Shown here: positions 1-64,000 of the stretch, one piece after another
Layout: every line of letters begins with the position of its first letter
Position numbering within the stretch: position 1 is the stretch's first letter
Assembly (NCBI GenBank): GCA_963971305.1
Contig: OZ020316.1
Location: 15,828,745-15,892,744, forward strand
Length of the DNA stretch: 64,000 nt
From: Arcuatula senhousia
Lineage: Eukaryota; Mollusca; Bivalvia; Mytilida; Mytilidae
Direction of reading: 5' to 3'
Made by a program: the position numbers and the translations under genes
Notes under the pieces: generated by a model
What the model was told of the DNA's origin: nothing
Database searches by the model: none
The model's input: the letters and a program-made list of their open reading frames with translations, nothing else

Positions 1-963
1 AGGTGTTGTGCATAAGATATGGGTAACCTGAGTCATAACGGACATACTGACGGACGGACGGACATTCCTTTCACTTGTTAAGCGGGGCATTCTGAAATCT
101 GGAAAAGATGTTTACTTATTGCAATTTGAAAACATTCACTTTCTGAAGTCCTCAGGTCCTTATACTTCTACTTTTATAAAAGACCATAAGCGCACAATGT
201 TACACGTTCACTCACCACTCATGAACCAACAAAAACTGCAATTGCTTTTGTTAAAACCAAGCGCATAAAAGATAGGTTTAAGGAGTCACAAAATGTTGTG
301 GCCCCTTTTTACACATTATACCCGCGGTTCGAAAAGAGGGGCATACTTATATCATTGTTTGAATTCTATGTTTGAGAAATTCTAACGAAATTAAACATTA
401 AAACAAAATTCAAGAAAATACATATAGTAACTTTTGTCCAAAAAGTACAATTTATTGGTCATTTTAAATATTTAAAATAAAACACATTACCCGGTACTAA
501 ATGTATACTGTTTTGTCATTGTTTTTATTTTTGTTTACAATTTGTGTTTGGGTCTGAAATTAATTGATAACTAATGTTGTCACAAGGATAAGGTTTAACA
601 TAAAATTAGCCATCTTACCATAAAAAGACTTGTATCCTCTTAGTATCATATTGAATAACGTTTTGGAAAAAGTGACCCTTTTATAACACAATTACAAATT
701 CGGCCTCCCAAAGGGCACAAATTGACCGCGGAAATCTCGTTCGTTACGCTTACAAATAGTCAACGAACACGAAGATGAATGACGAACAAATTTATACCTA
801 AAACACGTTTCATAATGAAAATATGCATAAAAAACGACAGGCTTATAATTCGATGATAGGCCGAATCCTCATCATGCTGTGTTAACCTGAAGAATATCAT
901 TTTCTTCCTTATAAAAATTTAATAAAGTTTTCAAACTAATACATCATCAACACAATATGATAT
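1..963. other. AT-rich non-coding stretch
   Basis: No credible coding region. The first ~80 bases end in a run of GACGGACGGAC-type repeats, which resemble the tail of a repeat also glimpsed near 15350 and 55370. The rest shows nothing recognisable. Confidence 0.4.
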
Positions 964-1329
964 ATTTGGGCGGATGTAACTGAATTTTTCACATAATTTG
1001 AATTTAAGAATAGAAACGAGTTTCTAATAGTGTTGTGCATTTTGTGATGAATTTGAAGTTGATGCACAGTTTTGACGTATGTCTGAAAGGGTTTATAATG
1101 GAGATCTTACTAATGGTTATGTAACTGTGATTGTATCTTGGTTTCTGTCAATCAATAACAAATGATTTGAAAAAAAAATATAATTTTAATTGTGAGTTTA
1201 AGTTTGAGAATTATATAAACCTTAAGATGGCGAGGAATTATTTTAAAGATGGTGAAGAAAAAGAAGTCTGCGTACTGACAAATCACCTTCAACCACTTTG
1301 GGTAGACGTTCCAGTTGCATATTGGGAAA

Positions 1330-1505
1330 AACAAGTGTACGCTATGGCAAGGGTACAGTATAGCCTGACGACCCCGGCATATTCCACCTTAGGAACAAAT
1401 CCCAGTCGTTCTGTTGGCAAAGGAGCATGACACAATGTCAGTTTCTGAGCGCTCTTGCGGACTTGAATCCACAAGCTTAAGGCTGCGTTTTGTTTATTCG
1501 CAAAA
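1330..1505 (-). repeat. SINE-like fragment (inside duplicated segment)
   Basis: Contains the family's shared words TATAGCCTGACGACCCCGGC, CAAATCCCAGTCG and TTTCTGAGCGCTC, in the orientation called minus here because the family's CTCA-tailed end would lie to the left. It is truncated on both sides and is repeated in the second segment copy at about 10547. Confidence 0.6.
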
Positions 1506-1589
1506 GGACACTAAGCAAACACATATTTGCCACCCGCACAAACATTATCTAGTCCTATATAACAAAAATAAAAATAACAAATGCAAATT

Positions 1590-2085
1590 TTGACCATTAA
1601 AGGGTCATCTGTAAGCTTCGACCCAATGGAGATTTTTGAAGAGGTTAATGAGCTGAAGGTTTTAAAAAATCAAGCATCAGCATTTCTCTATCTATTCTTT
1701 ATTCTTCAAGTGAGGGCAAAACATGAAATAAAACAATGTTTTACCTTAAAAGGGCCATACTTGTAATCCCTATAAAGGGTCATCTAACAACTTTGACCGA
1801 AGGGGAAACCTGCAAATTCAGGAGAGTCAAAGATCCTTAGAATTTTTCCTATATCTTATAGTTTTTACCCCATATTTTAATTTTAGTTACAACGGCCATG
1901 TTTTCTATTGAATTTTCAAAATGAGAATGGTTTACTGACTAAATGTCATAAATCAGCAAACTTTCGGTCAAACTGGTTCGATTTCAGAGGAAAAGATTTT
2001 AAAAATTGTTTACGAAGGACGACGGACGCAGCATGATGGTATGAGCTTATATGATCTTTTGCAAGGTGAGCTAAAAAGGTAAGCG
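1590..2085 (+). repeat. Fragment of 'aaagggtcat' hairpin-ended repeat family
   Basis: Matches the element at 30981-31895 in word order: 'aaagggtcatct..aacttcgaccc', 'gagctgaa', 'tttctctatct', then a GACGACGGACGC stretch and 'aaggtgagctaa'. The 3' hairpin is truncated here. The same fragment lies in copy 2 (about 10795-11250 and 11865-11905). Confidence 0.6.
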
Positions 2086-2284
2086 GTCCAGGGCTTAGGG
2101 GTGTATATTTCACAACTTATTCGATATGCCAGGGCTTGTACTATTTTTTTAAGCCCGACGTCGTTGTCTTTGAGACCTGCTTTTAGACCAAGGTTATAAG
2201 AAAATACGCCTCATATGGTTTCAATTACTTTGTGACAGTTTGTTGTACTGATATGATCACCTCTTATCCCTATTATGTCTCACA

Positions 2285-2520
2285 TCAGTGTTGTGCTATG
2301 TGTAACCGGACCCTTAGATCGAAATGGAAGATGGAGGTTTAGCGCCATAAAACGTGGTTCAACCCAACATTTCTTTTGAAATGCCTGTACCAAGTCAGGA
2401 CCATTGCGATCTTTAATTTCTCTAGTATGTATATTTGCTTTGTTTTGTCTTTTTTTCTTGGATATACGAGATTGGTCATCCCAGTTGGTTTGTTTTTTGT
2501 TACATTTATCAGCTTCTTTA
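2285..2520 (+). repeat. Dispersed repeat ('gaaatgcctgtaccaagtca' family)
   Basis: The words 'ccataaaacgtggttcaaccc', 'gaaatgcctgtaccaagtca' and 'ttgttttgtctttt' recur in the duplicate at about 12840-13020, at 46230-46445, and reversed at 47040-47215. A related sequence is common in bivalve genomes (from memory, not checked here). No coding potential is evident. Confidence 0.6.
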
Positions 2521-3727
2521 ATTCAGAATCAATGGGTAGGAAGAGAAAAAAATTGCACAATCTGATAATGAAATAAAGCAACGAGTCTACAGCCTACTAA
2601 AGGAACCATGAGCTTACATGCTTTAAGTGACTTACTGTTAGCTACAAGGAAAAAGTCATGTTTTTCGTCAGCAGAGTTTTGTTGATGGTAAATTTGTTGT
2701 AGAAAGCTCATCTGACGGTTTGGAAAAGCATATTACTAAACAGGGTTTAGACAATCAATGAGAGTCATAATGCTCAAGATGACAACCAACCACAAGAACG
2801 TTGACTAGGAACACAACAATTATGACTGGTTAACGGCCCTATACCAAGTTACATGGTATGTCGGCAAAATAGTTGAAGTTGATGCTGATGAAAGAATTTT
2901 AATATAAAACTAAATTAAGAGGATCCTATACATAAAACAACCCTGCAAAACTGGACTTGATTTGGGTATACAAATAACATATACTTAGCAAAATAAATAA
3001 GCCACTTGCAAGTGGAAAGTCTGACAGATCGTAAGTATTTTCAGCTGATGTTTTGGAGACAATAGCAAAGTCTATGTAGTATTCTTTCGTAACAGCATTG
3101 TATTGGACCCTATATATGACATTACTGAATAAAATATAGCACTATGTATGGTTTATAAAGTGTAAAAAATGTTTTGTGAACAACAAGTTGAAATAAGAAC
3201 AATTTGCTTCTCATTACTAACTGCTCTTCCTCACTGGTTACTCCGTAATAAATCAAAACCTTAACAAAATTTGATGAAAACCCCTACCTACTTATTATAT
3301 CTACAAACTACCATAATGACAATAGAAAATAATGAGATGTAAAGATTGCAGACATGCCTACATAGAGAATTTGGTAATTTTTAAGCACTCAGTTTTATTA
3401 GATAAAAGGTGACCAATAATGTTTGGCTTTTTTTTTTAAATAAATCCAACTATCATTCAGAAATTTGAGGTACCCTTTCACTCCCATGAAATGAAACAGT
3501 AAAATTGTAGTTACCCGGATAATTTATTTTTAAACTCTGTAGGGTCTTTTACGATTAAGGCTTTTGGGTCGACAGATAAAATGTTTTCCTTATTATTTTG
3601 TGTTATTCGAAACCGTATTGGCCTTACCCCATCTCACTATAACGAATATGCGCTGATTGAAAATAAAGCAATTACCAACGAACCAGTTTAAAAAGCCTTC
3701 GTCGCTGTCATGTTCATATTTTAAATA

Positions 3728-4650
3728 CAGTCAAACCTGTCTTAACGACCACCTGTATTCAACGACCTCCTGTCTTGAGCGACCCTATTCATTCCCCCCC
3801 CCCCCCAACAGTTTTTACTATGTTTTGCACCTGTATTCAGCGACAACCTGTCTAACGCGACTAGCGACCATATTTCTAGTTCATAAACGACCATAAATCC
3901 TCCGTTATGCGACTTTTTATTAACCGGAAGTTGTCAAAAAATCGGAAATATGATACGAAAATCGACGCGTTTCGTTCCCATTCAAAAATATTCCCCCAAA
4001 TGGAAGCAGAAATTTTGAAAGTAAACAGATTGTACTAGGTGAAGTTTAACAGCAGGAAGGACTGAATTTCCATATGTAGATTTGTTTATGTATTAAGTTG
4101 GCAAATGAAGATTTAAACTGAACAACTCTGGGGATGGAATTCAGTCTCATCGTCATAATAAACAATCTGTTCCACAAACTTTCAAATGTCAATGCCAATG
4201 GTGGATGAATTTTAAAATCAAAGGTTAGTTCATTCAGTCATCAAAAATTACTTAAGCCCTTGCAACTCTTGAAACTGGAAAACAGGTTTATCAGTATAAT
4301 AATTTATCTGTCCCTTAAACTTTTAGTTTTTACTGGTGAATGAACTATATTTACATAAACCTGATAAACTCAAAGGTTAGTCCTACCAGTAGCTGCATGC
4401 CTTTAAATTTTTATTGGTAAATAAATGTTACATGTATTTACATCAATTCAAATGTTATTCCTACATGAAGCTGTCATCGTAAATTATTTTGCCCCTTAGG
4501 CCTTACAGTACCTTGCAGACATTCAAAAAAAAGCTAAAGATTTTGTCATGGATAATATGACCGATGCCAAACCTGTATTCAGTGACCACCTGTCTTATGT
4601 GACTTTTTTTACCTTGTCCCTTCAAGGGTCACTTAAGACAGGTTTGACTG
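3728..4650. mobile_element. TA-flanked MITE with CAGTCAAACCTGTCTTAA ends
   Basis: The left end CAGTCAAACCTGTCTTAA is the exact reverse complement of the right end TTAAGACAGGTTTGACTG, and TA dinucleotides flank both sides, as expected for Tc1/mariner-pogo type elements. Further subterminal repeats ('acctgtattcagcgac', 'cctgtcttatgtgac') occur inside. There is no transposase ORF, so it is non-autonomous. The second segment copy is uninterrupted at the equivalent position (around 14935), which gives a natural empty site. A run of 14 C residues lies at about 3796. Confidence 0.85.
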
Positions 4651-5170
4651 TACTAGTACCCACTGGGTTTAGTCTGTCATTCTCAAAACCATTCCATATG
4701 GTAACAGCGAAGAGCAATATATCGTATACATGATTTTAGTGGAAGTATACATTTTATGCATGAAAATGATTACTTAAGAACGCATGAATTATCTCTCTTT
4801 CATCTAAAATTGGGCTATTCGATAGGAAGATAGACCAATAACAATTTAAAATAGTCAGAAAAATCTTATTGAAAGTTTAACCAGGAAGACTATAGCAAAA
4901 GGTTGAGTTTAACAGATATGTAATTATGTCTTGAAGAAGAAGTTAGCTTGTTCTACATTTATTTGTTTTAATTTGTAAAATGTTTGTGGGTTGTGGCTTT
5001 ACTTATGAGCCCCAAGAGGCACCCGCTATCCAAAGTAAAAGGCCTGCAGCGTGTAGTTATAATTCATTCTGGTAAAAAAGCAATCGAATGATGTGACCAT
5101 ACCATAATATTTGTCATACATTTGCCCTTTTTGCATGACATACACGTGTCTGTGTTAAGAATACTGGGTC

Positions 5171-5272
5171 CTCATAATTGGTCGATCAACACTTTTCAAT
5201 TTGTTGTTTCATTTTGTTCTTGTCCTGAATGTTACTGAAATATAGTCGATTTGACATTAAACAAACAGAAAT
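5171..5272. other. Short stretch between duplication end and retroelement
   Basis: Present only next to copy 1. It includes 'tgtcctgaatgttactgaaa' and 'acattaaacaaacagaaatca', wording reminiscent of retroelement tails. Not classified. Confidence 0.3.
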
Positions 5273-5484
5273 CAATTACTCTTCAAAACTTTGTATTAAA
5301 CTAAGGAGAAAAAGAAAAATTCAAAATAAAAACATTTATTAGGCATCAGATTTTCATGGACATACGACATACACATAATGACATATGACACAAAGAGACA
5401 GGTCTAGACAAATACAAACACGGTTACATTCCAAGCACATGTAACACACAAAGACAAACATATAACATATATATCAAAATACCC
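5273..5484 (-). repeat. Ngaro 3' repeat B2
   Basis: 212 bp, nearly identical to 5843-6054. Both begin CAATTACTCTTCAAAACTTT and end ATATCAAAATACCC; an AATTC versus AAATC difference is visible near the start. This is the outermost end of the retroelement. Confidence 0.85.
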
Positions 5485-5842
5485 AAAAAACAATATCAAA
5501 AATAAAAGAATAAAGGGCTGGGTGGGCGGGTTTTTCAAAAAATTTACAAACATAAGTTGATCGACGCTTCAACTTAGGGAAAAATAACAAAATTTATACG
5601 ACCTGCTCAATGAAAAATCTGAGTAAGAATGACTTAAAAATTAATCGAAACGAAAAGAAACTTAATGAATACAAATCACAAATATCGACCAACCAAAATT
5701 AATTAATTAAGTTGTATAACATATACCTACGAAGAAATATCACCGAGGCGTGAAATTCACTGAACCAAAAAACACCCCCAGTAGAAAAAACCAAAAAGTA
5801 TTTGAATTTTAATTAATCATTTTTGCGAATTAAAAAATTTCA
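5485..5842 (-). repeat. Ngaro spacer, candidate A2 segment
   Basis: This 358-bp AT-rich segment lies between the two 212-bp repeats, where an A2 copy of the 5' terminal repeat should sit. Its partner A1 cannot be checked because the 5' end of the element is missing. Confidence 0.55.
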
Positions 5843-6054
5843 CAATTACTCTTCAAAACTTTGTATTAAACTAAGGAGAAAAAGAAAAAATCAAAATAAA
5901 AACATTTATTAGGCATCAGATTTTCATGGACATACGACATACACATAATGACATATGACACAAAGAGACAGGTCTAGACAAATACAAACACGGTTACATT
6001 CCAAGCACATGTAACACACAAAGACAAACATATAACATATATATCAAAATACCC
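5843..6054 (-). repeat. Ngaro 3' repeat B1
   Basis: Inner copy of the 212-bp direct repeat, placed downstream of the SGNH hydrolase reading frame. Between it and that frame (6055-6340), a block containing 'cctctcc.tcaacaataggagataagctt' occurs twice, at about 6136 and 6254. Confidence 0.85.
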
Positions 6055-6340
6055 GCCAAACCGAAGGTCAGCCAAAAAACAAATAAAAAAAAAATAAAAT
6101 AAAGTCAAGTTTTACCTAGGAATCAGTTACCACAAACCTCTCCTTCAACAATAGGAGATAAGCTTAAAGTAACCTTTCTTAATAAAATTGAAATATGTTG
6201 TAATTCACTAAACAAAACTTAATCCAATCCAAATCTAGAATAAGTGACCACCAACCTCTCCCTCAACAATAGGAGATAAGCTTTAGGTAACCTTCTAGTC
6301 GATAAGACGAAAATAAAATAATTAAATACAAAAATCCAAC

Positions 6341-6904
6341 TTACAAATGAGCCAGAGTATTAGCTACACCATGTACGAATTTATTAATCCCAGCATGATT
6401 CAAATGTAACCTGTCATTTTGATCAAACAGAGCAAACTTAGGTCTACCAAATCTATCTAAAAAAGTCTTATTTATTGTCAAGACCTTAACTTTACATCTG
6501 TTAATCTTCACATTACTATTATTAAAGGCCAGATCCACCAAAACATCATTGAAACCAGAAACAATAACATTAGAAAACCTATAATCAACAGGTCTAGGTA
6601 AAATAGGTGACAATAAAATACAACATGTATTATTACAAGAAGCAATAGATTCAATAATAGAAATAATATTAGATCTAAATTGATCACTACTTAGATGAAA
6701 AATATCATTTGTACCAATATGGACAATGATATTACAAAAATCTTGCAACAAAAATTCCCCACGATCTAACTTATGAATTAAACGACCCGAGGTCAACCCC
6801 CCAAATGCCTGTATATCTGTATTCTTTAATTCAGGTAAGTATTTAACCATTGAATCACCTATAATTAGAGTTGACCTTTTCCAAGCCTTTTGACCTAAAA
6901 CAAA
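6341..6904 (-). CDS. SGNH/GDSL-type hydrolase domain of the Ngaro element
   Basis: A serine esterase/lipase-like fold domain of the kind carried by some Ngaro and other retroelements; its role in retrotransposition is unknown. The visible blocks are IIGDS (nucleophile Ser) just upstream of the first Met, GGLTS, GTND (block III Asn), and DRLHLNHAG near the C-terminus, which supplies the Asp and His. All catalytic blocks are present. The first ATG in the frame (6850) lies immediately after the GDS motif, so starting there would remove the nucleophile. Translation must therefore begin upstream or arrive by fusion with the recombinase, which is in the same frame and separated by 48 nt containing two stops. 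The protein is about 187 residues if read from the preceding stop. Confidence 0.75.
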   Translation of the reverse strand, partial: FVLGQKAWKRSTLIIGDSMVKYLPELKNTDIQAFGGLTSGRLIHKLDRGEFLLQDFCNIIVHIGTNDIFHLSSDQFRSNIISIIESIASCNNTCCILLSPILPRPVDYRFSNVIVSGFNDVLVDLAFNNSNVKINRCKVKVLTINKTFLDRFGRPKFALFDQNDRLHLNHAGINKFVHGVANTLAHL

Positions 6905-6919
6905 TTAATACACATGCAA

Positions 6920-7768
6920 TTATTTAACAACAAGACATAAACCTATGTTAGCTAGGCAGTATTTTAAAAAAGAATTGAATAGTTTGTAACTAACAGGCTT
7001 ATTTCTATGAGACTTGACATCTTTGATTAAAAAGGCCGGAGAACTATTATTCAAAACTTTAAAACGCTTACACATTATAATATAATCTGAAAAAGGACAA
7101 AGATCTGAATTCACATTTCTAATAAGTGGAATTTCTAACTTTCTCTCTCCAAATTGAATAGTCTTACTCCAATTAAAAGTTACAACCAACATATCACTAA
7201 AAACTTTAATGTCCTCTCTTTTTAGACACTTAAAGGCTTCACCTTCTGGTCCTACAAGATTAGATTTTCGACACATAAGAAAAAACGAAAATAAAAACAA
7301 ACACCAGTAAGTCAAATGATTAACATTATTGAAATCTAAAACGGATTTAATTCTGAGTAAAATATCTGGTGTAATAGGCAAAGCGGGTCTAATAGCATGA
7401 GGATTTACCCTACGCAAACCTTTAAAAAATAATCTAAAATAAAATGAATCAAAATGAGAAAAGGGCAAATCTAATATAAGATGTAAAGTTTTAACCCCTT
7501 GCACATAATTCCTAACAGAATCAACGCTCACAAAGGAGCGAGATAAAAACTGACAATATAGACAGATTGTCTCTAAAGAACATGGTAATGCAATTAGATC
7601 ATAAAAAGTACAAAATAATAAAAAAGATCTCCATTGGATCCTTAAATTTTTCTGTGTTCCTACAGCGTACGCACTTTTCAAAGAAAACTTAGATTCAGCT
7701 CTAAGATTTTCTAAATCACCACTCATGTTGAAACCTAAAAAGAAAAGGATCTGGATGAATCTCAACAT
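6920..7768 (-). pseudogene. Tyrosine recombinase, C-terminally truncated
   Basis: Resembles the DNA integration enzyme of DIRS/Ngaro elements. The N-terminal SAM-like region (GTQKNLRIQWRSFLLFC, then SVRNYVQGVKTLH) and the start of the catalytic domain with the box I arginine (FFLMCRKSNLVG) are clear. The protein then stops soon after FNSFLKYCLANIGL. Family members continue here with the HxxR box and the nucleophilic tyrosine, neither of which is present in any frame before the hydrolase. A start at 7726 (MSGDLENL) overlaps the end of the polymerase frame by 11 nt (ATGAGTGGTGA); an upstream ATG at 7768 adds 14 hydrophobic residues and looks less likely. Probably catalytically dead unless the missing half is supplied from elsewhere. 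Confidence 0.75.
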
Positions 7769-9482
7769 GTGATAAAAATTCTGATCGATTGCAGAATTCT
7801 TCTCGAAAACTAGATGATAAATACCATCTGGAAAGCAAATCTGAGGCTCGGTTATCTTCAGAACTTAAGTGAATTGCTTTTATTTCGCATTGCTTCACCG
7901 CACACACAAAAACTAACTCCCTCAAAAGACTCTGTAAAATTCTACTCCGGGTCCTACCCCTATTAATCACCTGAACTGAAACCTCATTATCACAATAAAT
8001 ACAAATCTTAACACCTTCAACAGCCCATAACTTCAAACACACAATCACTGTTAACAGTTCTAAGGCATTAATATGAAATTTCTGTAATCTAACAAACTCC
8101 GGAAACTCACAATGAAAATACTGAGAACTGGAAATACCACCACAACCTGACAAGCAAGCATCACAAGAGAAAAACAAATCTGGCTCAGTCCATTCTTCCA
8201 GACTAATCATGGAAATACCATTATAAGTCAGCAAGAATTTAGACCACCAGTACACATCTTTCTTTAACTCGGACGAAACATCCAACAACTGAAGATCATC
8301 TGAAAACTCTCTCAGAAAATTCAAAATTCTAGAAATGAAAATTCTACCAGGTTTGACACAGCTAGCAACAAAGTTAAGCTTTCCTATAAGAGACTGAACT
8401 TCTTTCCTTTTAGCAGAATCCTTATCCAACCACTTAATTACCAACTCTGAAATTTCAATTAAACGATCCGGTGTTACTTCTAAAGTCAACTTATCTGAAT
8501 CAAACCAAACCCCAAGAAAAGACATCCTCGGAGAAGGTTCACAGGCTTTTTCAACTGACTCTTCTAACCCACAACAATCTAAGACCACCTTCATATTATC
8601 AAAAGACCTCTGAGCTTTACCCTGAACATCCGCTCCAGCAAAATCATCAAGATAATTAATAGCATCAACATCAAACCTAGACATGATAAAGTTCACAGCA
8701 CTAGTTATACGTTGACAAATATAAGCTGAAGATTTTAAACCCATAGGCAATACCCGATCAACAAAAATGTGACCACACCAAGAAAATCCAACAAAACTAT
8801 AATCCTTGGGATCTAAAGGAATCTGTCGATAAGCACGGCGCAAATCTCTTTTAAAAAGTAAGCAATGTCTACCCTTTCTTTTAATTATCTCAACTAACCT
8901 GTCAACATTGGGGTAATGAAGATCAACCCTATCTCCAAGATAATCAGTTTTATCTATACAATCATTGACAGAATGACCTCTCGGAAAACTGAGATCCATA
9001 ATAATACGCCTTTCATCAGAACCAGACTTCGGAACAGAATTCAAAGGAGATAAAACTAATTGATCCAAAAATGGACTTTCTTCAAACGGGCCTAAAATTG
9101 CTCCGTAAGAATTTTCCTTCTTGATATATTTATCAATGTCCTTGGGATAACAACGAGCCCCAGAATGATTCCTACATTTCCCTTCTGACAATTTAACATT
9201 TTCAGTGTGTTTAAGACCAATAGGCCAACCAAATTCCAAAAATTCACAAATAACTTTATCAAAATAAAACTCTAATTGAGCACGCCAAAAACTAATGTGC
9301 AATTTAGAATACACAGGAATCCTTAAGCTAGAAAAATTGTATGAATCTAAAGAAACAAGTTGATTGTGTAAATCAATCAAACTTAATTGACAAAAACTTT
9401 CATTCTGTAAAATACTATTACAAAGAGCGCAATGATCAACATTAAAAAATACATATGAAAGTTCAGGTAAACTAGGAATTAG
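7716..9482 (-). CDS. Reverse transcriptase-RNase H (pol), in frame with gag past a TGA
   Basis: Copies the element's RNA into DNA. Numbering from codon 9380, RT shows LSPLNSVPKSG and RRIIMDLSFPRGHSVND (about 110-140), FKRDLRRAYRQIPLD (176-190), LPMGLKSSAYICQRIT (211-226) and the catalytic YLDD box (243-246). RNase H follows with SCDACLSGCGG (Asp about 407), NALELL (Glu about 441), IYCDNE (Asp about 464) and NRASDLLSR (Asp about 514). All key acidic residues are present. The frame is open from the codon after the gag TGA, about 588 residues, and has no ATG near its start, which fits synthesis by stop-codon readthrough. It ends just inside the recombinase frame. No frameshift or internal stop was seen. 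Confidence 0.9.
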   Translation of the reverse strand, partial: LIPSLPELSYVFFNVDHCALCNSILQNESFCQLSLIDLHNQLVSLDSYNFSSLRIPVYSKLHISFWRAQLEFYFDKVICEFLEFGWPIGLKHTENVKLSEGKCRNHSGARCYPKDIDKYIKKENSYGAILGPFEESPFLDQLVLSPLNSVPKSGSDERRIIMDLSFPRGHSVNDCIDKTDYLGDRVDLHYPNVDRLVEIIKRKGRHCLLFKRDLRRAYRQIPLDPKDYSFVGFSWCGHIFVDRVLPMGLKSSAYICQRITSAVNFIMSRFDVDAINYLDDFAGADVQGKAQRSFDNMKVVLDCCGLEESVEKACEPSPRMSFLGVWFDSDKLTLEVTPDRLIEISELVIKWLDKDSAKRKEVQSLIGKLNFVASCVKPGRIFISRILNFLREFSDDLQLLDVSSELKKDVYWWSKFLLTYNGISMISLEEWTEPDLFFSCDACLSGCGGISSSQYFHCEFPEFVRLQKFHINALELLTVIVCLKLWAVEGVKICIYCDNEVSVQVINRGRTRSRILQSLLRELVFVCAVKQCEIKAIHLSSEDNRASDLLSRWYLSSSFREEFCNRSEFLSHVEIHPDPFLFRFQHEW

Positions 9483-9485
9483 TCA
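9480..9485 (-). promoter_or_regulatory. Candidate readthrough stop TGA-CTA between gag and pol
   Basis: The gag stop reads AAG TGA CTA, and pol continues in the same frame. UGA followed by CUA is the best-known readthrough-prone stop context in animal cells and several RNA viruses. That the two frames agree is seen directly; readthrough itself is inferred. Confidence 0.6.
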
Positions 9486-10184
9486 CTTTCTTTTAGCATT
9501 TGGACAGACATCGGCACATTCGGGGTGATTACGTTGTTGTCCATCTTTCTGTAAACAAGAGGCACAAATGTGCAAAACTGAACGTACCACACCTCGAATT
9601 GTATCATTATGTGGAGAAAATTTTTCTTCGCATTTATTCCGTTGGTATTTGTAGCAAAACCACACAGAATTCTTAGGAAACTGAGACTTACTATTTTTTG
9701 AATCTGCCTTATCAACAGATAAAAGTTTCCCTGTCAAAATTGCACTTTCCAAAACCTGCGGGTCATCTTTCCAAGATTTTTTCCCAATTTCAATTTGACG
9801 AAGCCAAGCGGCATAAAAATCTAATATAGCTGACCATTGATATATGTTGGAAAAATAAGAAATCTTTTGAAGTAAACTCAGTCTACCTTCAATTTCAGAT
9901 TTATCTTTACAAAAATTGGAAATAATTTCCAACTCACCAGCAACGAATTGCTTAAATGTCAATTGTTTAAATTTAATATCTCGATTTACATACTCAAACT
10001 GTAAGTAATTGTGAGGAAAACATTGCGGATTCCTAACCTTATCAGAAGATTTAATTCTTATACCGGATTTACAAGTCTTTCTTCGAGAATTGTTAAACTG
10101 ACATTCAGAAGAGTCAGACCCAGAATCAGAATTCTTACTAGAAGAATCAGAATCAGAGTCTGTACTAAAACCCCGATCTCGATT
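9483..10184 (-). CDS. Gag-like nucleocapsid protein, 5'-truncated
   Basis: Structural protein of the retroelement. The frame stays open from the element boundary at 10184 to a TGA at 9483-9485, about 233 residues, with the true N-terminus missing. It starts in a Ser/Asp-rich stretch (STDSDSDSSSK, SDSGSDSSE) followed by a basic segment, a helical core (FVAGELEIISNFCKD, LDFYAAWLRQIE) and a Cys/His cluster near the C-terminus. That cluster has the pattern WFCYKYQRNKC, then H, HICASC, and NHPECADVC, which resembles the zinc-binding tail of DIRS/Ngaro Gag proteins. It is followed in the same frame by pol after the stop codon TGA CTA. Confidence 0.75.
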   Translation of the reverse strand, partial: NRDRGFSTDSDSDSSSKNSDSGSDSSECQFNNSRRKTCKSGIRIKSSDKVRNPQCFPHNYLQFEYVNRDIKFKQLTFKQFVAGELEIISNFCKDKSEIEGRLSLLQKISYFSNIYQWSAILDFYAAWLRQIEIGKKSWKDDPQVLESAILTGKLLSVDKADSKNSKSQFPKNSVWFCYKYQRNKCEEKFSPHNDTIRGVVRSVLHICASCLQKDGQQRNHPECADVCPNAKRK

Positions 10185-10546
10185 TGGGCGGATGTAACTG
10201 AATTTTTCACATAATTTGAATTTAAGAATAGAAACGACTTTCTAATAGTGTTGTGTATTTTGTGATGAATTTGAAGTTGATGCACAGTTTTGACGTATGT
10301 CTGAAAGGGTTTATAATGGAGATCTTACTTATGGTTATGTAACAGTGATTGTATTTGGTTTTTGTCAATCAATAACAAATAATTTGAAAAAGAAATATAA
10401 TGTTAATTGTGAGTTTAAGTTTGAGAATTATATAAACCTTAAGATGGCGAGGAATTTTTTTAAAGATGGTGAAGAAAAAGAAGTCCGCGTACTGACAAAT
10501 CATCTTCAACCACTTTGGGTAGACATTCCAGTTGCACATTGGGTAA

Positions 10547-10722
10547 AACAAGTGTACGCTATTGCAAGGGTACGGTATAGCCTGACGACCCCGGCATATT
10601 CCACCTTGGGAACAAATCCCAGTCGTTCTGTTGGCAAAGGAGCATGACACAATGTCAGTTTCTGAGCGCTCTTGTGGACTTGAATCCACAAGCTTAAGGC
10701 TGCGTTTTATTTATTCGCAAAA
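10547..10722 (-). repeat. SINE-like fragment in segment copy 2
   Basis: Duplicate of the fragment at 1330-1505, with scattered substitutions. Confidence 0.6.
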
Positions 10723-12064
10723 GGACACTAAGCAAACACATATCCGCCACAAACATTATTTAGTTCTATATTACAAAAAAATAACAAACGCTAATTTTGA
10801 CCATTAAAGGGTCATCTGTAAGCTTCGACCCGATGGAGATTTTTGTAGAGGTAAATGAGCTGAAGGTTTATAAAAATCAAGCATCAGCATTTCTCTATCT
10901 ATTTTTTATTCTTCAAGTGAGGGCAAAACATGAAAAAATACAATGTTTAACCTTAAAAGGGTCATACTTGTAATCCCTATAAGGGGTCATCTAACAACTT
11001 TGACCGAAGGGGAAACCTGCAAATTCAGGAGAGTCAAAGATCCTTAGAATTTTTCCTATATCTTATAGTTGCTGAGTTGGGATTTTACCCCATATTTTAA
11101 TTTTAGTTACAACGGCCATGTTTTCTATTGAATATTCTAAATGAGGATGGTTTACTGACAACATGTCATAAATCAGCAAAATTTTGGTCAAACTGGTTCA
11201 GTGATTTCAAAGGATAAGATTTTAAAAATTGTTTACGGAGGACGACGGACACGACGTTACGTTAGATATTGCTACTGTCGGAAAAATATTGTTTTTCTTT
11301 TAACTATTGCGTACTTGTTGAGACGCCAGTGTCAGAATATACAACTTCTATACAAATTCTGAAAGCTCAAAAACAGGGCTACGGTCTGGTATGAATAATA
11401 ACATCCAAAGAAGGATCATTTAAAACTAAATTGTTAAGATTCTTTAAAACAACGTCAAATTGTATGCTGCCCCGTGTAACAATTGTGGCTCTCGGAAAAT
11501 GTTTTGACACCAGAAAAAGTTGAGGTAGACTTTCGAAACTTAGTAAATATGATCTATATATTCCCTTTGTGACAATGTCAAAATGGCTTTTTCAAAGCTC
11601 TAAATTAGAAGATCTCAGTACGAATACAGAAATGGTTTGTTTGTCCCGCGGCGACAAAACTGAAAAATATTCTGGAACATTTTACAATTCTCAAATTAAT
11701 TACAATTTTTTAGCATCCATGACTATATGGTTACTTTGTAATAAGCCTAAACTCTTTGATTACAAATTTTCTTTCATGTTGTATACTCCTTTATCCAAAA
11801 ATTTACCAAAAAAGCTTGACTCGCAGATTTGTCCCCCAGCAGTTGTATCATGATTGCATGAGTTTATATGATCTTTTGCAAGGTGAGCTAAAAAGGTAAG
11901 CGGTCCAGGGCATGATCCGTTTAATACTGTCGTGGAAAATTATTCCTGAATCTCGACAAAGTTGAAGCTTAGTTATATGAGTAAGTTACCTTGTCACCTA
12001 GGTGGCAAAATGTTTTTACTGGGCTTCTAATTGTCCTCTCTGTCAACAACGCTTCGTTTGCTAG

Positions 12065-12240
12065 ATGGATTCCTTAAATTTATCCTCCGAGTCAGAGATT
12101 AAAGAAACCACCGAATCTTCTTGCTTCACGTCTTTCTTGGATTTAAATCTCGAATTTGACTCGAGTGGTCATCTCAGTACAAAAATATACGACAAAAGAG
12201 ACGATGTTAATATTCATATTATATTATTTTCCCCATCTGA
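12065..12240 (+). pseudogene. Retroelement reverse-transcriptase remnant
   Basis: The frame contains SFLDLNLEFDSSGHLSTK followed by IYDKRDDVNIHIILF. This wording (FLDL..., then TK.YDKRDD...) is typical of a region near the RT of a retroelement family widespread in invertebrates; the family name is not certain. Only about 60 residues are recognisable before the frame runs into another repeat. It is present in segment copy 2 only and cannot be functional alone. A remnant of the C-terminus of what looks like the same family lies at 41657. Confidence 0.5.
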
Positions 12241-12334
12241 AAAAAAAACATATCCACCTCACCAGCATAAGGGGTGTATATTTCGCAACTTTTTCGATAT
12301 GCCAGGGCTTGTACTATTTTTTAATAGAAGAAAA

Positions 12335-12580
12335 TGAGATGTGGAATAAGTGTACGCGACACAACCTACATTATAAACGTATATTTTAAATATCCACAAT
12401 GGAAAACAGCCAGCAGCCTTCAATGTGACCAGCGGTCGCTGCTCGCTGTTTTTCAATTGGCCCCTGGATTGAAAATAAAATACATATGATTCAAGCCCAA
12501 TCCCAAAGTGCATTGAAAGACCCTCTTCTTGACAAAAAACAATTAACAAAAATTCGACTAAATACAAACATAAGCTTTGA
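12335..12580 (+). repeat. Dispersed repeat ('gagatgtggaataagtgtacg' family)
   Basis: The words 'gaataagtgtacgcgacaca', 'ccacaatgg', 'cagcagcctt' and 'caattggccc' recur at 40938-41180 and, reversed, at about 55465-55640. Unclassified, short, non-coding. Confidence 0.6.
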
Positions 12581-12834
12581 TAAAGATTCCTTTTGATAAA
12601 GATTTGATAAAGAAACCCGACGTCGTTGTCTCTGCGATCAGCTTTAAGACCAAGGTTATAAGAAAATACGCCTCATACGATTTCTTAAAAAAATGTTCTT
12701 CCAATATCAGACACTGGTAGCTAAATTTTAAATTATCTCAGTTGAAATGATTCGTGATTGTTTCAATTACTCTATGACAGTTTGTTGTACTGATATGATC
12801 ACCTCTTTATCCCTATTATGTCTCACAACAGTGA

Positions 12835-13050
12835 TGTACTTTGTGTAACCGGACCCTAAGATCGCAATAGAAGATGAATGTTTGATGCCAACCCAACATT
12901 TCTTTTGAAATGCCTGTACCAAGTCAGGACCATTGCGATCTTTAATTTCTCTAGTATGTATATTTGCTTTGTTTTGTCTTTTATTCTTTGATATACGAGA
13001 TTGGTCAACTAGTTTTTTTTTGATTACATTTATCAATTTCTTTAATTCAG
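12835..13050 (+). repeat. Dispersed repeat, duplicate of 2285-2520
   Basis: Same family and context as in segment copy 1, with small indels. Confidence 0.6.
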
Positions 13051-15797
13051 AATCAATGGGTAGGAAGAGAAAAAAATTGCACAATCTGATAATGAAATAA
13101 AGCAACGAGTCTACAGCCTACTAAAGGAACCATGAGCTTACATGCTTTAAGTGACTTACTGTTAGCTACAAGGAAAAAGTCATGTTTTTCGTCAGCAGAG
13201 TTTTGTTGATGGTAAATTTGTTGTAGAAAGCTCATCTGACGGTTTGGAAAAGCATATTACTAAACAGGGTTTAGACAATCAATGAGAGTCATAATGCTCA
13301 AGATGACAACCAACCACAAGAACGTTGACTAGGAACACAACAATTATGACTGGTTAACGGCCCTATAACAAGGTACGTGGTATGTCGGCAAATTAGTTGA
13401 AGTTGATGCTGATGAAAGAATTTTAATATAAAACTAAATTAAGAGGATCCTATACATAAAACAACCCTGCAAAACTGGACCTGATTTGGGTATACAAACA
13501 ACATACTTAGCAAAATAAATAAGCCACTTGCAAGTGGAAAGTCTGACAGATCGTAAGTATTTTCAGCTGATGCTTTGGAGACAATAGCAAAGTCTATGTA
13601 GTATTCTTTCGTAACAGCATTTTATTGGACCTTATATATGACATTACTGAATAAAATATAGCACTATGTATGGTTTATAAAGAGTAAAACATGTTTTGTG
13701 AACAACAAGTTGAAATAAGAACAATTTGCTTCTCATTACTAACTGCTCTTCCTTACTGGGTACTCCGTAACAAATCAAATCCTTAACTTTGATGAAAAGC
13801 CATACCTACTTATTATATCTACATACTACCATAATGACAATAGAAAATAATGAGATGTAAAGATTGCAGACATGCCTACATAGAGAATTTGGTAATTTTT
13901 AAGCACTCGTTTTTATTAGATAATAGTTGACCTATAATGTTTGGCTTTTTTTCGAAATAAATCCAACTATCATTTAGAAATTTGAGGTACCCTTTCACCT
14001 GCATGAAATGCATTACGAAATGAAACAGTAATGTTGTAGTTGTTGTAGTTTATTTTTAAACTCTGGTCCATTGTGAACAATTCCTTACAAATGCGGTGAT
14101 TCTAGTTGTCAATTTCTTGCCTCTTGGGATATACATTCAAGTTAAGGGACTGGAATATTACCGAGGATTTTGGTCTTAAAAATATCAGATAATCACCTCT
14201 ATAAATATAAAACTTTATAAATAACATATAATAGTCGATATATAAGTTAATCTCCAGTGGTTCACCCATCTCAATAGAAACAATATATATGTTTGCTTGT
14301 TTTTTCTTCTTCTTTATTATAACAATCAATGTAATTATACTTAATCATTGTATTTGATTCTATTTGTAATTTATCAGCCCAAGTAATTTGGGCGTCTTGA
14401 TTGACAAATAAAGCATCTTGCCTCTACTTCTAAGCAGCAAAATTGGGAACATATTCCAGATTTGATGTTATTTTTTTCTTCAGAAACTTACACAAAGATA
14501 TATAAAAAATTGGAAAAGTCAGTCTAAACATATCTATGAATACTTTATTTTTTTTCTAAAATAAAGTAGTACAAATGCACGACTTCAATGAGACAGACTG
14601 ATTGGTGCCCAGAATAAACTGATTTTTTTTGTTTCCCAAACACCCCTATATTTCTCAGGACATTGCATGCTGGGGCCGTTGCAGAAAACCTGACCGAAAA
14701 CTTTATTGCACTGTCGAAAATTCAACCTTTCTCGCTGCAGGGTTTGTCACGATAGGCATACTCTTTGGTCCACTGGCATACTTTTTTCTTTATTATTTTG
14801 TGTTATTCGAAACCGGTGTACTGTATTGGCCTTAACCCATCTCTATTTTCCATCATTTCGATAAAGAATATGCGCTGATTAAAATAATTACCAATGAACC
14901 GGTTTTAAAACCTTAGTTGCTCTCCTGTCCATATTTTAGGGACTCGCTGGGTTTAGTCGGTCATACTGAAAACCAAATCACATGGTAACAGCGAAGAGCA
15001 GTATATCCGTATACATGGTTTATCATTGATCTTATTGAAAGTACATTTTATAAACATAAATACGTAGAGCCCTTGAATTATCTTTCTTTCCTCTAGAATT
15101 GGGTTATTCTATAGTAAGGATGCATAAAATCGCTTTACACCATATAGTTCAAAAGGTTGAAGCTGTGTGTAGTTGCTTGAAAATGTGTGACGAAAATTTG
15201 TATTCAAGTCCTTGATATATAAATTTTAAGTATTCATCAAACAAGAAGTAGCTTTAAACCACAGAGTACTATCGGAAGAAGCTGCCTGGCAAGTTTCATG
15301 AGCCTGCTGCAGTTGCCTGGAAAATTGCGACAGAATTTTTTTTTGTGATGCCGCAGGACGCAGGACGACGGATAGTGCCAAAGTGACCCCTATAAATGTC
15401 GCTTCTGCAACACGTTGCAGTCGACATAATAACCATAACAATTAAACTTAGGCTTTTGTGTAGATTGCTTATTCCACCTATCCCATTATTATAACTTTAA
15501 CCATGAAGACTTTAGCAAAAACAGATTTATAGATATATCTTGTAGAAAAAGTTAGCTTTTTCTGTATATATTTGTTACAATTTTTATATGTTTGTTATAG
15601 TTGTGGGTTTACTCATAAGTCCCTGGTTTGGTCCGCTATCCCATTTAAAAGGTCTGCAGCGTGTAGTAGTAATACATATTGGTCAAAGAACAATTGAATG
15701 ATGTATCCATACCATCTTCTATGACGTACATTGTCCATTTTAGCACGACATACAAGTGTCTGTGATATGAGTGGTGGGCCCTTTGGGATTAGTTTTT

Positions 15798-16775
15798 GTT
15801 AGATAGTTATTTACACCCAATCAGCGCGTTTCCGGCTATATCCGGGACCTGAACATGAAAGGAGTGAGACAATAAACATGATTTGGTGATGAAGTGGAAG
15901 AAAAAGGGAACACAAGTCAAAGTGCGGAGTAGAGTTTTGAATGCCACTCGAAAAAGAAGTGATGGGAAGGGACGGTCAATTAAGCATTCTGTACGAGGAT
16001 TCTTCGTGTCCTCTTACCGAGACCTATACAGCAGAGTTCTCAAACATGCTAGGAATGTGACATTTTTTGACACGGTGCATCACTAGAGTTTGCGCTCAGG
16101 TTTTCTACATTATCGCCTGAAGACCCCGGCGTGCGGGGCCCGGGTGACGAATAGGCCCGCAGCAGAGCCTAGCTTGTCGTAAGAGGCGACTAAGGGTCTT
16201 GGGATTATGACGTCGGGTCAGTGCTCAGTCCACAGAACGACCAAGTGTGTACCCTAGGTGGCTGAATAGGTTGGCCCTCGTCCGCGGGGACTGTCAGGTC
16301 TATAATACTGAAACCCTGACCGCTAACCAAAGTGGGCCAACGTGTGTGGAGGGTGCCACGCTTCATGCACGTAAAAGACCCCTTTGTGGACCGCCAAGTA
16401 GTGCACGACATAGGCTAAAATTTCCGCCCCTACCCACCTCTCCTCTTTTCCTGTTGTTCTTCAAAAGTTACGGTTTCTTTGTTTCCCACCCCACCCCCAT
16501 ATTTCATTTATCATCATCATTTCATGTTCATTTTACCATCCTTTTCATGTTCAAAAACGTGTATAGCGTTGTACAGGCGTAAAACACCAACTCACTCACT
16601 CGCTCACCCCGGCAACCATTATATATGATAAGGCTGTCCCATTCATCCATCTGGGGCACACATCCGAGTTTTTTTTAAGTGTCGGGTTTCTGAGCGCTCT
16701 TTAGAAAACTTTTATCGACAAGCCAAGTGCTGCTGCAGGCCTAATTGCCACCCGGGACCCGCACGGGTAAGGTTA
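15798..16775 (-). repeat. SINE-like element split by a nested copy
   Basis: Parts at 15798-16122 and 16614-16775 join into one element: 'cggctatatccggga..gaacatgaaagg' at one end and 'ctgctgcaggcctaattgccacccggg' at the other. It is interrupted by the opposite-strand copy at 16131-16605. This orientation is called minus because the G/C-rich head is at the right. Confidence 0.75.
16131..16605 (+). mobile_element. Full-length SINE-like element with 8-bp target duplication
   Basis: 475 bp, beginning GTGCGGGGCCCGGGTGACGA and ending with 'cgtaaaacaccaactcactcactcgctc'. ACCCCGGC is directly repeated at 16123-16130 and 16606-16613, a good target-site duplication because the host SINE consensus has the motif once. 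A weak A-box-like TGACGAATAGG is present in the head; no convincing B box was found, so tRNA derivation is unproven. It has no ORF of its own. This copy is the best reference for the family in the window. Confidence 0.8.
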
Positions 16776-16844
16776 ATAAAAACATTTTTGATCGTTTCCA
16801 TATAAATACTAGAGGGACCTCAGCTTTCGTGTAGTTTGCTTAAT

Positions 16845-16850
16845 ATCCGA
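16845..16850. repeat. Left 6-bp target-site duplication ATCCGA
   Basis: ATCCGA abuts the left end of the palindrome and is repeated directly after its right end at 23577-23582. Confidence 0.7.
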
Positions 16851-16923
16851 AGTAGTAGTACTCGTGGTTCTCGTTTATTATTTCTCGGGAGGATTGAGGA
16901 TTAGGCGCCATTGCGCAGGTATG

Positions 16924-17017
16924 TGACGTCATATCCACTTCCGGTCCGCCATCTTGTTTCCGGTTCCACCATTCTGCTTCCGGTCGGCCATCTTGCTTCC
17001 GGTGACGCAACATCCGG
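16924..17017 (+). promoter_or_regulatory. CRE plus ETS/YY1-like motif array, left end
   Basis: TGACGTCA at 16924-16931 (CRE-like) is followed by an array of about 19-bp units CTTCCGGTCCGCCATCTTG. CTTCCGG is an ETS core and GCCATCTTG a YY1-type site. The next gene inward (minus strand) points toward this end, so the array may drive a transcript of its own or act on either strand. Confidence 0.5.
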
Positions 17018-17019
17018 TA

Positions 17020-17559
17020 ATTAAGGGGAGGTAATTCCGCAAAGTCACCGAACGGTAAAAGGCTTGTAACTTAGTGATTCCATGACCGATTCCTTTCGGG
17101 TTTGTTGCATTGTTTTTAGTAAGACAATGTCTCTTTGATGATTTTCTTTGTGGTCCTCAGTGGTCATTAGAGGCTTGACCAGTAGGTGACCATTTCCTAT
17201 TTCTTATCAAAGGTGGGGTTGTCGTATATCGTTGGAAAGGTCGCAAGGTGTAGTTGTCATTTCTGAGTTGTTTGAGTCGGTAGTGGTCAGTGGTCAGTCA
17301 GGGCTTGACCATTAGGTGACCCCTTTTTCTTCTTTTTGTATACTTAGCGTGTAATATGTCATTGTAAAGCTTGTGAGGTCTAGTTTTATATCCTTTCTTT
17401 CGTGTCGATATAAGGGAAGTAACTCTTGGTTTCTACTGTGTTTTAAGTCTTGTACTTGATACCGTTTTGTAAGGAATTTGCCGGGCTTTGTGGGGTAGTA
17501 CTGGTTTGATCTTTTTTATAGGGCGTTAGGGATAACAAATCGATTTTAAGTTTCGATAC
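17020..17559. other. Sub-terminal non-coding part of left arm
   Basis: No ORF. The phrase GGCTTGACCANTAGGTGACC, preceded by 'gtggtca', occurs twice about 130 bp apart (17173 and 17303). It mirrors 22865-23400 in the right arm. Confidence 0.5.
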
Positions 17560-17565
17560 TTTATT
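17560..17565 (-). terminator. Poly(A) signal of left-arm gene
   Basis: TTTATT on the plus strand (AATAAA on minus), about 20 nt past the TGA of the acidic protein. Confidence 0.6.
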
Positions 17566-17584
17566 TTGAACACAGTAATAGGTT

Positions 17585-18171
17585 TCAGTCTTCATCCTCG
17601 TCGTCTTCACTCTCCTCGTCAGGCCTGAACTGTTTTATTTTCTCATCCAGCAAGTACTTTCTCTTCTCAGTAGCGTATTTCCAAGACTCTTCATACTCAT
17701 AATCTTCATCGTCCCTCAGTCGTTTTGCTGTTTGTTTGATCTTCTTGTGGAGTGGATCTCGTGCCATTTCCATTTGCCACATAATGTTATTGACGTAGCG
17801 ATTTTTTAGAGCTTCTCTATAGAGCGGGAGCAAATCCAAGTCAGCCTTTGATATTGCCTCTTTTTCGTTGTGACCTTTTTCCGTGTATTCATCCACTTTC
17901 TTTTCGTGTTCGTCTTTGTAGCAGATCATCACTTGTTCAATAAAGCCACCCCACGGATCGAACTGTTCTCCGGGGTAAGTTTCTTCGTCTTCAGACAAGT
18001 CGTCACTCTTTTCTGATTCCGTATCCTCCTCTTCCTCTTCCTCAGTTTCCCATTCCGGGTCCTCCTTCAACCATTCCGGTTCCTCCATTTTTTTTTATGC
18101 TTTTGTTCTTTGTGTCTCTGTAGATTGAACAACTTTTGGCTTGTGTATCCGCATTCGTCGCAATGGTACAT
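17585..18171 (-). pseudogene. Left-arm C2H2/acidic protein gene, frameshifted
   Basis: Counterpart of the intact right-arm gene at 22236-22823. The zinc-finger start is present (ATG at 18171, wording MYHCDECGYTSQK), but one base is missing in an A-rich stretch just before the MEEPEW segment, which puts the finger out of frame with the acidic body. The body alone can still be read from ATG 18088 as 167 residues: a Glu/Asp-rich N-terminus, a middle region with FDPWGGFIEQVMICYKDE and ARDPLHKKIKQTAKRLRDD, and an acidic C-terminal tail. Either a pseudogene or a finger-less product; family unrecognised. Confidence 0.6.
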
Positions 18172-18610
18172 CTTTCCTTCTCGGCGTCCGGTTTCTATCT
18201 GATGATTTTTGTTCCGTCTTAGTAAATTTATCTATCACTTCTGAAAAGTGTACCATGTTGCTAACAGAGCGCTTATTACACGGACGGATTAGATCGGGTC
18301 TTGTTAAATTGTCTTTCTTTCTATTCCATGCATGGACAAAGAATGCATTCCTCAATGCTGCTAAGCTCTCTCTACTGTATCCAAGCCTCCATGTTTTAAA
18401 TCTACGCCATTTTTTAAATATTCGCTGACAGTCTATGCATGGCACATTTTGTTCCCAATTGTTAAATTCGGTTTTCGGCTTCCCCACCTTACATTTACGA
18501 CAAACACGTTCCCCGTTCTCACTTTCAATGTTCTTTTCTATGGGTTTTAGAAGATAATCCATTACATTTACGTGCGTCTTGTTCGAATACATTCGAGCCA
18601 CTGACAACAT
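18095..18610 (-). CDS. Left-arm zinc-ribbon-like basic protein
   Basis: 171 residues from ATG 18610, chosen because the apparent upstream extension has no ATG. A four-cysteine pattern, VCRKCKVGKPKTEFNNW then VPCIDC (Cys 37, 40, 58, 61), resembles zinc ribbons seen in viral and mobile-element proteins. The rest is basic (KKWRRFKTWRLGYSRESL, RNRTPRRKDVPLRRMR), suggesting nucleic-acid binding. It overlaps the next gene in a different frame. It differs from the right-arm copy by an Arg/Gln change and an earlier stop after ETQRTKA. Function not recognised. Confidence 0.55.
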   Translation of the reverse strand: MLSVARMYSNKTHVNVMDYLLKPIEKNIESENGERVCRKCKVGKPKTEFNNWEQNVPCIDCQRIFKKWRRFKTWRLGYSRESLAALRNAFFVHAWNRKKDNLTRPDLIRPCNKRSVSNMVHFSEVIDKFTKTEQKSSDRNRTPRRKDVPLRRMRIHKPKVVQSTETQRTKA

Positions 18611-18689
18611 TGTTAATTTATTTTGCCTTTTCAAAATTGTATCGTCCAATCATCTCTCAGCATTTTATCACGTGACTAACTCTTTGCTC

Positions 18690-19032
18690 TTCTTGCTCTT
18701 TTGATTGCTCATTTTGCTCTTTTGCAGCTCATCTTGCTCTTTTTCTTGCTCATCTCGCTCTTTTGCAGCTCATCTTGCTCTTTTCCTTGCTCATCTTGCT
18801 CTTCTGCAGCTCTTTTTTGCTCTTTACCTTGCTCATTTTGCTCTTTTGCAGCTCTTTTTCTTGCTCATCTCGCTCTTTTGCAGCTCATCTTGCTCTTCTG
18901 CAGCTCTTTTTTGCTCTTTACCTTGCTCATCTTGCTCTTTTGCAGCTCTTTACCTTGCTCATCTTGCTCTTTTGCAGCTCATTTTGCTCATTTACCTTGC
19001 TCATCTTGCTCTTTTGCTGTTTTTCTTACTAA
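18690..19032 (+). repeat. Low-complexity TTGCTC.TTTGCAGCTCAT repeats, left arm
   Basis: Irregular tandem copies of 'cttgctcttttgcagctcat' and shorter variants. They stay open in several frames as Leu/Ser/Cys-rich nonsense, which explains long apparent reading frames here. Mirrored at about 21350-21725. Confidence 0.8.
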
Positions 19033-19042
19033 TTTGACCACC

Positions 19043-19235
19043 CAGCAGCAGCAGCAGCCATTTTACCCTCCCCCCTTTCACTTACGCAGCAGCAGCAGCA
19101 GCAGCCATTTTACCCTCTTCCCCCTTTTCACTTACGCAGCAGCAGCCGTTTTAAGACCTTCTCCCCCCCTTTTTCACTTACGCAGCAGCAGCAGCAGCAG
19201 CCGTTTTATCCTCCTCTCCCCTTTCACTTATGCAG
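19043..19235 (+). repeat. CAG-containing tandem repeat, left arm
   Basis: Four units of roughly 47-60 bp, each a (CAG)n run (n about 3-6) followed by 'ccattttaccctc..cctttcacttac'. CAG counts differ between arms, as expected of microsatellite drift after the arms formed. Confidence 0.8.
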
Positions 19236-19544
19236 CACCAGCCGATTCCTTACCTTCTTCCCTTTTCTTCTAGTTGTGTTTTTCCTTTCCTGTGTTAACT
19301 TGTACAACTTTTGTCAAGTAGGGAATCCAGACCACTTTATACTTTTAATTTTCCATAGGCCCTGTATTAAATCTGTTGGCGACTCGTGTCACCCCCAGAT
19401 CTCAGCAATGAAGTCGTGTGTAATCATGCGGAACTAACTATTCCATTGAGATTATTTTGTACTTGATAACCCAATATCTTGTAACCAGTTCAAACCGGTT
19501 TCTTTTCGTTCCGATACTACCCCCTTTGCATTTCTATTTTTAAC

Positions 19545-19580
19545 CCTTACCCTAACCATACCCCTAGCTATTTTGTAATT

Positions 19581-19614
<34 letters not shown>

Positions 19615-20235
19615 CCCCTAGCTATTCTAGTTTGTAATTCTAACCCTAACCTTAAACCTAACCCTAACCATAATCTCTAACCTTAACCTTTTCTCTTTTC
19701 AGTTCTATTTTTAGCCCTTACCCTAATTCTAACTCTAACTCTCTTTGATAGTGTTGTCATTTTATTTCTAACCCTAACCCTAATTCTTTCTTCTCTAACC
19801 CTAACTCTCTTTTCTCTAATCCTATCCCTAAGCTCTCTTCACTAACCCTAACCCTAACCCTTTCTCTTTCCTTTTCTATTTTTTAACCCTTATCCTAATT
19901 CTAAGTCTCTTTGTCTTTGTTGTCATTGTATTTTTAACCCTAACCCTAACTCTCTCTTCTCTAACCCTAACCCTTTCTCTTCTATTTTTAGCCCTTATCC
20001 CCCATTCTAACTCTAACTCTATTTGCCTTTGTTGTCATTGATTTTCTAACTCAAACCCTTATTGTCTTTTCTCTAACCCTAACTTTCTCTTCTTTTACCC
20101 TTTCTCTTTCTATTTCTTAACCATTTACTCTAACCCTAACCTAAATTCTCATCTGTTGTGTATAGTATTTCTATTCATGTTCGTACCCTAACCCTAACTC
20201 TTCTGCTATGAAGCCTTAACCCTAACTCTTGATCT
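19545..20235 (+). repeat. Degenerate telomere-like CCCTAA repeats, left arm
   Basis: Many CCCTAA/CCCTAACC words mixed with 'ttctcttctattttta' spacers. The orientation is C-rich strand on the left and G-rich strand in the right arm, the reverse of a head-to-head telomere fusion. Confidence 0.8.
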
Positions 20236-20261
20236 CTTTGCACGTAGTGCTCCTTTTGTTC

Positions 20262-20370
20262 TGCTTTTCCTGTTCATGAGCGGTTTGTAATATCACGTTT
20301 GCGCCAATTTCTGATTCTTTGTGAAGTTAAACAAAAACAATGCAAACAATAATGCATTTACAAAAACAAC
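20262..20370. other. Unpaired centre of the palindrome
   Basis: About 109 bp with no inverted partner, flanked by the innermost stem (20241-20261 with 20371-20391, one mismatch). The only non-duplicated sequence in the element. Confidence 0.75.
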
Positions 20371-20392
20371 AACCAAAGGAGCACTACGTGCT

Positions 20393-20767
20393 AAAAATAG
20401 AAGAGAAAGGGTTAGGTTTAGAGAAGAGAGAGTTAGGGTTAGGGTTAAAAATACAATGACAACAAAGACAAAGAGACTTAGAATTAGGATAAGGGTTAAA
20501 AAATAGAAAAGGAAAGAGAAAGGGTTAGGGTTAGGGTTAGTGAAGAGAGCTTAGGGATAGGATTAGAGAAAAGAGAGTTAGGGTTAGAGAAGAAAGAATT
20601 AGGGTTAGGGTTAGAAATAAAATGACAACACTATCAAAGAGAGTTAGAGTTAGAATTAGGGTAAGGGCTAAAAATAGAACTGAAAAGAGAAAAGGTTAAG
20701 GTTAGAGATTATGGTTAGGGTTAGGTTTAAGGTTAGGGTTAGAATTACAAACTAGAATAGCTAGGGG

Positions 20768-20801
<34 letters not shown>

Positions 20802-20850
20802 AATTACAAAATAGCTAGGGGTATGGTTAGGGTAAGGGTTAAAAATAGAA
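20393..20850 (+). repeat. Degenerate telomere-like TTAGGG repeats, right arm
   Basis: Mirror of the left block, shorter by the 248-bp segment noted above. Confidence 0.8.
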
Positions 20851-21164
20851 ATGCAAAGGGGGTAGTATCGGAACGAAAAGAAACCGGTTTGAACTGGTTA
20901 CAAGATATTGGGTTATCAAGTACAAAATAATCTCAATGGAATAGTTAGTTCCGCATGATTACACACGACTTCATTGCTGAGATCTGGAGGTGACACGAGT
21001 CGCCAACAGATTTAATACAGGGCCTATGGAAAATTAAAAGTATAAAGTGGTCTGGATTCCCTACTTGACAAAAGTTGTACAAGTTAACACAGGAAAGGAA
21101 AAACACAACTAGAAGAAAAGGGAAGAAGGTAAGGAATCGGCTGGTGCTGCATAAGTGAAAGGGG

Positions 21165-21340
21165 AGAGGAGGATAAAACGGCTGCTGCTGCTGCTGCGTA
21201 AGTGAAAAAGGGGGGGGAGAAGGTCTTAAAACGGCTGCTGCTGCTGCTGCTGCGTAAGTGAAAAGGGGGAAGAGGGTAAAATGGCTGCTGCTGCTGCGTA
21301 AGTGAAAGGGGGGAGGGTAAAATGGCTGCTGCTGCTGCTG
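21165..21340 (-). repeat. CTG-containing tandem repeat, right arm
   Basis: Mirror of the left CAG repeat with altered trinucleotide counts. Confidence 0.8.
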
Positions 21341-21349
21341 CTGGGTGGT

Positions 21350-21725
21350 CAAATTAGTAAGAAAAACAGCAAAAGAGCAAGATGAGCAAGGTAAATGAGC
21401 AAAATGAGCTGCAAAAGAGCAAGATGAGCAAGGTAAAGAGCTGCAAAAGAGCAAGATGAGCAAGGTAAAGAGCAAAAAAGAGCTGCAGAAGAGCAAGATA
21501 AGCAAGGAAAAGAGCAAGATGAGCTGCAAAAGAGCGAGATGAGCAAGAAAAAGAGCTGCAAAAGAGCAAAATGAGCAAGGTAAAGAGCAAAAAAGAGCTG
21601 CAGAAGAGCAAGATGAGCAAGGAAAAGAGCAAGATGAGCTGCAAAAGAGCGAGATGAGCAAGAAAAAGAGCAAGATGAGCTGCAAAAGAGCAAAATGAGC
21701 AATCAAAAGAGCAAGAAGAGCAAAG
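21350..21725 (-). repeat. Low-complexity GAGCAAGATGAGCTGCAAAA repeats, right arm
   Basis: Mirror of 18690-19032, somewhat longer through extra units. Confidence 0.8.
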
Positions 21726-21796
21726 AGTTAGTCACGTGATAAAATGCTGAGAGATGATTGGACGATACAATTTTGAAAAGGCAAAATAAATTAACA

Positions 21797-22366
21797 ATGT
21801 TGTCAGTGGCTCGAATGTATTCGAACAAGACGCACGTAAATGTAATGGATTATCTTCTAAAACCCATAGAAAAGAACATTGAAAGTGAGAACGGGGAACG
21901 TGTTTGTCGTAAATGTAAGGTGGGGAAGCCGAAAACCGAATTTAACAATTGGGAACAAAATGTGCCATGCATAGACTGTCAGCGAATATTTAAAAAATGG
22001 CGTAGATTTAAAACATGGAGGCTTGGATACAGTAGAGAGAGCTTAGCAGCATTGAGGAATGCATTCTTTGTCCATGCATGGAATAGAAAGAAAGACAATT
22101 TAACAAGACCCGATCTAATCCGTCCGTGTAATAAGCGCTCTGTTAGCAACATGGTACACTTTTCAGAAGTGATAGATAAATTTACTAAGACGGAACAAAA
22201 ATCATCAGATAGAAACCAGACGCCGAGAAGGAAAGATGTACCATTGCGACGAATGCGGATACACAAGCCAAAAGTTGTTCAATCTACAGAGACACAAAGA
22301 ACAGAAGCATCAAAGAAAAATGGAGGAACCGGAATGGTTGAAGGAGGACCCGGAATGGGAAACTGA
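21797..22366 (+). CDS. Right-arm zinc-ribbon-like basic protein
   Basis: 189 residues from ATG 21797; the upstream in-frame extension has no ATG. Four cysteines (VCRKCK at 37/40 and PCIDC at 58/61) form a probable zinc ribbon, followed by a basic C-terminal half with KKWRRFKTWR and RRKDVPLRRMR. Its last 131 nt overlap the next gene in another frame, a compact arrangement more like a virus or mobile element than a host gene. Role unknown; nucleic-acid binding is inferred from charge and cysteines. Confidence 0.6.
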   Translation: MLSVARMYSNKTHVNVMDYLLKPIEKNIESENGERVCRKCKVGKPKTEFNNWEQNVPCIDCQRIFKKWRRFKTWRLGYSRESLAALRNAFFVHAWNRKKDNLTRPDLIRPCNKRSVSNMVHFSEVIDKFTKTEQKSSDRNQTPRRKDVPLRRMRIHKPKVVQSTETQRTEASKKNGGTGMVEGGPGMGN

Positions 22367-22823
22367 GGAAGAGGAAGAGGAGGATACGGAATCAGAAAAG
22401 AGTGACGACTTGTCTGAAGACGAAGAAACTTACCCCGGAGAACAGTTCGATCCGTGGGGTGGCTTTATTGAACAAGTGATGATCTGCTACAAAGACGAAC
22501 ACGAAAAGAAAGTGGATGAATACACGGAAAAAGGTCACAACGAAAAAGAGGCAATATCAAAGGCTGACTTGGATTTGCTCCCGCTCTATAGAGAAGCTCT
22601 AAAAAATCGCTACGTCAATAACATTATGTGGCAAATGGAAATGGCACGAGATCCACTCCACAAGAAGATCAAACAAACAGCAAAACGACTGAGGGACGAT
22701 GAAGATTATGAGTATGAAGAGTCTTGGAAATACGCTACTGAGAAGAGAAAGTACTTGCTGGATGAGAAAATAAAACAGTTCAGGCCTGACGAGGAGAGTG
22801 AAGACGACGAGGATGAAGACTGA
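22236..22823 (+). CDS. Right-arm C2H2 zinc-finger acidic protein
   Basis: 195 residues from a true ATG. One classical C2H2 finger at the N-terminus (residues 4-25, C-x2-C-x12-H-x4-H) precedes a strongly acidic block (about 40-65). A mixed-charge middle follows with PWGGFIEQVMICYKDE and WQMEMARDPLHKKIKQTAKR, then a highly acidic tail of about 10 residues. The shape (one DNA-binding finger plus acidic regions) would suit a transcription or genome-associated protein, but no family was recognised. Intact here, frameshifted in the left arm. An AATAAA follows 20 nt after the stop. Confidence 0.65.
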   Translation: MYHCDECGYTSQKLFNLQRHKEQKHQRKMEEPEWLKEDPEWETEEEEEEDTESEKSDDLSEDEETYPGEQFDPWGGFIEQVMICYKDEHEKKVDEYTEKGHNEKEAISKADLDLLPLYREALKNRYVNNIMWQMEMARDPLHKKIKQTAKRLRDDEDYEYEESWKYATEKRKYLLDEKIKQFRPDEESEDDEDED

Positions 22824-22842
22824 AACCTATTACTGTGTTCAA

Positions 22843-22848
22843 AATAAA
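22843..22848 (+). terminator. Poly(A) signal of right-arm gene
   Basis: AATAAA 19 nt after the TGA of the zinc-finger/acidic gene, the expected spacing for a eukaryotic transcript end. Confidence 0.6.
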
Positions 22849-22864
22849 GTATCGAAACTTAAAA

Positions 22865-23400
22865 TCGATTTGTTATCCCTAACGCCCTATAAAAAAGATC
22901 AAACCAGTACTACCCCACAAAGCCCGGCAAATTCCTTACAAAACGGTATCAAGTACAAGACTTAAAACACAGTAGAAACCAAGAGTTACTTCCCTTATAT
23001 CGACACGAAAGAAAGGATATAAAACTAGACCTCACAAGCTTTACAATGACATATTACACGCTAAGTATACAAAAAGAAGAAAAAGGGGTCAGCTAATGGT
23101 CAAGCCCTGACTGACCACTGACCACTACCGACTCAAACAACTCAAAAATGACAACTACACCTTGCGACCTTTCCAACGATATACGACAACCCCACCTTTG
23201 ATAAGAAATAGGAAATGGTCACCTACTGGTCAAGCCTCTAATGACCACTGAGGACCACAAAGAAAATCATCAAAGAGACATTGTCTTACTAAAAACAATG
23301 CAACAAACCCGAAAGGAATCGGTCATGGAATCACTAAGATACAAGCCTTTTACCGTTCGGTGACTTTGCGGAATTACCTCCCCTTAATTACCGGATGTTG
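22865..23400. other. Sub-terminal non-coding part of right arm
   Basis: Mirror of 17020-17559; no ORF worth reporting. Confidence 0.5.
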
Positions 23401-23404
23401 CGTC

Positions 23405-23503
23405 ACCGGAAGCAAGATGGCCGACCGGAAGCAGAATGGTGGAACCGGAAACAAGATGGCGGACCGGAAGCAAGATGGCGGACCGGAAGTGGATATGACG
23501 TCA
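23405..23503 (-). promoter_or_regulatory. ETS/YY1-like array plus CRE, right end
   Basis: Units of ACCGGAAGCAAGATGGCGG combine an ETS site (CCGGAAG) with a YY1-type site (AAGATGGCGG), then TGACGTCA at 23496-23503. It has one more 19-bp unit than the left end, so the array has changed by unit gain or loss since the arms were made. Confidence 0.5.
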
Positions 23504-23576
23504 CAGACCTGCGCAATGGCGCCTAATCCTCAATCCTCCCGAGAAATAATAAACAAGAACCACGAGTACTACTACT

Positions 23577-23582
23577 ATCCGA
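23577..23582. repeat. Right 6-bp target-site duplication ATCCGA
   Basis: Direct repeat of 16845-16850, immediately after the ACTACTACT end. Confidence 0.7.
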
Positions 23583-24100
23583 CCTACATGTATCTTTTCA
23601 TCAAATTTTGTGATCCAATCACTTTTCTCAAAGAAAAAACCTTTAATGCCACTGTCATTTTATTTCAATTACATTCTAAATTATTAACGAGCAGACGGTC
23701 GGAAATAGATGTAAATGGATGATATTGGAATTAGCCAGACATTCCAACTGCAAGATCTGCAGTAATTGACTCTGTTGATGCGATGATGAAATAGAATTTA
23801 CTACATTATTTTCCCATTGTCTTTATGAATATTTGATGAGAATTCCTAATTGATAAAAGAAAATTGATTCTTACACAATATTATACTTTATGTGAAATGC
23901 TTTTGTTGTAGATTAGCTAATAATATATATTTACGATGGCGGTTGTTCAAAGAATTAAGTCGTTTGTTGCATGGAAATGTTATTTTATATCTTTATTTAA
24001 GGAATTATAAAATAGGGGTTTTAAAATATGCAAAGCACAAAACCTTTATTGTAGACATTGCGATTAGAAAGTTATTGATTTGTTTCAGGCAGCACGACTT
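23583..24100. other. AT-rich stretch, nothing recognised
   Basis: Unique-looking flank of the palindrome. Short ORFs only, none with features. Confidence 0.4.
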
Positions 24101-24104
24101 CGTC

Positions 24105-24515
24105 TAAATCGTGGAAATGAAGATGAAAGGGTTCATCAAATGAAAATGGCGATGAAGTGGAGGAAATTGGGACAATCGGGTAGGAAAGTATTTTGACTAC
24201 CACTGGAAAATGGAAAGATGGTTAGGATCGGATAATCTAGCCTCCTGCAGGGGGAACTTGTATCGAGACCTTCAAAAGGGTTCTTTAACGTGAGAGGATC
24301 GTGACATTTTTTTTCAACACTGTACAACGTACGCTATGTCTTGTGGAAAGGTTTTCCACATTATAGCCTGACGACCTTGCCATTCAGTGCGACATGGTTG
24401 TCCCATCAAACCACATGGGACACGCACCACTTTCGCTTTGTGGGCAAAGTGGCCTGGCCCGATATTAGGTTTCTGAGTGTTCTTTAGTGGACATTTACCG
24501 ACAAGACAAAGCAAA
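24105..24515 (-). repeat. SINE-like element, nearly complete
   Basis: Runs from 'gaagatgaaagg..gatgaagtggagg' through 'accactggaaaatgg', 'ttctttaacgtgagagga', 'ttttccacattatagcctga' and 'gctttgtgggcaaag' to 'taccgacaag', then a short (CAAAG)n run. Confidence 0.7.
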
Positions 24516-24559
24516 GCAAAGCAAAGTAAAAGCGCTTTTTTTTCACTGTTCACGAGAAG

Positions 24560-25059
24560 TCCTTCATGCAAACATGTAGAAGCACATGTTACATTTGTAA
24601 TCCTCCAGATATAGCAGAATCCATGCTGCTTGGAAGTAAAAGCAATAACTTTCTTATAACTATTTGTATATATTAGGACTTCTTTTTGAATTGGTACATT
24701 TATTCATAAACATTGTTCGATTTCATAACTGTTGAGCTGGGCATCGCCATGTCGCATTTGAATTTGTTATTTCGGCTGCAAATTTTGTGTAAACGACATA
24801 TAGAATATTTAGGTCGATTTATCGCACGTACATTCATTTTGCTCGTAACTTTAAAATACCGTCAGTTTTACCGACAGCCTTTGATATTTTGCATGTAAAT
24901 AATCCTGTATTGCTGTATTTATACAGCAACTTATCTACTTCCTGTTTATAACGAAGGCAAGCTATGTCTTGACATAGCACAAATGGTCAAATGAGACAGA
25001 AAACTACCAGCCGCGAATTTTTCCCACTATCTTTGAGAGTCACTATATAGTGGGCTAAT
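24560..25059. other. Non-coding stretch before the minisatellite
   Basis: Nothing recognised. The last ~60 bases show degenerate minisatellite units. Confidence 0.4.
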
Positions 25060-25945
25060 ATATAATTACCAAAAGTGATTTTAGTGGGCTTACAAACAGT
25101 GATTCTAGTGGGCTTACCTACAGTGATTCTAATTAGCTTATCAACAGTGATTCTAGTGGGCTTATCAACAGTGATTCTAGTGGGCTTACCAACAGTCATT
25201 CTAGTGGGCTTGGCTTGCTTACCAACAGCGTTTCTATTGGGCTAACCAACAGTGATTCTAGAGGGCTTACCAACAGTGATTCTAGTGGGCTTACCAACAG
25301 TGATTCTAGTGGGCTTACCAACAGTGATTATAATGAGCTTGGCTTACCAACAGTGATTCTAGTGGGCTTACCAACAGTGATTCTAGTGGGCTTACCAACA
25401 GTGATTCTATTGGGCTTACCAACAGTGATTCTAGAGGGCTTACCAACAGTGATTCTAGTGGGCTTACCAACAGTGATTCTATTGGGCTTACCAACAGTGA
25501 TTCTAGTGGGTTTACCAACAGTGATTCTAGTTGGCTTACCAACAGTGATTATAGGGGGCTTACCAACAGTGATTCTAGTGGGCTTACCAACATTGATTCT
25601 AGTGGGCTTACCAACAGTGATTCTAGTTGGCTTACCAACAGTGATTCTAATGGGCTTACCAACAGTGATTCTAGTGGGCTTACCAACAGTGATTCTAGTG
25701 TGCTTACAACAGTGATTCTAGTGTGCTTACAACAGTGATTATAGGGGGCTTACCAACAGTGATTCTAGTGGGCTTACCAACAGTGATTCTAGTGTGCTTA
25801 CAACAGTGATTCTAGTGTGCTTACAACAGTGATTCTAGTGGGCTTACCAACAGTGATTCTAGTGTGCTTACAACAGTGATTCTAGTGTGCTTACAACAGT
25901 GATTCTAGTGTGCTTACAACAGTGATTCTAGTGGGCTTACAACAG
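25060..25945 (+). repeat. 24-bp minisatellite
   Basis: More than 30 tandem units of GGCTTACCAACAGTGATTCTAGTG. From about 25690 many units become 'gtgcttacaacagtgattcta', with one C lost, mixed with full units. Because 24 is divisible by 3 the array stays open on both strands as an 8-residue repeat; this is an artefact of the period, not a gene. Confidence 0.95.
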
Positions 25946-26440
25946 GTTTTCAACTGAACATGTCAACAACGGTAACGAATCCACGTAGAATTTTGAATTG
26001 CTGTTAAACAGACAATGCAGTATTTTAGCACGCCGTTTTGATTAATATTAAATTTAAGTCAAAAGTACTTGTTAATCAATAAACTGATTAAAATCAAAGA
26101 AAATTATCTACATAAAATTAGAACAATGTGCATGTCTCCTTTGATTTTTGTTCATGAAGGAAGATAATATAGAACGATGAGTCCGAAATTCACATTTACT
26201 TATCATTGGAACAAAGGGTATAATCAAAATGTATTAAAATTACAAATATATGTTTGCTATTAGGAGTAATTGAACTGATAAAATTTAGTACGTATATATC
26301 TAAAGAGTACAAAATTATTAACAAAATATGAATGAAATTAAATTTATGCTCCCAATTAAACAACTCCAAATTGAAGGTTTTTAAAATAAATGTTCATGAT
26401 CGTTTCAGTTCAGAACAACCAAAAAAATGAACCGCATTTG
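25946..26440. other. AT-rich stretch, nothing recognised
   Basis: No ORF or repeat identified. Confidence 0.4.
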
Positions 26441-26462
26441 ACGTGATTGGGTGGCCCTCGTC

Positions 26463-27787
26463 TATGGCACGCCATATTTATATTTATTCCTCTTTAAAGA
26501 TATCTCATAAAATTTATAAGATATCTCGTATATTTTATAAGATATCTTATCAAATATATAAGATATCTCATATAAATGGTAGTTTATAAGATATCTTATA
26601 AAACATATGAGATATCTTATAAAACATATAAGATATCTTATAAAACAAATAAGATATCTTATAAGACATATAAGATATCTCATAAAGTTTATAAGATATC
26701 TTATAAAGATCATTAGATATCTCATATAAAATAATTTATAAGATATCTTATAAAACTTATAAGATATCTTATAAAACTAATAAGATATCTTATAAAGTTT
26801 ATAAGATATCTCATAAAGTTTATTAAATATCTTATATATTTTATGAGATATCTTATAAGTTATTTTTTTATAAGATATTAAGATATCTCATAAACTTTAT
26901 GAGATATCTTATAAAAAAATAACTTATAAGATATCTCATAAAATATATAAGATATTTAATAAACTTTATGAGATATCTTATAAACTTTATAAGATATCTT
27001 ATAACTTTTATACGATATCTTATAAATTATTTTATATAAGATATCTCATAATCTTTATAAGATATCTTATAAACTTTATGAGATATCTTATATGTTTTAT
27101 AAGATATCTTATATGTTTTATGAGATATCTTATATGTTTTATAAGATATCTCATATGTTTTATAAGATATCTTATAAACTCCCATTTATATGAGATATCT
27201 TACATATTTAATAAGATATCTTATAAAGTATATGAGATATCTTATAAACTTTATAAGATATCTTATATTTTCATAAGGCCTCTTTAAAGATATCTCATAA
27301 AATTAATAAGATATCTCATATACTTTATAAGATATCTCATAAAGTTTATAAGATATCTGATAAACTTTATAAGATATCTTATAAACTTTATAAGATATCT
27401 TATAAACTTTATAAGATATCTTATAAAAAATAATTTATAAGATATCTCATATACTTTATAAGATATCCTATAAACATTATGAGATATCTTATAAACTTTA
27501 TCAGATATCTTATAAACATTATTTTTAGTAGATATCTCATTTTCTTTTAAAGATATCTTATATAGTAAATAAGATATCTTATAAAATTTATAAGATATCT
27601 CATAAAGTTTATAAGATATCTTATAAAGTATATGAGATATCTTATAAAACAATTTTTATAAGATATCTCATAAAGTTTATTAGATATCTTATAAAGTTTA
27701 TAAGATATCTTATAAACTTTATGAGATATCTTATAAAGTTTATGAGATATCTATAAAGAGGAATAAATGTAAAAACGGCTTGCCATA
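26463..27787. mobile_element. Foldback element of ATAAGATATCTTAT palindromes
   Basis: The ends are inverted: TATGGCACGCC...ATTTATTCCTCTTTA at left and TAAAGAGGAATAAAT...GGCTTGCCATA at right. CTCGTC is duplicated at 26457-26462 and 27788-27793; the SINE family consensus has it once (ccctcgtccgc), so this is a true 6-bp target duplication within a SINE fragment. The interior is about fifty copies of a GATATC-centred palindrome spaced about 24 bp. The first ~800 bp fold on themselves around 26885. The terminus-like word CCTCTTTAAAGATATCTCAT recurs at 27279, so a second, shorter foldback follows. TAT...ATA ends with a 6-bp duplication would fit IS3EU-like elements, but no transposase is present. 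Confidence 0.8.
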
Positions 27788-27828
27788 CTCGTCCGCATGC
27801 AGAGGTTGTCAGCTGATATTACGGTAAG

Positions 27829-28065
27829 CTTGATAGTTAGTTATTGCTTTACTCCCAAGCCCGATTTCGGCTATATCCGGGAAATGAACATGAAAGGGAT
27901 GATCAATGAACATAAAATGATGATGAAGTGGAGGAAATAGGGACTAAATACCAATCAGGGAGGAAGGTTTTGACTGCCACTGGAAAAAAAGAGTGATGGG
28001 TAGGGACGGGAAGTTTAGCATCCAGCATGAGGATCCTATGCGACCTAGCTACTCTTGCCGAAAAC
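27829..28065 (-). repeat. SINE-like fragment, tail-side part
   Basis: Starts 'tagttagttattgctttactcccaagc', then 'cggctatatccggga', 'gatgatgaagtggagg', 'ctgccactgg'. The G/C-rich head is missing. Confidence 0.7.
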
Positions 28066-28420
28066 TGCATCAGAATTCAGGAAAACCATTTTCAATTATA
28101 TTGTTAAGAATATTTTGCACTGCTACTATACACAATTTGGTGTCTTTATTTTCAAAGTACAATTTTAAATGAATTTTTAATTGAATTATTTCTTCATTCT
28201 TTTTCCATCTGGCGGCCATCTGTAAAATGGCCACTATTTTGAACTTTCGAGTTTGGTCCATAGCATATATGGTTAAGAATGCTATTATCTACCACCATGC
28301 CAAATTTCATGCTTTTATCGTATTTTGAGAATTTTTCTCACAAATCGACCGGACTATTCTTGCTTTTTACATTTTAATATTCGAATTTCCCTTTAATATA
28401 ATTTTGCTTCGATTCAACAA
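28066..28420. other. Non-coding stretch
   Basis: Contains 'tctggcggccatctgtaaaatggcc', suggesting repeat origin, but only one copy is in the window. No gene. Confidence 0.35.
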
Positions 28421-28425
28421 TAATA

Positions 28426-28812
28426 CACAGGCAAAATGTTGACTGCATTTAACGTGCGTCTGGCGTACGTTAAACGCATGTTATCTGACGCATATTAAAT
28501 TGGCGTTTCCAACCGCGTACGTCTGCCGCACGTTAAAAATTTATCTTGGCAATATTTTTATTTCATAATAAAACACACTAGATAAATAACTTACTAACTT
28601 CATACATTTTAGGAAACTATATGTCTGACGTATGGTAACCGTAGGTTTACTGCACGTTTAAAGAACGTACGTCTGACATATGTTTTTACAATAATTTGAC
28701 GTACGTTTACCGTACAGCGGTTAGAAACGTATGTTTTTCGTACGTTTATGCACTACATCAGACGCATGTTTTTATTAACGTACGTCAGACGTATGTCTAA
28801 ATTTTGCCTGTG
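28426..28812. mobile_element. 387-bp TA-flanked MITE rich in ACGTACG words
   Basis: Perfect 12-bp inverted ends CACAGGCAAAAT/ATTTTGCCTGTG with TA on both sides (28424-25 and 28813-14), as for Tc1/mariner-type MITEs. The interior repeats self-complementary words such as 'acgtacgtc', 'gcgtacgt' and 'gacgtatg', so most of the element can fold back. No ORF. Confidence 0.85.
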
Positions 28813-28814
28813 TA

Positions 28815-30885
28815 AATCAAGAAAAAAAGAGATATGATAAATCAGACATGACGTAAAGAAACCCCTCAAAAAGCAATAGAGTAGATTTTGGTCTGAAGTT
28901 TGTTTAATCTGCAGGAACTATTTGGAGTCCCATGTCTTTGCTTTCACCTGACAAGATATTTAAGAGCATCAATAAACCGGTAAAATATCCTGACAAAACT
29001 GTTCCATGTCATGATTTTCAGCAAGTTTTCTCACTTCTCTAAAGCAACACAAAGGTCTCGCGGATTAAAGCTAAAGCATGTACACCTGAATGAAAACAAA
29101 AGTTTGAAAAGAAATAATTTTCATTTTATTCACTTTTTGCATTTCTATCAATAATACAAACTATGATATAGTATAAATTCACACTTTTCATTTTCCAAAT
29201 AACATAATTATAAAAAGATCATCATCTAAATGTTCAGAAACACGAAAACAGGTGAAATGCAGGTGCTTCATGTAATTATTGTAATAAATAAACTACCGTA
29301 CCTCAAAATGCGGGACATAAATGCATCATCTAATATAGTTTTTCATTTCAAAATTAACTAACTGATTTTCTAACAGACATAAATTTTGTAATCTTGAGCA
29401 TATTTAACGATCAATCTGTATCTACTTCCATGTGGTTCTGATTTTATAGACATGCTCATTACCTATCTAAAAACTTCAATAATTTATTAAGGCTTAACTT
29501 GTGTCGACGATCAAAAATAAAGATACGAACTGCATGAAGTGGATTTGATAAAGGTTGATTGTTGTATAATTTCTATTGGAACACTTCTATGAAAGATAAG
29601 AATTAGTAAGAAAACATAAAAATAGAAGATATTTTTGAAATTGATCTAACATTGAAAATATTTATATTGGAAAGTTAATAAAGGAACGGTATTCACAACA
29701 TTTTGATAAATAAAACACCTGCCAAACAGAAGGCCAATTGTTTCTTGCATTTTGTTGCTATCTTAAGTAATAAGTTTAGCTACAGGCAAAGTCTTGGTGA
29801 TTTGTTGTGTATTAAGTGCAAAATACATTCACAAAGAACAAAGTTAATAAAAAAATACCAAGTGACAATGACTAAAAAAGCTAATCACAAAGTTTTCACA
29901 CTGGGAAGATCAATCAAAAGAGAAAAAACGGTAAATGCACAACGGAGAAATTACAGATCACAATGGTCCTGTCTTTGTACATTGCAAGAAAAAAGGTTTG
30001 ATTAAAACAGGTTTTATGTCAATGGCGGCAAATCTCCCTCGTCCATTGCGATCTTGGAATCCAGTAGTAACAACAAAAACACAACGCGGTTGTGAGACAC
30101 AAAAATGATATTGATGTGCCAATCTCAGAACAACGAAAAGTCATTTTTTTAGAGACCACATGAAAAGTATTTTCTTATAACGTTGATCTAAAAGTCGGCT
30201 ACTGAGACAATTGTTTCGGTTAGAAAAGAAATTTTAAAAAATGTACAAGCTCTGTTTTATCGTATAAGTTGTGAAATATGCGCGCCATGTATAAGTTGAT
30301 GATATATCCAGTTATTGGCTATTCCAAATTAACAACTTGTCATTGAAGAAGTTAAGCCGCCTGAAAATAACTGGTTTTCAGCTCCTGTCACTGAAAGGGA
30401 CATTAAATACCACTGAGCAGGAAAAAAGGCATATCCAAGAAAAAAAACCCACCAGGCTAACAATTGGTCTCTTGTAGTTTGGACTGAATGGGTTTAGTCC
30501 AGAAATAAAATACAAGAAATTATTCGGAATCGGATGGCTACAACATTCCCGAGACCATTTGTCAGCTGAAAAATAACGATTTAAACTTCTGGTTGCAGCT
30601 TTTCCCAACTTTAGACCAGTAGCCCTTTTCACAAAAAGTCGTAAGCGTAAAAATTATCATGATTAACTGAAATCTACAGTTACGACACATTTTACTCTTA
30701 AGATTTTTTTGTGAAAGGGCTGCTGTTTCTTTTGATTTTAATTGCCTAAATGCAATTCTAGGCAAAGAGGCACCAATGGGTCATTCGAGGGTCAAAAGTC
30801 CGCAAGGGCAACGATAAAACCGGGAAGCACAAACATTAGCATCTCTTATTTGGTACTCCTCTTAACCCCTCAATGGCGTTTCATG
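28815..30885. other. AT-rich region with scattered repeat scraps
   Basis: No gene recognised. A diverged reversed copy of the 'caatggtcctg...cattgcgatctt' repeat is at about 29955-30060, and a 'ggcaccaatgggtcattcgagggtcaaaagtccg' fragment at 30765-30840 matches one at 53455-53560. Confidence 0.4.
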
Positions 30886-30887
30886 AT

Positions 30888-32245
30888 ATTTTTTTTATTC
30901 AGTTGTTAGTCAGTAAGCCAAGCAGCATAATTTCCCCTAAATCAGGAACATGAATATGAAAGGGATGATAAAATGAAAACAAGAGGCTCCAAGGAGCCTG
31001 AATCGCTCACCTGGTCTTGAGTCAACCCTATACATTTTAGGGGCCATAACCACTTTAAGGGGTTATCTGACAACTTCGACCCTATGAAAACTTTTGTAGA
31101 GCTAAATGAACTGAACATTTAAGCAAGCAACAGCTTTTCTCTATCTGCTATAGTTTTCATTCTATAGGCCAAAAACATGAAAAAACGTTATTTTAGGGGC
31201 CATAACCCCTATAAGGGGTCAATTGACAACTTTGACCCTATAAAACTTTTTAAGAGCTAAATGAACTGAACATTTAAGTAAGCAACAGCTTCTCTCTATC
31301 TGCTATAGTTTTTATTCCATAGGCCAAAAATATGAAAAAAACGTTATTTTAGGGGCTGTAACCCCTATAAGGGGTCATCTGACAACTTCGACTCTATGAA
31401 GACTTTTGTAGAGCTAAATGAGCTGAACATTTAAGCAAGCAACAATTTTTCTTTATCTGTAATAGTTTTCATTCTATAGGCCAAAAACATGAAAAAAGCT
31501 ATTTTTCACCTTTAAGGGGCTGAAACTCCTATAAGGGGTCATTTGACAACTTCGACTCAATGCAGACTTTTGTAAAGCTTTTGATGCTGAAGCAGTAGCG
31601 TGCATCAAATTTCATGTATCTCTTATACTTTTAGATTTACAAGCCAAAGACAGTAGTCGGACCCCCCTGGTCTATTTTTAGTAACGGCGGCCATGTTGTT
31701 TGGACGGCGGTCACCATTTGTGCAATCTTGGTAGAGAACATCCCATAGATGAAGTTTGCAAAGTTTCAAAGCAATCGCTTCAGTCGTTTCGGAAGAGAAG
31801 ATTTTCAAAGAAAAGTTAACGACGGACGACGACGACGACGACGACGGACGCCAAGTGATGGCAATAGCTCACCTGGACCTTCGGTCCAGGTGAGCTAATG
31901 AATTGAAAAGATGAAGGGGGGGAAATGGGGACACAAGAGCAATTAGGTTGCAGTTTCGACTGCATGGTGATTCTACAGGTTATATATCCGTAAAGAGCCA
32001 GCTAGGGCTCTTTAGAGTACCAGGAACGGGACAGAAACGGGACATTTTCCCCAACACAATGCACCACAATGGATTGCGTTAAGGTTTTCCACATTATAAA
32101 CTGACGAACCCGGCATTCATTATCACATGGCTACCCCATTCAACCACCTTGGGCAAACATCCCAGTCCTTTTGTGGGCAAAGCTTCCTGACCCGGTGTAA
32201 GGTTTCTGAACGCACTTTAGTGGACTTTTATCGACAAGCTTAATT
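30888..32245 (-). repeat. SINE-like element interrupted by a hairpin-ended element
   Basis: Parts at about 30888-30980 and 31896-32245 read as one element ('aggaacatgaatatgaaagggatgataaaatga' / 'gaaatggggacacaag...cattataaactgacgaac...ttttatcgacaagctta'). The interruption is 30981-31895. The bases 'aatga' occur on both sides of the insert and may be a duplication. Confidence 0.7.
30981..31895 (+). mobile_element. Hairpin-ended tandem element inserted in a SINE
   Basis: Begins 'aagaggctccaaggagcc' (short hairpin) and ends with a 13-bp-stem hairpin, AGCTCACCTGGAC TTC GTCCAGGTGAGCT style, followed by AA. In between are about four tandem units of roughly 155-160 bp ('aggggccataacccctataa', 'gagctaaatgagctgaac') and a (GAC)n run. 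A 3' hairpin with a CTAA terminus is reminiscent of Helitrons, but the class is not established. Truncated relatives lie at 1590 and 10795. Confidence 0.7.
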
Positions 32246-33265
32246 AAATGTGATTGATTTTCGTGAGCGGGGGTATTTGTTCGTGATCAGCGGCTTATAT
32301 TTTTTTTCGATTTTTTGTTTTTGTTGTTGTAAAGGAAAGAAATTAATTTAAGGATGTTAGGAAAGTCGTTTATCATTTTGCTTTATTCGGATCAACATTA
32401 TTTTGCAATAAAACTAAAGTAACTCAAATTATGGTAACATAAGTGACATTTCTGCGAGTCTGTAGCTGCATATGAATTGAGATAAATTACTCTTTACAGC
32501 GATAAAACCTGGTACAAACAGTGTTCTAAATAAGGTCTCTACAGTCTTGTCATTGTAAAAAAACTCTGTAAGAATAACGTAAATGAATTTTATGGTGAAT
32601 TTCATTTGGCAACACGAACCTAATCAAAAAAACATTATCATTCCCTTTTGTGTTGAGAATGTCGGATGAAGTTATTGCCTATCGTCTCAAACAATCGTAT
32701 CGGAAGCCACTGCTAATTAATCACCCATGCTCCGGTTGATGTAATCCGTCCCATCGGAATATCTCATACGCTATTGTACAATGCTGAAACAACTTAACTC
32801 TGACAACTCCTGGATCGTATCAATTACATTTAATTTCATCAAATTATCGATTGCCACTTCATCTTGATTGGAACCGATAACCGAGTGTAGTACGGATATT
32901 CCGGGAGTTCAGCGAGTAGAAGACCTGTTTCGGCGTCACTGCTTCTACACAGTATCTCAGCAGAAAATTGCATGTTTCTATGTGTTTTCTCTCATAATCA
33001 AAAAGTTGTTTTAGAAGCCGGCACTCTGTTAAGGCACCAGTGGATCCGAAATTTTAAGATAGGTCCCTTTTATTAAGCAAAGATGCGGCTTGGCTTGTTT
33101 TGCATAAAAAAATTCTTATCCATTCAGTTCTTGTACATCTCCTTTCAGATCAGTCAATGTGCAATTGTTATTGCAAAGGATAAAAATAAGCACCAGCTGC
33201 AGCACCTGTGCAGGTTCCAGGTGGCCAATAAGCCCACTGCAGCTTATCGGTAAAATTCCACTTAT
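32246..33265. other. Non-coding stretch, nothing recognised
   Basis: AT-rich with homopolymer runs; no ORF with recognisable features. Confidence 0.4.
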
Positions 33266-33269
33266 GAGT

Positions 33270-33600
33270 GCTCTTAAACCTGACATTTGCGTCGGGATCC
33301 GGAAAGCAATTGGAATGTGAGCCCCGGATGGTTGAATTGGGCAGTCCTGTCATATTGCATGCTGGGGTGCCGGTCAGGCTTTAATGCGGAAAACCTGAAC
33401 GAAAATTTAAATACTGAAATGTCTCGATTAGAGAAAATTCCATGTGCCCCCTCCCCCATGCAGGAGGATTATTTGTCCGATCCTACCCATCCCTCTTTTT
33501 TCCAGTGGCAGCCAATAGTCTCAATCCTGATTGGTCTTCTGTCCTAATTTCCTAAACTTCATCATCATGTTATGTTCATTTTATTACACCTTTCTATTCC
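33270..33600 (+). repeat. Diverged SINE-like fragment
   Basis: 'gggatccggaaagcaattggaatgtgagccc', 'ggttgaattgggcagtcctgtcat', 'gcggaaaacctgaacg' and a tail 'ccagtggcagccaatag...catcatcatgttatgttcatttta' follow the family order on the plus strand. Confidence 0.6.
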
Positions 33601-33604
33601 ATTT

Positions 33605-34730
33605 CACAGATAAAGCCGAATTCCGTTTTTCGTTTTGCTTAGTAGTAAAGCTATGACTAACTATCTCGAATGAGAACAAAAATATGTATGCGTTGTCTCT
33701 ATAAACAAAACAAATAATAAAGATATCTGAAAAACATATCTGTAAGATAAATGGTAACAAACAAATGTCTAAAAAAATCCTGTAAATGTATACTATACTT
33801 GACCACCTCTCGTAATCCGAATACAAAGGTTTATAACAGAAACAATTCGCAGCCTAAACAAAGAAATAAATAAGTGTCATCCATCATGAAATGATATACA
33901 AAAATAATGGTGTGGCCTCTCGCTCTGTCACCGAAGACTCAAGGCTAACTTGCTTCAATAGTTTATTTATCGCCCTCTTGATTATTTTGCCAATGTTTGT
34001 CGACAAAAGATGTGAAGACTGAATGATCATGACTATAGAGAAAGATTGGGCTTACAATACAGAAGGTTATATGTAAAATGAACACTGTGTTCATAATACA
34101 TACAAGTCTCGAAAATACGTAAGAAAATAACATGTATTCAATAGAAATACAATGTTGGATGGTAATTTTGTTGGTAAAATAAAATTTTATTGTTCACTTT
34201 AAAAACAAATTAGGTTTTCTTTAAGTAACCATATCTAAGGTGCACCTCCTATTCCTTGTGCAAATTAACAATTTTTGGTGTTTCCTTACCAATTTAAGGA
34301 CTTTGGTCATTGAACTATATTATGGTAGTAGCCGTTACAGTATCTGCACCTAGATGATTTGATGGATTAAGGTTTATAAGAAAAGCATAGAAGCAAAATG
34401 TGAGTGTCATCCATCATGTTGCAAAGCTTTTTTTCTATTGTCTTGGAATTGATTTATTGTGTTACTGTGTGGTCACTCGATCTATTAGGCTACAGGCTTG
34501 GTTAATTTAGTAGTTTACATCGTGTTGTCTTAATTTACTGCAAGAAAAAGATGACAATTAACACTTGAGGCCTTGTATATATAGTAGAATGTTTTATGCG
34601 AAAATGTATGAGACGTTTACGTTTCAGGAATGCGGCGGTGTTTCAAGATATTTTTCATACTTATACATGCATCTTGCAAATAATCGTTAAAAGGAAAGGC
34701 TTTTTCAATATCTAGGAGTTGTGTTGTCTA
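33605..34730. other. AT-rich stretch, nothing recognised
   Basis: No supported feature. Confidence 0.4.
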
Positions 34731-34735
34731 TATTT

Positions 34736-36035
34736 AAGGTCTTTCCCTTCCACAGAAGGAAAGACCTTACTGTATTTCTTCTGATTATTATTGTTCTTCT
34801 TTTCTGCCATCATTTGATGAAAAGTGTCGCGACATATCTTTTCGATACTTGGTACCATTATTTGGTCATACGAATACTTGCCTAAACCCATGCTTTGAAA
34901 CCGATCTATTTTTAGTAACGGAGTTATCTGCCCCAGACCAAAGGTCAAATCTCAAGGTCAGAGGTCATGGTACACCTTGTTTGCAGTATAGCTCAAAAAC
35001 CATACAAAATTGAAGCAGACATGTAATGGGGAAAATACTCGTCTCATTTAGACCCTTTATTTGATATAAGAGTCGAACACTGTACGACAAACCGTTTTCA
35101 AGTTATGGCCCTTAACGCGTTTCGGTTTATCCGTTTTTGGCTTATAACTTTTAAACCGTCAGAGATAATATAGTAAACATATGGGTTTGTTGTGACCGTC
35201 ATTACAGGTCCTTCAATTTAAGACCAAAGTCGAATTGTTATGGGCAGCCATTTTCAAAATGGCCGACACCGTCAACAGTTTTTATGAAATAACACTTAAA
35301 CCGTACAAAATTGAAGCGGACAATACATGGGAAAAATGTTCGCCATGTCGAGATCTACAAAAAGTATTTCAGGTGCGAAAGCGTAAAACTTGTCGTTTTT
35401 AAGTAGTCGCCCTTGATTCGTATTTTTAAAATGATTTTTGTTTTTAACTTTTAAACCATAAAAGATGGTGAATGAAACATATGGTTTATTTTATAGAGAA
35501 TTGAATTACCTACAATTTGAACCAAAACAGTACATGAATCGGTTGAACGGTTTCAAAATGGCGGCCAAAACAAGTTTCGCGAAACACGTTTTTTGCCCAT
35601 AACTTGAAAACCATAACAGATAGTATAGTAAACATGTATACTTAAATGAATCAGAATGCAAAGAGCTACAATTTGAGTCCAAGGTCAAAGGTCATGGGTC
35701 AAGGTCATTCCCTAGCAATAAGGTAACCTTAATGAAAAGTCCATCGCAACCATACATATTCTTAAACAAGACTACTTTCTGAGATTAGATGTAAGTTTTT
35801 GCAACCGGAAGTGACATTTAGTCCATAGCAACCGACATAAAAGTCCTAAGCAACCATACTTTTTCTGACTCTAAGCCCCCTGATCTTCATTCTGGAGCCT
35901 ATATCACAATAATTGGCAACATCTTGTCATAAACAAAGTGACTCAAATGTCTTTAGTACTTGTATAACATACCATAACAAAAACATAAGACAGGGAAAGA
36001 CCTCACATTTGTTCTCTGAACAAATGACTTTTTAA
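34736..36035 (+). repeat. Hairpin-ended repeat ('aaggtctttccc' family)
   Basis: Starts with a hairpin AAGGTCTTTCCCTTC / GAAGGAAAGACCTT (34736-34768) and finishes near 'acagggaaagacctc', inverted relative to the start, and a small hairpin TTTGTTC/GAACAAA. The interior holds about three degenerate units of roughly 230 bp around 'cataacttttaaaccgt..agatagtatagtaaacatatg'. No ORF. Likely a non-autonomous mobile element; class unknown. Confidence 0.55.
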
Positions 36036-36039
36036 TTAT

Positions 36040-36660
36040 TGCTATAATTCTATTCTATGTATAAATACACCATGGATTCAACATATTCTGCATTCTTGTT
36101 CTTTTTAACTTATCCAACTTCAGCTCAGTTAAATTGTATCAAAACGTATAATGTTCAACATGTATAGATTTTGATGAGCTATGATTGAATTGATTGTTCA
36201 GTAACAAAAAGATCGTTGGTGGATGTTCAAAAGGCTGTAAAACTTAATATAATGGAACAGCTTGTTTATTATAAAAAATCAGTGTAAAAAGTTTATACTT
36301 ACAAGTTAAAGACATATCATCAAGTCGTAATTTTCTACAAAAGTTTGCAAATACGGTTATTGTGTTAACAAAATGATATGAAACAATAACGGTCGCGTTT
36401 CAATAAAAGTGACTGCTAACACTCCTAAACTTTTGTAAATGATTTTCACCGAAGGGCAACATTGGTCAGTGAAACAGACCTTCCAAGCAAGTACTCGTGT
36501 AGCTGATAGGGGTAAGCCGTTTACGAGACAACTCATAGCCGTAGATGGTGAATTAGCCATGAGCAAAACCCCGGCTGTCATAGTATTCTGACGGCGGGTC
36601 AGTGCAATGATTTCAGAGCGATGAAGGTTTGGAACTTAGGTAGCTACAGTTGCTGGGGAT
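36040..36660. other. Non-coding stretch
   Basis: Nothing convincing; a few SINE-like words ('attctgacggcgggtcagtgc') near 36585. Confidence 0.35.
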
Positions 36661-36666
36661 GTCATC

Positions 36667-36770
36667 GACTTGCTACAAGTCCCTCTCTGAGTAATATGTT
36701 AAGTTTATCTTTTTAATATAATATTGTAATTGGAAATTAATTAATATCAGAGAGGGAGTTGTAGCAAGTC
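36667..36770. repeat. 104-bp hairpin with 24-bp arms
   Basis: GACTTGCTACAAGTCCCTCTCTGA pairs with 36747-36770 at 23 of 24 positions around an AT-rich loop of 56 bp. Could be a tiny MITE or a small hairpin transcript; nothing shows which. Confidence 0.75.
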
Positions 36771-36774
36771 TAAA

Positions 36775-37315
36775 ACAAGAATAATGTTAAAGTACACTTA
36801 TCAAATAAATGACGCGGCTGACAGATGCCGTATACATTCTATATATACAACAATGTACCTAATTCTGAATTTTATTTTGTTGCATAACAAATCTTACAGT
36901 TGAATTAATTGTTTCAATGCCTATCATGTATGATTTAATTCGTCTTTGGTGAAATCAATTCAGCGATGTTTATATGTCAAAAATGTATATTGTAAGATTT
37001 AGGGAGATAAAATGGTTTCAATTCAATTTTACGGAACAGCTTAAGCTTGTTTTTGAAAGAGTTTCTATAAAAAAATAGCAGATTATTGATAATGTATATA
37101 CGGGACAAACAAGGAAAAGATTGACACGCCCTACCATTATGAAACAAATTCTCTCGTTTGAAAAGTATTCATTTTTTTCTATTTAAAAAGCCTTGGATTC
37201 TTACTGAATGACAAAAGCAAAAAGAATACTTTCCCAGGATATGTATATTATAAATTTGAACATGTAATAAACGTATTTTAATATGAAACTTTTTAAGATA
37301 ATAACGAAACGAGTG
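36775..37315. other. AT-rich stretch, nothing recognised
   Basis: No supported feature. Confidence 0.4.
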
Positions 37316-37317
37316 GC

Positions 37318-37663
37318 GGAATAGGGTGGCCCTCGTCCGCAGGGGTTGTCAGGTCTATAATACGGAAACCCTGACCGCCGACCATAGCGGGCCAACGTGT
37401 GTGGAGAGTGCACTGCTTCATGCAGGTAAAAGACCCCTTTGTGGACCGCCAAGTAGTGCACCATATAGGCTTAATTTTCTGTCCCACCTCTCCCCATTTC
37501 CTGTGATTCTTCAAAATTTACTTTTCCTTTGTTTCCCACCCCACCTCCATATTTCATTTATCATCATCATTTCATGTTCATTTTGTCATCCTTTTCATGT
37601 TCATGGCCTTTAAATAACCTACATAGCGTTGCAAGGGCGTAAAACACCAACTCACTCACCCAA
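37318..37663 (+). repeat. SINE-like element, head-truncated, with CTCA tail
   Basis: From 'aatagggtggccctcgtccg' through 'gtaaaagacccctttgtgg' and 'catcatcatttcatgttcat' to 'gcgtaaaacaccaactcactcac'. Close to the copies at 16131 and 51370. Confidence 0.85.
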
Positions 37664-37689
37664 AGAATGATGTCGTTATTATTCTAGTA

Positions 37690-38112
37690 CTAGGCCGAGT
37701 AAAATATGAGGAAATGAAATTCACATGAAAGGAGTAAAAGAATTTTATCATTGAACGATATAAAGTGGAGGAAAGGGGATCACACGGTCAATCAAGGCTG
37801 CCACTGTAAAAAGAAGGGATGGGTAGGAATTGGCAATTTAGCCTTATACGATGGGTCATACGGGTCCTACTCTTATTGAGAACTGAAGCGTGGTTCTTTA
37901 ACAGACGAGGAACGTGACATTTTTCTAAAACGGTGCATCACCATGGTGTGCGGTCATGTTCTCTGTAGCCTGCTGACCCTGGCATTCATTTTCACAAGGC
38001 TAGGCTCCATTCAACTTCAAAGTCGCTCGGTGAGGTTATGAGCGCTCCGTAATGAACTTTTAACGACATGCTTAGCACTGCTGCGGGCCTTTTCGCCAGC
38101 GGGAACCGGTAG
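37690..38112 (-). repeat. SINE-like element, opposite strand
   Basis: Ends in the reversed head 'cttagcactgctgcgggccttttcgcc'. Sits tail-to-tail with the previous copy, forming a loose inverted pair. Confidence 0.75.
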
Positions 38113-38114
38113 TA

Positions 38115-39140
38115 TTTTCTTCATAAATATCCATTTACGCGCCATTGATGGCAAAATCAAATAAAAAAAAATCTCAGAACTTTTAAATCTATAAATTTAA
38201 ACCATCCTCAACATTTTTTTTAATTCTAAGAATATGTCGTAAACACTGATCAAAATTTCCTTTATTTTCATTCTTACAAATTGATCCAAGAAAAGATCCT
38301 AAACCCAAGTCGTTATTACGAAGCAGCATAAATTCAGAGGAAATGAAAAGCTACTTAAAGATTAACTTCACTGCTCAATCTATCATCTGTAAAGATTTTA
38401 ATAAATAAAAACAATGACGATTAGTTTCGATTTCCTTTTGCCTTTGGAAATGTTTAATTCATAGAACAAAAGGCGTTGCATTTCATTAAAGGTAAACTTC
38501 CTTTAAACGATTCAATATATTGAATTTCATGTCTTCATTTGTCTAAGGAGATCTTTATACCGCTGTGTAACATACTCCGGTCTTGAAAGCATTTTTTTCT
38601 GTTAAAAATCTATTTCTTTTCACTGTTAACAGATTAAGGTATAAAATCAATCCTATCATCAATCTTATCTCTTGTATTTCTGTAAAACTTTCACAAAAAA
38701 ACAAGGGAAAATAATTTATTTTGAAAATCCCATTTTCTTCTATTAGTCTTTCTCATCAATCAACTCAACACACCATTAACGGAAAAAAGCATTTGTTATC
38801 AAATTTCTTATCAAAATAAAAACACATATTTAACCGTCAAATTACTCAATTTGCTGAGGAACGAGGATCCAAACTTGCACGAATCAAGAGGCTTTCTAAA
38901 CATTTAGTTGGTTTCCCTGGAAGTTAAATTAATTTATCGGGTTGTTAATGTTTAAATCGAAGAAAACTGAGAGAAAAACGATCTAAAAATGTATTAAATA
39001 GAAATCGCTCAAATTCGTATTAAATGTGTGAATTCAAACAATGTTTATATGGACCAATCAACGTCATTTCGTTTGCCAAGATAACACAATTAGAACCAAG
39101 TGCCCTGATTCATGTTTTCTAACTATGTCTTCAAATTCAT
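38115..39140. other. Unassigned stretch
   Basis: AT-rich without repeat-family words; no ORF of note. One of the cleaner candidates for unique DNA in the window. Confidence 0.35.
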
Positions 39141-39149
39141 AAAAATAAG

Positions 39150-39650
39150 TTAAGAACTATGATGATACCCCCCGCTACAGAGGTGAAATTTTAGATAAAA
39201 GGTGAACTTCTACATTGTACATTTTATTCAAAGTCCCTAAAATTATGAAAAAAAAAATATGTCAAGACTTCTTTAGAGGTGTACCAGAAACAAGATGGTT
39301 ACCAAATTTGGCCAATGACTAAAGATCATGGATGGATTTGGGAAACCCCAAAAATCGAGAAAAAAAAATAAAGGGTGCACGTCAACTTTATATTAGATAA
39401 ATTCCCTGGAGAAATGAAGAACAAAATCCACCAAAGAGTCTAGAAGACTAGCGGAAACAACATGGAAGCCCGTATTGGACCAATGACCAAAGTATATGGA
39501 TGGTTATTCAAAAATCAGAAGAAAAAAATGAATAAGAAGATGCACATCTACATTAAATAAAGAGGATTCCCTGAAATTATTAAGATTTTTCATCAAGGTG
39601 CTAAATTAGGTAGCAAATGAGATATGGAATGCCTTTTGGCTAAATTACCA
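39150..39650 (+). repeat. Degenerate ~170-bp tandem repeat
   Basis: About three units, each starting with 'ggtgcacgtcaac'-like words (near 39201, 39375, 39540), then 'attccctgga..aat.aag', and 'accaatgacc.aag.atatggatgg'. Strongly diverged. Confidence 0.5.
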
Positions 39651-39686
39651 AAGTACATGAAATGCTGTTGCTGCCCCAATAATTTA

Positions 39687-39900
39687 CTATGGGTCTCGGT
39701 ATTCTGACACTGGGTTTATGTTCAGCCCGAAGAACGACCAAGAAGTGTACCCTATATATAGGTGGCTAAATAGGATGGACCTCGTCTGTTGGGTTGTAAG
39801 GTGTGAAAAAAAATCCTGACTTCTGACTATAGTGGACCAACATGTGAAGAGAGTGTCACGCTTCATACAAGTAAAAAATTCCTTTGGGAAACCTCCAAAA
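39687..39900 (+). repeat. Diverged SINE-like fragment
   Basis: 'ggtctcggtattctgacactggg', 'aacgaccaagaagtgtaccc', 'ggtggctaaatagg', 'gtcacgcttcatacaagtaaaa' follow the plus-strand family order. Confidence 0.65.
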
Positions 39901-39904
39901 TTTG

Positions 39905-40930
39905 AAAAATATAAAATAGGCGCAGAATATATTTTAAGGACATCCATCAAGGCGGCTATGAGGAATAGTTCATGCAAAAGTGTGACGGGCGGACGGAACC
40001 AGTGGATGGAACTAGCCTTCCCAATAAACGCCGCATATTAAATAAGCCGCTACTATGAAAACATAAAAACATAAATTTCACAACCAAAATATTGCAACCT
40101 ATTTCCTTTATCACGATTCAATTGAATTTCGTCTTCCGTCTAGAAAATGGTATCTGTTCCTTCCATAAAAAGATATCATCGTGTATACGAAAATACCCCA
40201 AAACTATCCTTATGCTATAAAATATGACATCAAGGGATTAGAACCAGAGAAGTTAATTATTGATTAACCTCATGAAATTATTCGTCTTCACACGAAAGAT
40301 CTACAATATGGTATTCCCGTTGGTAAATTAATATAGTATCATCGCGGATTAATTTCTTATTTGGCACTGTATTTTTCTGGGCACTCACACTTCAGACGAA
40401 AAGAGGCCACTGTTAGGGTATAATATATTTCAAAATATTTTCTCGAGAAATTCATAAAGCAATTTTTCCCAAATATGTATCGATGTTGCTCCTTTTTCAA
40501 TGTCGAAAAAACAAGTACAAATCTTAGAGAAAATAATAGGGGGCTGATACAATAAAACTGTATTTAGCAGCAGGAAAACTATATTCCTATAGAGGCCTCA
40601 TTCTATATGATATGATAAAGTAATAACAAGAGACATATATGATTAAGTTTATGTGAAATTTGTATTAAACTAAATGGACGCAAGTCGCCGTTAGAAAAAC
40701 AATATCTGTTACTTAGCAAGGATAAAAATGTTACAGACAAGCTGGTTTAAGTGGAGTTTTGTCGGAAAAATAGAATTACATTTGTTTTATGACCATGCAG
40801 CTGATTCTGTCTAAGTCTAATTGTTTCTGGACTTCAGTGATAATTGTCCACCTACAATGGAATAAAACCTTCTATAGGCTAATAAGGTGGAGCATCAATT
40901 ATCAAATAAGCACTACAGAACTGAAAATAG
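39905..40930. other. AT-rich stretch, nothing recognised
   Basis: No supported feature. Confidence 0.4.
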
Positions 40931-40937
40931 AAAATAA

Positions 40938-41180
40938 AGAGATGTAGAATAAGTGTACGCGACACAGCCCAAAATCAAGCGGCAATTCAGAAACACCACA
41001 ATGGACAACCACCAGCAGCCTTCTACGAAGCCAGAAGGCGCTGCTCGCGGTTTTGCAATTGGCCCATGGTCTAAATAAAATGCATATAATTCAAATCCAG
41101 TCCCGAAATAGTCACAGATAGACCCCTTCTAAAACAAGGAACAAATAAAACGCAAAAAGACAAGTACAAACAAAAGCTTT
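40938..41180 (+). repeat. Dispersed repeat ('gagatgtggaataagtgtacg' family)
   Basis: Second copy of the family seen at 12335, containing 'gaataagtgtacgcgacacag', 'accaccagcagcctt' and 'gcaattggccc'. Confidence 0.65.
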
Positions 41181-41451
41181 GAGAAAGGACGAAAAGAATA
41201 AAAAGGAGTTGTCCTAACCTTGTTCTTTGTATCTATATGTTGTCTCCAACTACATGTATTTCTTAACTATCTTTGGTACCTTTTAAAAAATGAAAATCAT
41301 CGCTCTCATTAATAATTATAAGCAAATGAACAAAACGATACGATAATGGTTTTAATTTAAATAAAAGACTTGTGGACTTTTTTCAGACAAAGTTTGATTC
41401 TACAACATCAATTTTAAGGAAAGAGCAGAAAACACTGACCAATACACTGAG

Positions 41452-41645
41452 TTAGTTAGTTAGTTATTGCTTTACTCCCAAGCAGCGCGATTTCGGCTAT
41501 ATCCGGGAGCAGAACATGAAAGTGGTGATACAATGAACATGAAATGATGATGAAGTGGAGGAAATGGGGACACAAGGCCAATCGGGTTGGAGAGTTTTGA
41601 CTGCCACTGGAAAAGGAAGTGATGGGTAGGGACGGGAAATAGCCA
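41452..41645 (-). repeat. SINE-like fragment, tail-side part
   Basis: Clean example of the 'ttagttattgctttactccc...cagcgcgatttcggctatatccggga' end, abutting the retroelement remnant. Confidence 0.75.
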
Positions 41646-41649
41646 CAGA

Positions 41650-42165
41650 TATTCAGGTGTTCCGGAACGAAAAGAGATCAATTGAAAGTGGGGAGTATAA
41701 CGACTTCTTTTTAAGTGCTACACGGCTGACAAACAAATTGTTAACACAGGGGTACGTTGTTCGCAGGTTATTGTCATCACTCAAGAAATTTTACGGAAGA
41801 CATCATGTACAAATACGGGATTTCTATCTCTCAGATGAGCACAGATGTTGATTTGACATGGAGTTTTGTAATGTCATCCTTTCCGGATAAGACCAACTCT
41901 AAATTGATCTTTGGCAAGGTGATGGGTGTGCTATAGCAAGCATATAATGCTTACTCTCCCGGACCACCTGAGGTCACTCTCGTTCTGACTTTAGTTCATG
42001 TTGCTGAATATTGTTTTGTTGTGTGTGTTTTTGTTTTGTTTTTTTTTGTTGTTGTGTGGTTTGTTTCGTTGTGATGATATTATATGTTTACCAATTTTGT
42101 TTTTTTTTCTATTCGGATTAATGATGTTTGATTACCCCTTTGGTACACTTTGAATCTTTCGAAAA
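41650..42165 (+). pseudogene. Retroelement 3' end: C-terminal coding tail and 3' UTR
   Basis: The frame at 41657-41851 contains LTNKLLTQGYVVRRLLSSLK followed by KFYGRHHVQIRDF. This matches the expected C-terminal wording (LTxKLLxQGY..xxL...F.KFY.R) of an RT-bearing retroelement family common in molluscs. After the stop, the sequence has that family's 3' UTR features: 'ctctcccggaccacctgaggtcac', 'ttgttttgttgtgtgtg' and a late 'acccctttggtaca'. All upstream RT coding sequence is missing, so this is a 5'-truncated insertion. Family recognition is from memory; the family name is uncertain. Confidence 0.55.
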
Positions 42166-42169
42166 TGTG

Positions 42170-43060
42170 CATTACATTTCAAATTAAAATAGAATAATGA
42201 AATAATAGTTCGTTTGTGTTTGCTAACCCGTTTGGGGTTTTTATGCACCAAACTATTACTTAGTAACATAAACTAACATTTTAACTTTAAGTTCTATTTT
42301 TTCCTAAATGTTATAAATCTAGTGTTTCGCTTTTACCCGAAGTTGAAATTATGGTATGTGATATAATAGAAGAATGCCTGCATTTTAAACCAAAATAATA
42401 CAAAAATGTTGAAACTTAAGTTTTGTTACAGCGTAACACTGAAATTAGTTGCATTTAAATGCATTTTATTCATTGTCTTCTTCCCTGCATAAAATATAAT
42501 GTTTTATATGAAACCCAATAAATCCCACAAAAACATTACAGATCTTATACATGAAAATAAGCATTTAACAATAATTCTTATTTTACCCGTAAAGTCTCTT
42601 ATTTCATTGTCTTTTTTTTAAAAAGCATGCACGCACACTCAAGATATTAAATTATATAGTTTAAGAAAAAAAATATAAACAACTTCTCTTTTAAAGAGAT
42701 ATTTATGCGTAATAAAATTATCTATTAAATATGGATTTTTACCATTTTTAGCCAAAGAAAACAAAAAGCATATATTTACCATTCGATAACATATAAGGTT
42801 TACTTAGTTTTAAACTAAAAGTTAAATAATCAGACTCTTTTATAAACAAAGAAGAGGATACCAAAAATTGAAATTTAGAAAACAAACATTAAATTTTATT
42901 ATGTAGATTTATTTTTGCGAGTAGAATATATCTTGGAAAATAAGCATTAAAATTCAATAAGTAAATATCCCAAATTTATTTTTATTCGCCTTTTCATGAT
43001 ACCTGTCTGTAATTCCTGGAGGAAATAAATAATTGAACAGTCCAACCAGGATCTATTGTT
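42170..43060. other. Very AT-rich stretch upstream of promoter candidate
   Basis: No repeats or ORFs recognised. Confidence 0.4.
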
Positions 43061-43156
43061 ATGGATCGCGTGGTAGCAGGTTAATCGTTCAGATCAATAG
43101 AGTTTTTAGTTGGTAGTTAGCGGAATTATAACTTTATCGAGGAATCACATGGAAGT

Positions 43157-43166
43157 TCTCGCGAGA
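43157..43166. promoter_or_regulatory. TCTCGCGAGA core promoter motif
   Basis: A perfect copy of the palindromic TCTCGCGAGA element, known in animals as a strong (often bidirectional) promoter motif bound by BANP. GGAAGT, an ETS-like site, precedes it by a few bases. The surrounding DNA is AT-rich, so the motif stands out. A short candidate exon lies 475 bp downstream on the plus strand. Confidence 0.5.
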
Positions 43167-43640
43167 GCAAAGAAGGTTGATGATACAACGACTTCGGAAC
43201 ATCTCTAAATCACCATTATTGGTCAAAATTGGATTTAAGCACTTTTTAAGTTTCAATTTATGTCAAGCGCCAACACGTGGTTGTGTTTATATTGTTTGAC
43301 GTTATACACATGTGGTATTGTACGAATTAGACGACTATTTATTGTTTTTCTTGAATGTTTAGTGTTCAATTTGAAATAAAAGAGTTTTTTTGGGAGTTGA
43401 TTAGATAGTTTACAATAGTGTTATTGATAGATTATTATTTTTCTTCATTGCTGTTTGTGTTTCGTCAACTTACAAGAATATTATTGTGTAATCAGTTGTG
43501 TTTCTTCAGAATACAAGTAAACTACTTGTTCTTAGTGATTTTGATATTACCGTGTGGAAAAGAAACTTGGACTCTCCCTGGACTATATATGAATTGAGCA
43601 GTTTTTGAAGAATTTAACATCGCATGTTTACTCGCTTAAG

Positions 43641-43691
43641 ATGTCCATAGGGTGCAAGTTTTTCCCGAACCAGCCAAGGTGCAGAGGAAAG
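43641..43691 (+). CDS. Candidate short first coding exon
   Basis: ATG opens a 17-codon frame, MSIGCKFFPNQPRCRGK, ending at a strong splice donor (AAAG|GTACGT) in phase 0. Without splicing it would stop 7 codons later. It lies downstream of the TCTCGCGAGA motif in DNA free of recognised repeats. The peptide resembles the one at 57490 (M-IGC-FFP--P-C--K). Alternatively the ATG and donor are chance. No following exon was identified. Confidence 0.35.
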
Positions 43692-43694
43692 GTA

Positions 43695-45100
43695 CGTGTC
43701 TGTTGTCTTGTGTAACTTTATAAATCGTTGTACTTAGTATTTTGAACTTTTACAAATTTAATATTACGTCTAAAAAGTATTACTTAGAATGACATGCACT
43801 TATATCATACAGCGTGATTTAATACGAGACATAACCATTTAGAAGAGCAAGGTGCAATGTCGGGAAAAAAGCCAAAATAACCTGCTATAATTGGTTTAAC
43901 AAAGCTTTTGACCCCAAATCTAAAACTTTAAATTTTAGTAAAGGGCATATATATCTAGAAGTTCTTAATCATATTACCAAAAGTTTCGAGTTAAATCTTT
44001 GACATTTTAGAATTAAAAATAAGTGCAAATTCTGAATATCAAATACTTATACATGTTCATGGAAGACGGTATGGACCGGGTCACAAAATATAACAGATGA
44101 AGAATAATAGCCCTAAAATTGTAACAGTTAAAGAAAAGCATCCTCTACAAATGAAGAACAGGGGATTAATTGCCCTATAAGTATAAAGAATTAGGAATAA
44201 TGACAAAAAATAATATATAGAGAATAGATGACACAAACAATTAAAGATTTTTCAAGACAACAGATTTGAATTACAAGTGACCCCCATTCACGGAAGAAAA
44301 ATTCAAGTTTTTTAAAAGGAAGAAAAAGACGAAGAAGTCAAAGTCCTGAATGATTTCACATTTTGTGAAACCATATAAACCAAAGGAGCTAAAACATTTT
44401 TTTTTCATGTCTAAATCTAAATTAAACATTTAGCGGGACTTGAAACACGTTGAAGGGGCAATGCGAATATGAGATATTTTAGAGTTATCTGTGCACTACT
44501 TTTTCACATTACAAAATAGAGTACAAGTTCTAACTTGGAAATTCTAACTTGGCGTTTTGGTATTTGTAATTTTGGAAGAGGAATGCTTGTATTGAGTGGA
44601 AGTCCCTTCTATACATATTTATCAATATAAGTTCCTGTTGCTCTAACGGTTTGATTTGCTTACCCCTTGAAATGAACACTTTTCAAGGGTTAAATGTCCG
44701 ACGTACACTCACTGTCTGTTTTGATATAGTTACTGGTAATTTTTTTCTTTGTACGGATTCACTAAAATTAGTATCGTATGCTGGTCTTTAAACAAATAAA
44801 CTACCATCCACCATTGCCTCAAAAGGCATTACTGATCATTAGGAGATCGTGACAATAAGGACGATAAGTTCTTATAAATTTTTCATTCTTCACTTAAAAT
44901 CTGGCCAAAAACTTTTTTAAGTGACATTATATTATTAAGGTGACAGACAATAGAATCCCCATGTAACGTTAAAGTAAGTCCTGCATTTACAAGGGTTTAA
45001 TTAGCTCGTTTTCGCATGCACGTTTTGGTTCGCGTATGACAGACACATTGCTGGTCTCCTGAAGAATTTCCAAACATTTTCCATTCCGCTCTTTGCCTAC
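43695..45100. other. Possible intron; AT-rich, nothing recognised
   Basis: If the exon above is real this is intronic. No other exon seen. Confidence 0.35.
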
Positions 45101-45104
45101 CTAC

Positions 45105-45365
45105 CTAGTCCTTGTCATGCCCGGAGGCAAATAGGACAAAGACTAGTGATCTCAAGCCTTCTCTGTTCTGTGCCTTTTTCTCTAGTTCACCCCAGATAGT
45201 TCTAAGTTCTTTCATTTCTGCCTCAATAGTACGTCGCCATGTAATTTTAGGTCTTCGCTGTTTTTTGTCTTCCTTCTGGTGTCCATCTAAGTGCAATTTT
45301 TGGCTAGTTCATCATTATTTCTCCTTAATATCTGCCCTATTCATTTACATCGATTTCGCTTAAAT
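45105..45365 (-). pseudogene. Non-LTR retrotransposon RT C-terminus, broken
   Basis: Reading minus, the fragments IGQILRRNNDELAK, ALRWTPEG and RRPKITWRRTIEAEMKE, then WGELEKKAQNREGLRSLVF, follow one another. This is the typical C-terminal order of endonuclease/RT proteins of non-LTR retrotransposons (GHILR...ALRWTPEG.R.RGRPK.TWRR..E.E...). They lie in different frames with at least one stop and two frameshifts between them, so it is an old remnant. Only the last ~85 residues are present. Confidence 0.7.
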
Positions 45366-45479
45366 AGTAGGGTTGTTATGTCTTCGGATCCTGCTCTTTC
45401 ATTTTACTATATTTGGCCAAAATATCTTTGTGAAAGCTTGAGAAAGATTCTCTCTTTACCAGTGGAAGTAAGCTTGAAA

Positions 45480-45600
45480 CTCGGTGCCTTGCCATCATTG
45501 TATGCTCATTTTATCACCCCTTTCACATTTGTCTCGCTGTACCCGTTTCATGCTCACCTTCCTGATCTAGCCAAATTCCCACTGGTTTGAAAGGACACAG
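45480..45600 (+). repeat. SINE-like tail fragment
   Basis: 'catgctcattttatcacccctttcac' style wording and 'cctgatctagccaaattcc' match the family tail. Confidence 0.45.
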
Positions 45601-45604
45601 TAAA

Positions 45605-46225
45605 GTAGGACAAGGAAAATAATACCACTGCAAAAGAGGGGGGTAGGTCAGATCAAACAATTCAGCCTACCGCAGGAGATTTTTTGTGTACTATTGGTTG
45701 TGGTTTAATTGCAACTGTCTCCTGTCTTAGGTACCACATATAAAGCCTATATACTAGTTATTACATGTAACAAATTGACTGGAAATTTTGCTTTGTGAAA
45801 AAACCAATACAGTAATCGGTCTGCTGTACTATTATTATCTTTAAAAAGTATGAGATTATAAAATAATAATTTATCACAGTAGGAAAGGCATTGATTCAGA
45901 GCAACATCTGGCAAATGGTAAATTGGCCATCTTTATTTAAATGTTGAAAATAAATTGCATTACAATGCATATAAAAACAACTTTTAGCATATCTATGTAA
46001 AGATAAGTTGTTTTAGCACTGGTACATGGTTGCAATAACGCAAACAGGCAACAACCAATCTACCTATGTAAAGTTTGGGACGTTTGAACATCCGTATGTA
46101 GATTGCAACTCTCGGACGTAGTCAAAATAAAATAAAGAAAGCTTGACAGCTGCACTGCTGAATGAAAGTTAAAGATCTGAGTACTGAGATGGTCATCTTA
46201 TTATCCCTATTATGTCTTCACAACC
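45605..46225. other. Non-coding stretch, nothing recognised
   Basis: No supported feature. Confidence 0.4.
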
Positions 46226-46229
46226 GTGT

Positions 46230-46445
46230 TGCGGTGTGTGCCACAACCGGTCCCTAATTGCAATGGAAGAGTGTTTGGTTTGGCGCGCCATAAAACCTGG
46301 TTTAACCCACTATTTCATTTGAAATGCCTGTACCATGTCAGGACCAATGCGATCTATAACTACTCGTGTGTGTCTTCCATGTTTTGTCTTTTCTCTTGGA
46401 CATTGAGATTGATCATTCCAGTTCGGTATTTATCCATCTATTAAG
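46230..46445 (+). repeat. Dispersed repeat ('gaaatgcctgtaccaagtca' family)
   Basis: Third copy: 'ccataaaacctggtttaaccc', 'gaaatgcctgtaccatgtcag', 'ttttgtcttttctcttggac'. An inverted copy is 600 bp away at 47040. Confidence 0.65.
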
Positions 46446-46509
46446 TATGAAAAAGAGTTTTTTTACGATTTCTACTCACCCTCTTGATCCCTACAATGTC
46501 ATATCAAAA

Positions 46510-46735
46510 GTAAGAGTAGGACCCCATGCTAAATTACCTGTCCCTACCCATCATTCCGTTTTCCAATGGCAGTACAAACTCACCATCCCGATTGGCCTAG
46601 AGTCCCCATTTTCTCCACTTCATACATCATTCCATGTTCATTTTATCACCATTTCATGTTCATTTTATCACCCATTTCATGTTCATCTCCCTGATATAGC
46701 AAAATTCGTGCTGCTTGAGATGAAAGCAATAACTA
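46510..46735 (+). repeat. SINE-like tail-side fragment
   Basis: 'gtccctacccatcattccgt', 'ccaatggcagtacaaactc', 'cattccatgttcattttatcacc' (repeated) and 'ctgatatagcaaaattcgtgctgcttgag'. Confidence 0.65.
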
Positions 46736-47039
46736 ACCAAACATCGTCAAATTGTGAGCTTGTTTTATTCTTGTCCATTTGACATGTTTCTTGTCTTGGA
46801 CATTTGAACAAAGTAAACAGTGAACAGTCATTTCTTTAATTGGTATATGGAAGCACCATTCCTATATACACTTCCACAAAGCCATTAAACTACAGAAAGG
46901 ACTTGTTACAAAACTCTAGTTCACAGAATGTTTTAGATTTTTTTGTGGATACCTAACTTACATGTATATGCAACGGTTGTAACTCATAAGTATTTATAAA
47001 AGAAGTTTTCTACATAATAAAGGTAATAACAAAACTACC

Positions 47040-47215
47040 GAACTTGAATGATCAATCTCATAGTCCAGAGAAAATGACAAAAACGAATCAGTCATACCGG
47101 AGAGTTGGTGGATTGCAATGGTCCTGACTTGGTACAGGCATTTCAAACGAAATGGTGGGTTAAACCAGGTTTTATGGCGCCAAACCATCCTCTTCCATTG
47201 CGATCTTAGTAACAT
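47040..47215 (-). repeat. Dispersed repeat, inverted copy of 46230-46445
   Basis: Reverse complement of the family: 'tacaggcatttcaaacgaaatg', 'ttaaaccaggttttatggcgcc', 'ccattgcgatctt'. Confidence 0.65.
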
Positions 47216-47219
47216 TTGG

Positions 47220-47880
47220 ACAACAGGCCCGGAGCCACAAAACTCTAAAAAAGAATACTTAAGTCTGAGAATATTCTCAACTCATTGTCTTTACTGTGGA
47301 AGTTGAAAATTTTCTCAGAATGAAGAGTATTTTTTGCGCGGGACCGGGATTGCTTTACCTACATTTATCAAATTTATCTACAAAAACCGTATAATGTATT
47401 AATAAAAGTTGTAAATTATAGATGTGGTGGAATTGCATGTATCGACAATTATAAAAAATGATATGAATAATTTCAAATTATTGTCTCTGGTTTCTATAAC
47501 TGTTCTTTTTAAATCGATCATATTTTACATGACTTCTTAAAATATTCATATCTTTGACATAAAAATACTAATTTTTTTTAGGAATCAATAAGTATCTGTT
47601 CATAAAATAGCAACAACATTTATAATTTGCACTTATTTTTTGTCAATTAGCACTAAGAATTATTTATGACCAATCTGACAATTGCACACTATATCATATA
47701 ACCCAAATCAAATTAAAATGTCCTGTCTGCGTCTATTCTTTATACCAAGAGAGCTGCTACAGTAAATAAAACTGGTCCGGCTTTTGAATATAACTGCAAA
47801 AAGAAAGTAATGTGACGTTACGGTTACTAAATATACCTCGTCTCACCATCAACGCATATTTCCCATTTTGGAAAGATGAA
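47220..47880. other. AT-rich stretch, nothing recognised
   Basis: No supported feature. A run of 10 G residues lies just after, at about 47892. Confidence 0.4.
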
Positions 47881-47904
47881 TATGCAAAGGTGTTGGGGGG
47901 GGGG

Positions 47905-48090
47905 GATTTTCCGCCCCTACCCATCTCTCCCCTTTTCCTGTGGTTCTTCAAAATTTATCGGTCCTTTGTTTCCCACCCCACTCCCATATTTCATTTATCA
48001 TCATCATTTCATGTTCATTTTATCATCCTTTTCATGTTCAACCTATATAGCGTTGCACGGGCGTAAAACACCAACTCACTCACTCACTAA
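47905..48090 (+). repeat. SINE-like 3' half with CTCA tail
   Basis: 'ccgcccctacccatctctcccc' to 'gcgtaaaacaccaactcactcactcac'; 5'-truncated, as expected of retroposed copies. Confidence 0.8.
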
Positions 48091-48400
48091 ATGAACATGA
48101 AATGTTGGGGGGATAAAATGAACATGTAATGATCATATAGTGAAGTTAATGGAAGACAATAAGACTATTTTTACTCTCGGGGAAAGAACCAGGAGTTATT
48201 AAATTAGGATAATTGAGCCTGTATGTCGATTCCTTACCGAAACCTACAGCATTGCTCTTTAATATGAAAGAAACGTAACAACTTCTTCCACATGGTGCCT
48301 CACTTCGGTTTACTGTCAGATTTTCCGTTCTATGAACAGACATGCAAGAGAACATCCCTTTCAAACTGGGGTGATCGAGTTTTTTTTCATCTCTAACATC
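48091..48400 (-). repeat. Diverged SINE-like fragment, opposite strand
   Basis: 'aaatgaacatgaaatg', 'gataaaatgaacatg', 'cagattttccg' in minus-strand order. Confidence 0.5.
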
Positions 48401-48457
48401 GTAATACGAATGCCCCCGTCAGTCCCTCTTAATCATTAAAGATCTTAAAACCAGCAA

Positions 48458-48953
48458 AAGGTGTTTTACTCCCTTGCAAAGTTATATAGGTTATTTAAAT
48501 GCGATGAAGATGAAAAGGGTGATTAAATGAACATGAAATGATGATGAGAAATGAAATATGGGGATGAGATGGGGAACATAGGAACAGTAAATTTTGAATA
48601 CCACAGGAAAAGGGGAGAAGTGGGTAGGGTCAGAAAATTTGGCCCATTAGTATGTGATGCATTACTTGGTGGTCCTCAAAGGGATCTTTTATGTGCATGC
48701 ATGAAGCGTGGCATTTTCTACACACGTTGGCCAATTATAGTTTGAGATCAGGTTTTCCGCATTATAGCCTGACGACCCAGGCACTATGACAGGGCTGCCC
48801 CCTTCATCAACCTAGAGCACACATCCCAGTCGCTTTGTGGGCTAGGCGGCCTGACCAGATGTCAGGTTTTTGAGCGCTCCTTAGTGGACTCTTTCCCACA
48901 AGCTTAGCGCTGCTGCGGGCCTATTCGCCTCCCGGGCCCCGCGCGGAACCATT
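48458..48953 (-). repeat. SINE-like element, full length, opposite strand
   Basis: From 'ggtgttttactcccttgcaaag' to 'gctgctgcgggcctattcgcc' and 'ccgggccccgcgcgg', the reversed G/C-rich head; about 495 bp. A further head-side fragment with 'acacacatcccagacgctctgtgggcaaag' follows to 49085. Confidence 0.8.
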
Positions 48954-49089
48954 CTAACTGGGACACACATCCCAGACGCTCTGTGGGCAAAGTGTCAAAA
49001 CTTTTTCTCAGGGTACTAAGACACTCTTAATGCGACTTTTACCGACAACAAGCTTAGACCTGATTCGGGATCTGCAAGAGGATGTGACG

Positions 49090-49885
49090 TATTAAGACAT
49101 ATGAAAAAATACCAAAGTGCAAAAATAGTGCTCAAAGCGATAAACACAGAGTGACAATGCCGCGACAAGCTATAACCAGTAGCATTTAGCACCTGCTTTT
49201 ACTCTCACTTTAATTGCTGATTAGTTGTTGTTTTTATGTTGTTTGCTTTTTGTCTTGTAGTGTTGTATTTTTAGTGGTTCGTCTATCTTGTTTCTTTAGG
49301 TTTGAATTTCGAATGTTCTTATCTCTCTAATTGTTTTAACAGAACTATAGCTTTAATTTGTGTGTCACCTAAAAGAAACTGTGGATTTACACATAGCATA
49401 TACTTGTACGCATTTTATTGTATAGATTTACTAAGCTCAGTTGTGGCTAAAATTTTCTATGTATAAGTTTCTGAAACAGATTCTGTTTTACAACTTCCTT
49501 TGGAGGAAATCGAATTACCCCAAGAACCGACGTCAGTCCAAAAACTCTTTATTTTCTCTTACAATAGGACATCTTTTAAAAATTGGAATCTAAATTAACG
49601 AGTCACTGAGCTCTTAAAACACAATGCTCACTACTTCATTTCATTACAAGGCATTATCTGCTAATGCAAATTTTCCAATTAAGACTAGGATGTGTCAGTT
49701 TCATTTTATAGAGGAGACGTAGAACGCACATAAAATTTGACACCTCTAAAATGCCAGTCTTTTATGAATTAATTAGTTTTCTTCTTCTTAAATGTGTTAG
49801 TTTCTATGTTTTATGAAAGAAGGGTAATAAATCATTTTTCATGTAATTGAATTGGGAGAATGAGTTTTTCCAAAGAACTTTAAAA
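49090..49885. other. AT-rich stretch, nothing recognised
   Basis: No supported feature. Confidence 0.4.
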
Positions 49886-49889
49886 TTTA

Positions 49890-50145
49890 GTTAGTTAGTT
49901 ATTGCTTACTCCAAAAGCAGCGCGATTTCGGCTAATTCCGGGAGATGAACATGAAGTGTAAAATGGTTATGAAATGACGATGAAGTGGAGAAAAGTGGTA
50001 CACAAGGCCAATGTGGGGGCGGAAAGGGGGGGGGGTGAGCGAATTTTGACTGCAACATGAAAATGGAGTGATGGGTAGGGACGGACAATTCATCCTCCTC
50101 ACGGGGACCCTACGGGTCCTACTCTTACCAAGACCCGCTCGATGC
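49890..50145 (-). repeat. SINE-like fragment, tail-side half
   Basis: 'ttagttattgcttactcc', 'cagcgcgatttcggcta', 'gatgaagtggag', 'gggaccctacgggtcctactcttacc'. Confidence 0.7.
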
Positions 50146-50149
50146 ACCA

Positions 50150-51330
50150 AGAAAATCTTAAAATTGTTTTTTTTGAAACCACGTTGTAAAAACTTGAGTT
50201 TTGATATAGAATTGGTATGTACATGGAATAATATAGAACTCTCAATATTACTTCTATGGTATGTATTAGCGTAAAAATATTTTGCGTGTACAGTAACTCA
50301 TAAAATGATTATGGTTTGAACAAGCAATGGCAAAGAAGCCTATGACAAACCAAAGAGTACATTTGCTGGGGTTCTGATACGTTTGAGTCTAAACGATTTT
50401 AGTATTTGAAAGAGCAGTTTAAGCAAAGAGTCCGAGATATGGTACAATCTGCGTTTCCAGTGTTTCATCTTGTCTAAACGATCGATTTTAATTAAAATCG
50501 TCAAATATAATTACAAAATTATTACGAAGAAATGACGATTGTTCTATGACCCAGCTAGAAAAAGGCACAATTGAAGATATTGAATCACTTCCTTTTCGAT
50601 ATTAATAGTGAGATATGAGGAAAGTTTCCTGATTGAATTTTCACGTGTGAATAACCCGAGTCAGTAAAGAAACATCCATTATCCCCTTAATCTGTAAAGA
50701 TTAAGTTTCCTAGAAAACAACTTTGGATTACAATTTGAAAAATTGGAAACTTTCCTTTTAATTATCAAAGTTGATTAATGAGAGAAAGAGTACATTTGGT
50801 GCGTTAATTTACACTTTCAGTATTAAAGAGTTCTGTCACTGGAAATGGCCATTAGTGCTCTGCAAAATACACATTCTTTTATCTGGATTGATTAGAAAGG
50901 AAGTTAGAGGTTTCAAAGATTTATTTGGATGAAACCAAGTCTTTGTTTGACATAATTTATACATTTTGTCTGTAAAAGGTTTCTTTAAACGAGCAAGTTA
51001 GATTGATATAACTTGTAGGGCTTTTAATCATTTGTCTTTTCTTAAAATGATAATCAAACCTCCTAATCCCAATTTTATCAAACTTTTGTTTTTGTTTTTG
51101 ACTTTTTTGTAACCATTTTCTGTCCTGAAAATGTTCACAACAAAAAAAGAATACATGGGTCCCTCACCGAAGGCAAAAGCTTCTTCTAAGTCGTGTGGTT
51201 AAACAGGAAGTAATGACAGACCTGAAACCGCATCCCCCCATATGAAACCACTAGCTTATGCTGCGTACCAATATGGAAATACTTCGAATAAAAAGCTGAG
51301 AAATCTGTTTAAGAAAATGTGACTAGCGCA
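50150..51330. other. Unassigned stretch
   Basis: Free of repeat-family words; no ORF. Possibly unique DNA. Confidence 0.35.
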
Positions 51331-51331
51331 A

Positions 51332-51360
51332 TCACACACACACACACACACACACACACA
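51332..51360. repeat. (CA)n microsatellite
   Basis: About 14 CA units directly before a full-length SINE-like element. Confidence 0.95.
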
Positions 51361-51367
51361 AAGAGTC

Positions 51368-51836
51368 CCCTGCAGGGCCCGGGTGGCGAATAGGCCCGTA
51401 GCAGAGCCTAGCTTGTCGTAAGAGTCGACTAAGGGTCTTGGGATTCTGAAATCGGGTCAGTGCACAGCCCTCAGAGCGACCAAGTGTGTACCCTAGATGG
51501 CTGAATAGGGTGGCCCTCGTCCGCAGGGGTTGTGAGGTCTATTATACGGAAACCCTGACATCCGCCCATAGTGGGCCAACGTGTTTGGAGAGTGCCGCGG
51601 CTCATGCGGGTAAAAGACCCCTTTGCACTACATAGGCTAAATGTTCTGTCCCTACCCACCTCTCCACTTTTCCTGTGGTTCTTCAAAATTTACCGGTCTT
51701 TTATTTCCCACCCCGACCCCCTATTTCACTTATCATCATCATTTCATGTTCATTTTATCATCATTTTCATGTTCATCGCCTGTAAGTAACCTCTATAGCG
51801 TTGCACGGGCGTAACACACCAACTCACTCACGCACA
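51368..51836 (+). repeat. SINE-like element, full length, with CTCA tail
   Basis: 'cagggcccgggtggcgaataggcccg' head through 'ggtggccctcgtccgcagggg' and 'catcatcatttcatgttcat' to 'gcgtaacacaccaactcactcac'. Same size class as the reference copy at 16131. Confidence 0.85.
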
Positions 51837-51839
51837 TCA

Positions 51840-52690
51840 TGTACGAACGCCCGGCATTTCTATGTTCCCGCTCAGCGTAGCGGCGGGGGTAAAAAAATCA
51901 ATCACGTCTTTTGTAAATAAGCTAATACCAAAAGGTGTGATTAACTTTAGGTGTCAAACGTTCTCTTAAAAGAAACTGTCTCCTCTAAAGTTAAGTTAAG
52001 AGACACGCGAAGCCTTATTTACTGGTAATGTGTTGATTTATCGCTAACATTACACACTGTCATGCTGATAATATTTCAGGTACCAATGATGACTATTTAT
52101 TATGTAAACAATCAGCATAATAATAAAAACTAATTACATATAACACGTAAATATGCAATATTATCAAAACATCATGAAATGTTATGCATGCCATGGTAAG
52201 CAATAAACATATCAATGTCGCATGGTAGGTAATGTTTACCTTTAAAATTAAATGCGACATAATTGGCGATTTATATACCCACCAGGACGTATCTAAATAT
52301 ATACTTTGCATGGTCAGAAAACGCTCTAGTAAGCCGCAAATAAATGTAGTTACCAAAAACAATCTAACATTGAGCTTAAACAATTCCCCTCACAAACCAT
52401 CTAATCCTTATCGACTTTTATTATTATAATGATACTGCCCATCTTTTTCCTGTCCACACCAGGCCATATTATTGTTAAAATTTTACACCCATTACGGTAA
52501 TACGCTTAAGTTGGTCTTGAAAGGATAAATGGAGAAAAAGATATTTTGACCATTTCTGCAAAATTGAAGATTTGGTTAAGGTGGTTGGGTATTTTAAAAC
52601 ATGCTGTCTATTTTTGCGCACCATTAAGGTATACTTATTATAAAGCATGCCTATCCCAATTCCTAAAGACGCTCGAGCTCGATCCTGATA
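51840..52690. other. AT-rich stretch, nothing recognised
   Basis: No supported feature. Confidence 0.4.
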
Positions 52691-52696
52691 GGAAAC

Positions 52697-52812
52697 CCGT
52701 GCGGGTTCTAGTGCGGGTTCTAGTGGCGAATAGGCCCACAGCAGCGCTAAATTTGTCGGTAAAGGTGCATTAGGGAGCGGTCAGAAACCTGACATCGTGT
52801 CAGGCCGCTTTG
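52697..52812 (+). repeat. SINE-like head fragment
   Basis: 'ggcgaataggcccacagcagcgctaa', 'ttgtcggtaaaggtgcattagggagcg', 'cagaaacctgacatcgtgtcagg'. The head only; a GTGCGGGTTCTA word is duplicated at its start. Confidence 0.7.
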
Positions 52813-52814
52813 CA

Positions 52815-53445
52815 CTAGTATAGCCTGATACTATCTGACCGTAAGAGGCTATTGGTAGCGGAGGTGGTTAGGTAGTCAGTCATCCACTTAAAAAACGACA
52901 AAAATACACAGAGGGTAAAGGGACAGTCTGTCAGTGTGTCGGATTTTATGGTTTTACCGATCGGTTACACCATACTTATCATTATTTAAGATAGACAATG
53001 AAAGAAACAAATTATGCAATACCCGCACTGAAATACGAAAGAAGGAAAACAGACGAGTATGGTAATCTATCACAAGTTCATAAGGCACCCCGATATACAA
53101 TTGCATCATTTTTATCCCAGGCCTTGTTTTTTATTTATTGTCCTTTTAAGTACAATAGAGTGTTAACATTACATAAACGTTAAGTATTAGGAAAATAACG
53201 CTAATGGCATATTAACAAAGTGATTAAAATGATAAAATTTCAAAAATATTGGTCTCCAGAGTATAATAAAACAAAGCTATGAAATGGAAATTCACAGAGA
53301 AAACAATATAGCCGGGTTTGAAAATTAATACCAAAAATATCATAATCGTTACTTAATGTTTTCTTCAAAGCTTAATTCTGATTCCTTAAGGCGTAGTTGT
53401 GATGTGAGCACACATGTTTAATTTTATAGGATATGTGTACTTTTG
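52815..53445. other. Non-coding stretch, nothing recognised
   Basis: No supported feature. Confidence 0.4.
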
Positions 53446-53449
53446 AATA

Positions 53450-53590
53450 GGCAGAGAGGCACCAATTGGGTATTCGAGTGTCAAAAGTCCGAAAGGGTAA
53501 TGACAAAAGCGGCAAACAGGAACAAGAACAGCATGAGGAAACACTAAACACAAAATCAACTGACCACAAACAACAACGCGAACTCAAGTC
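53450..53590 (+). repeat. Dispersed repeat fragment ('agaggcaccaattgggt' family)
   Basis: Shares 'agaggcaccaa.tgggt.attcgag.gtcaaaagtccg.aaggg' with 30765-30840. Confidence 0.5.
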
Positions 53591-53699
53591 CTAACAAGAG
53601 TGAACTCATGTGCTCCGGAAGAGTAAGCGATTCCTGCTGCTATAAAATATTTTTAGGATAAACATAAGAAATGACATGGGTAAAAGGGAATAAGCGCTT

Positions 53700-53950
53700 A
53701 AGATACCTGTGATATCATATCTATACTAGCTGAAGAGCTGGGTACGACAGAATATTGAACATATGCATGTCGTGCACTATATGGCATTTCACAATGGGTC
53801 TCTTGACATTTTCTACGACTACCAAAGCTACAATGTAGCGGTCAGGCTTTCCACATTATGACCCGTCAACCAATGCGCTTGAGGACCACCCTATTGAGTC
53901 ACTTTTGCATATTTTGGGCCAGACGCTGGCTGACTGAGCACTCACCCGCA
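53700..53950 (-). repeat. Degenerate SINE-like fragment
   Basis: 'gcggtcaggctttccacattatgacccg' and 'ccaccctattgagtcac' in minus-strand family order. Confidence 0.5.
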
Positions 53951-53954
53951 ATAA

Positions 53955-55220
53955 GAATCTCGATGCAATTTTTTTAAAAACCTGAATTTTTAGACACTTG
54001 TTACATGAGATAAAGTTCATTTTGGGGAGCGTTACTTCCTTTCGTCGAAATACATGAAAACTGAAGCTCACCAACGTGATAGTGAGGGTGATATAAAGTC
54101 TCTAAATACAGAAGTATGTGTTAGTGGTGGTATAATCTTCTTTAAGTTGAGAACAACAAGCTGAACTTAAAGACATTTTTGTTCATCAAATTGTTGACAA
54201 ATGAAATATTTTTTTTTTATTTCTGTAGATAAATATTATTGGATTCTATATTATACGAGATAGCAAATTTTAAATTTACGTAACAAGGAAACAAGATCTG
54301 TGTTATTGCCATTGACACGACTGTACCTACCTAAAATTTTAAATTTTCATACATTTTGGTCTTTTGATAGACAATATAGGTGTGACCTTGAAAGTGTGGA
54401 ATTCTACCCCAAGTACTTCACCTTTACCTACCAAGGGCGAGTGAAATTACAGTACACAACAATTGTATTCTTAACAATGGCCCAGCGTCCTATAATTAAC
54501 ACGTATATCAAGTTTGGTACACGAAATAATCCTAAACTATTCTAACATAGTATAATATGAAACCACGTAAATAAATGTTGGAACCGAATAAAAGTGTCGA
54601 ATAATAACAAGCATTTAAATAAATCACTTTACAAAATCATTAAAACATTTTTTTTATTATGAGTATATAGTACATGTTATGTAGGCAAGAGGTTTTGAGT
54701 TTTGACTACGGTTGCAAAGTGGAAGGAGATGTAAAAAAATCGTGGAATTAGAAATATAGAAACAAATTTATTATGACATTTAGTTTACCACTTTGAGCCA
54801 AAATTTCATTCAATGATACTATTTCTTTGCAAATTGTATAAATTTCTGTTTTCAACATTTGAAGGGGGAAATCATCACCAAGAAAAGGACTTATCACAAA
54901 TATTTTTCGTGTGTTAAAAATGTTTTAACTCGAAATGAATCTTGATTTGAAGTATTTAAAATGATTTGTATGTTTTCTCAATTTCATCAAAGGTGTACAC
55001 CTGTTTACGTAAATATATTTCTCTTTGAAATATAGATATCACTGTTGAAAATTACACAGTAATTATGTCGTTTTAATGCTAAAATCTTAAGTTCTATATG
55101 TAACTTACAGTCGTCATTTGAAAAGTAAGATGCTTAGCTTTTTAATTGTTATGTAAAATCTTAACGCCCCTTTAAAATATTTACGAGCTCTAATAGACCC
55201 TGAATAGTCGAAATAAGGGA
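53955..55220. other. AT-rich stretch, nothing recognised
   Basis: No supported feature. Confidence 0.4.
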
Positions 55221-55464
55221 AACAAGTAAATCTGTGAGCTTATGCTCAATAGTGATACCCCCGCTCCTTAAAGCACAAAATCGCTATACACCATATGGTA
55301 CTAAAGGATAACGCTATATGCAAAATATCATATACCTCTAGGCCATGAAGTTGCTTAGAGTTTTGTTACGGACGGACGGACAAGGGTAAAACAGTATACC
55401 CCACTTTAAATACCAATACATGGTTTTTACTTTTGATAAAATTTGTTGGCTTGTTATACAATTA

Positions 55465-55640
55465 AAGTTCTTAAACGGCATTTTATATGAGCCAATTGCA
55501 GAACCGCAAGCAGCCCCTACTGGCATCGTTGAGGGCTGCTGGCGGTTGTCAATTGTGGTTTTTCTGAATTACCGCTTGCTTGTGTGCTGTGTCGCATGCT
55601 CTTATTCCACATCTTATTATTTTCTATTAATCTATCCATC
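55465..55640 (-). repeat. Dispersed repeat ('gagatgtggaataagtgtacg' family), inverted
   Basis: Reverse complement includes 'ccacaattgacaaccgccag' and 'gttctgcaattggctc', plus 'gaataagagcatgcgacaca'. Confidence 0.6.
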
Positions 55641-55644
55641 CTTG

Positions 55645-57440
55645 AAAAATGCTACATCCACAAAAATGACAGGTGCTTTTTGGAAAGGTATTTGCTAACA
55701 GTGGCATATGCACAAATTTAACTTCGCTGGTTTAGATATGTAATGGTTGGATGGTCTATGTAGAGTTTTATATCATTGCGATGGTAGAGCCCGGTAGAAC
55801 CCGACAGTAGACCATCGTTTGGGGAGATCAAATGTAATTTTTTCGTCCCTTTAATGTGGTCATTACAATTATATAGTCAACAATTGAGCATGTTTTATGT
55901 GAATACCTTTCGAGATTTCCTTTGTTGGGTGATCGAGTGATTGATGTGGTATAAAGTGATGATTCAAACCGAGCAACAAGATCCTTAGTACATCGATGAT
56001 AATCACATTCTTATGACGGTCGTTCAAACGGGTACCATCGTTTTGGGTAATACATTTTCAATTTTGAAAACTGCAGTATACATCTGCCGTTATTTTTAAA
56101 GTATGGATGTCGATTACATGAATAAAAACAGATTTAGTTTGATTTTCTTTTTGATAATTTCATCGCACTTTAACAGAAACATTCAGTGCATTAAGATTAT
56201 GTGCATATATTCAAACAAATAACTGATCCGATACATCCGATGTGCATTCTAAATTATTCGGACATAGTTTCTTGACAGATATTTAGTTTCCTGGTCGTTT
56301 TTACGTTGAAGTTAAGAATCAATGTGTAAATTCCTTTGAAAATTGTACATGTATTTAAGTTTTTAAAACCCCGAGGTACTTAAAATAACCCATGCATTTC
56401 TACATTTATATGATACATGTATAATTTATTGTAATTTTCAAGTACCCCAGATTAAAATCAGCATAACTCGTAAACGAAAATAATAAAAAATCAAGTGTCT
56501 TATCCTGTTTTGTCACACAAGACGACAGTAAATACATTTTATTTAATTTGTAAAGATATGGTTAAAAAACATGTGGAGATTTGGCCTTAGTTGGACTATA
56601 CGTAGGTATTGTCCGACGTAAAAATCTTTGAGGAAAAATAGGTAGAAGTACATTTATATTTGTATATATCCTTTTAAATGTTTTAAAATGTATCAAAATG
56701 CTGAAAAATAAGATTGATTTTGAATTAGTAATGAGCACGCATTTTTTATATCACATGCACGTCGTCACTGAAACAATAAGTTCAAAGTCGGTAATTCCTT
56801 ACACAACTGATTGCTGCAGACGTGGTTTAGTCACAAATACATGTGAGACCCCCCCCCCCCCCCCCAAAAAAAAAAAAAGATAATGTAAAAACGGCTCAAT
56901 TCTTGTTAATGACACAAAATATCAAACTGCTATCCTAACAATGAAAATGAGGTACAACTATTCATTTTGTTTTCTTTACCGAAATGTCACTGGTTAGAAA
57001 TTGTTATTAAGATTTTAAAATAAATGAGTTTAAAGATTGTCCTTTATAAGATAAATGATTACAATGTATATCATATGCCAATCTGTATTATAAGATTCAG
57101 ATATACAAATGAAATACTTCGGTGTAGTATATTATCTTTCATTGTAGTCCACCATTCATATTATTATTACTCATTTTACAATTTAAATATAAAACTGTTA
57201 CCAGGGAACACGGATGGGTAATAGTTGAAGTGACGAGTTGAAGTGTGTCGTATGAACTTCCTCAAGTGAGAAGTGAGAAAAGAAAGAAAAAAGATTCATT
57301 TGTAAAACACCTGTCTTTTGAAAAACCTTAAGTTATTTTAAAAGCTTATTCGATTCAGCGTGGAGCTCTTTCTTTTGCTGTTATGTAATTAGATGTGAAG
57401 AAACATTACATGATTGAAAAGTGAATGCTTATTTTTGTTC
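55645..57440. other. AT-rich stretch with a C/A homopolymer pair
   Basis: No gene. A run of 17 C residues followed by 13 A residues lies at about 56849-56878. Confidence 0.4.
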
Positions 57441-57462
57441 CTGACTTTTGGCATTTTCAACT

Positions 57463-57552
57463 AGTGCTTTGTTCTGTGGAATCTTAGCAATGGTCATCGG
57501 ATGTACCTTTTTCCCAGACCTTCCACACTGTCCGAATAAAACAGAGGAAGAG
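57463..57552 (+). CDS. Candidate coding exon
   Basis: A pyrimidine-rich stretch (tatttttgttcctgactttt...caactag) could serve as an acceptor. The open frame then reads ALFCGILAMVIGCTFFPDLP followed by HCPNKTEEE and meets a strong donor GAG|GTGAGT in phase 0. The hydrophobic start could be a signal or membrane segment; alternatively the exon begins at ATG 57490. Its MVIGCTFFPDLPHCPNK part parallels the exon at 43641. No further exons were found; exon status is inferred. Confidence 0.35.
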
Positions 57553-57559
57553 GTGAGTG

Positions 57560-59270
57560 ATATCTTTAGATATATGAATTATTTTAATCATTTAAAAGCT
57601 AAGCTAGTATACATCTTATATAAGCTCTGCCTGACTTATACAGAACTTTTGTACCCAGGTTTTTCAGACAACTAACTACATACGCATCATACATGACACA
57701 AAATATCCTTTGTGCTGGATTCGGCTCCGTTTCTTGTATGTTATCTGATACAAGTACTACTGTTCCTAAATTTTGGTGTTCATTCTTCCAATAATTTTGA
57801 TTTAAATGCTGCTCCTATAGATTATCCGTTAGTGGCATATTCATGTACTCCCGCATAAGAACTTAGTATTTTGCATTGGGTTATGTATATGAAGGTTGCA
57901 TTAAAGGGACAATATATATGAACTAATGTGGTCATTCTGCCACGGTTAAGATATTAGTTTCAAATATATAGTCTAAACATAATTTAACTTTGATGTTTGG
58001 CTTTAAAATTCATTTCATTCTTAGTATCACACTTTCCTTGTTTAAAAATCTCCTTGCCGTCATTGAATTGACTTTCAATATTAAAAAAATGCATATATGT
58101 AACATTATACTAATAGTTCGTTCGTTATATAAGCTTTCCATTGGCATTTTTTTTCCATACATAATAGAAGCATCTTTCACACGGTGAGACATAGGACATA
58201 GACCCGCGTTAAGACGTTTTGAATTTAGACTAGATTTTTGCTTCTTTAGTTTTATAAAGTTAGCCTCTTAATGAAAACACCTTATTTAGGAGTAAACTAC
58301 ATAGATATATCATTGGGATTACAATCACAAACCATGGATTGGATTACAAACATTGTGTAATCACTTTCTCAATTTCCGAGTTTCCAAATTAATGAAGTCC
58401 TACAAATGCCATTTTTCATTTTATGAAACCTGCTCAACCGAAATGAGATTTTGTCAGATAATTTTTCTCTTGCAAATGTTGTGGAAGGGATAATTCCTAT
58501 TTTGATATTAATTTGATAAAAATCTAGATTATTTTGTCATAGGGCTTGACCGACCAGTCATCACTCTGGTAAACCGTGAAATATTATCCATAAAATATAT
58601 TGAATTGCTATAGAAATTGTCTTTAAAGTTACAAAAAAATGACTTTTGCACAATCGAGTTTAGATGTTATCTTTTAATCATCATAAAAAAATCAAACAAA
58701 TGATTTTTTTTTGGTTATTGCAATCGCATTTGTTTTTTAAACTTTTATGAGTAAAAAAATAAAAGAGCAATGCATTGAAATGATATAAATTTTCATTTTA
58801 TGAGTCTTGAATTTCTATTGCAGAGATCTTTAAGATACAAAGCGTGCTCTTGATAGTCACTAGCGTTGCTTTATATAGACTTATGCTGAAATATTTAAAT
58901 GAAGATGCATACAAAATGGTATAATATTTCATTTTATTGACCATTAGGACACGACTGTTTGTCGATTCAATGTCTCTATAGTTAGTTATAATTAAAATGT
59001 TATCATCATCAGCAGAATTGGAACAAAAGCATTCCCAACAACAAAGACTGATATATAAAGTTTCGGGTATTTTTTACCATAAAACTATCAATTTCAATCT
59101 AAGAACATACAAAAAATAGAAAACTATTGCTTTTCTATTACTTTGTTGGAATTTTGATTTCTGACTGAGGACAGTAGAGATATTTGTTCAACCATTGTAT
59201 ATTTTTCTCCTATTATTACAGCGATCATTTACTGAAATTATTTTATTAAAGTTTTGACGGTTACATTATT
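57560..59270. other. AT-rich stretch, nothing recognised
   Basis: Intronic if the candidate exon is real; otherwise unassigned. Confidence 0.35.
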
Positions 59271-59279
59271 TCAGATAGC

Positions 59280-59460
59280 AGGCAAAAAAGCAGTTGCCCG
59301 GGGTGTTCCGGTGGTATGGACCCCCGTTTCCTCTAAAAAATTAGAATTTTTTCGTGAGGATTTTTGACAAAATTGGCCTTGAACCCCTTCATTTTTTTCC
59401 ACAGTGGACTGTATGTAGAACCTCCCCCTTTCAAAAATTTCTGGATCCGCCCCTGAAAGA
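59280..59460 (-). repeat. Dispersed repeat ending 'ggggcggatccagaaattt'
   Basis: On the minus strand it translates as SGADPEIFERGRF..., a well-known spurious protein produced by an invertebrate repeat. The DNA wording 'caggggcggatccagaaatt' marks the repeat end. Confidence 0.6.
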
Positions 59461-59464
59461 AACA

Positions 59465-60090
59465 TAAAAAATACAGATATTTGTTCTTTTATTACAGTGA
59501 TCAATTTACATGATCAAGCCTTACAAATGATAAAAATTTAAAACAATTTTCGTATTGTAATAAGGGCCAATTTGTTTCTTTGCATTTCATTTATCAAACC
59601 ATTATATTCAGTAAATCGCATTATTTATCAAAATTATATACAATCAAAAACATGTTACGATGGGAAATTAATATGCATTGAAATGGCGATTGGTGATAAT
59701 TGGAAAAAATATTGAGCAATGTAAAACAGCTGTTTCATATATCGATAAAAAAATAATGTTCTTTTCAAATATTTATTTTTCATCAATAGTAAATAAATAA
59801 TTATGATAGATTGAATAATCGCTTCAGTTTTAGTTTATGTAGTATAAGGTATAATTATATAATCACCGGCCAATTTTTCATGATTTTATATGTCTGAATA
59901 AAAACAAACTCGGGGCCAGTTCAACGAAGCTGTCTTAGGACTAAGACATGTCTCCTGTCTTCTGTCGTGTATGGAGTTATTAATAGGATCGTCCTAATTT
60001 TTGGACGGGGCCTAACTTTTAATTCTGTATCTAAATGACTTAAAACAAAGGGTGAATGTTAAGCAAATTCTAGAAAATACTCATTTGTAT
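59465..60090. other. AT-rich stretch, nothing recognised
   Basis: No supported feature. Confidence 0.4.
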
Positions 60091-60094
60091 GAGT

Positions 60095-60315
60095 AACCAT
60101 TCCAGTTGCAGTCAAAACTTAGTCTAGTTTCCCCGATAGGCTTTGAGTCATCGTCCCAAGTCAGGTTTTTGAATCCACGTTCCACTCCCACAAAATTTTA
60201 TGAGTGGGAGCGTTGTGTTAGCTGGACGTGGACTCAAAAATCTGATGTGCGATAATGGTTTTGAGTCCGTATCCCACCTTTCACATCATCATTTCATATT
60301 ATCATCGCTTTCATA
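60095..60315 (+). repeat. SINE-like scrap holding an inverted repeat
   Basis: 'accattccagttgcagtcaaaact' and 'catcatcatttcatattatcatcgctttcat' are family words. Between them 'caggtttttgaatccacgt' (60164) and 'acgtggactcaaaaatctg' (60224) plus 'actcccac/gtgggag' form an imperfect hairpin. Confidence 0.5.
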
Positions 60316-60812
60316 TATCATGTATAACTGGACATGACAGTATAGCAATTATTACAAACTAGCTGATCATTTTGAACCCTTGGTCATCTCTGCTTCCTTA
60401 TCCGTGATGAATATACTAAAGATAAACTTATTTCGAAGAATTGTTAAGATCATGTAAATAGTGGTCCCCATTGTTTTACCATTGTTAAATAACTACAGAG
60501 AAGTAATCAATAATTAATCATTTACCACCGATTACTATGTCACTGTATTGATCAGTGTTGACAGATGGGAATACACTCAACACTTAATTTGACACGTCTT
60601 TTTTTGATTTCCTGACAATTATTTACTCAATCTAAATTAAGTTGTTACCGATATACACTGGTGAATGATACAGATTTGTTTAGACAAAATGGCATGCTTT
60701 TTTAAAGTGTAACTAGAATATGGCACAGATTTGACTATTAAATAAAAAAAAGATACATTTTTGAGGCATTAGTAGAATACGGCCATAAATAATTTAAATA
60801 GATTAGTGTGTT

Positions 60813-60935
60813 ATGTCCAACAGGAACTGTCGCCCTTCCGAAGCACACAAATTGTCCCTCGTCGGGACTGGCCTTTGGTTTTTCATATTTTTTGTTTGTT
60901 CGTTACTATTTTGGTTATGCGGTGGGTCTTTTAAT
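60813..60935 (+). repeat. Retroelement 3' UTR scrap
   Basis: 'cgcccttccgaagcacacaa', 'ggactggcctttggtttttcat', 'tttgtttgttc' resemble the 3' UTR at about 41955. A 134-codon frame runs through it, which I do not trust. Confidence 0.35.
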
Positions 60936-60939
60936 TTTA

Positions 60940-61790
60940 GAAATATAATTGCTATTAAAAGAGTTCTTACTTTAAGCCAAAATATTGGAATTAAACCAGA
61001 TAAAAACTTCAACTACCATCGCTCTTTTGAAGAAAAGAAAGCCGTTCTTTGTTCCTTGCTTTATGAGAGAACAATGATGAAAAGAAAGCAAGCTAATCTG
61101 GCCGAGTGTTCAATGTTTCAAAATATCTTGTTGAAACTGTTTTATCGAAATTCTTACATTAGTGTCAAGAGTAAAGGAATTATTTTCAACAAACACAGCT
61201 TTGTTCAAGTCCTATGATATTAAGATAGTGAAGTCATTTCTCATAATTTTGATTTATAAAGTCACTTTTTTTCCTCAAATTTCGTTTTTATATGACCCAT
61301 AAATAGTAAAAAAAAATATTTCACAGACCATATCAAAGCCTCAAACACACCAACCGAGACCAAAAGTTCTTTGTTGCCCCTAAAATGATATGAAACTTCA
61401 TATAAACTATGCAAAATTGGTAAAATTAATGTGTTTTGATTTGAATATTATGGTTTCCATCGAAATAATAATTTTAGATAATGATCTAAGTACTTTTTTT
61501 AATATTAAAGCGAGGGTGTAAAACACACCTAACAAATTTATAACACATCATATTTATGACTTAACCTTTCAAATAAAACCAGTAGCTAACTTGATGGGGA
61601 TACCGTATTTTTCCTGATAATTTAACTATATATACTGCACTTGTACGTTTTAGATAATTTACTTTTTGCAACATGTAATACCTATAGAAAATAGTTGTAT
61701 ATTTAAAATCCGTTAAATTAAAATGATAATTTTAGGCTTAAAAAGCATTATAAACGTCAAGAATATAAATGGGTTGTTCGAAAATGTTTG
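60940..61790. other. AT-rich stretch, nothing recognised
   Basis: No supported feature. Confidence 0.4.
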
Positions 61791-61794
61791 TAGG

Positions 61795-62070
61795 GTTACA
61801 TAGTTATAACAGTATAAGGGAGACGAACAAGAGAGGGGGATACAATGAGTGAAGTTGTGATGATGATGTGGGAAAAGAGCACAAGGCCAATGGGGTAACG
61901 AATTTGGACTGCCATAGAAAAGAGAGGAACGGAAAATGTCGGGCAATTAAGCCTAGTGTAGGGAATGGGAGGGATCAACTTATAAATATAAAACCCGTAA
62001 CAGTGGCACCCCCACTCAAACACACCGGGGATTCCAAAATGGTTTTCTGTAAAAAAATTCTCCCTTAGAT
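61795..62070 (-). repeat. Diverged SINE-like fragment
   Basis: 'gatacaatgagtgaagttgtgatgatgatg', 'gcacaaggccaatggggta', 'ggactgccatagaaaag', 'aattaagcct' in family order. Confidence 0.6.
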
Positions 62071-62074
62071 TTTC

Positions 62075-64000
62075 TGTAAATGGCCTGGTGACCTCTCTGG
62101 ACAGAATGACCTAGCCAGAATATTAGGCGTTTTGGGTAATTTTTTAGCCACGGGACCCACAGGGGGCACATACATCTACTTTTAAACTTCGAACTATACA
62201 CATAATAAAGCACTGTTTCTAGAAACGATGCAGTGTTAATATGACGAACTTTATGACAAATAAAATGTAAAAAAGTAGGGTTCTTTTGATTGAAACCTCC
62301 TCTGTGAAATTCGATGATCTTCGTCACAAGGAATGATAGTTCCACGATTGATCTTTTTCTTTAGTTGTATTGTTTTCCTTACAAATCATAACATGCTATG
62401 CTTTTAATGGAAGAAACTCAATATTGTTTTTGTAATTATAATCACGGAGTACCTGTGGCTTTGTATTTCCATCACCCGGCAGGTACCAGTTGTATCCATA
62501 GTTTCGAAGAAATTAATTCTGAAATTGACATTTCATGCCGGCTGGTTCCCTGCTCGATTTAGTTTGATTTTATCATGTTCATTTTGATATTAAACCGGAT
62601 ACGTAACAAAGATGATATCTCGAATGGTTCCCTTTGGGAATTATTGACAATTAGCAAAATTATTTTTTCAGGGTTTTAGTAAAATAGCTTTATAGATTAT
62701 CTGGTAATGAATTACAAACTTTCAGACCTGATATAAATAATGATAATTCATGAATTTTGAAAATATCAGTTTTGTTTAATTTGTGAGTGACTGTATATGC
62801 TTTCTTCACAACTTCAAAATTCTCTTTCTTCAAATTACTTAAAATCCTTCATAATGTTATGAGTGAAATTCTACATATAGTCTATACCACAAGGTTTTAA
62901 CGGCGTGCCAGTTTGTAAACAGGGATTATTTTTTTCAAGCGGCTTATGGGGTACATGTACATGATATTACTTGAACTTCTCATGTGTACACTTTGTTTTT
63001 AACCACTATATAATTTTATGTAAATTCTAAAACCTAAGGTTAAACTCCATTCATCATAGTTTTGCCCTTAGCTATATATATTTGGATTTCGTTTGGCTTA
63101 ATACATTTTGAACATCTTTTGAGTTGTGGATTTCCTTTGTTTGGGTTCTAGTGCTGCTGATGAGGACTAATTTTCCGAAATGGCCATACAGCTCATAAAA
63201 ATTAATTGCAGTTGGAGTTAACATATGTGTTGTGGTCCCATGTTCATTTACTCCATATCCTTTCTTAAATTATTCACTTGGTACTTTTTATTGCTTTCTA
63301 TATTCATATTCTGGTTTCACTTGGGTTTACCTTTGCTCTGTGCTTTTTTCTCTTGAATGACTTGAACGTTTGCATGCCCCCAGAACACTGTACTGTAATT
63401 TATTTAAAAATGAAATCGATTGAAGTATTCATTACAATTGATGCTGATATAAAACTGCTGTCGCAGTTCTCGGTATGAGTAGGACCACAAGATCTCTCAC
63501 AGTAAAGCTTGACTAAAATGCCTTGTGCCCACCCCTCCTTTATACCCCACCTGACCTGGTCATGTAAGCTATTGTCATCATATGCATGTCTTTGTCTGTA
63601 AACTTTTCTTTAAAACGGAGGCTTGAAAAGTATAAGAGATCCGAAGTAACAATCCGTCATCAGCATCAATAGCTAATTACAAAACACTTCATAAAGTCGT
63701 AGTTGCACGAGGACTCCTTATAAGAATTTTTTTTTTAACCGTTAATATTTAGCATTTTTGTTTTCTTGAAAACGGTTAGTGCTAATTTCGATCTACAAAA
63801 TTGATATAAGGATCAAAATTGCTAGAACAGTCCTTTAAGAGTTAACACCATTTAATTATTTTTTTTTCAATTATCGATGTCACAGTGTACCATTAAAAAG
63901 CTTTGTAACTTTGTATACATGATTTTGAGAGTGTTTTCTGTCCTAACCATTTTTCTTGAATGTTACCGACTTGGTATATTTAGCTCACTATAATCGAGGC
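62075..64000. other. AT-rich stretch to window end
   Basis: Nothing recognised; short frames only. Confidence 0.4.

Follow-up and report, generated by a model that had tools for sequence, protein, structure and literature searches.

Self-complementary genomes are known chiefly as defective products that arise during protein-primed replication. Such palindromic molecules share with the element described here their self-complementarity and their two identical tips; however, the family to which this element belongs, represented in the window (the 64,000-nucleotide stretch of Arcuatula senhousia DNA that was analysed), is heritable and multi-copy, and has a common loop and a gene under selection. 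Virophages and other satellites of protein-primed viruses may offer a second parallel, in that a small element would rely in trans on a larger one, but the palindromes have no visible capsid gene, are self-mirrored and are integrated in an animal genome.

Polintons, or Mavericks, resemble the palindromes in their (AGT)2-3 tips, their 6-bp duplications and their end zone, about 200 bp of which is common to the palindromes and the Polintons of the same genome; one account of vertebrate Mavericks gives (AGT)2 tips and 6-bp duplications (PMC8097293). The palindromes differ from Polintons in size (4-9 kb versus 16.7-19.9 kb), in being almost wholly palindromic, and in having neither an integrase nor a capsid or polymerase gene. 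Foldback elements (Drosophila FB, Galileo and Tetris, covered in part by PMC3573991 and PMC4079207) are likewise built of very long inverted repeats that hold tandem arrays and flank a short centre. Unlike them, the window family has Polinton tips, two genes per arm and arms homogenised within each copy, and no transposase in the copies with frames listed.

Structure and insertion of the palindrome

The palindromic element occupies positions 16851-23576 of the window (6,726 bp), and its existence was confirmed by the alignment of its arms and by its tips. The left arm (16851-19992, forward strand) pairs with the right arm (23576-20390, reverse strand) over 3,133 aligned sites with 10 mismatches, namely, 99.7% identity, and with eight indel breaks that fall mostly within short tandem arrays. 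Long inverted repeats thus make up most of the element, as in Foldback elements, and enclose an asymmetric centre of 397 bp (19993-20389), which includes a loop sequence at about 20300-20345. A GCTCTT/GCTCAT tandem array in the left arm (18684-19018, forward strand) has its mirror copy at 21369-21723, and interspersed CCCTAA / TTAGGG repeats lie on both sides of the centre (19540-20860).

Both ends of the element are AGTAGTAGT tips, with the tip AGTAGTAGTACTCGTGG at each, so that AGT repeats stand as inverted repeats in the manner of Polintons and Mavericks. The 36-nt tip pattern matches twice in the window, versus 0.00 matches expected (100 shuffles), which bears out the Polinton-type tips proposed in the preliminary description. 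In the left tip zone (16851-17050, forward strand), an (AGT)3 tip is followed by an array of CTTCCGG/GCCATCTTG motifs, and this zone, mirrored on the right (23377-23576, reverse strand), can be aligned with the ends of Polintons and with the centres of a second class of palindromes, presented below. The element is bordered by a direct duplication of ATCCGA (16845-16850 and 23577-23582, both on the forward strand), outside which the flanks are unrelated to each other. This duplication, together with the recurrence of such palindromes with other duplications, upholds the earlier proposal that the whole palindrome integrated as one unit. Hence, the palindrome inserts whole, with a 6-bp duplication, and its ends are of Polinton type.

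Recurrence of the palindromes and descent of their arms

The window element is not a one-off, as more such palindromes are present in the same 1.04-Gb genome. The copies were drawn from a genome search in which 40 of 1,043 candidates were scored. On the point that the preliminary description had proposed to check, they recur with different 6-bp duplications, which were perfect, and all different, in 12 of the 15 copies with both tips located; in the other three the duplication was imperfect or missing (one mismatch in L022, two in L012, and no duplication in L014). A second palindrome class, of 13.7-14.0 kb and with one PolB per arm, had perfect duplications in seven of seven cases. Read foldbacks can produce false palindromes in assemblies. 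An artefact of this kind would nevertheless have to account for unrelated flanks, for exact duplications in both palindrome classes, for differences between arms that are private to a copy, and for boundaries that fall at AGTAGTA-type tips, and we regard its probability as negligible.

In the arm tree, the two arms of the same copy were sisters in all 14 testable copies. By plain distance, mutual nearest pairs were obtained in 13 of 14, the exception being L023. Each of the 14 copies has from 2 to 12 private states present in both arms, and 133 of the 147 left/right differences include a state private to one copy within this set. Given the sister arms and the private differences, the palindrome, and not the single arm, is the heritable unit, and within each element one arm was made from the other before insertion. 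The same pattern of arms templated on one another prior to insertion was found in the PolB class, with one exception, the C14 element, whose outer arms are unlike.

Long palindromes can undergo gene conversion. If conversion in the chromosome after insertion kept the arms alike, their sisterhood would be uninformative on replication, but we consider this unlikely for the following reasons. First, arm divergence reaches 2.3%, and the left/right differences (36 in L023, 28 in L025/L026 and 21 in L030) are spread along the stretch. Second, the fixed private states in these same copies are few, namely, four to six. Third, the private state seen in most left/right differences also speaks against conversion.

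The loop sequence of the window element is common to L013, L018, L019 and L020, and it occurs in both orientations among copies. Flip/flop of the centre was rejected as evidence of hairpin transfer, since, for a palindrome, the two orientations differ only in the direction in which one and the same molecule was inserted.

Gene content and relationship to Polintons

Each arm encodes two genes. ORF2 of the right arm (22236-22823, forward strand; 195 aa) combines a C2H2 finger with an acidic helical domain, while its left-arm counterpart (17585-18088, reverse strand; 167 aa) consists of the domain only, the finger having been split off by a frame change. ORF1 is zinc-ribbon-like in the right arm (21797-22366, forward strand; 189 aa), and is also present in the left arm (18095-18610, reverse strand; 171 aa). 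ORF2 is under purifying selection (pN/pS of 0.24, 14 elements) and ORF1 is little constrained (pN/pS of 0.73). ORF2 also has relatives in other genomes. Searches of Pfam, PHROGs and PDB with both proteins gave no match assigning a function; the weak match of ORF1 to endonuclease VII in PHROGs (E of 9e-4) is not taken to indicate a nuclease. Fold searches with ORF2 returned nothing at E <= 0.001, and the predicted structure of ORF1 had a mean pLDDT of 48, too low for use. Scans of viral contigs for the ORF2 pattern gave 54 and 39 pattern stretches, none of them confirmed, and a scan for the tip met an internal 17-mer in three contigs, which was put down to chance.

Genes for a protein-primed PolB, integrase, ATPase, protease or capsid were not found in the element. 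Each arm has no gene besides ORF1 and ORF2, and the element is therefore not itself a Polinton. Since the loop is common to several copies and the ORF1 and ORF2 pair to many, the palindromes represent an established family rather than a fresh defective molecule.

Related Polintons, which the preliminary description suggested seeking, were found in the same genome. In these non-palindromic elements of 16.7-19.9 kb the tip is of the same type and the duplications are perfect, in four of four cases, and the halves of two of them hold integrase frames as well as frames resembling a polymerase and a protease. These four elements end exactly in the 20-nt tip borne by sister palindromes; the identity holds for those variants within the palindrome family and not for the window's own variant, for which no pair 16-20 kb apart was found among 37 exact tips. 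Thus, a candidate helper with matching ends exists in the genome. In a search with rve, 150 of 1,963 candidates were scored and no inverted pair was seen by eye; this list is uninformative because LTR integrases probably dominate it.

Against the right end of the C2 Polinton, the window arm matches only over the outer 168 bp and a 36-nt low-complexity stretch, the second of the two Polinton halves read gave no BLAST match, and a multiple alignment of ends extends the likeness to about 200 bp. Therefore, the view of the 3-kb arm as a folded-back Polinton end, and the full Polinton with the same 3-kb end that it called for, found no support in the two halves read. A molecule that arose a single time as a defective foldback of one end of a Polinton, and was inserted by the Polinton integrase, would fit the tips, the 6-bp duplication and the presence of Polintons in the genome; we reject it as very unlikely, given arms with no Polinton match past the end zone, several copies with the same loop, different duplications among copies, and genes of their own, with ORF2 under selection. 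The element is a gene-bearing family and not a folded-back Polinton end, yet such a foldback, refuted as a one-off, may have been the first origin of the family.

Some superfamilies other than Polintons also make 6-bp duplications. A cut-and-paste transposon of Foldback type, resembling Polintons in its tips by chance, is suggested by the long arms with internal tandem arrays, which recall Foldback and Galileo (PMC3573991). We deem it highly improbable, as Polintons share the 20-nt tip together with the zone that follows it, the same architecture is seen in PolB palindromes, and no transposase frame was found in the copies with frames listed, nor any transposase-bearing member.

In the PolB palindromes, a tip-like zone lies at the centre in seven of seven cases, and its variants are the ones also seen in the outer tips of the ORF1/ORF2 palindromes. 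In Teratorn, internal copies of the terminal repeats adjoin long inverted repeats (PMC6431247), and these internal copies resemble the central zone of the PolB palindromes; however, Teratorn is a herpesvirus-piggyBac fusion, measures 41-182 kb and has terminal repeats of 18 bp.

A proposed satellite of Polintons and its implications

The palindromes are probably a family of satellites of Polintons that replicate through a snap-back hairpin. The strand displaced in protein-primed replication would fold on itself as a long hairpin, and the pairing of its tips would create a new AGT origin. The arms could become identical if mismatches in this hairpin were repaired, or if one arm primed its own copying around the loop. 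The polymerase may come from the Polinton or the PolB palindromes and, like the Polinton integrase, may work in trans on the tips that these elements have in common; this integrase would be the likely form of the one that the preliminary description placed elsewhere; we infer the source of both enzymes only from the shared ends. The hairpin, the terminal protein and an extrachromosomal form are predictions beyond what sequence can show.

It is also possible, albeit tentatively, that the heritable palindromes form a multipartite system of self-complementary protein-primed replicons propagated via the hairpin. The PolB palindromes would then supply a dedicated polymerase, and the Polinton integration and perhaps packaging; the occurrence of the central zone and the outer tips in the same variants would reflect the exchange of a common end module between the parts.

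Recurrence, together with ends in common with virus-like Polintons, suggests that the element spreads as a self-folding hitchhiker, an idea made directly testable by a genome that combines both classes of palindrome with Polintons whose ends match theirs. If true, arm divergence would serve as an insertion clock, as with LTRs, a satellite would be added to the Polintons of animals, and self-complementary genomes would exist as a stable family that bears genes and is dispersed across a genome.

Structure and genes of the palindrome

Along 3,133 aligned sites, the arms of the element at 16851-23576 differ by 10 mismatches and by 8 indel breaks, the latter mostly within tandem arrays, and they enclose an asymmetric centre of 397 bp. 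As stated in the preliminary description, both ends have a Polinton-like tip, namely AGTAGTAGTACTCGTGG, and ATCCGA stands on both sides. Each arm carries two overlapping genes oriented from the centre outward, which in the right arm are predicted to encode a zinc-ribbon-like protein of 189 aa (ORF1) and a 195-aa protein with a C2H2 finger and an acidic helical domain (ORF2; model mean pLDDT 78); left-arm ORF2 is broken between finger and domain. Pooled pN/pS over intact frames was 0.24 for ORF2 (14 elements of the 20 loci of the family) and 0.73 for ORF1 (12 elements of 20), values biased downward because loci lacking an intact frame were excluded. An ORF2 profile search, in which 7,985 candidates were scored, recovered 54 relatives at E <= 1e-3, all of them lacking a precomputed Pfam domain, and a single-sequence search with ORF1 recovered one. 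The closest relatives (P0001, P0002, P0008) lie on contigs, the longest of 1.3-2.1 kb, that are perhaps transcripts. C2H2 fingers also start several unrelated element proteins (PolB, ORF2 and others; loci L036, L056, L057 and the window), as if they were a common N-terminal tag.

Telomere-like repeats flank the centre at 19540-20860 (CCCTAA, 21 times in the left half; TTAGGG, 16 times in the right), and similar repeats occur near some tips of the PolB palindromes. The tip zone (16900-17050 and its mirror) is dense in TGACGTCA, CTTCCGG and GCCATCTTG motifs, which we take to resemble CRE, ETS and YY1 sites; the same packed zone is found at Polinton ends and PolB-palindrome centres and is perhaps a promoter array. 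Elsewhere in the window, on the minus strand at 964-13787, a reverse transcriptase frame (RVT_1, 2.3e-10) adjoins a GDSL/SGNH-lipase-like frame (3.7e-7, just below the cut-off), both flanked by direct repeats 96-98% identical and 9.2-10.5 kb apart; from its look, this element is presumably of Ngaro/DIRS type. Two minisatellites are a 24-bp array (24989-25963) and an AT-rich 21-bp array (26450-27800).

Integration as a unit and copying of arms before insertion

The host genome (G000; 1,036,387,356 bases, 1,803 contigs) contains 58 places matching the element's first kilobase, 40 of them long (40 scored of 1,043 candidates); when the long matches were paired by eye, 30 fell into 15 inverted pairs spaced 4-11 kb. 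With the window, the 19 further loci retrieved (in 20 stretches) make 20, and both tips were located at 15, the window included; L021, L023, L029, L030 and L031 had no usable second tip. Perfect 6-bp duplications, each different, flank 12 of the 15 two-tip copies, L022 having one mismatch, L012 two and L014 no fitting duplication. The family is inherited in palindromic form, and the proposal that the whole palindrome integrated as one unit holds. Five matches without a partner among those listed were followed up, and the second arm was present in four (L027, L028, L030, L031); at L029 none was found within 9.95 kb, a stretch whose long frames resemble, by eye, an LTR retrotransposon. Four copies of 6.9-7.1 kb (L017-L020) are palindromic down to a centre of 12-103 nt, which in L017 is a 12-nt telomere-like repeat; a single loop sequence is common to L013, L018, L019 and L020 and is also part of the longer centre of the window's element. 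L064 (C13:29482400-29488400) has palindromic arms that are nested or concatenated, with two of them in the same orientation.

A 1.6-kb arm stretch was compared for the 14 of 20 loci yielding both arms (L012, L021, L027, L028, L029 and L031 were left out). Left and right arms are sisters on the tree in all 14 copies and mutual nearest neighbours by plain distance in 13 (the exception is L023), with a divergence between arms of 0 to 2.3%. The two arms of every copy share 2-12 private states, and 133 of the 147 left/right differences, by our own summation, include a state absent from all other copies in the set. Mutations of the lineage therefore reach both arms and post-insertion mutations stay in one, the same logic that applies to LTRs. 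This points to a pre-insertion step at which one arm serves as template for its partner; the arms were copied from each other, and were identical, before insertion. Continuing gene conversion in the chromosome would likewise keep arms alike, but old copies hold many unshared left/right differences, which makes it improbable.

PolB palindromes and Polintons with the same ends

A PF03175 search of the genome, in which 76 out of 873 candidates were scored, yielded 193 matches. The 150 matches listed correspond to 76 gene loci, comprising 21 divergent inverted pairs (42 genes), no convergent, one same-strand and 34 with no partner among those listed. The seven pairs examined lie in elements of 13.7-14.0 kb with outer tips AGTAGTA, all with perfect 6-bp duplications. 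Their polymerase matches DNA_pol_B_2 (8e-56) and contains the motifs SLYP and DTDS; in the C14 element, read furthest but in part only, it has N-terminal C2H2 fingers, and no other frames were identified in the part read. Centre-adjoining arms are sisters in all seven and outer arms in six. The exception, C14 (L034, L035; C14:15672311-15686171), about 150 kb from the window, has near-identical centre arms and differing outer arms (0.196); its right arm closely resembles the C4 element, which makes an exchange between elements possible.

All seven centres are 221-267-bp spacers between inverted AGTAGTA motifs, and by BLAST six match the window's outer tip zone (none in C1). The variants AGTAGTATAGATGCACCGAT, AGTAGTATATCAGCACCGATC and a 14-nt one starting AGTAGTATAGAGGG were found both at ORF1/ORF2 tips and at PolB centres. 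The window's own tip variant has 37 exact occurrences, which by eye include inverted pairs spaced 2.6-6.9 kb (11), 11.9 kb (one, with nested palindromic arms in its first 6 kb) and 263 bp (one, presumably a palindrome centre, on C6 and some 3.9 kb away from a PolB match); none of the 37 pair at 16-20 kb.

AGTAGTATAGATGCACCGAT, the tip of sister palindromes (e.g. L015, L016, L017, L019), occurs 163 times in the genome (reversed-pattern control, 0). Among 100 places listed, 53 are in inverted pairs, namely, 14 of 4-9 kb, nine under 400 bp and four of 16.7-19.9 kb. The last four elements have the 20-nt tip at each end and perfect duplications (ATGGTC, TAAATT, TCGTCA, GGTATC). Genes read in two of them, from the C3 left half and the C2 right half, include a C2H2 frame, an integrase (rve 1.7e-10, Chromo 5.9e-10), a protease resembling adenain (PF00770, with an E of 0.005 that falls below the cut-off) and a polymerase-like protein of 1,167 aa with NSSYG and MDTDS motifs, which has no Pfam match and is 33% identical to the palindrome PolB over 124 aa (E 5e-15). 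Further frames suit Polinton capsid genes in size and order and are candidates for these by that likeness, not by a database match. Neither an ATPase nor an internal inverted repeat was found in these two halves. One Polinton contains a CARD-domain frame (PF00619, 1.2e-5, over the cut-off; L057:7156-8121, minus strand).

The ends of the palindromes are shared with these Polintons, the tip zone being alignable over about 200 bp. The preliminary description asked whether a full Polinton carries the same 3-kb end; on the two ends compared, the likeness is confined to this zone. By BLAST, the window arm has a match at the C2 end within its outer 168 bp (up to 96%) and none at the C3 end.

A possible mode of replication

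The titles and abstract openings of accessible literature, with transposon databases and most subscription papers lying outside, hold no description of palindromic, foldback, non-autonomous or satellite Polintons that we could find, which does not establish absence from print. One PolB element has an additional AGT at one tip, as expected from slide-back, which fits protein-primed initiation. Such initiation would take place at the AGT repeats, after which the displaced strand may snap back into a hairpin. The arms would then be homogenised via mismatch repair or self-primed copying, and a Polinton integrase, acting in trans, would carry out integration.
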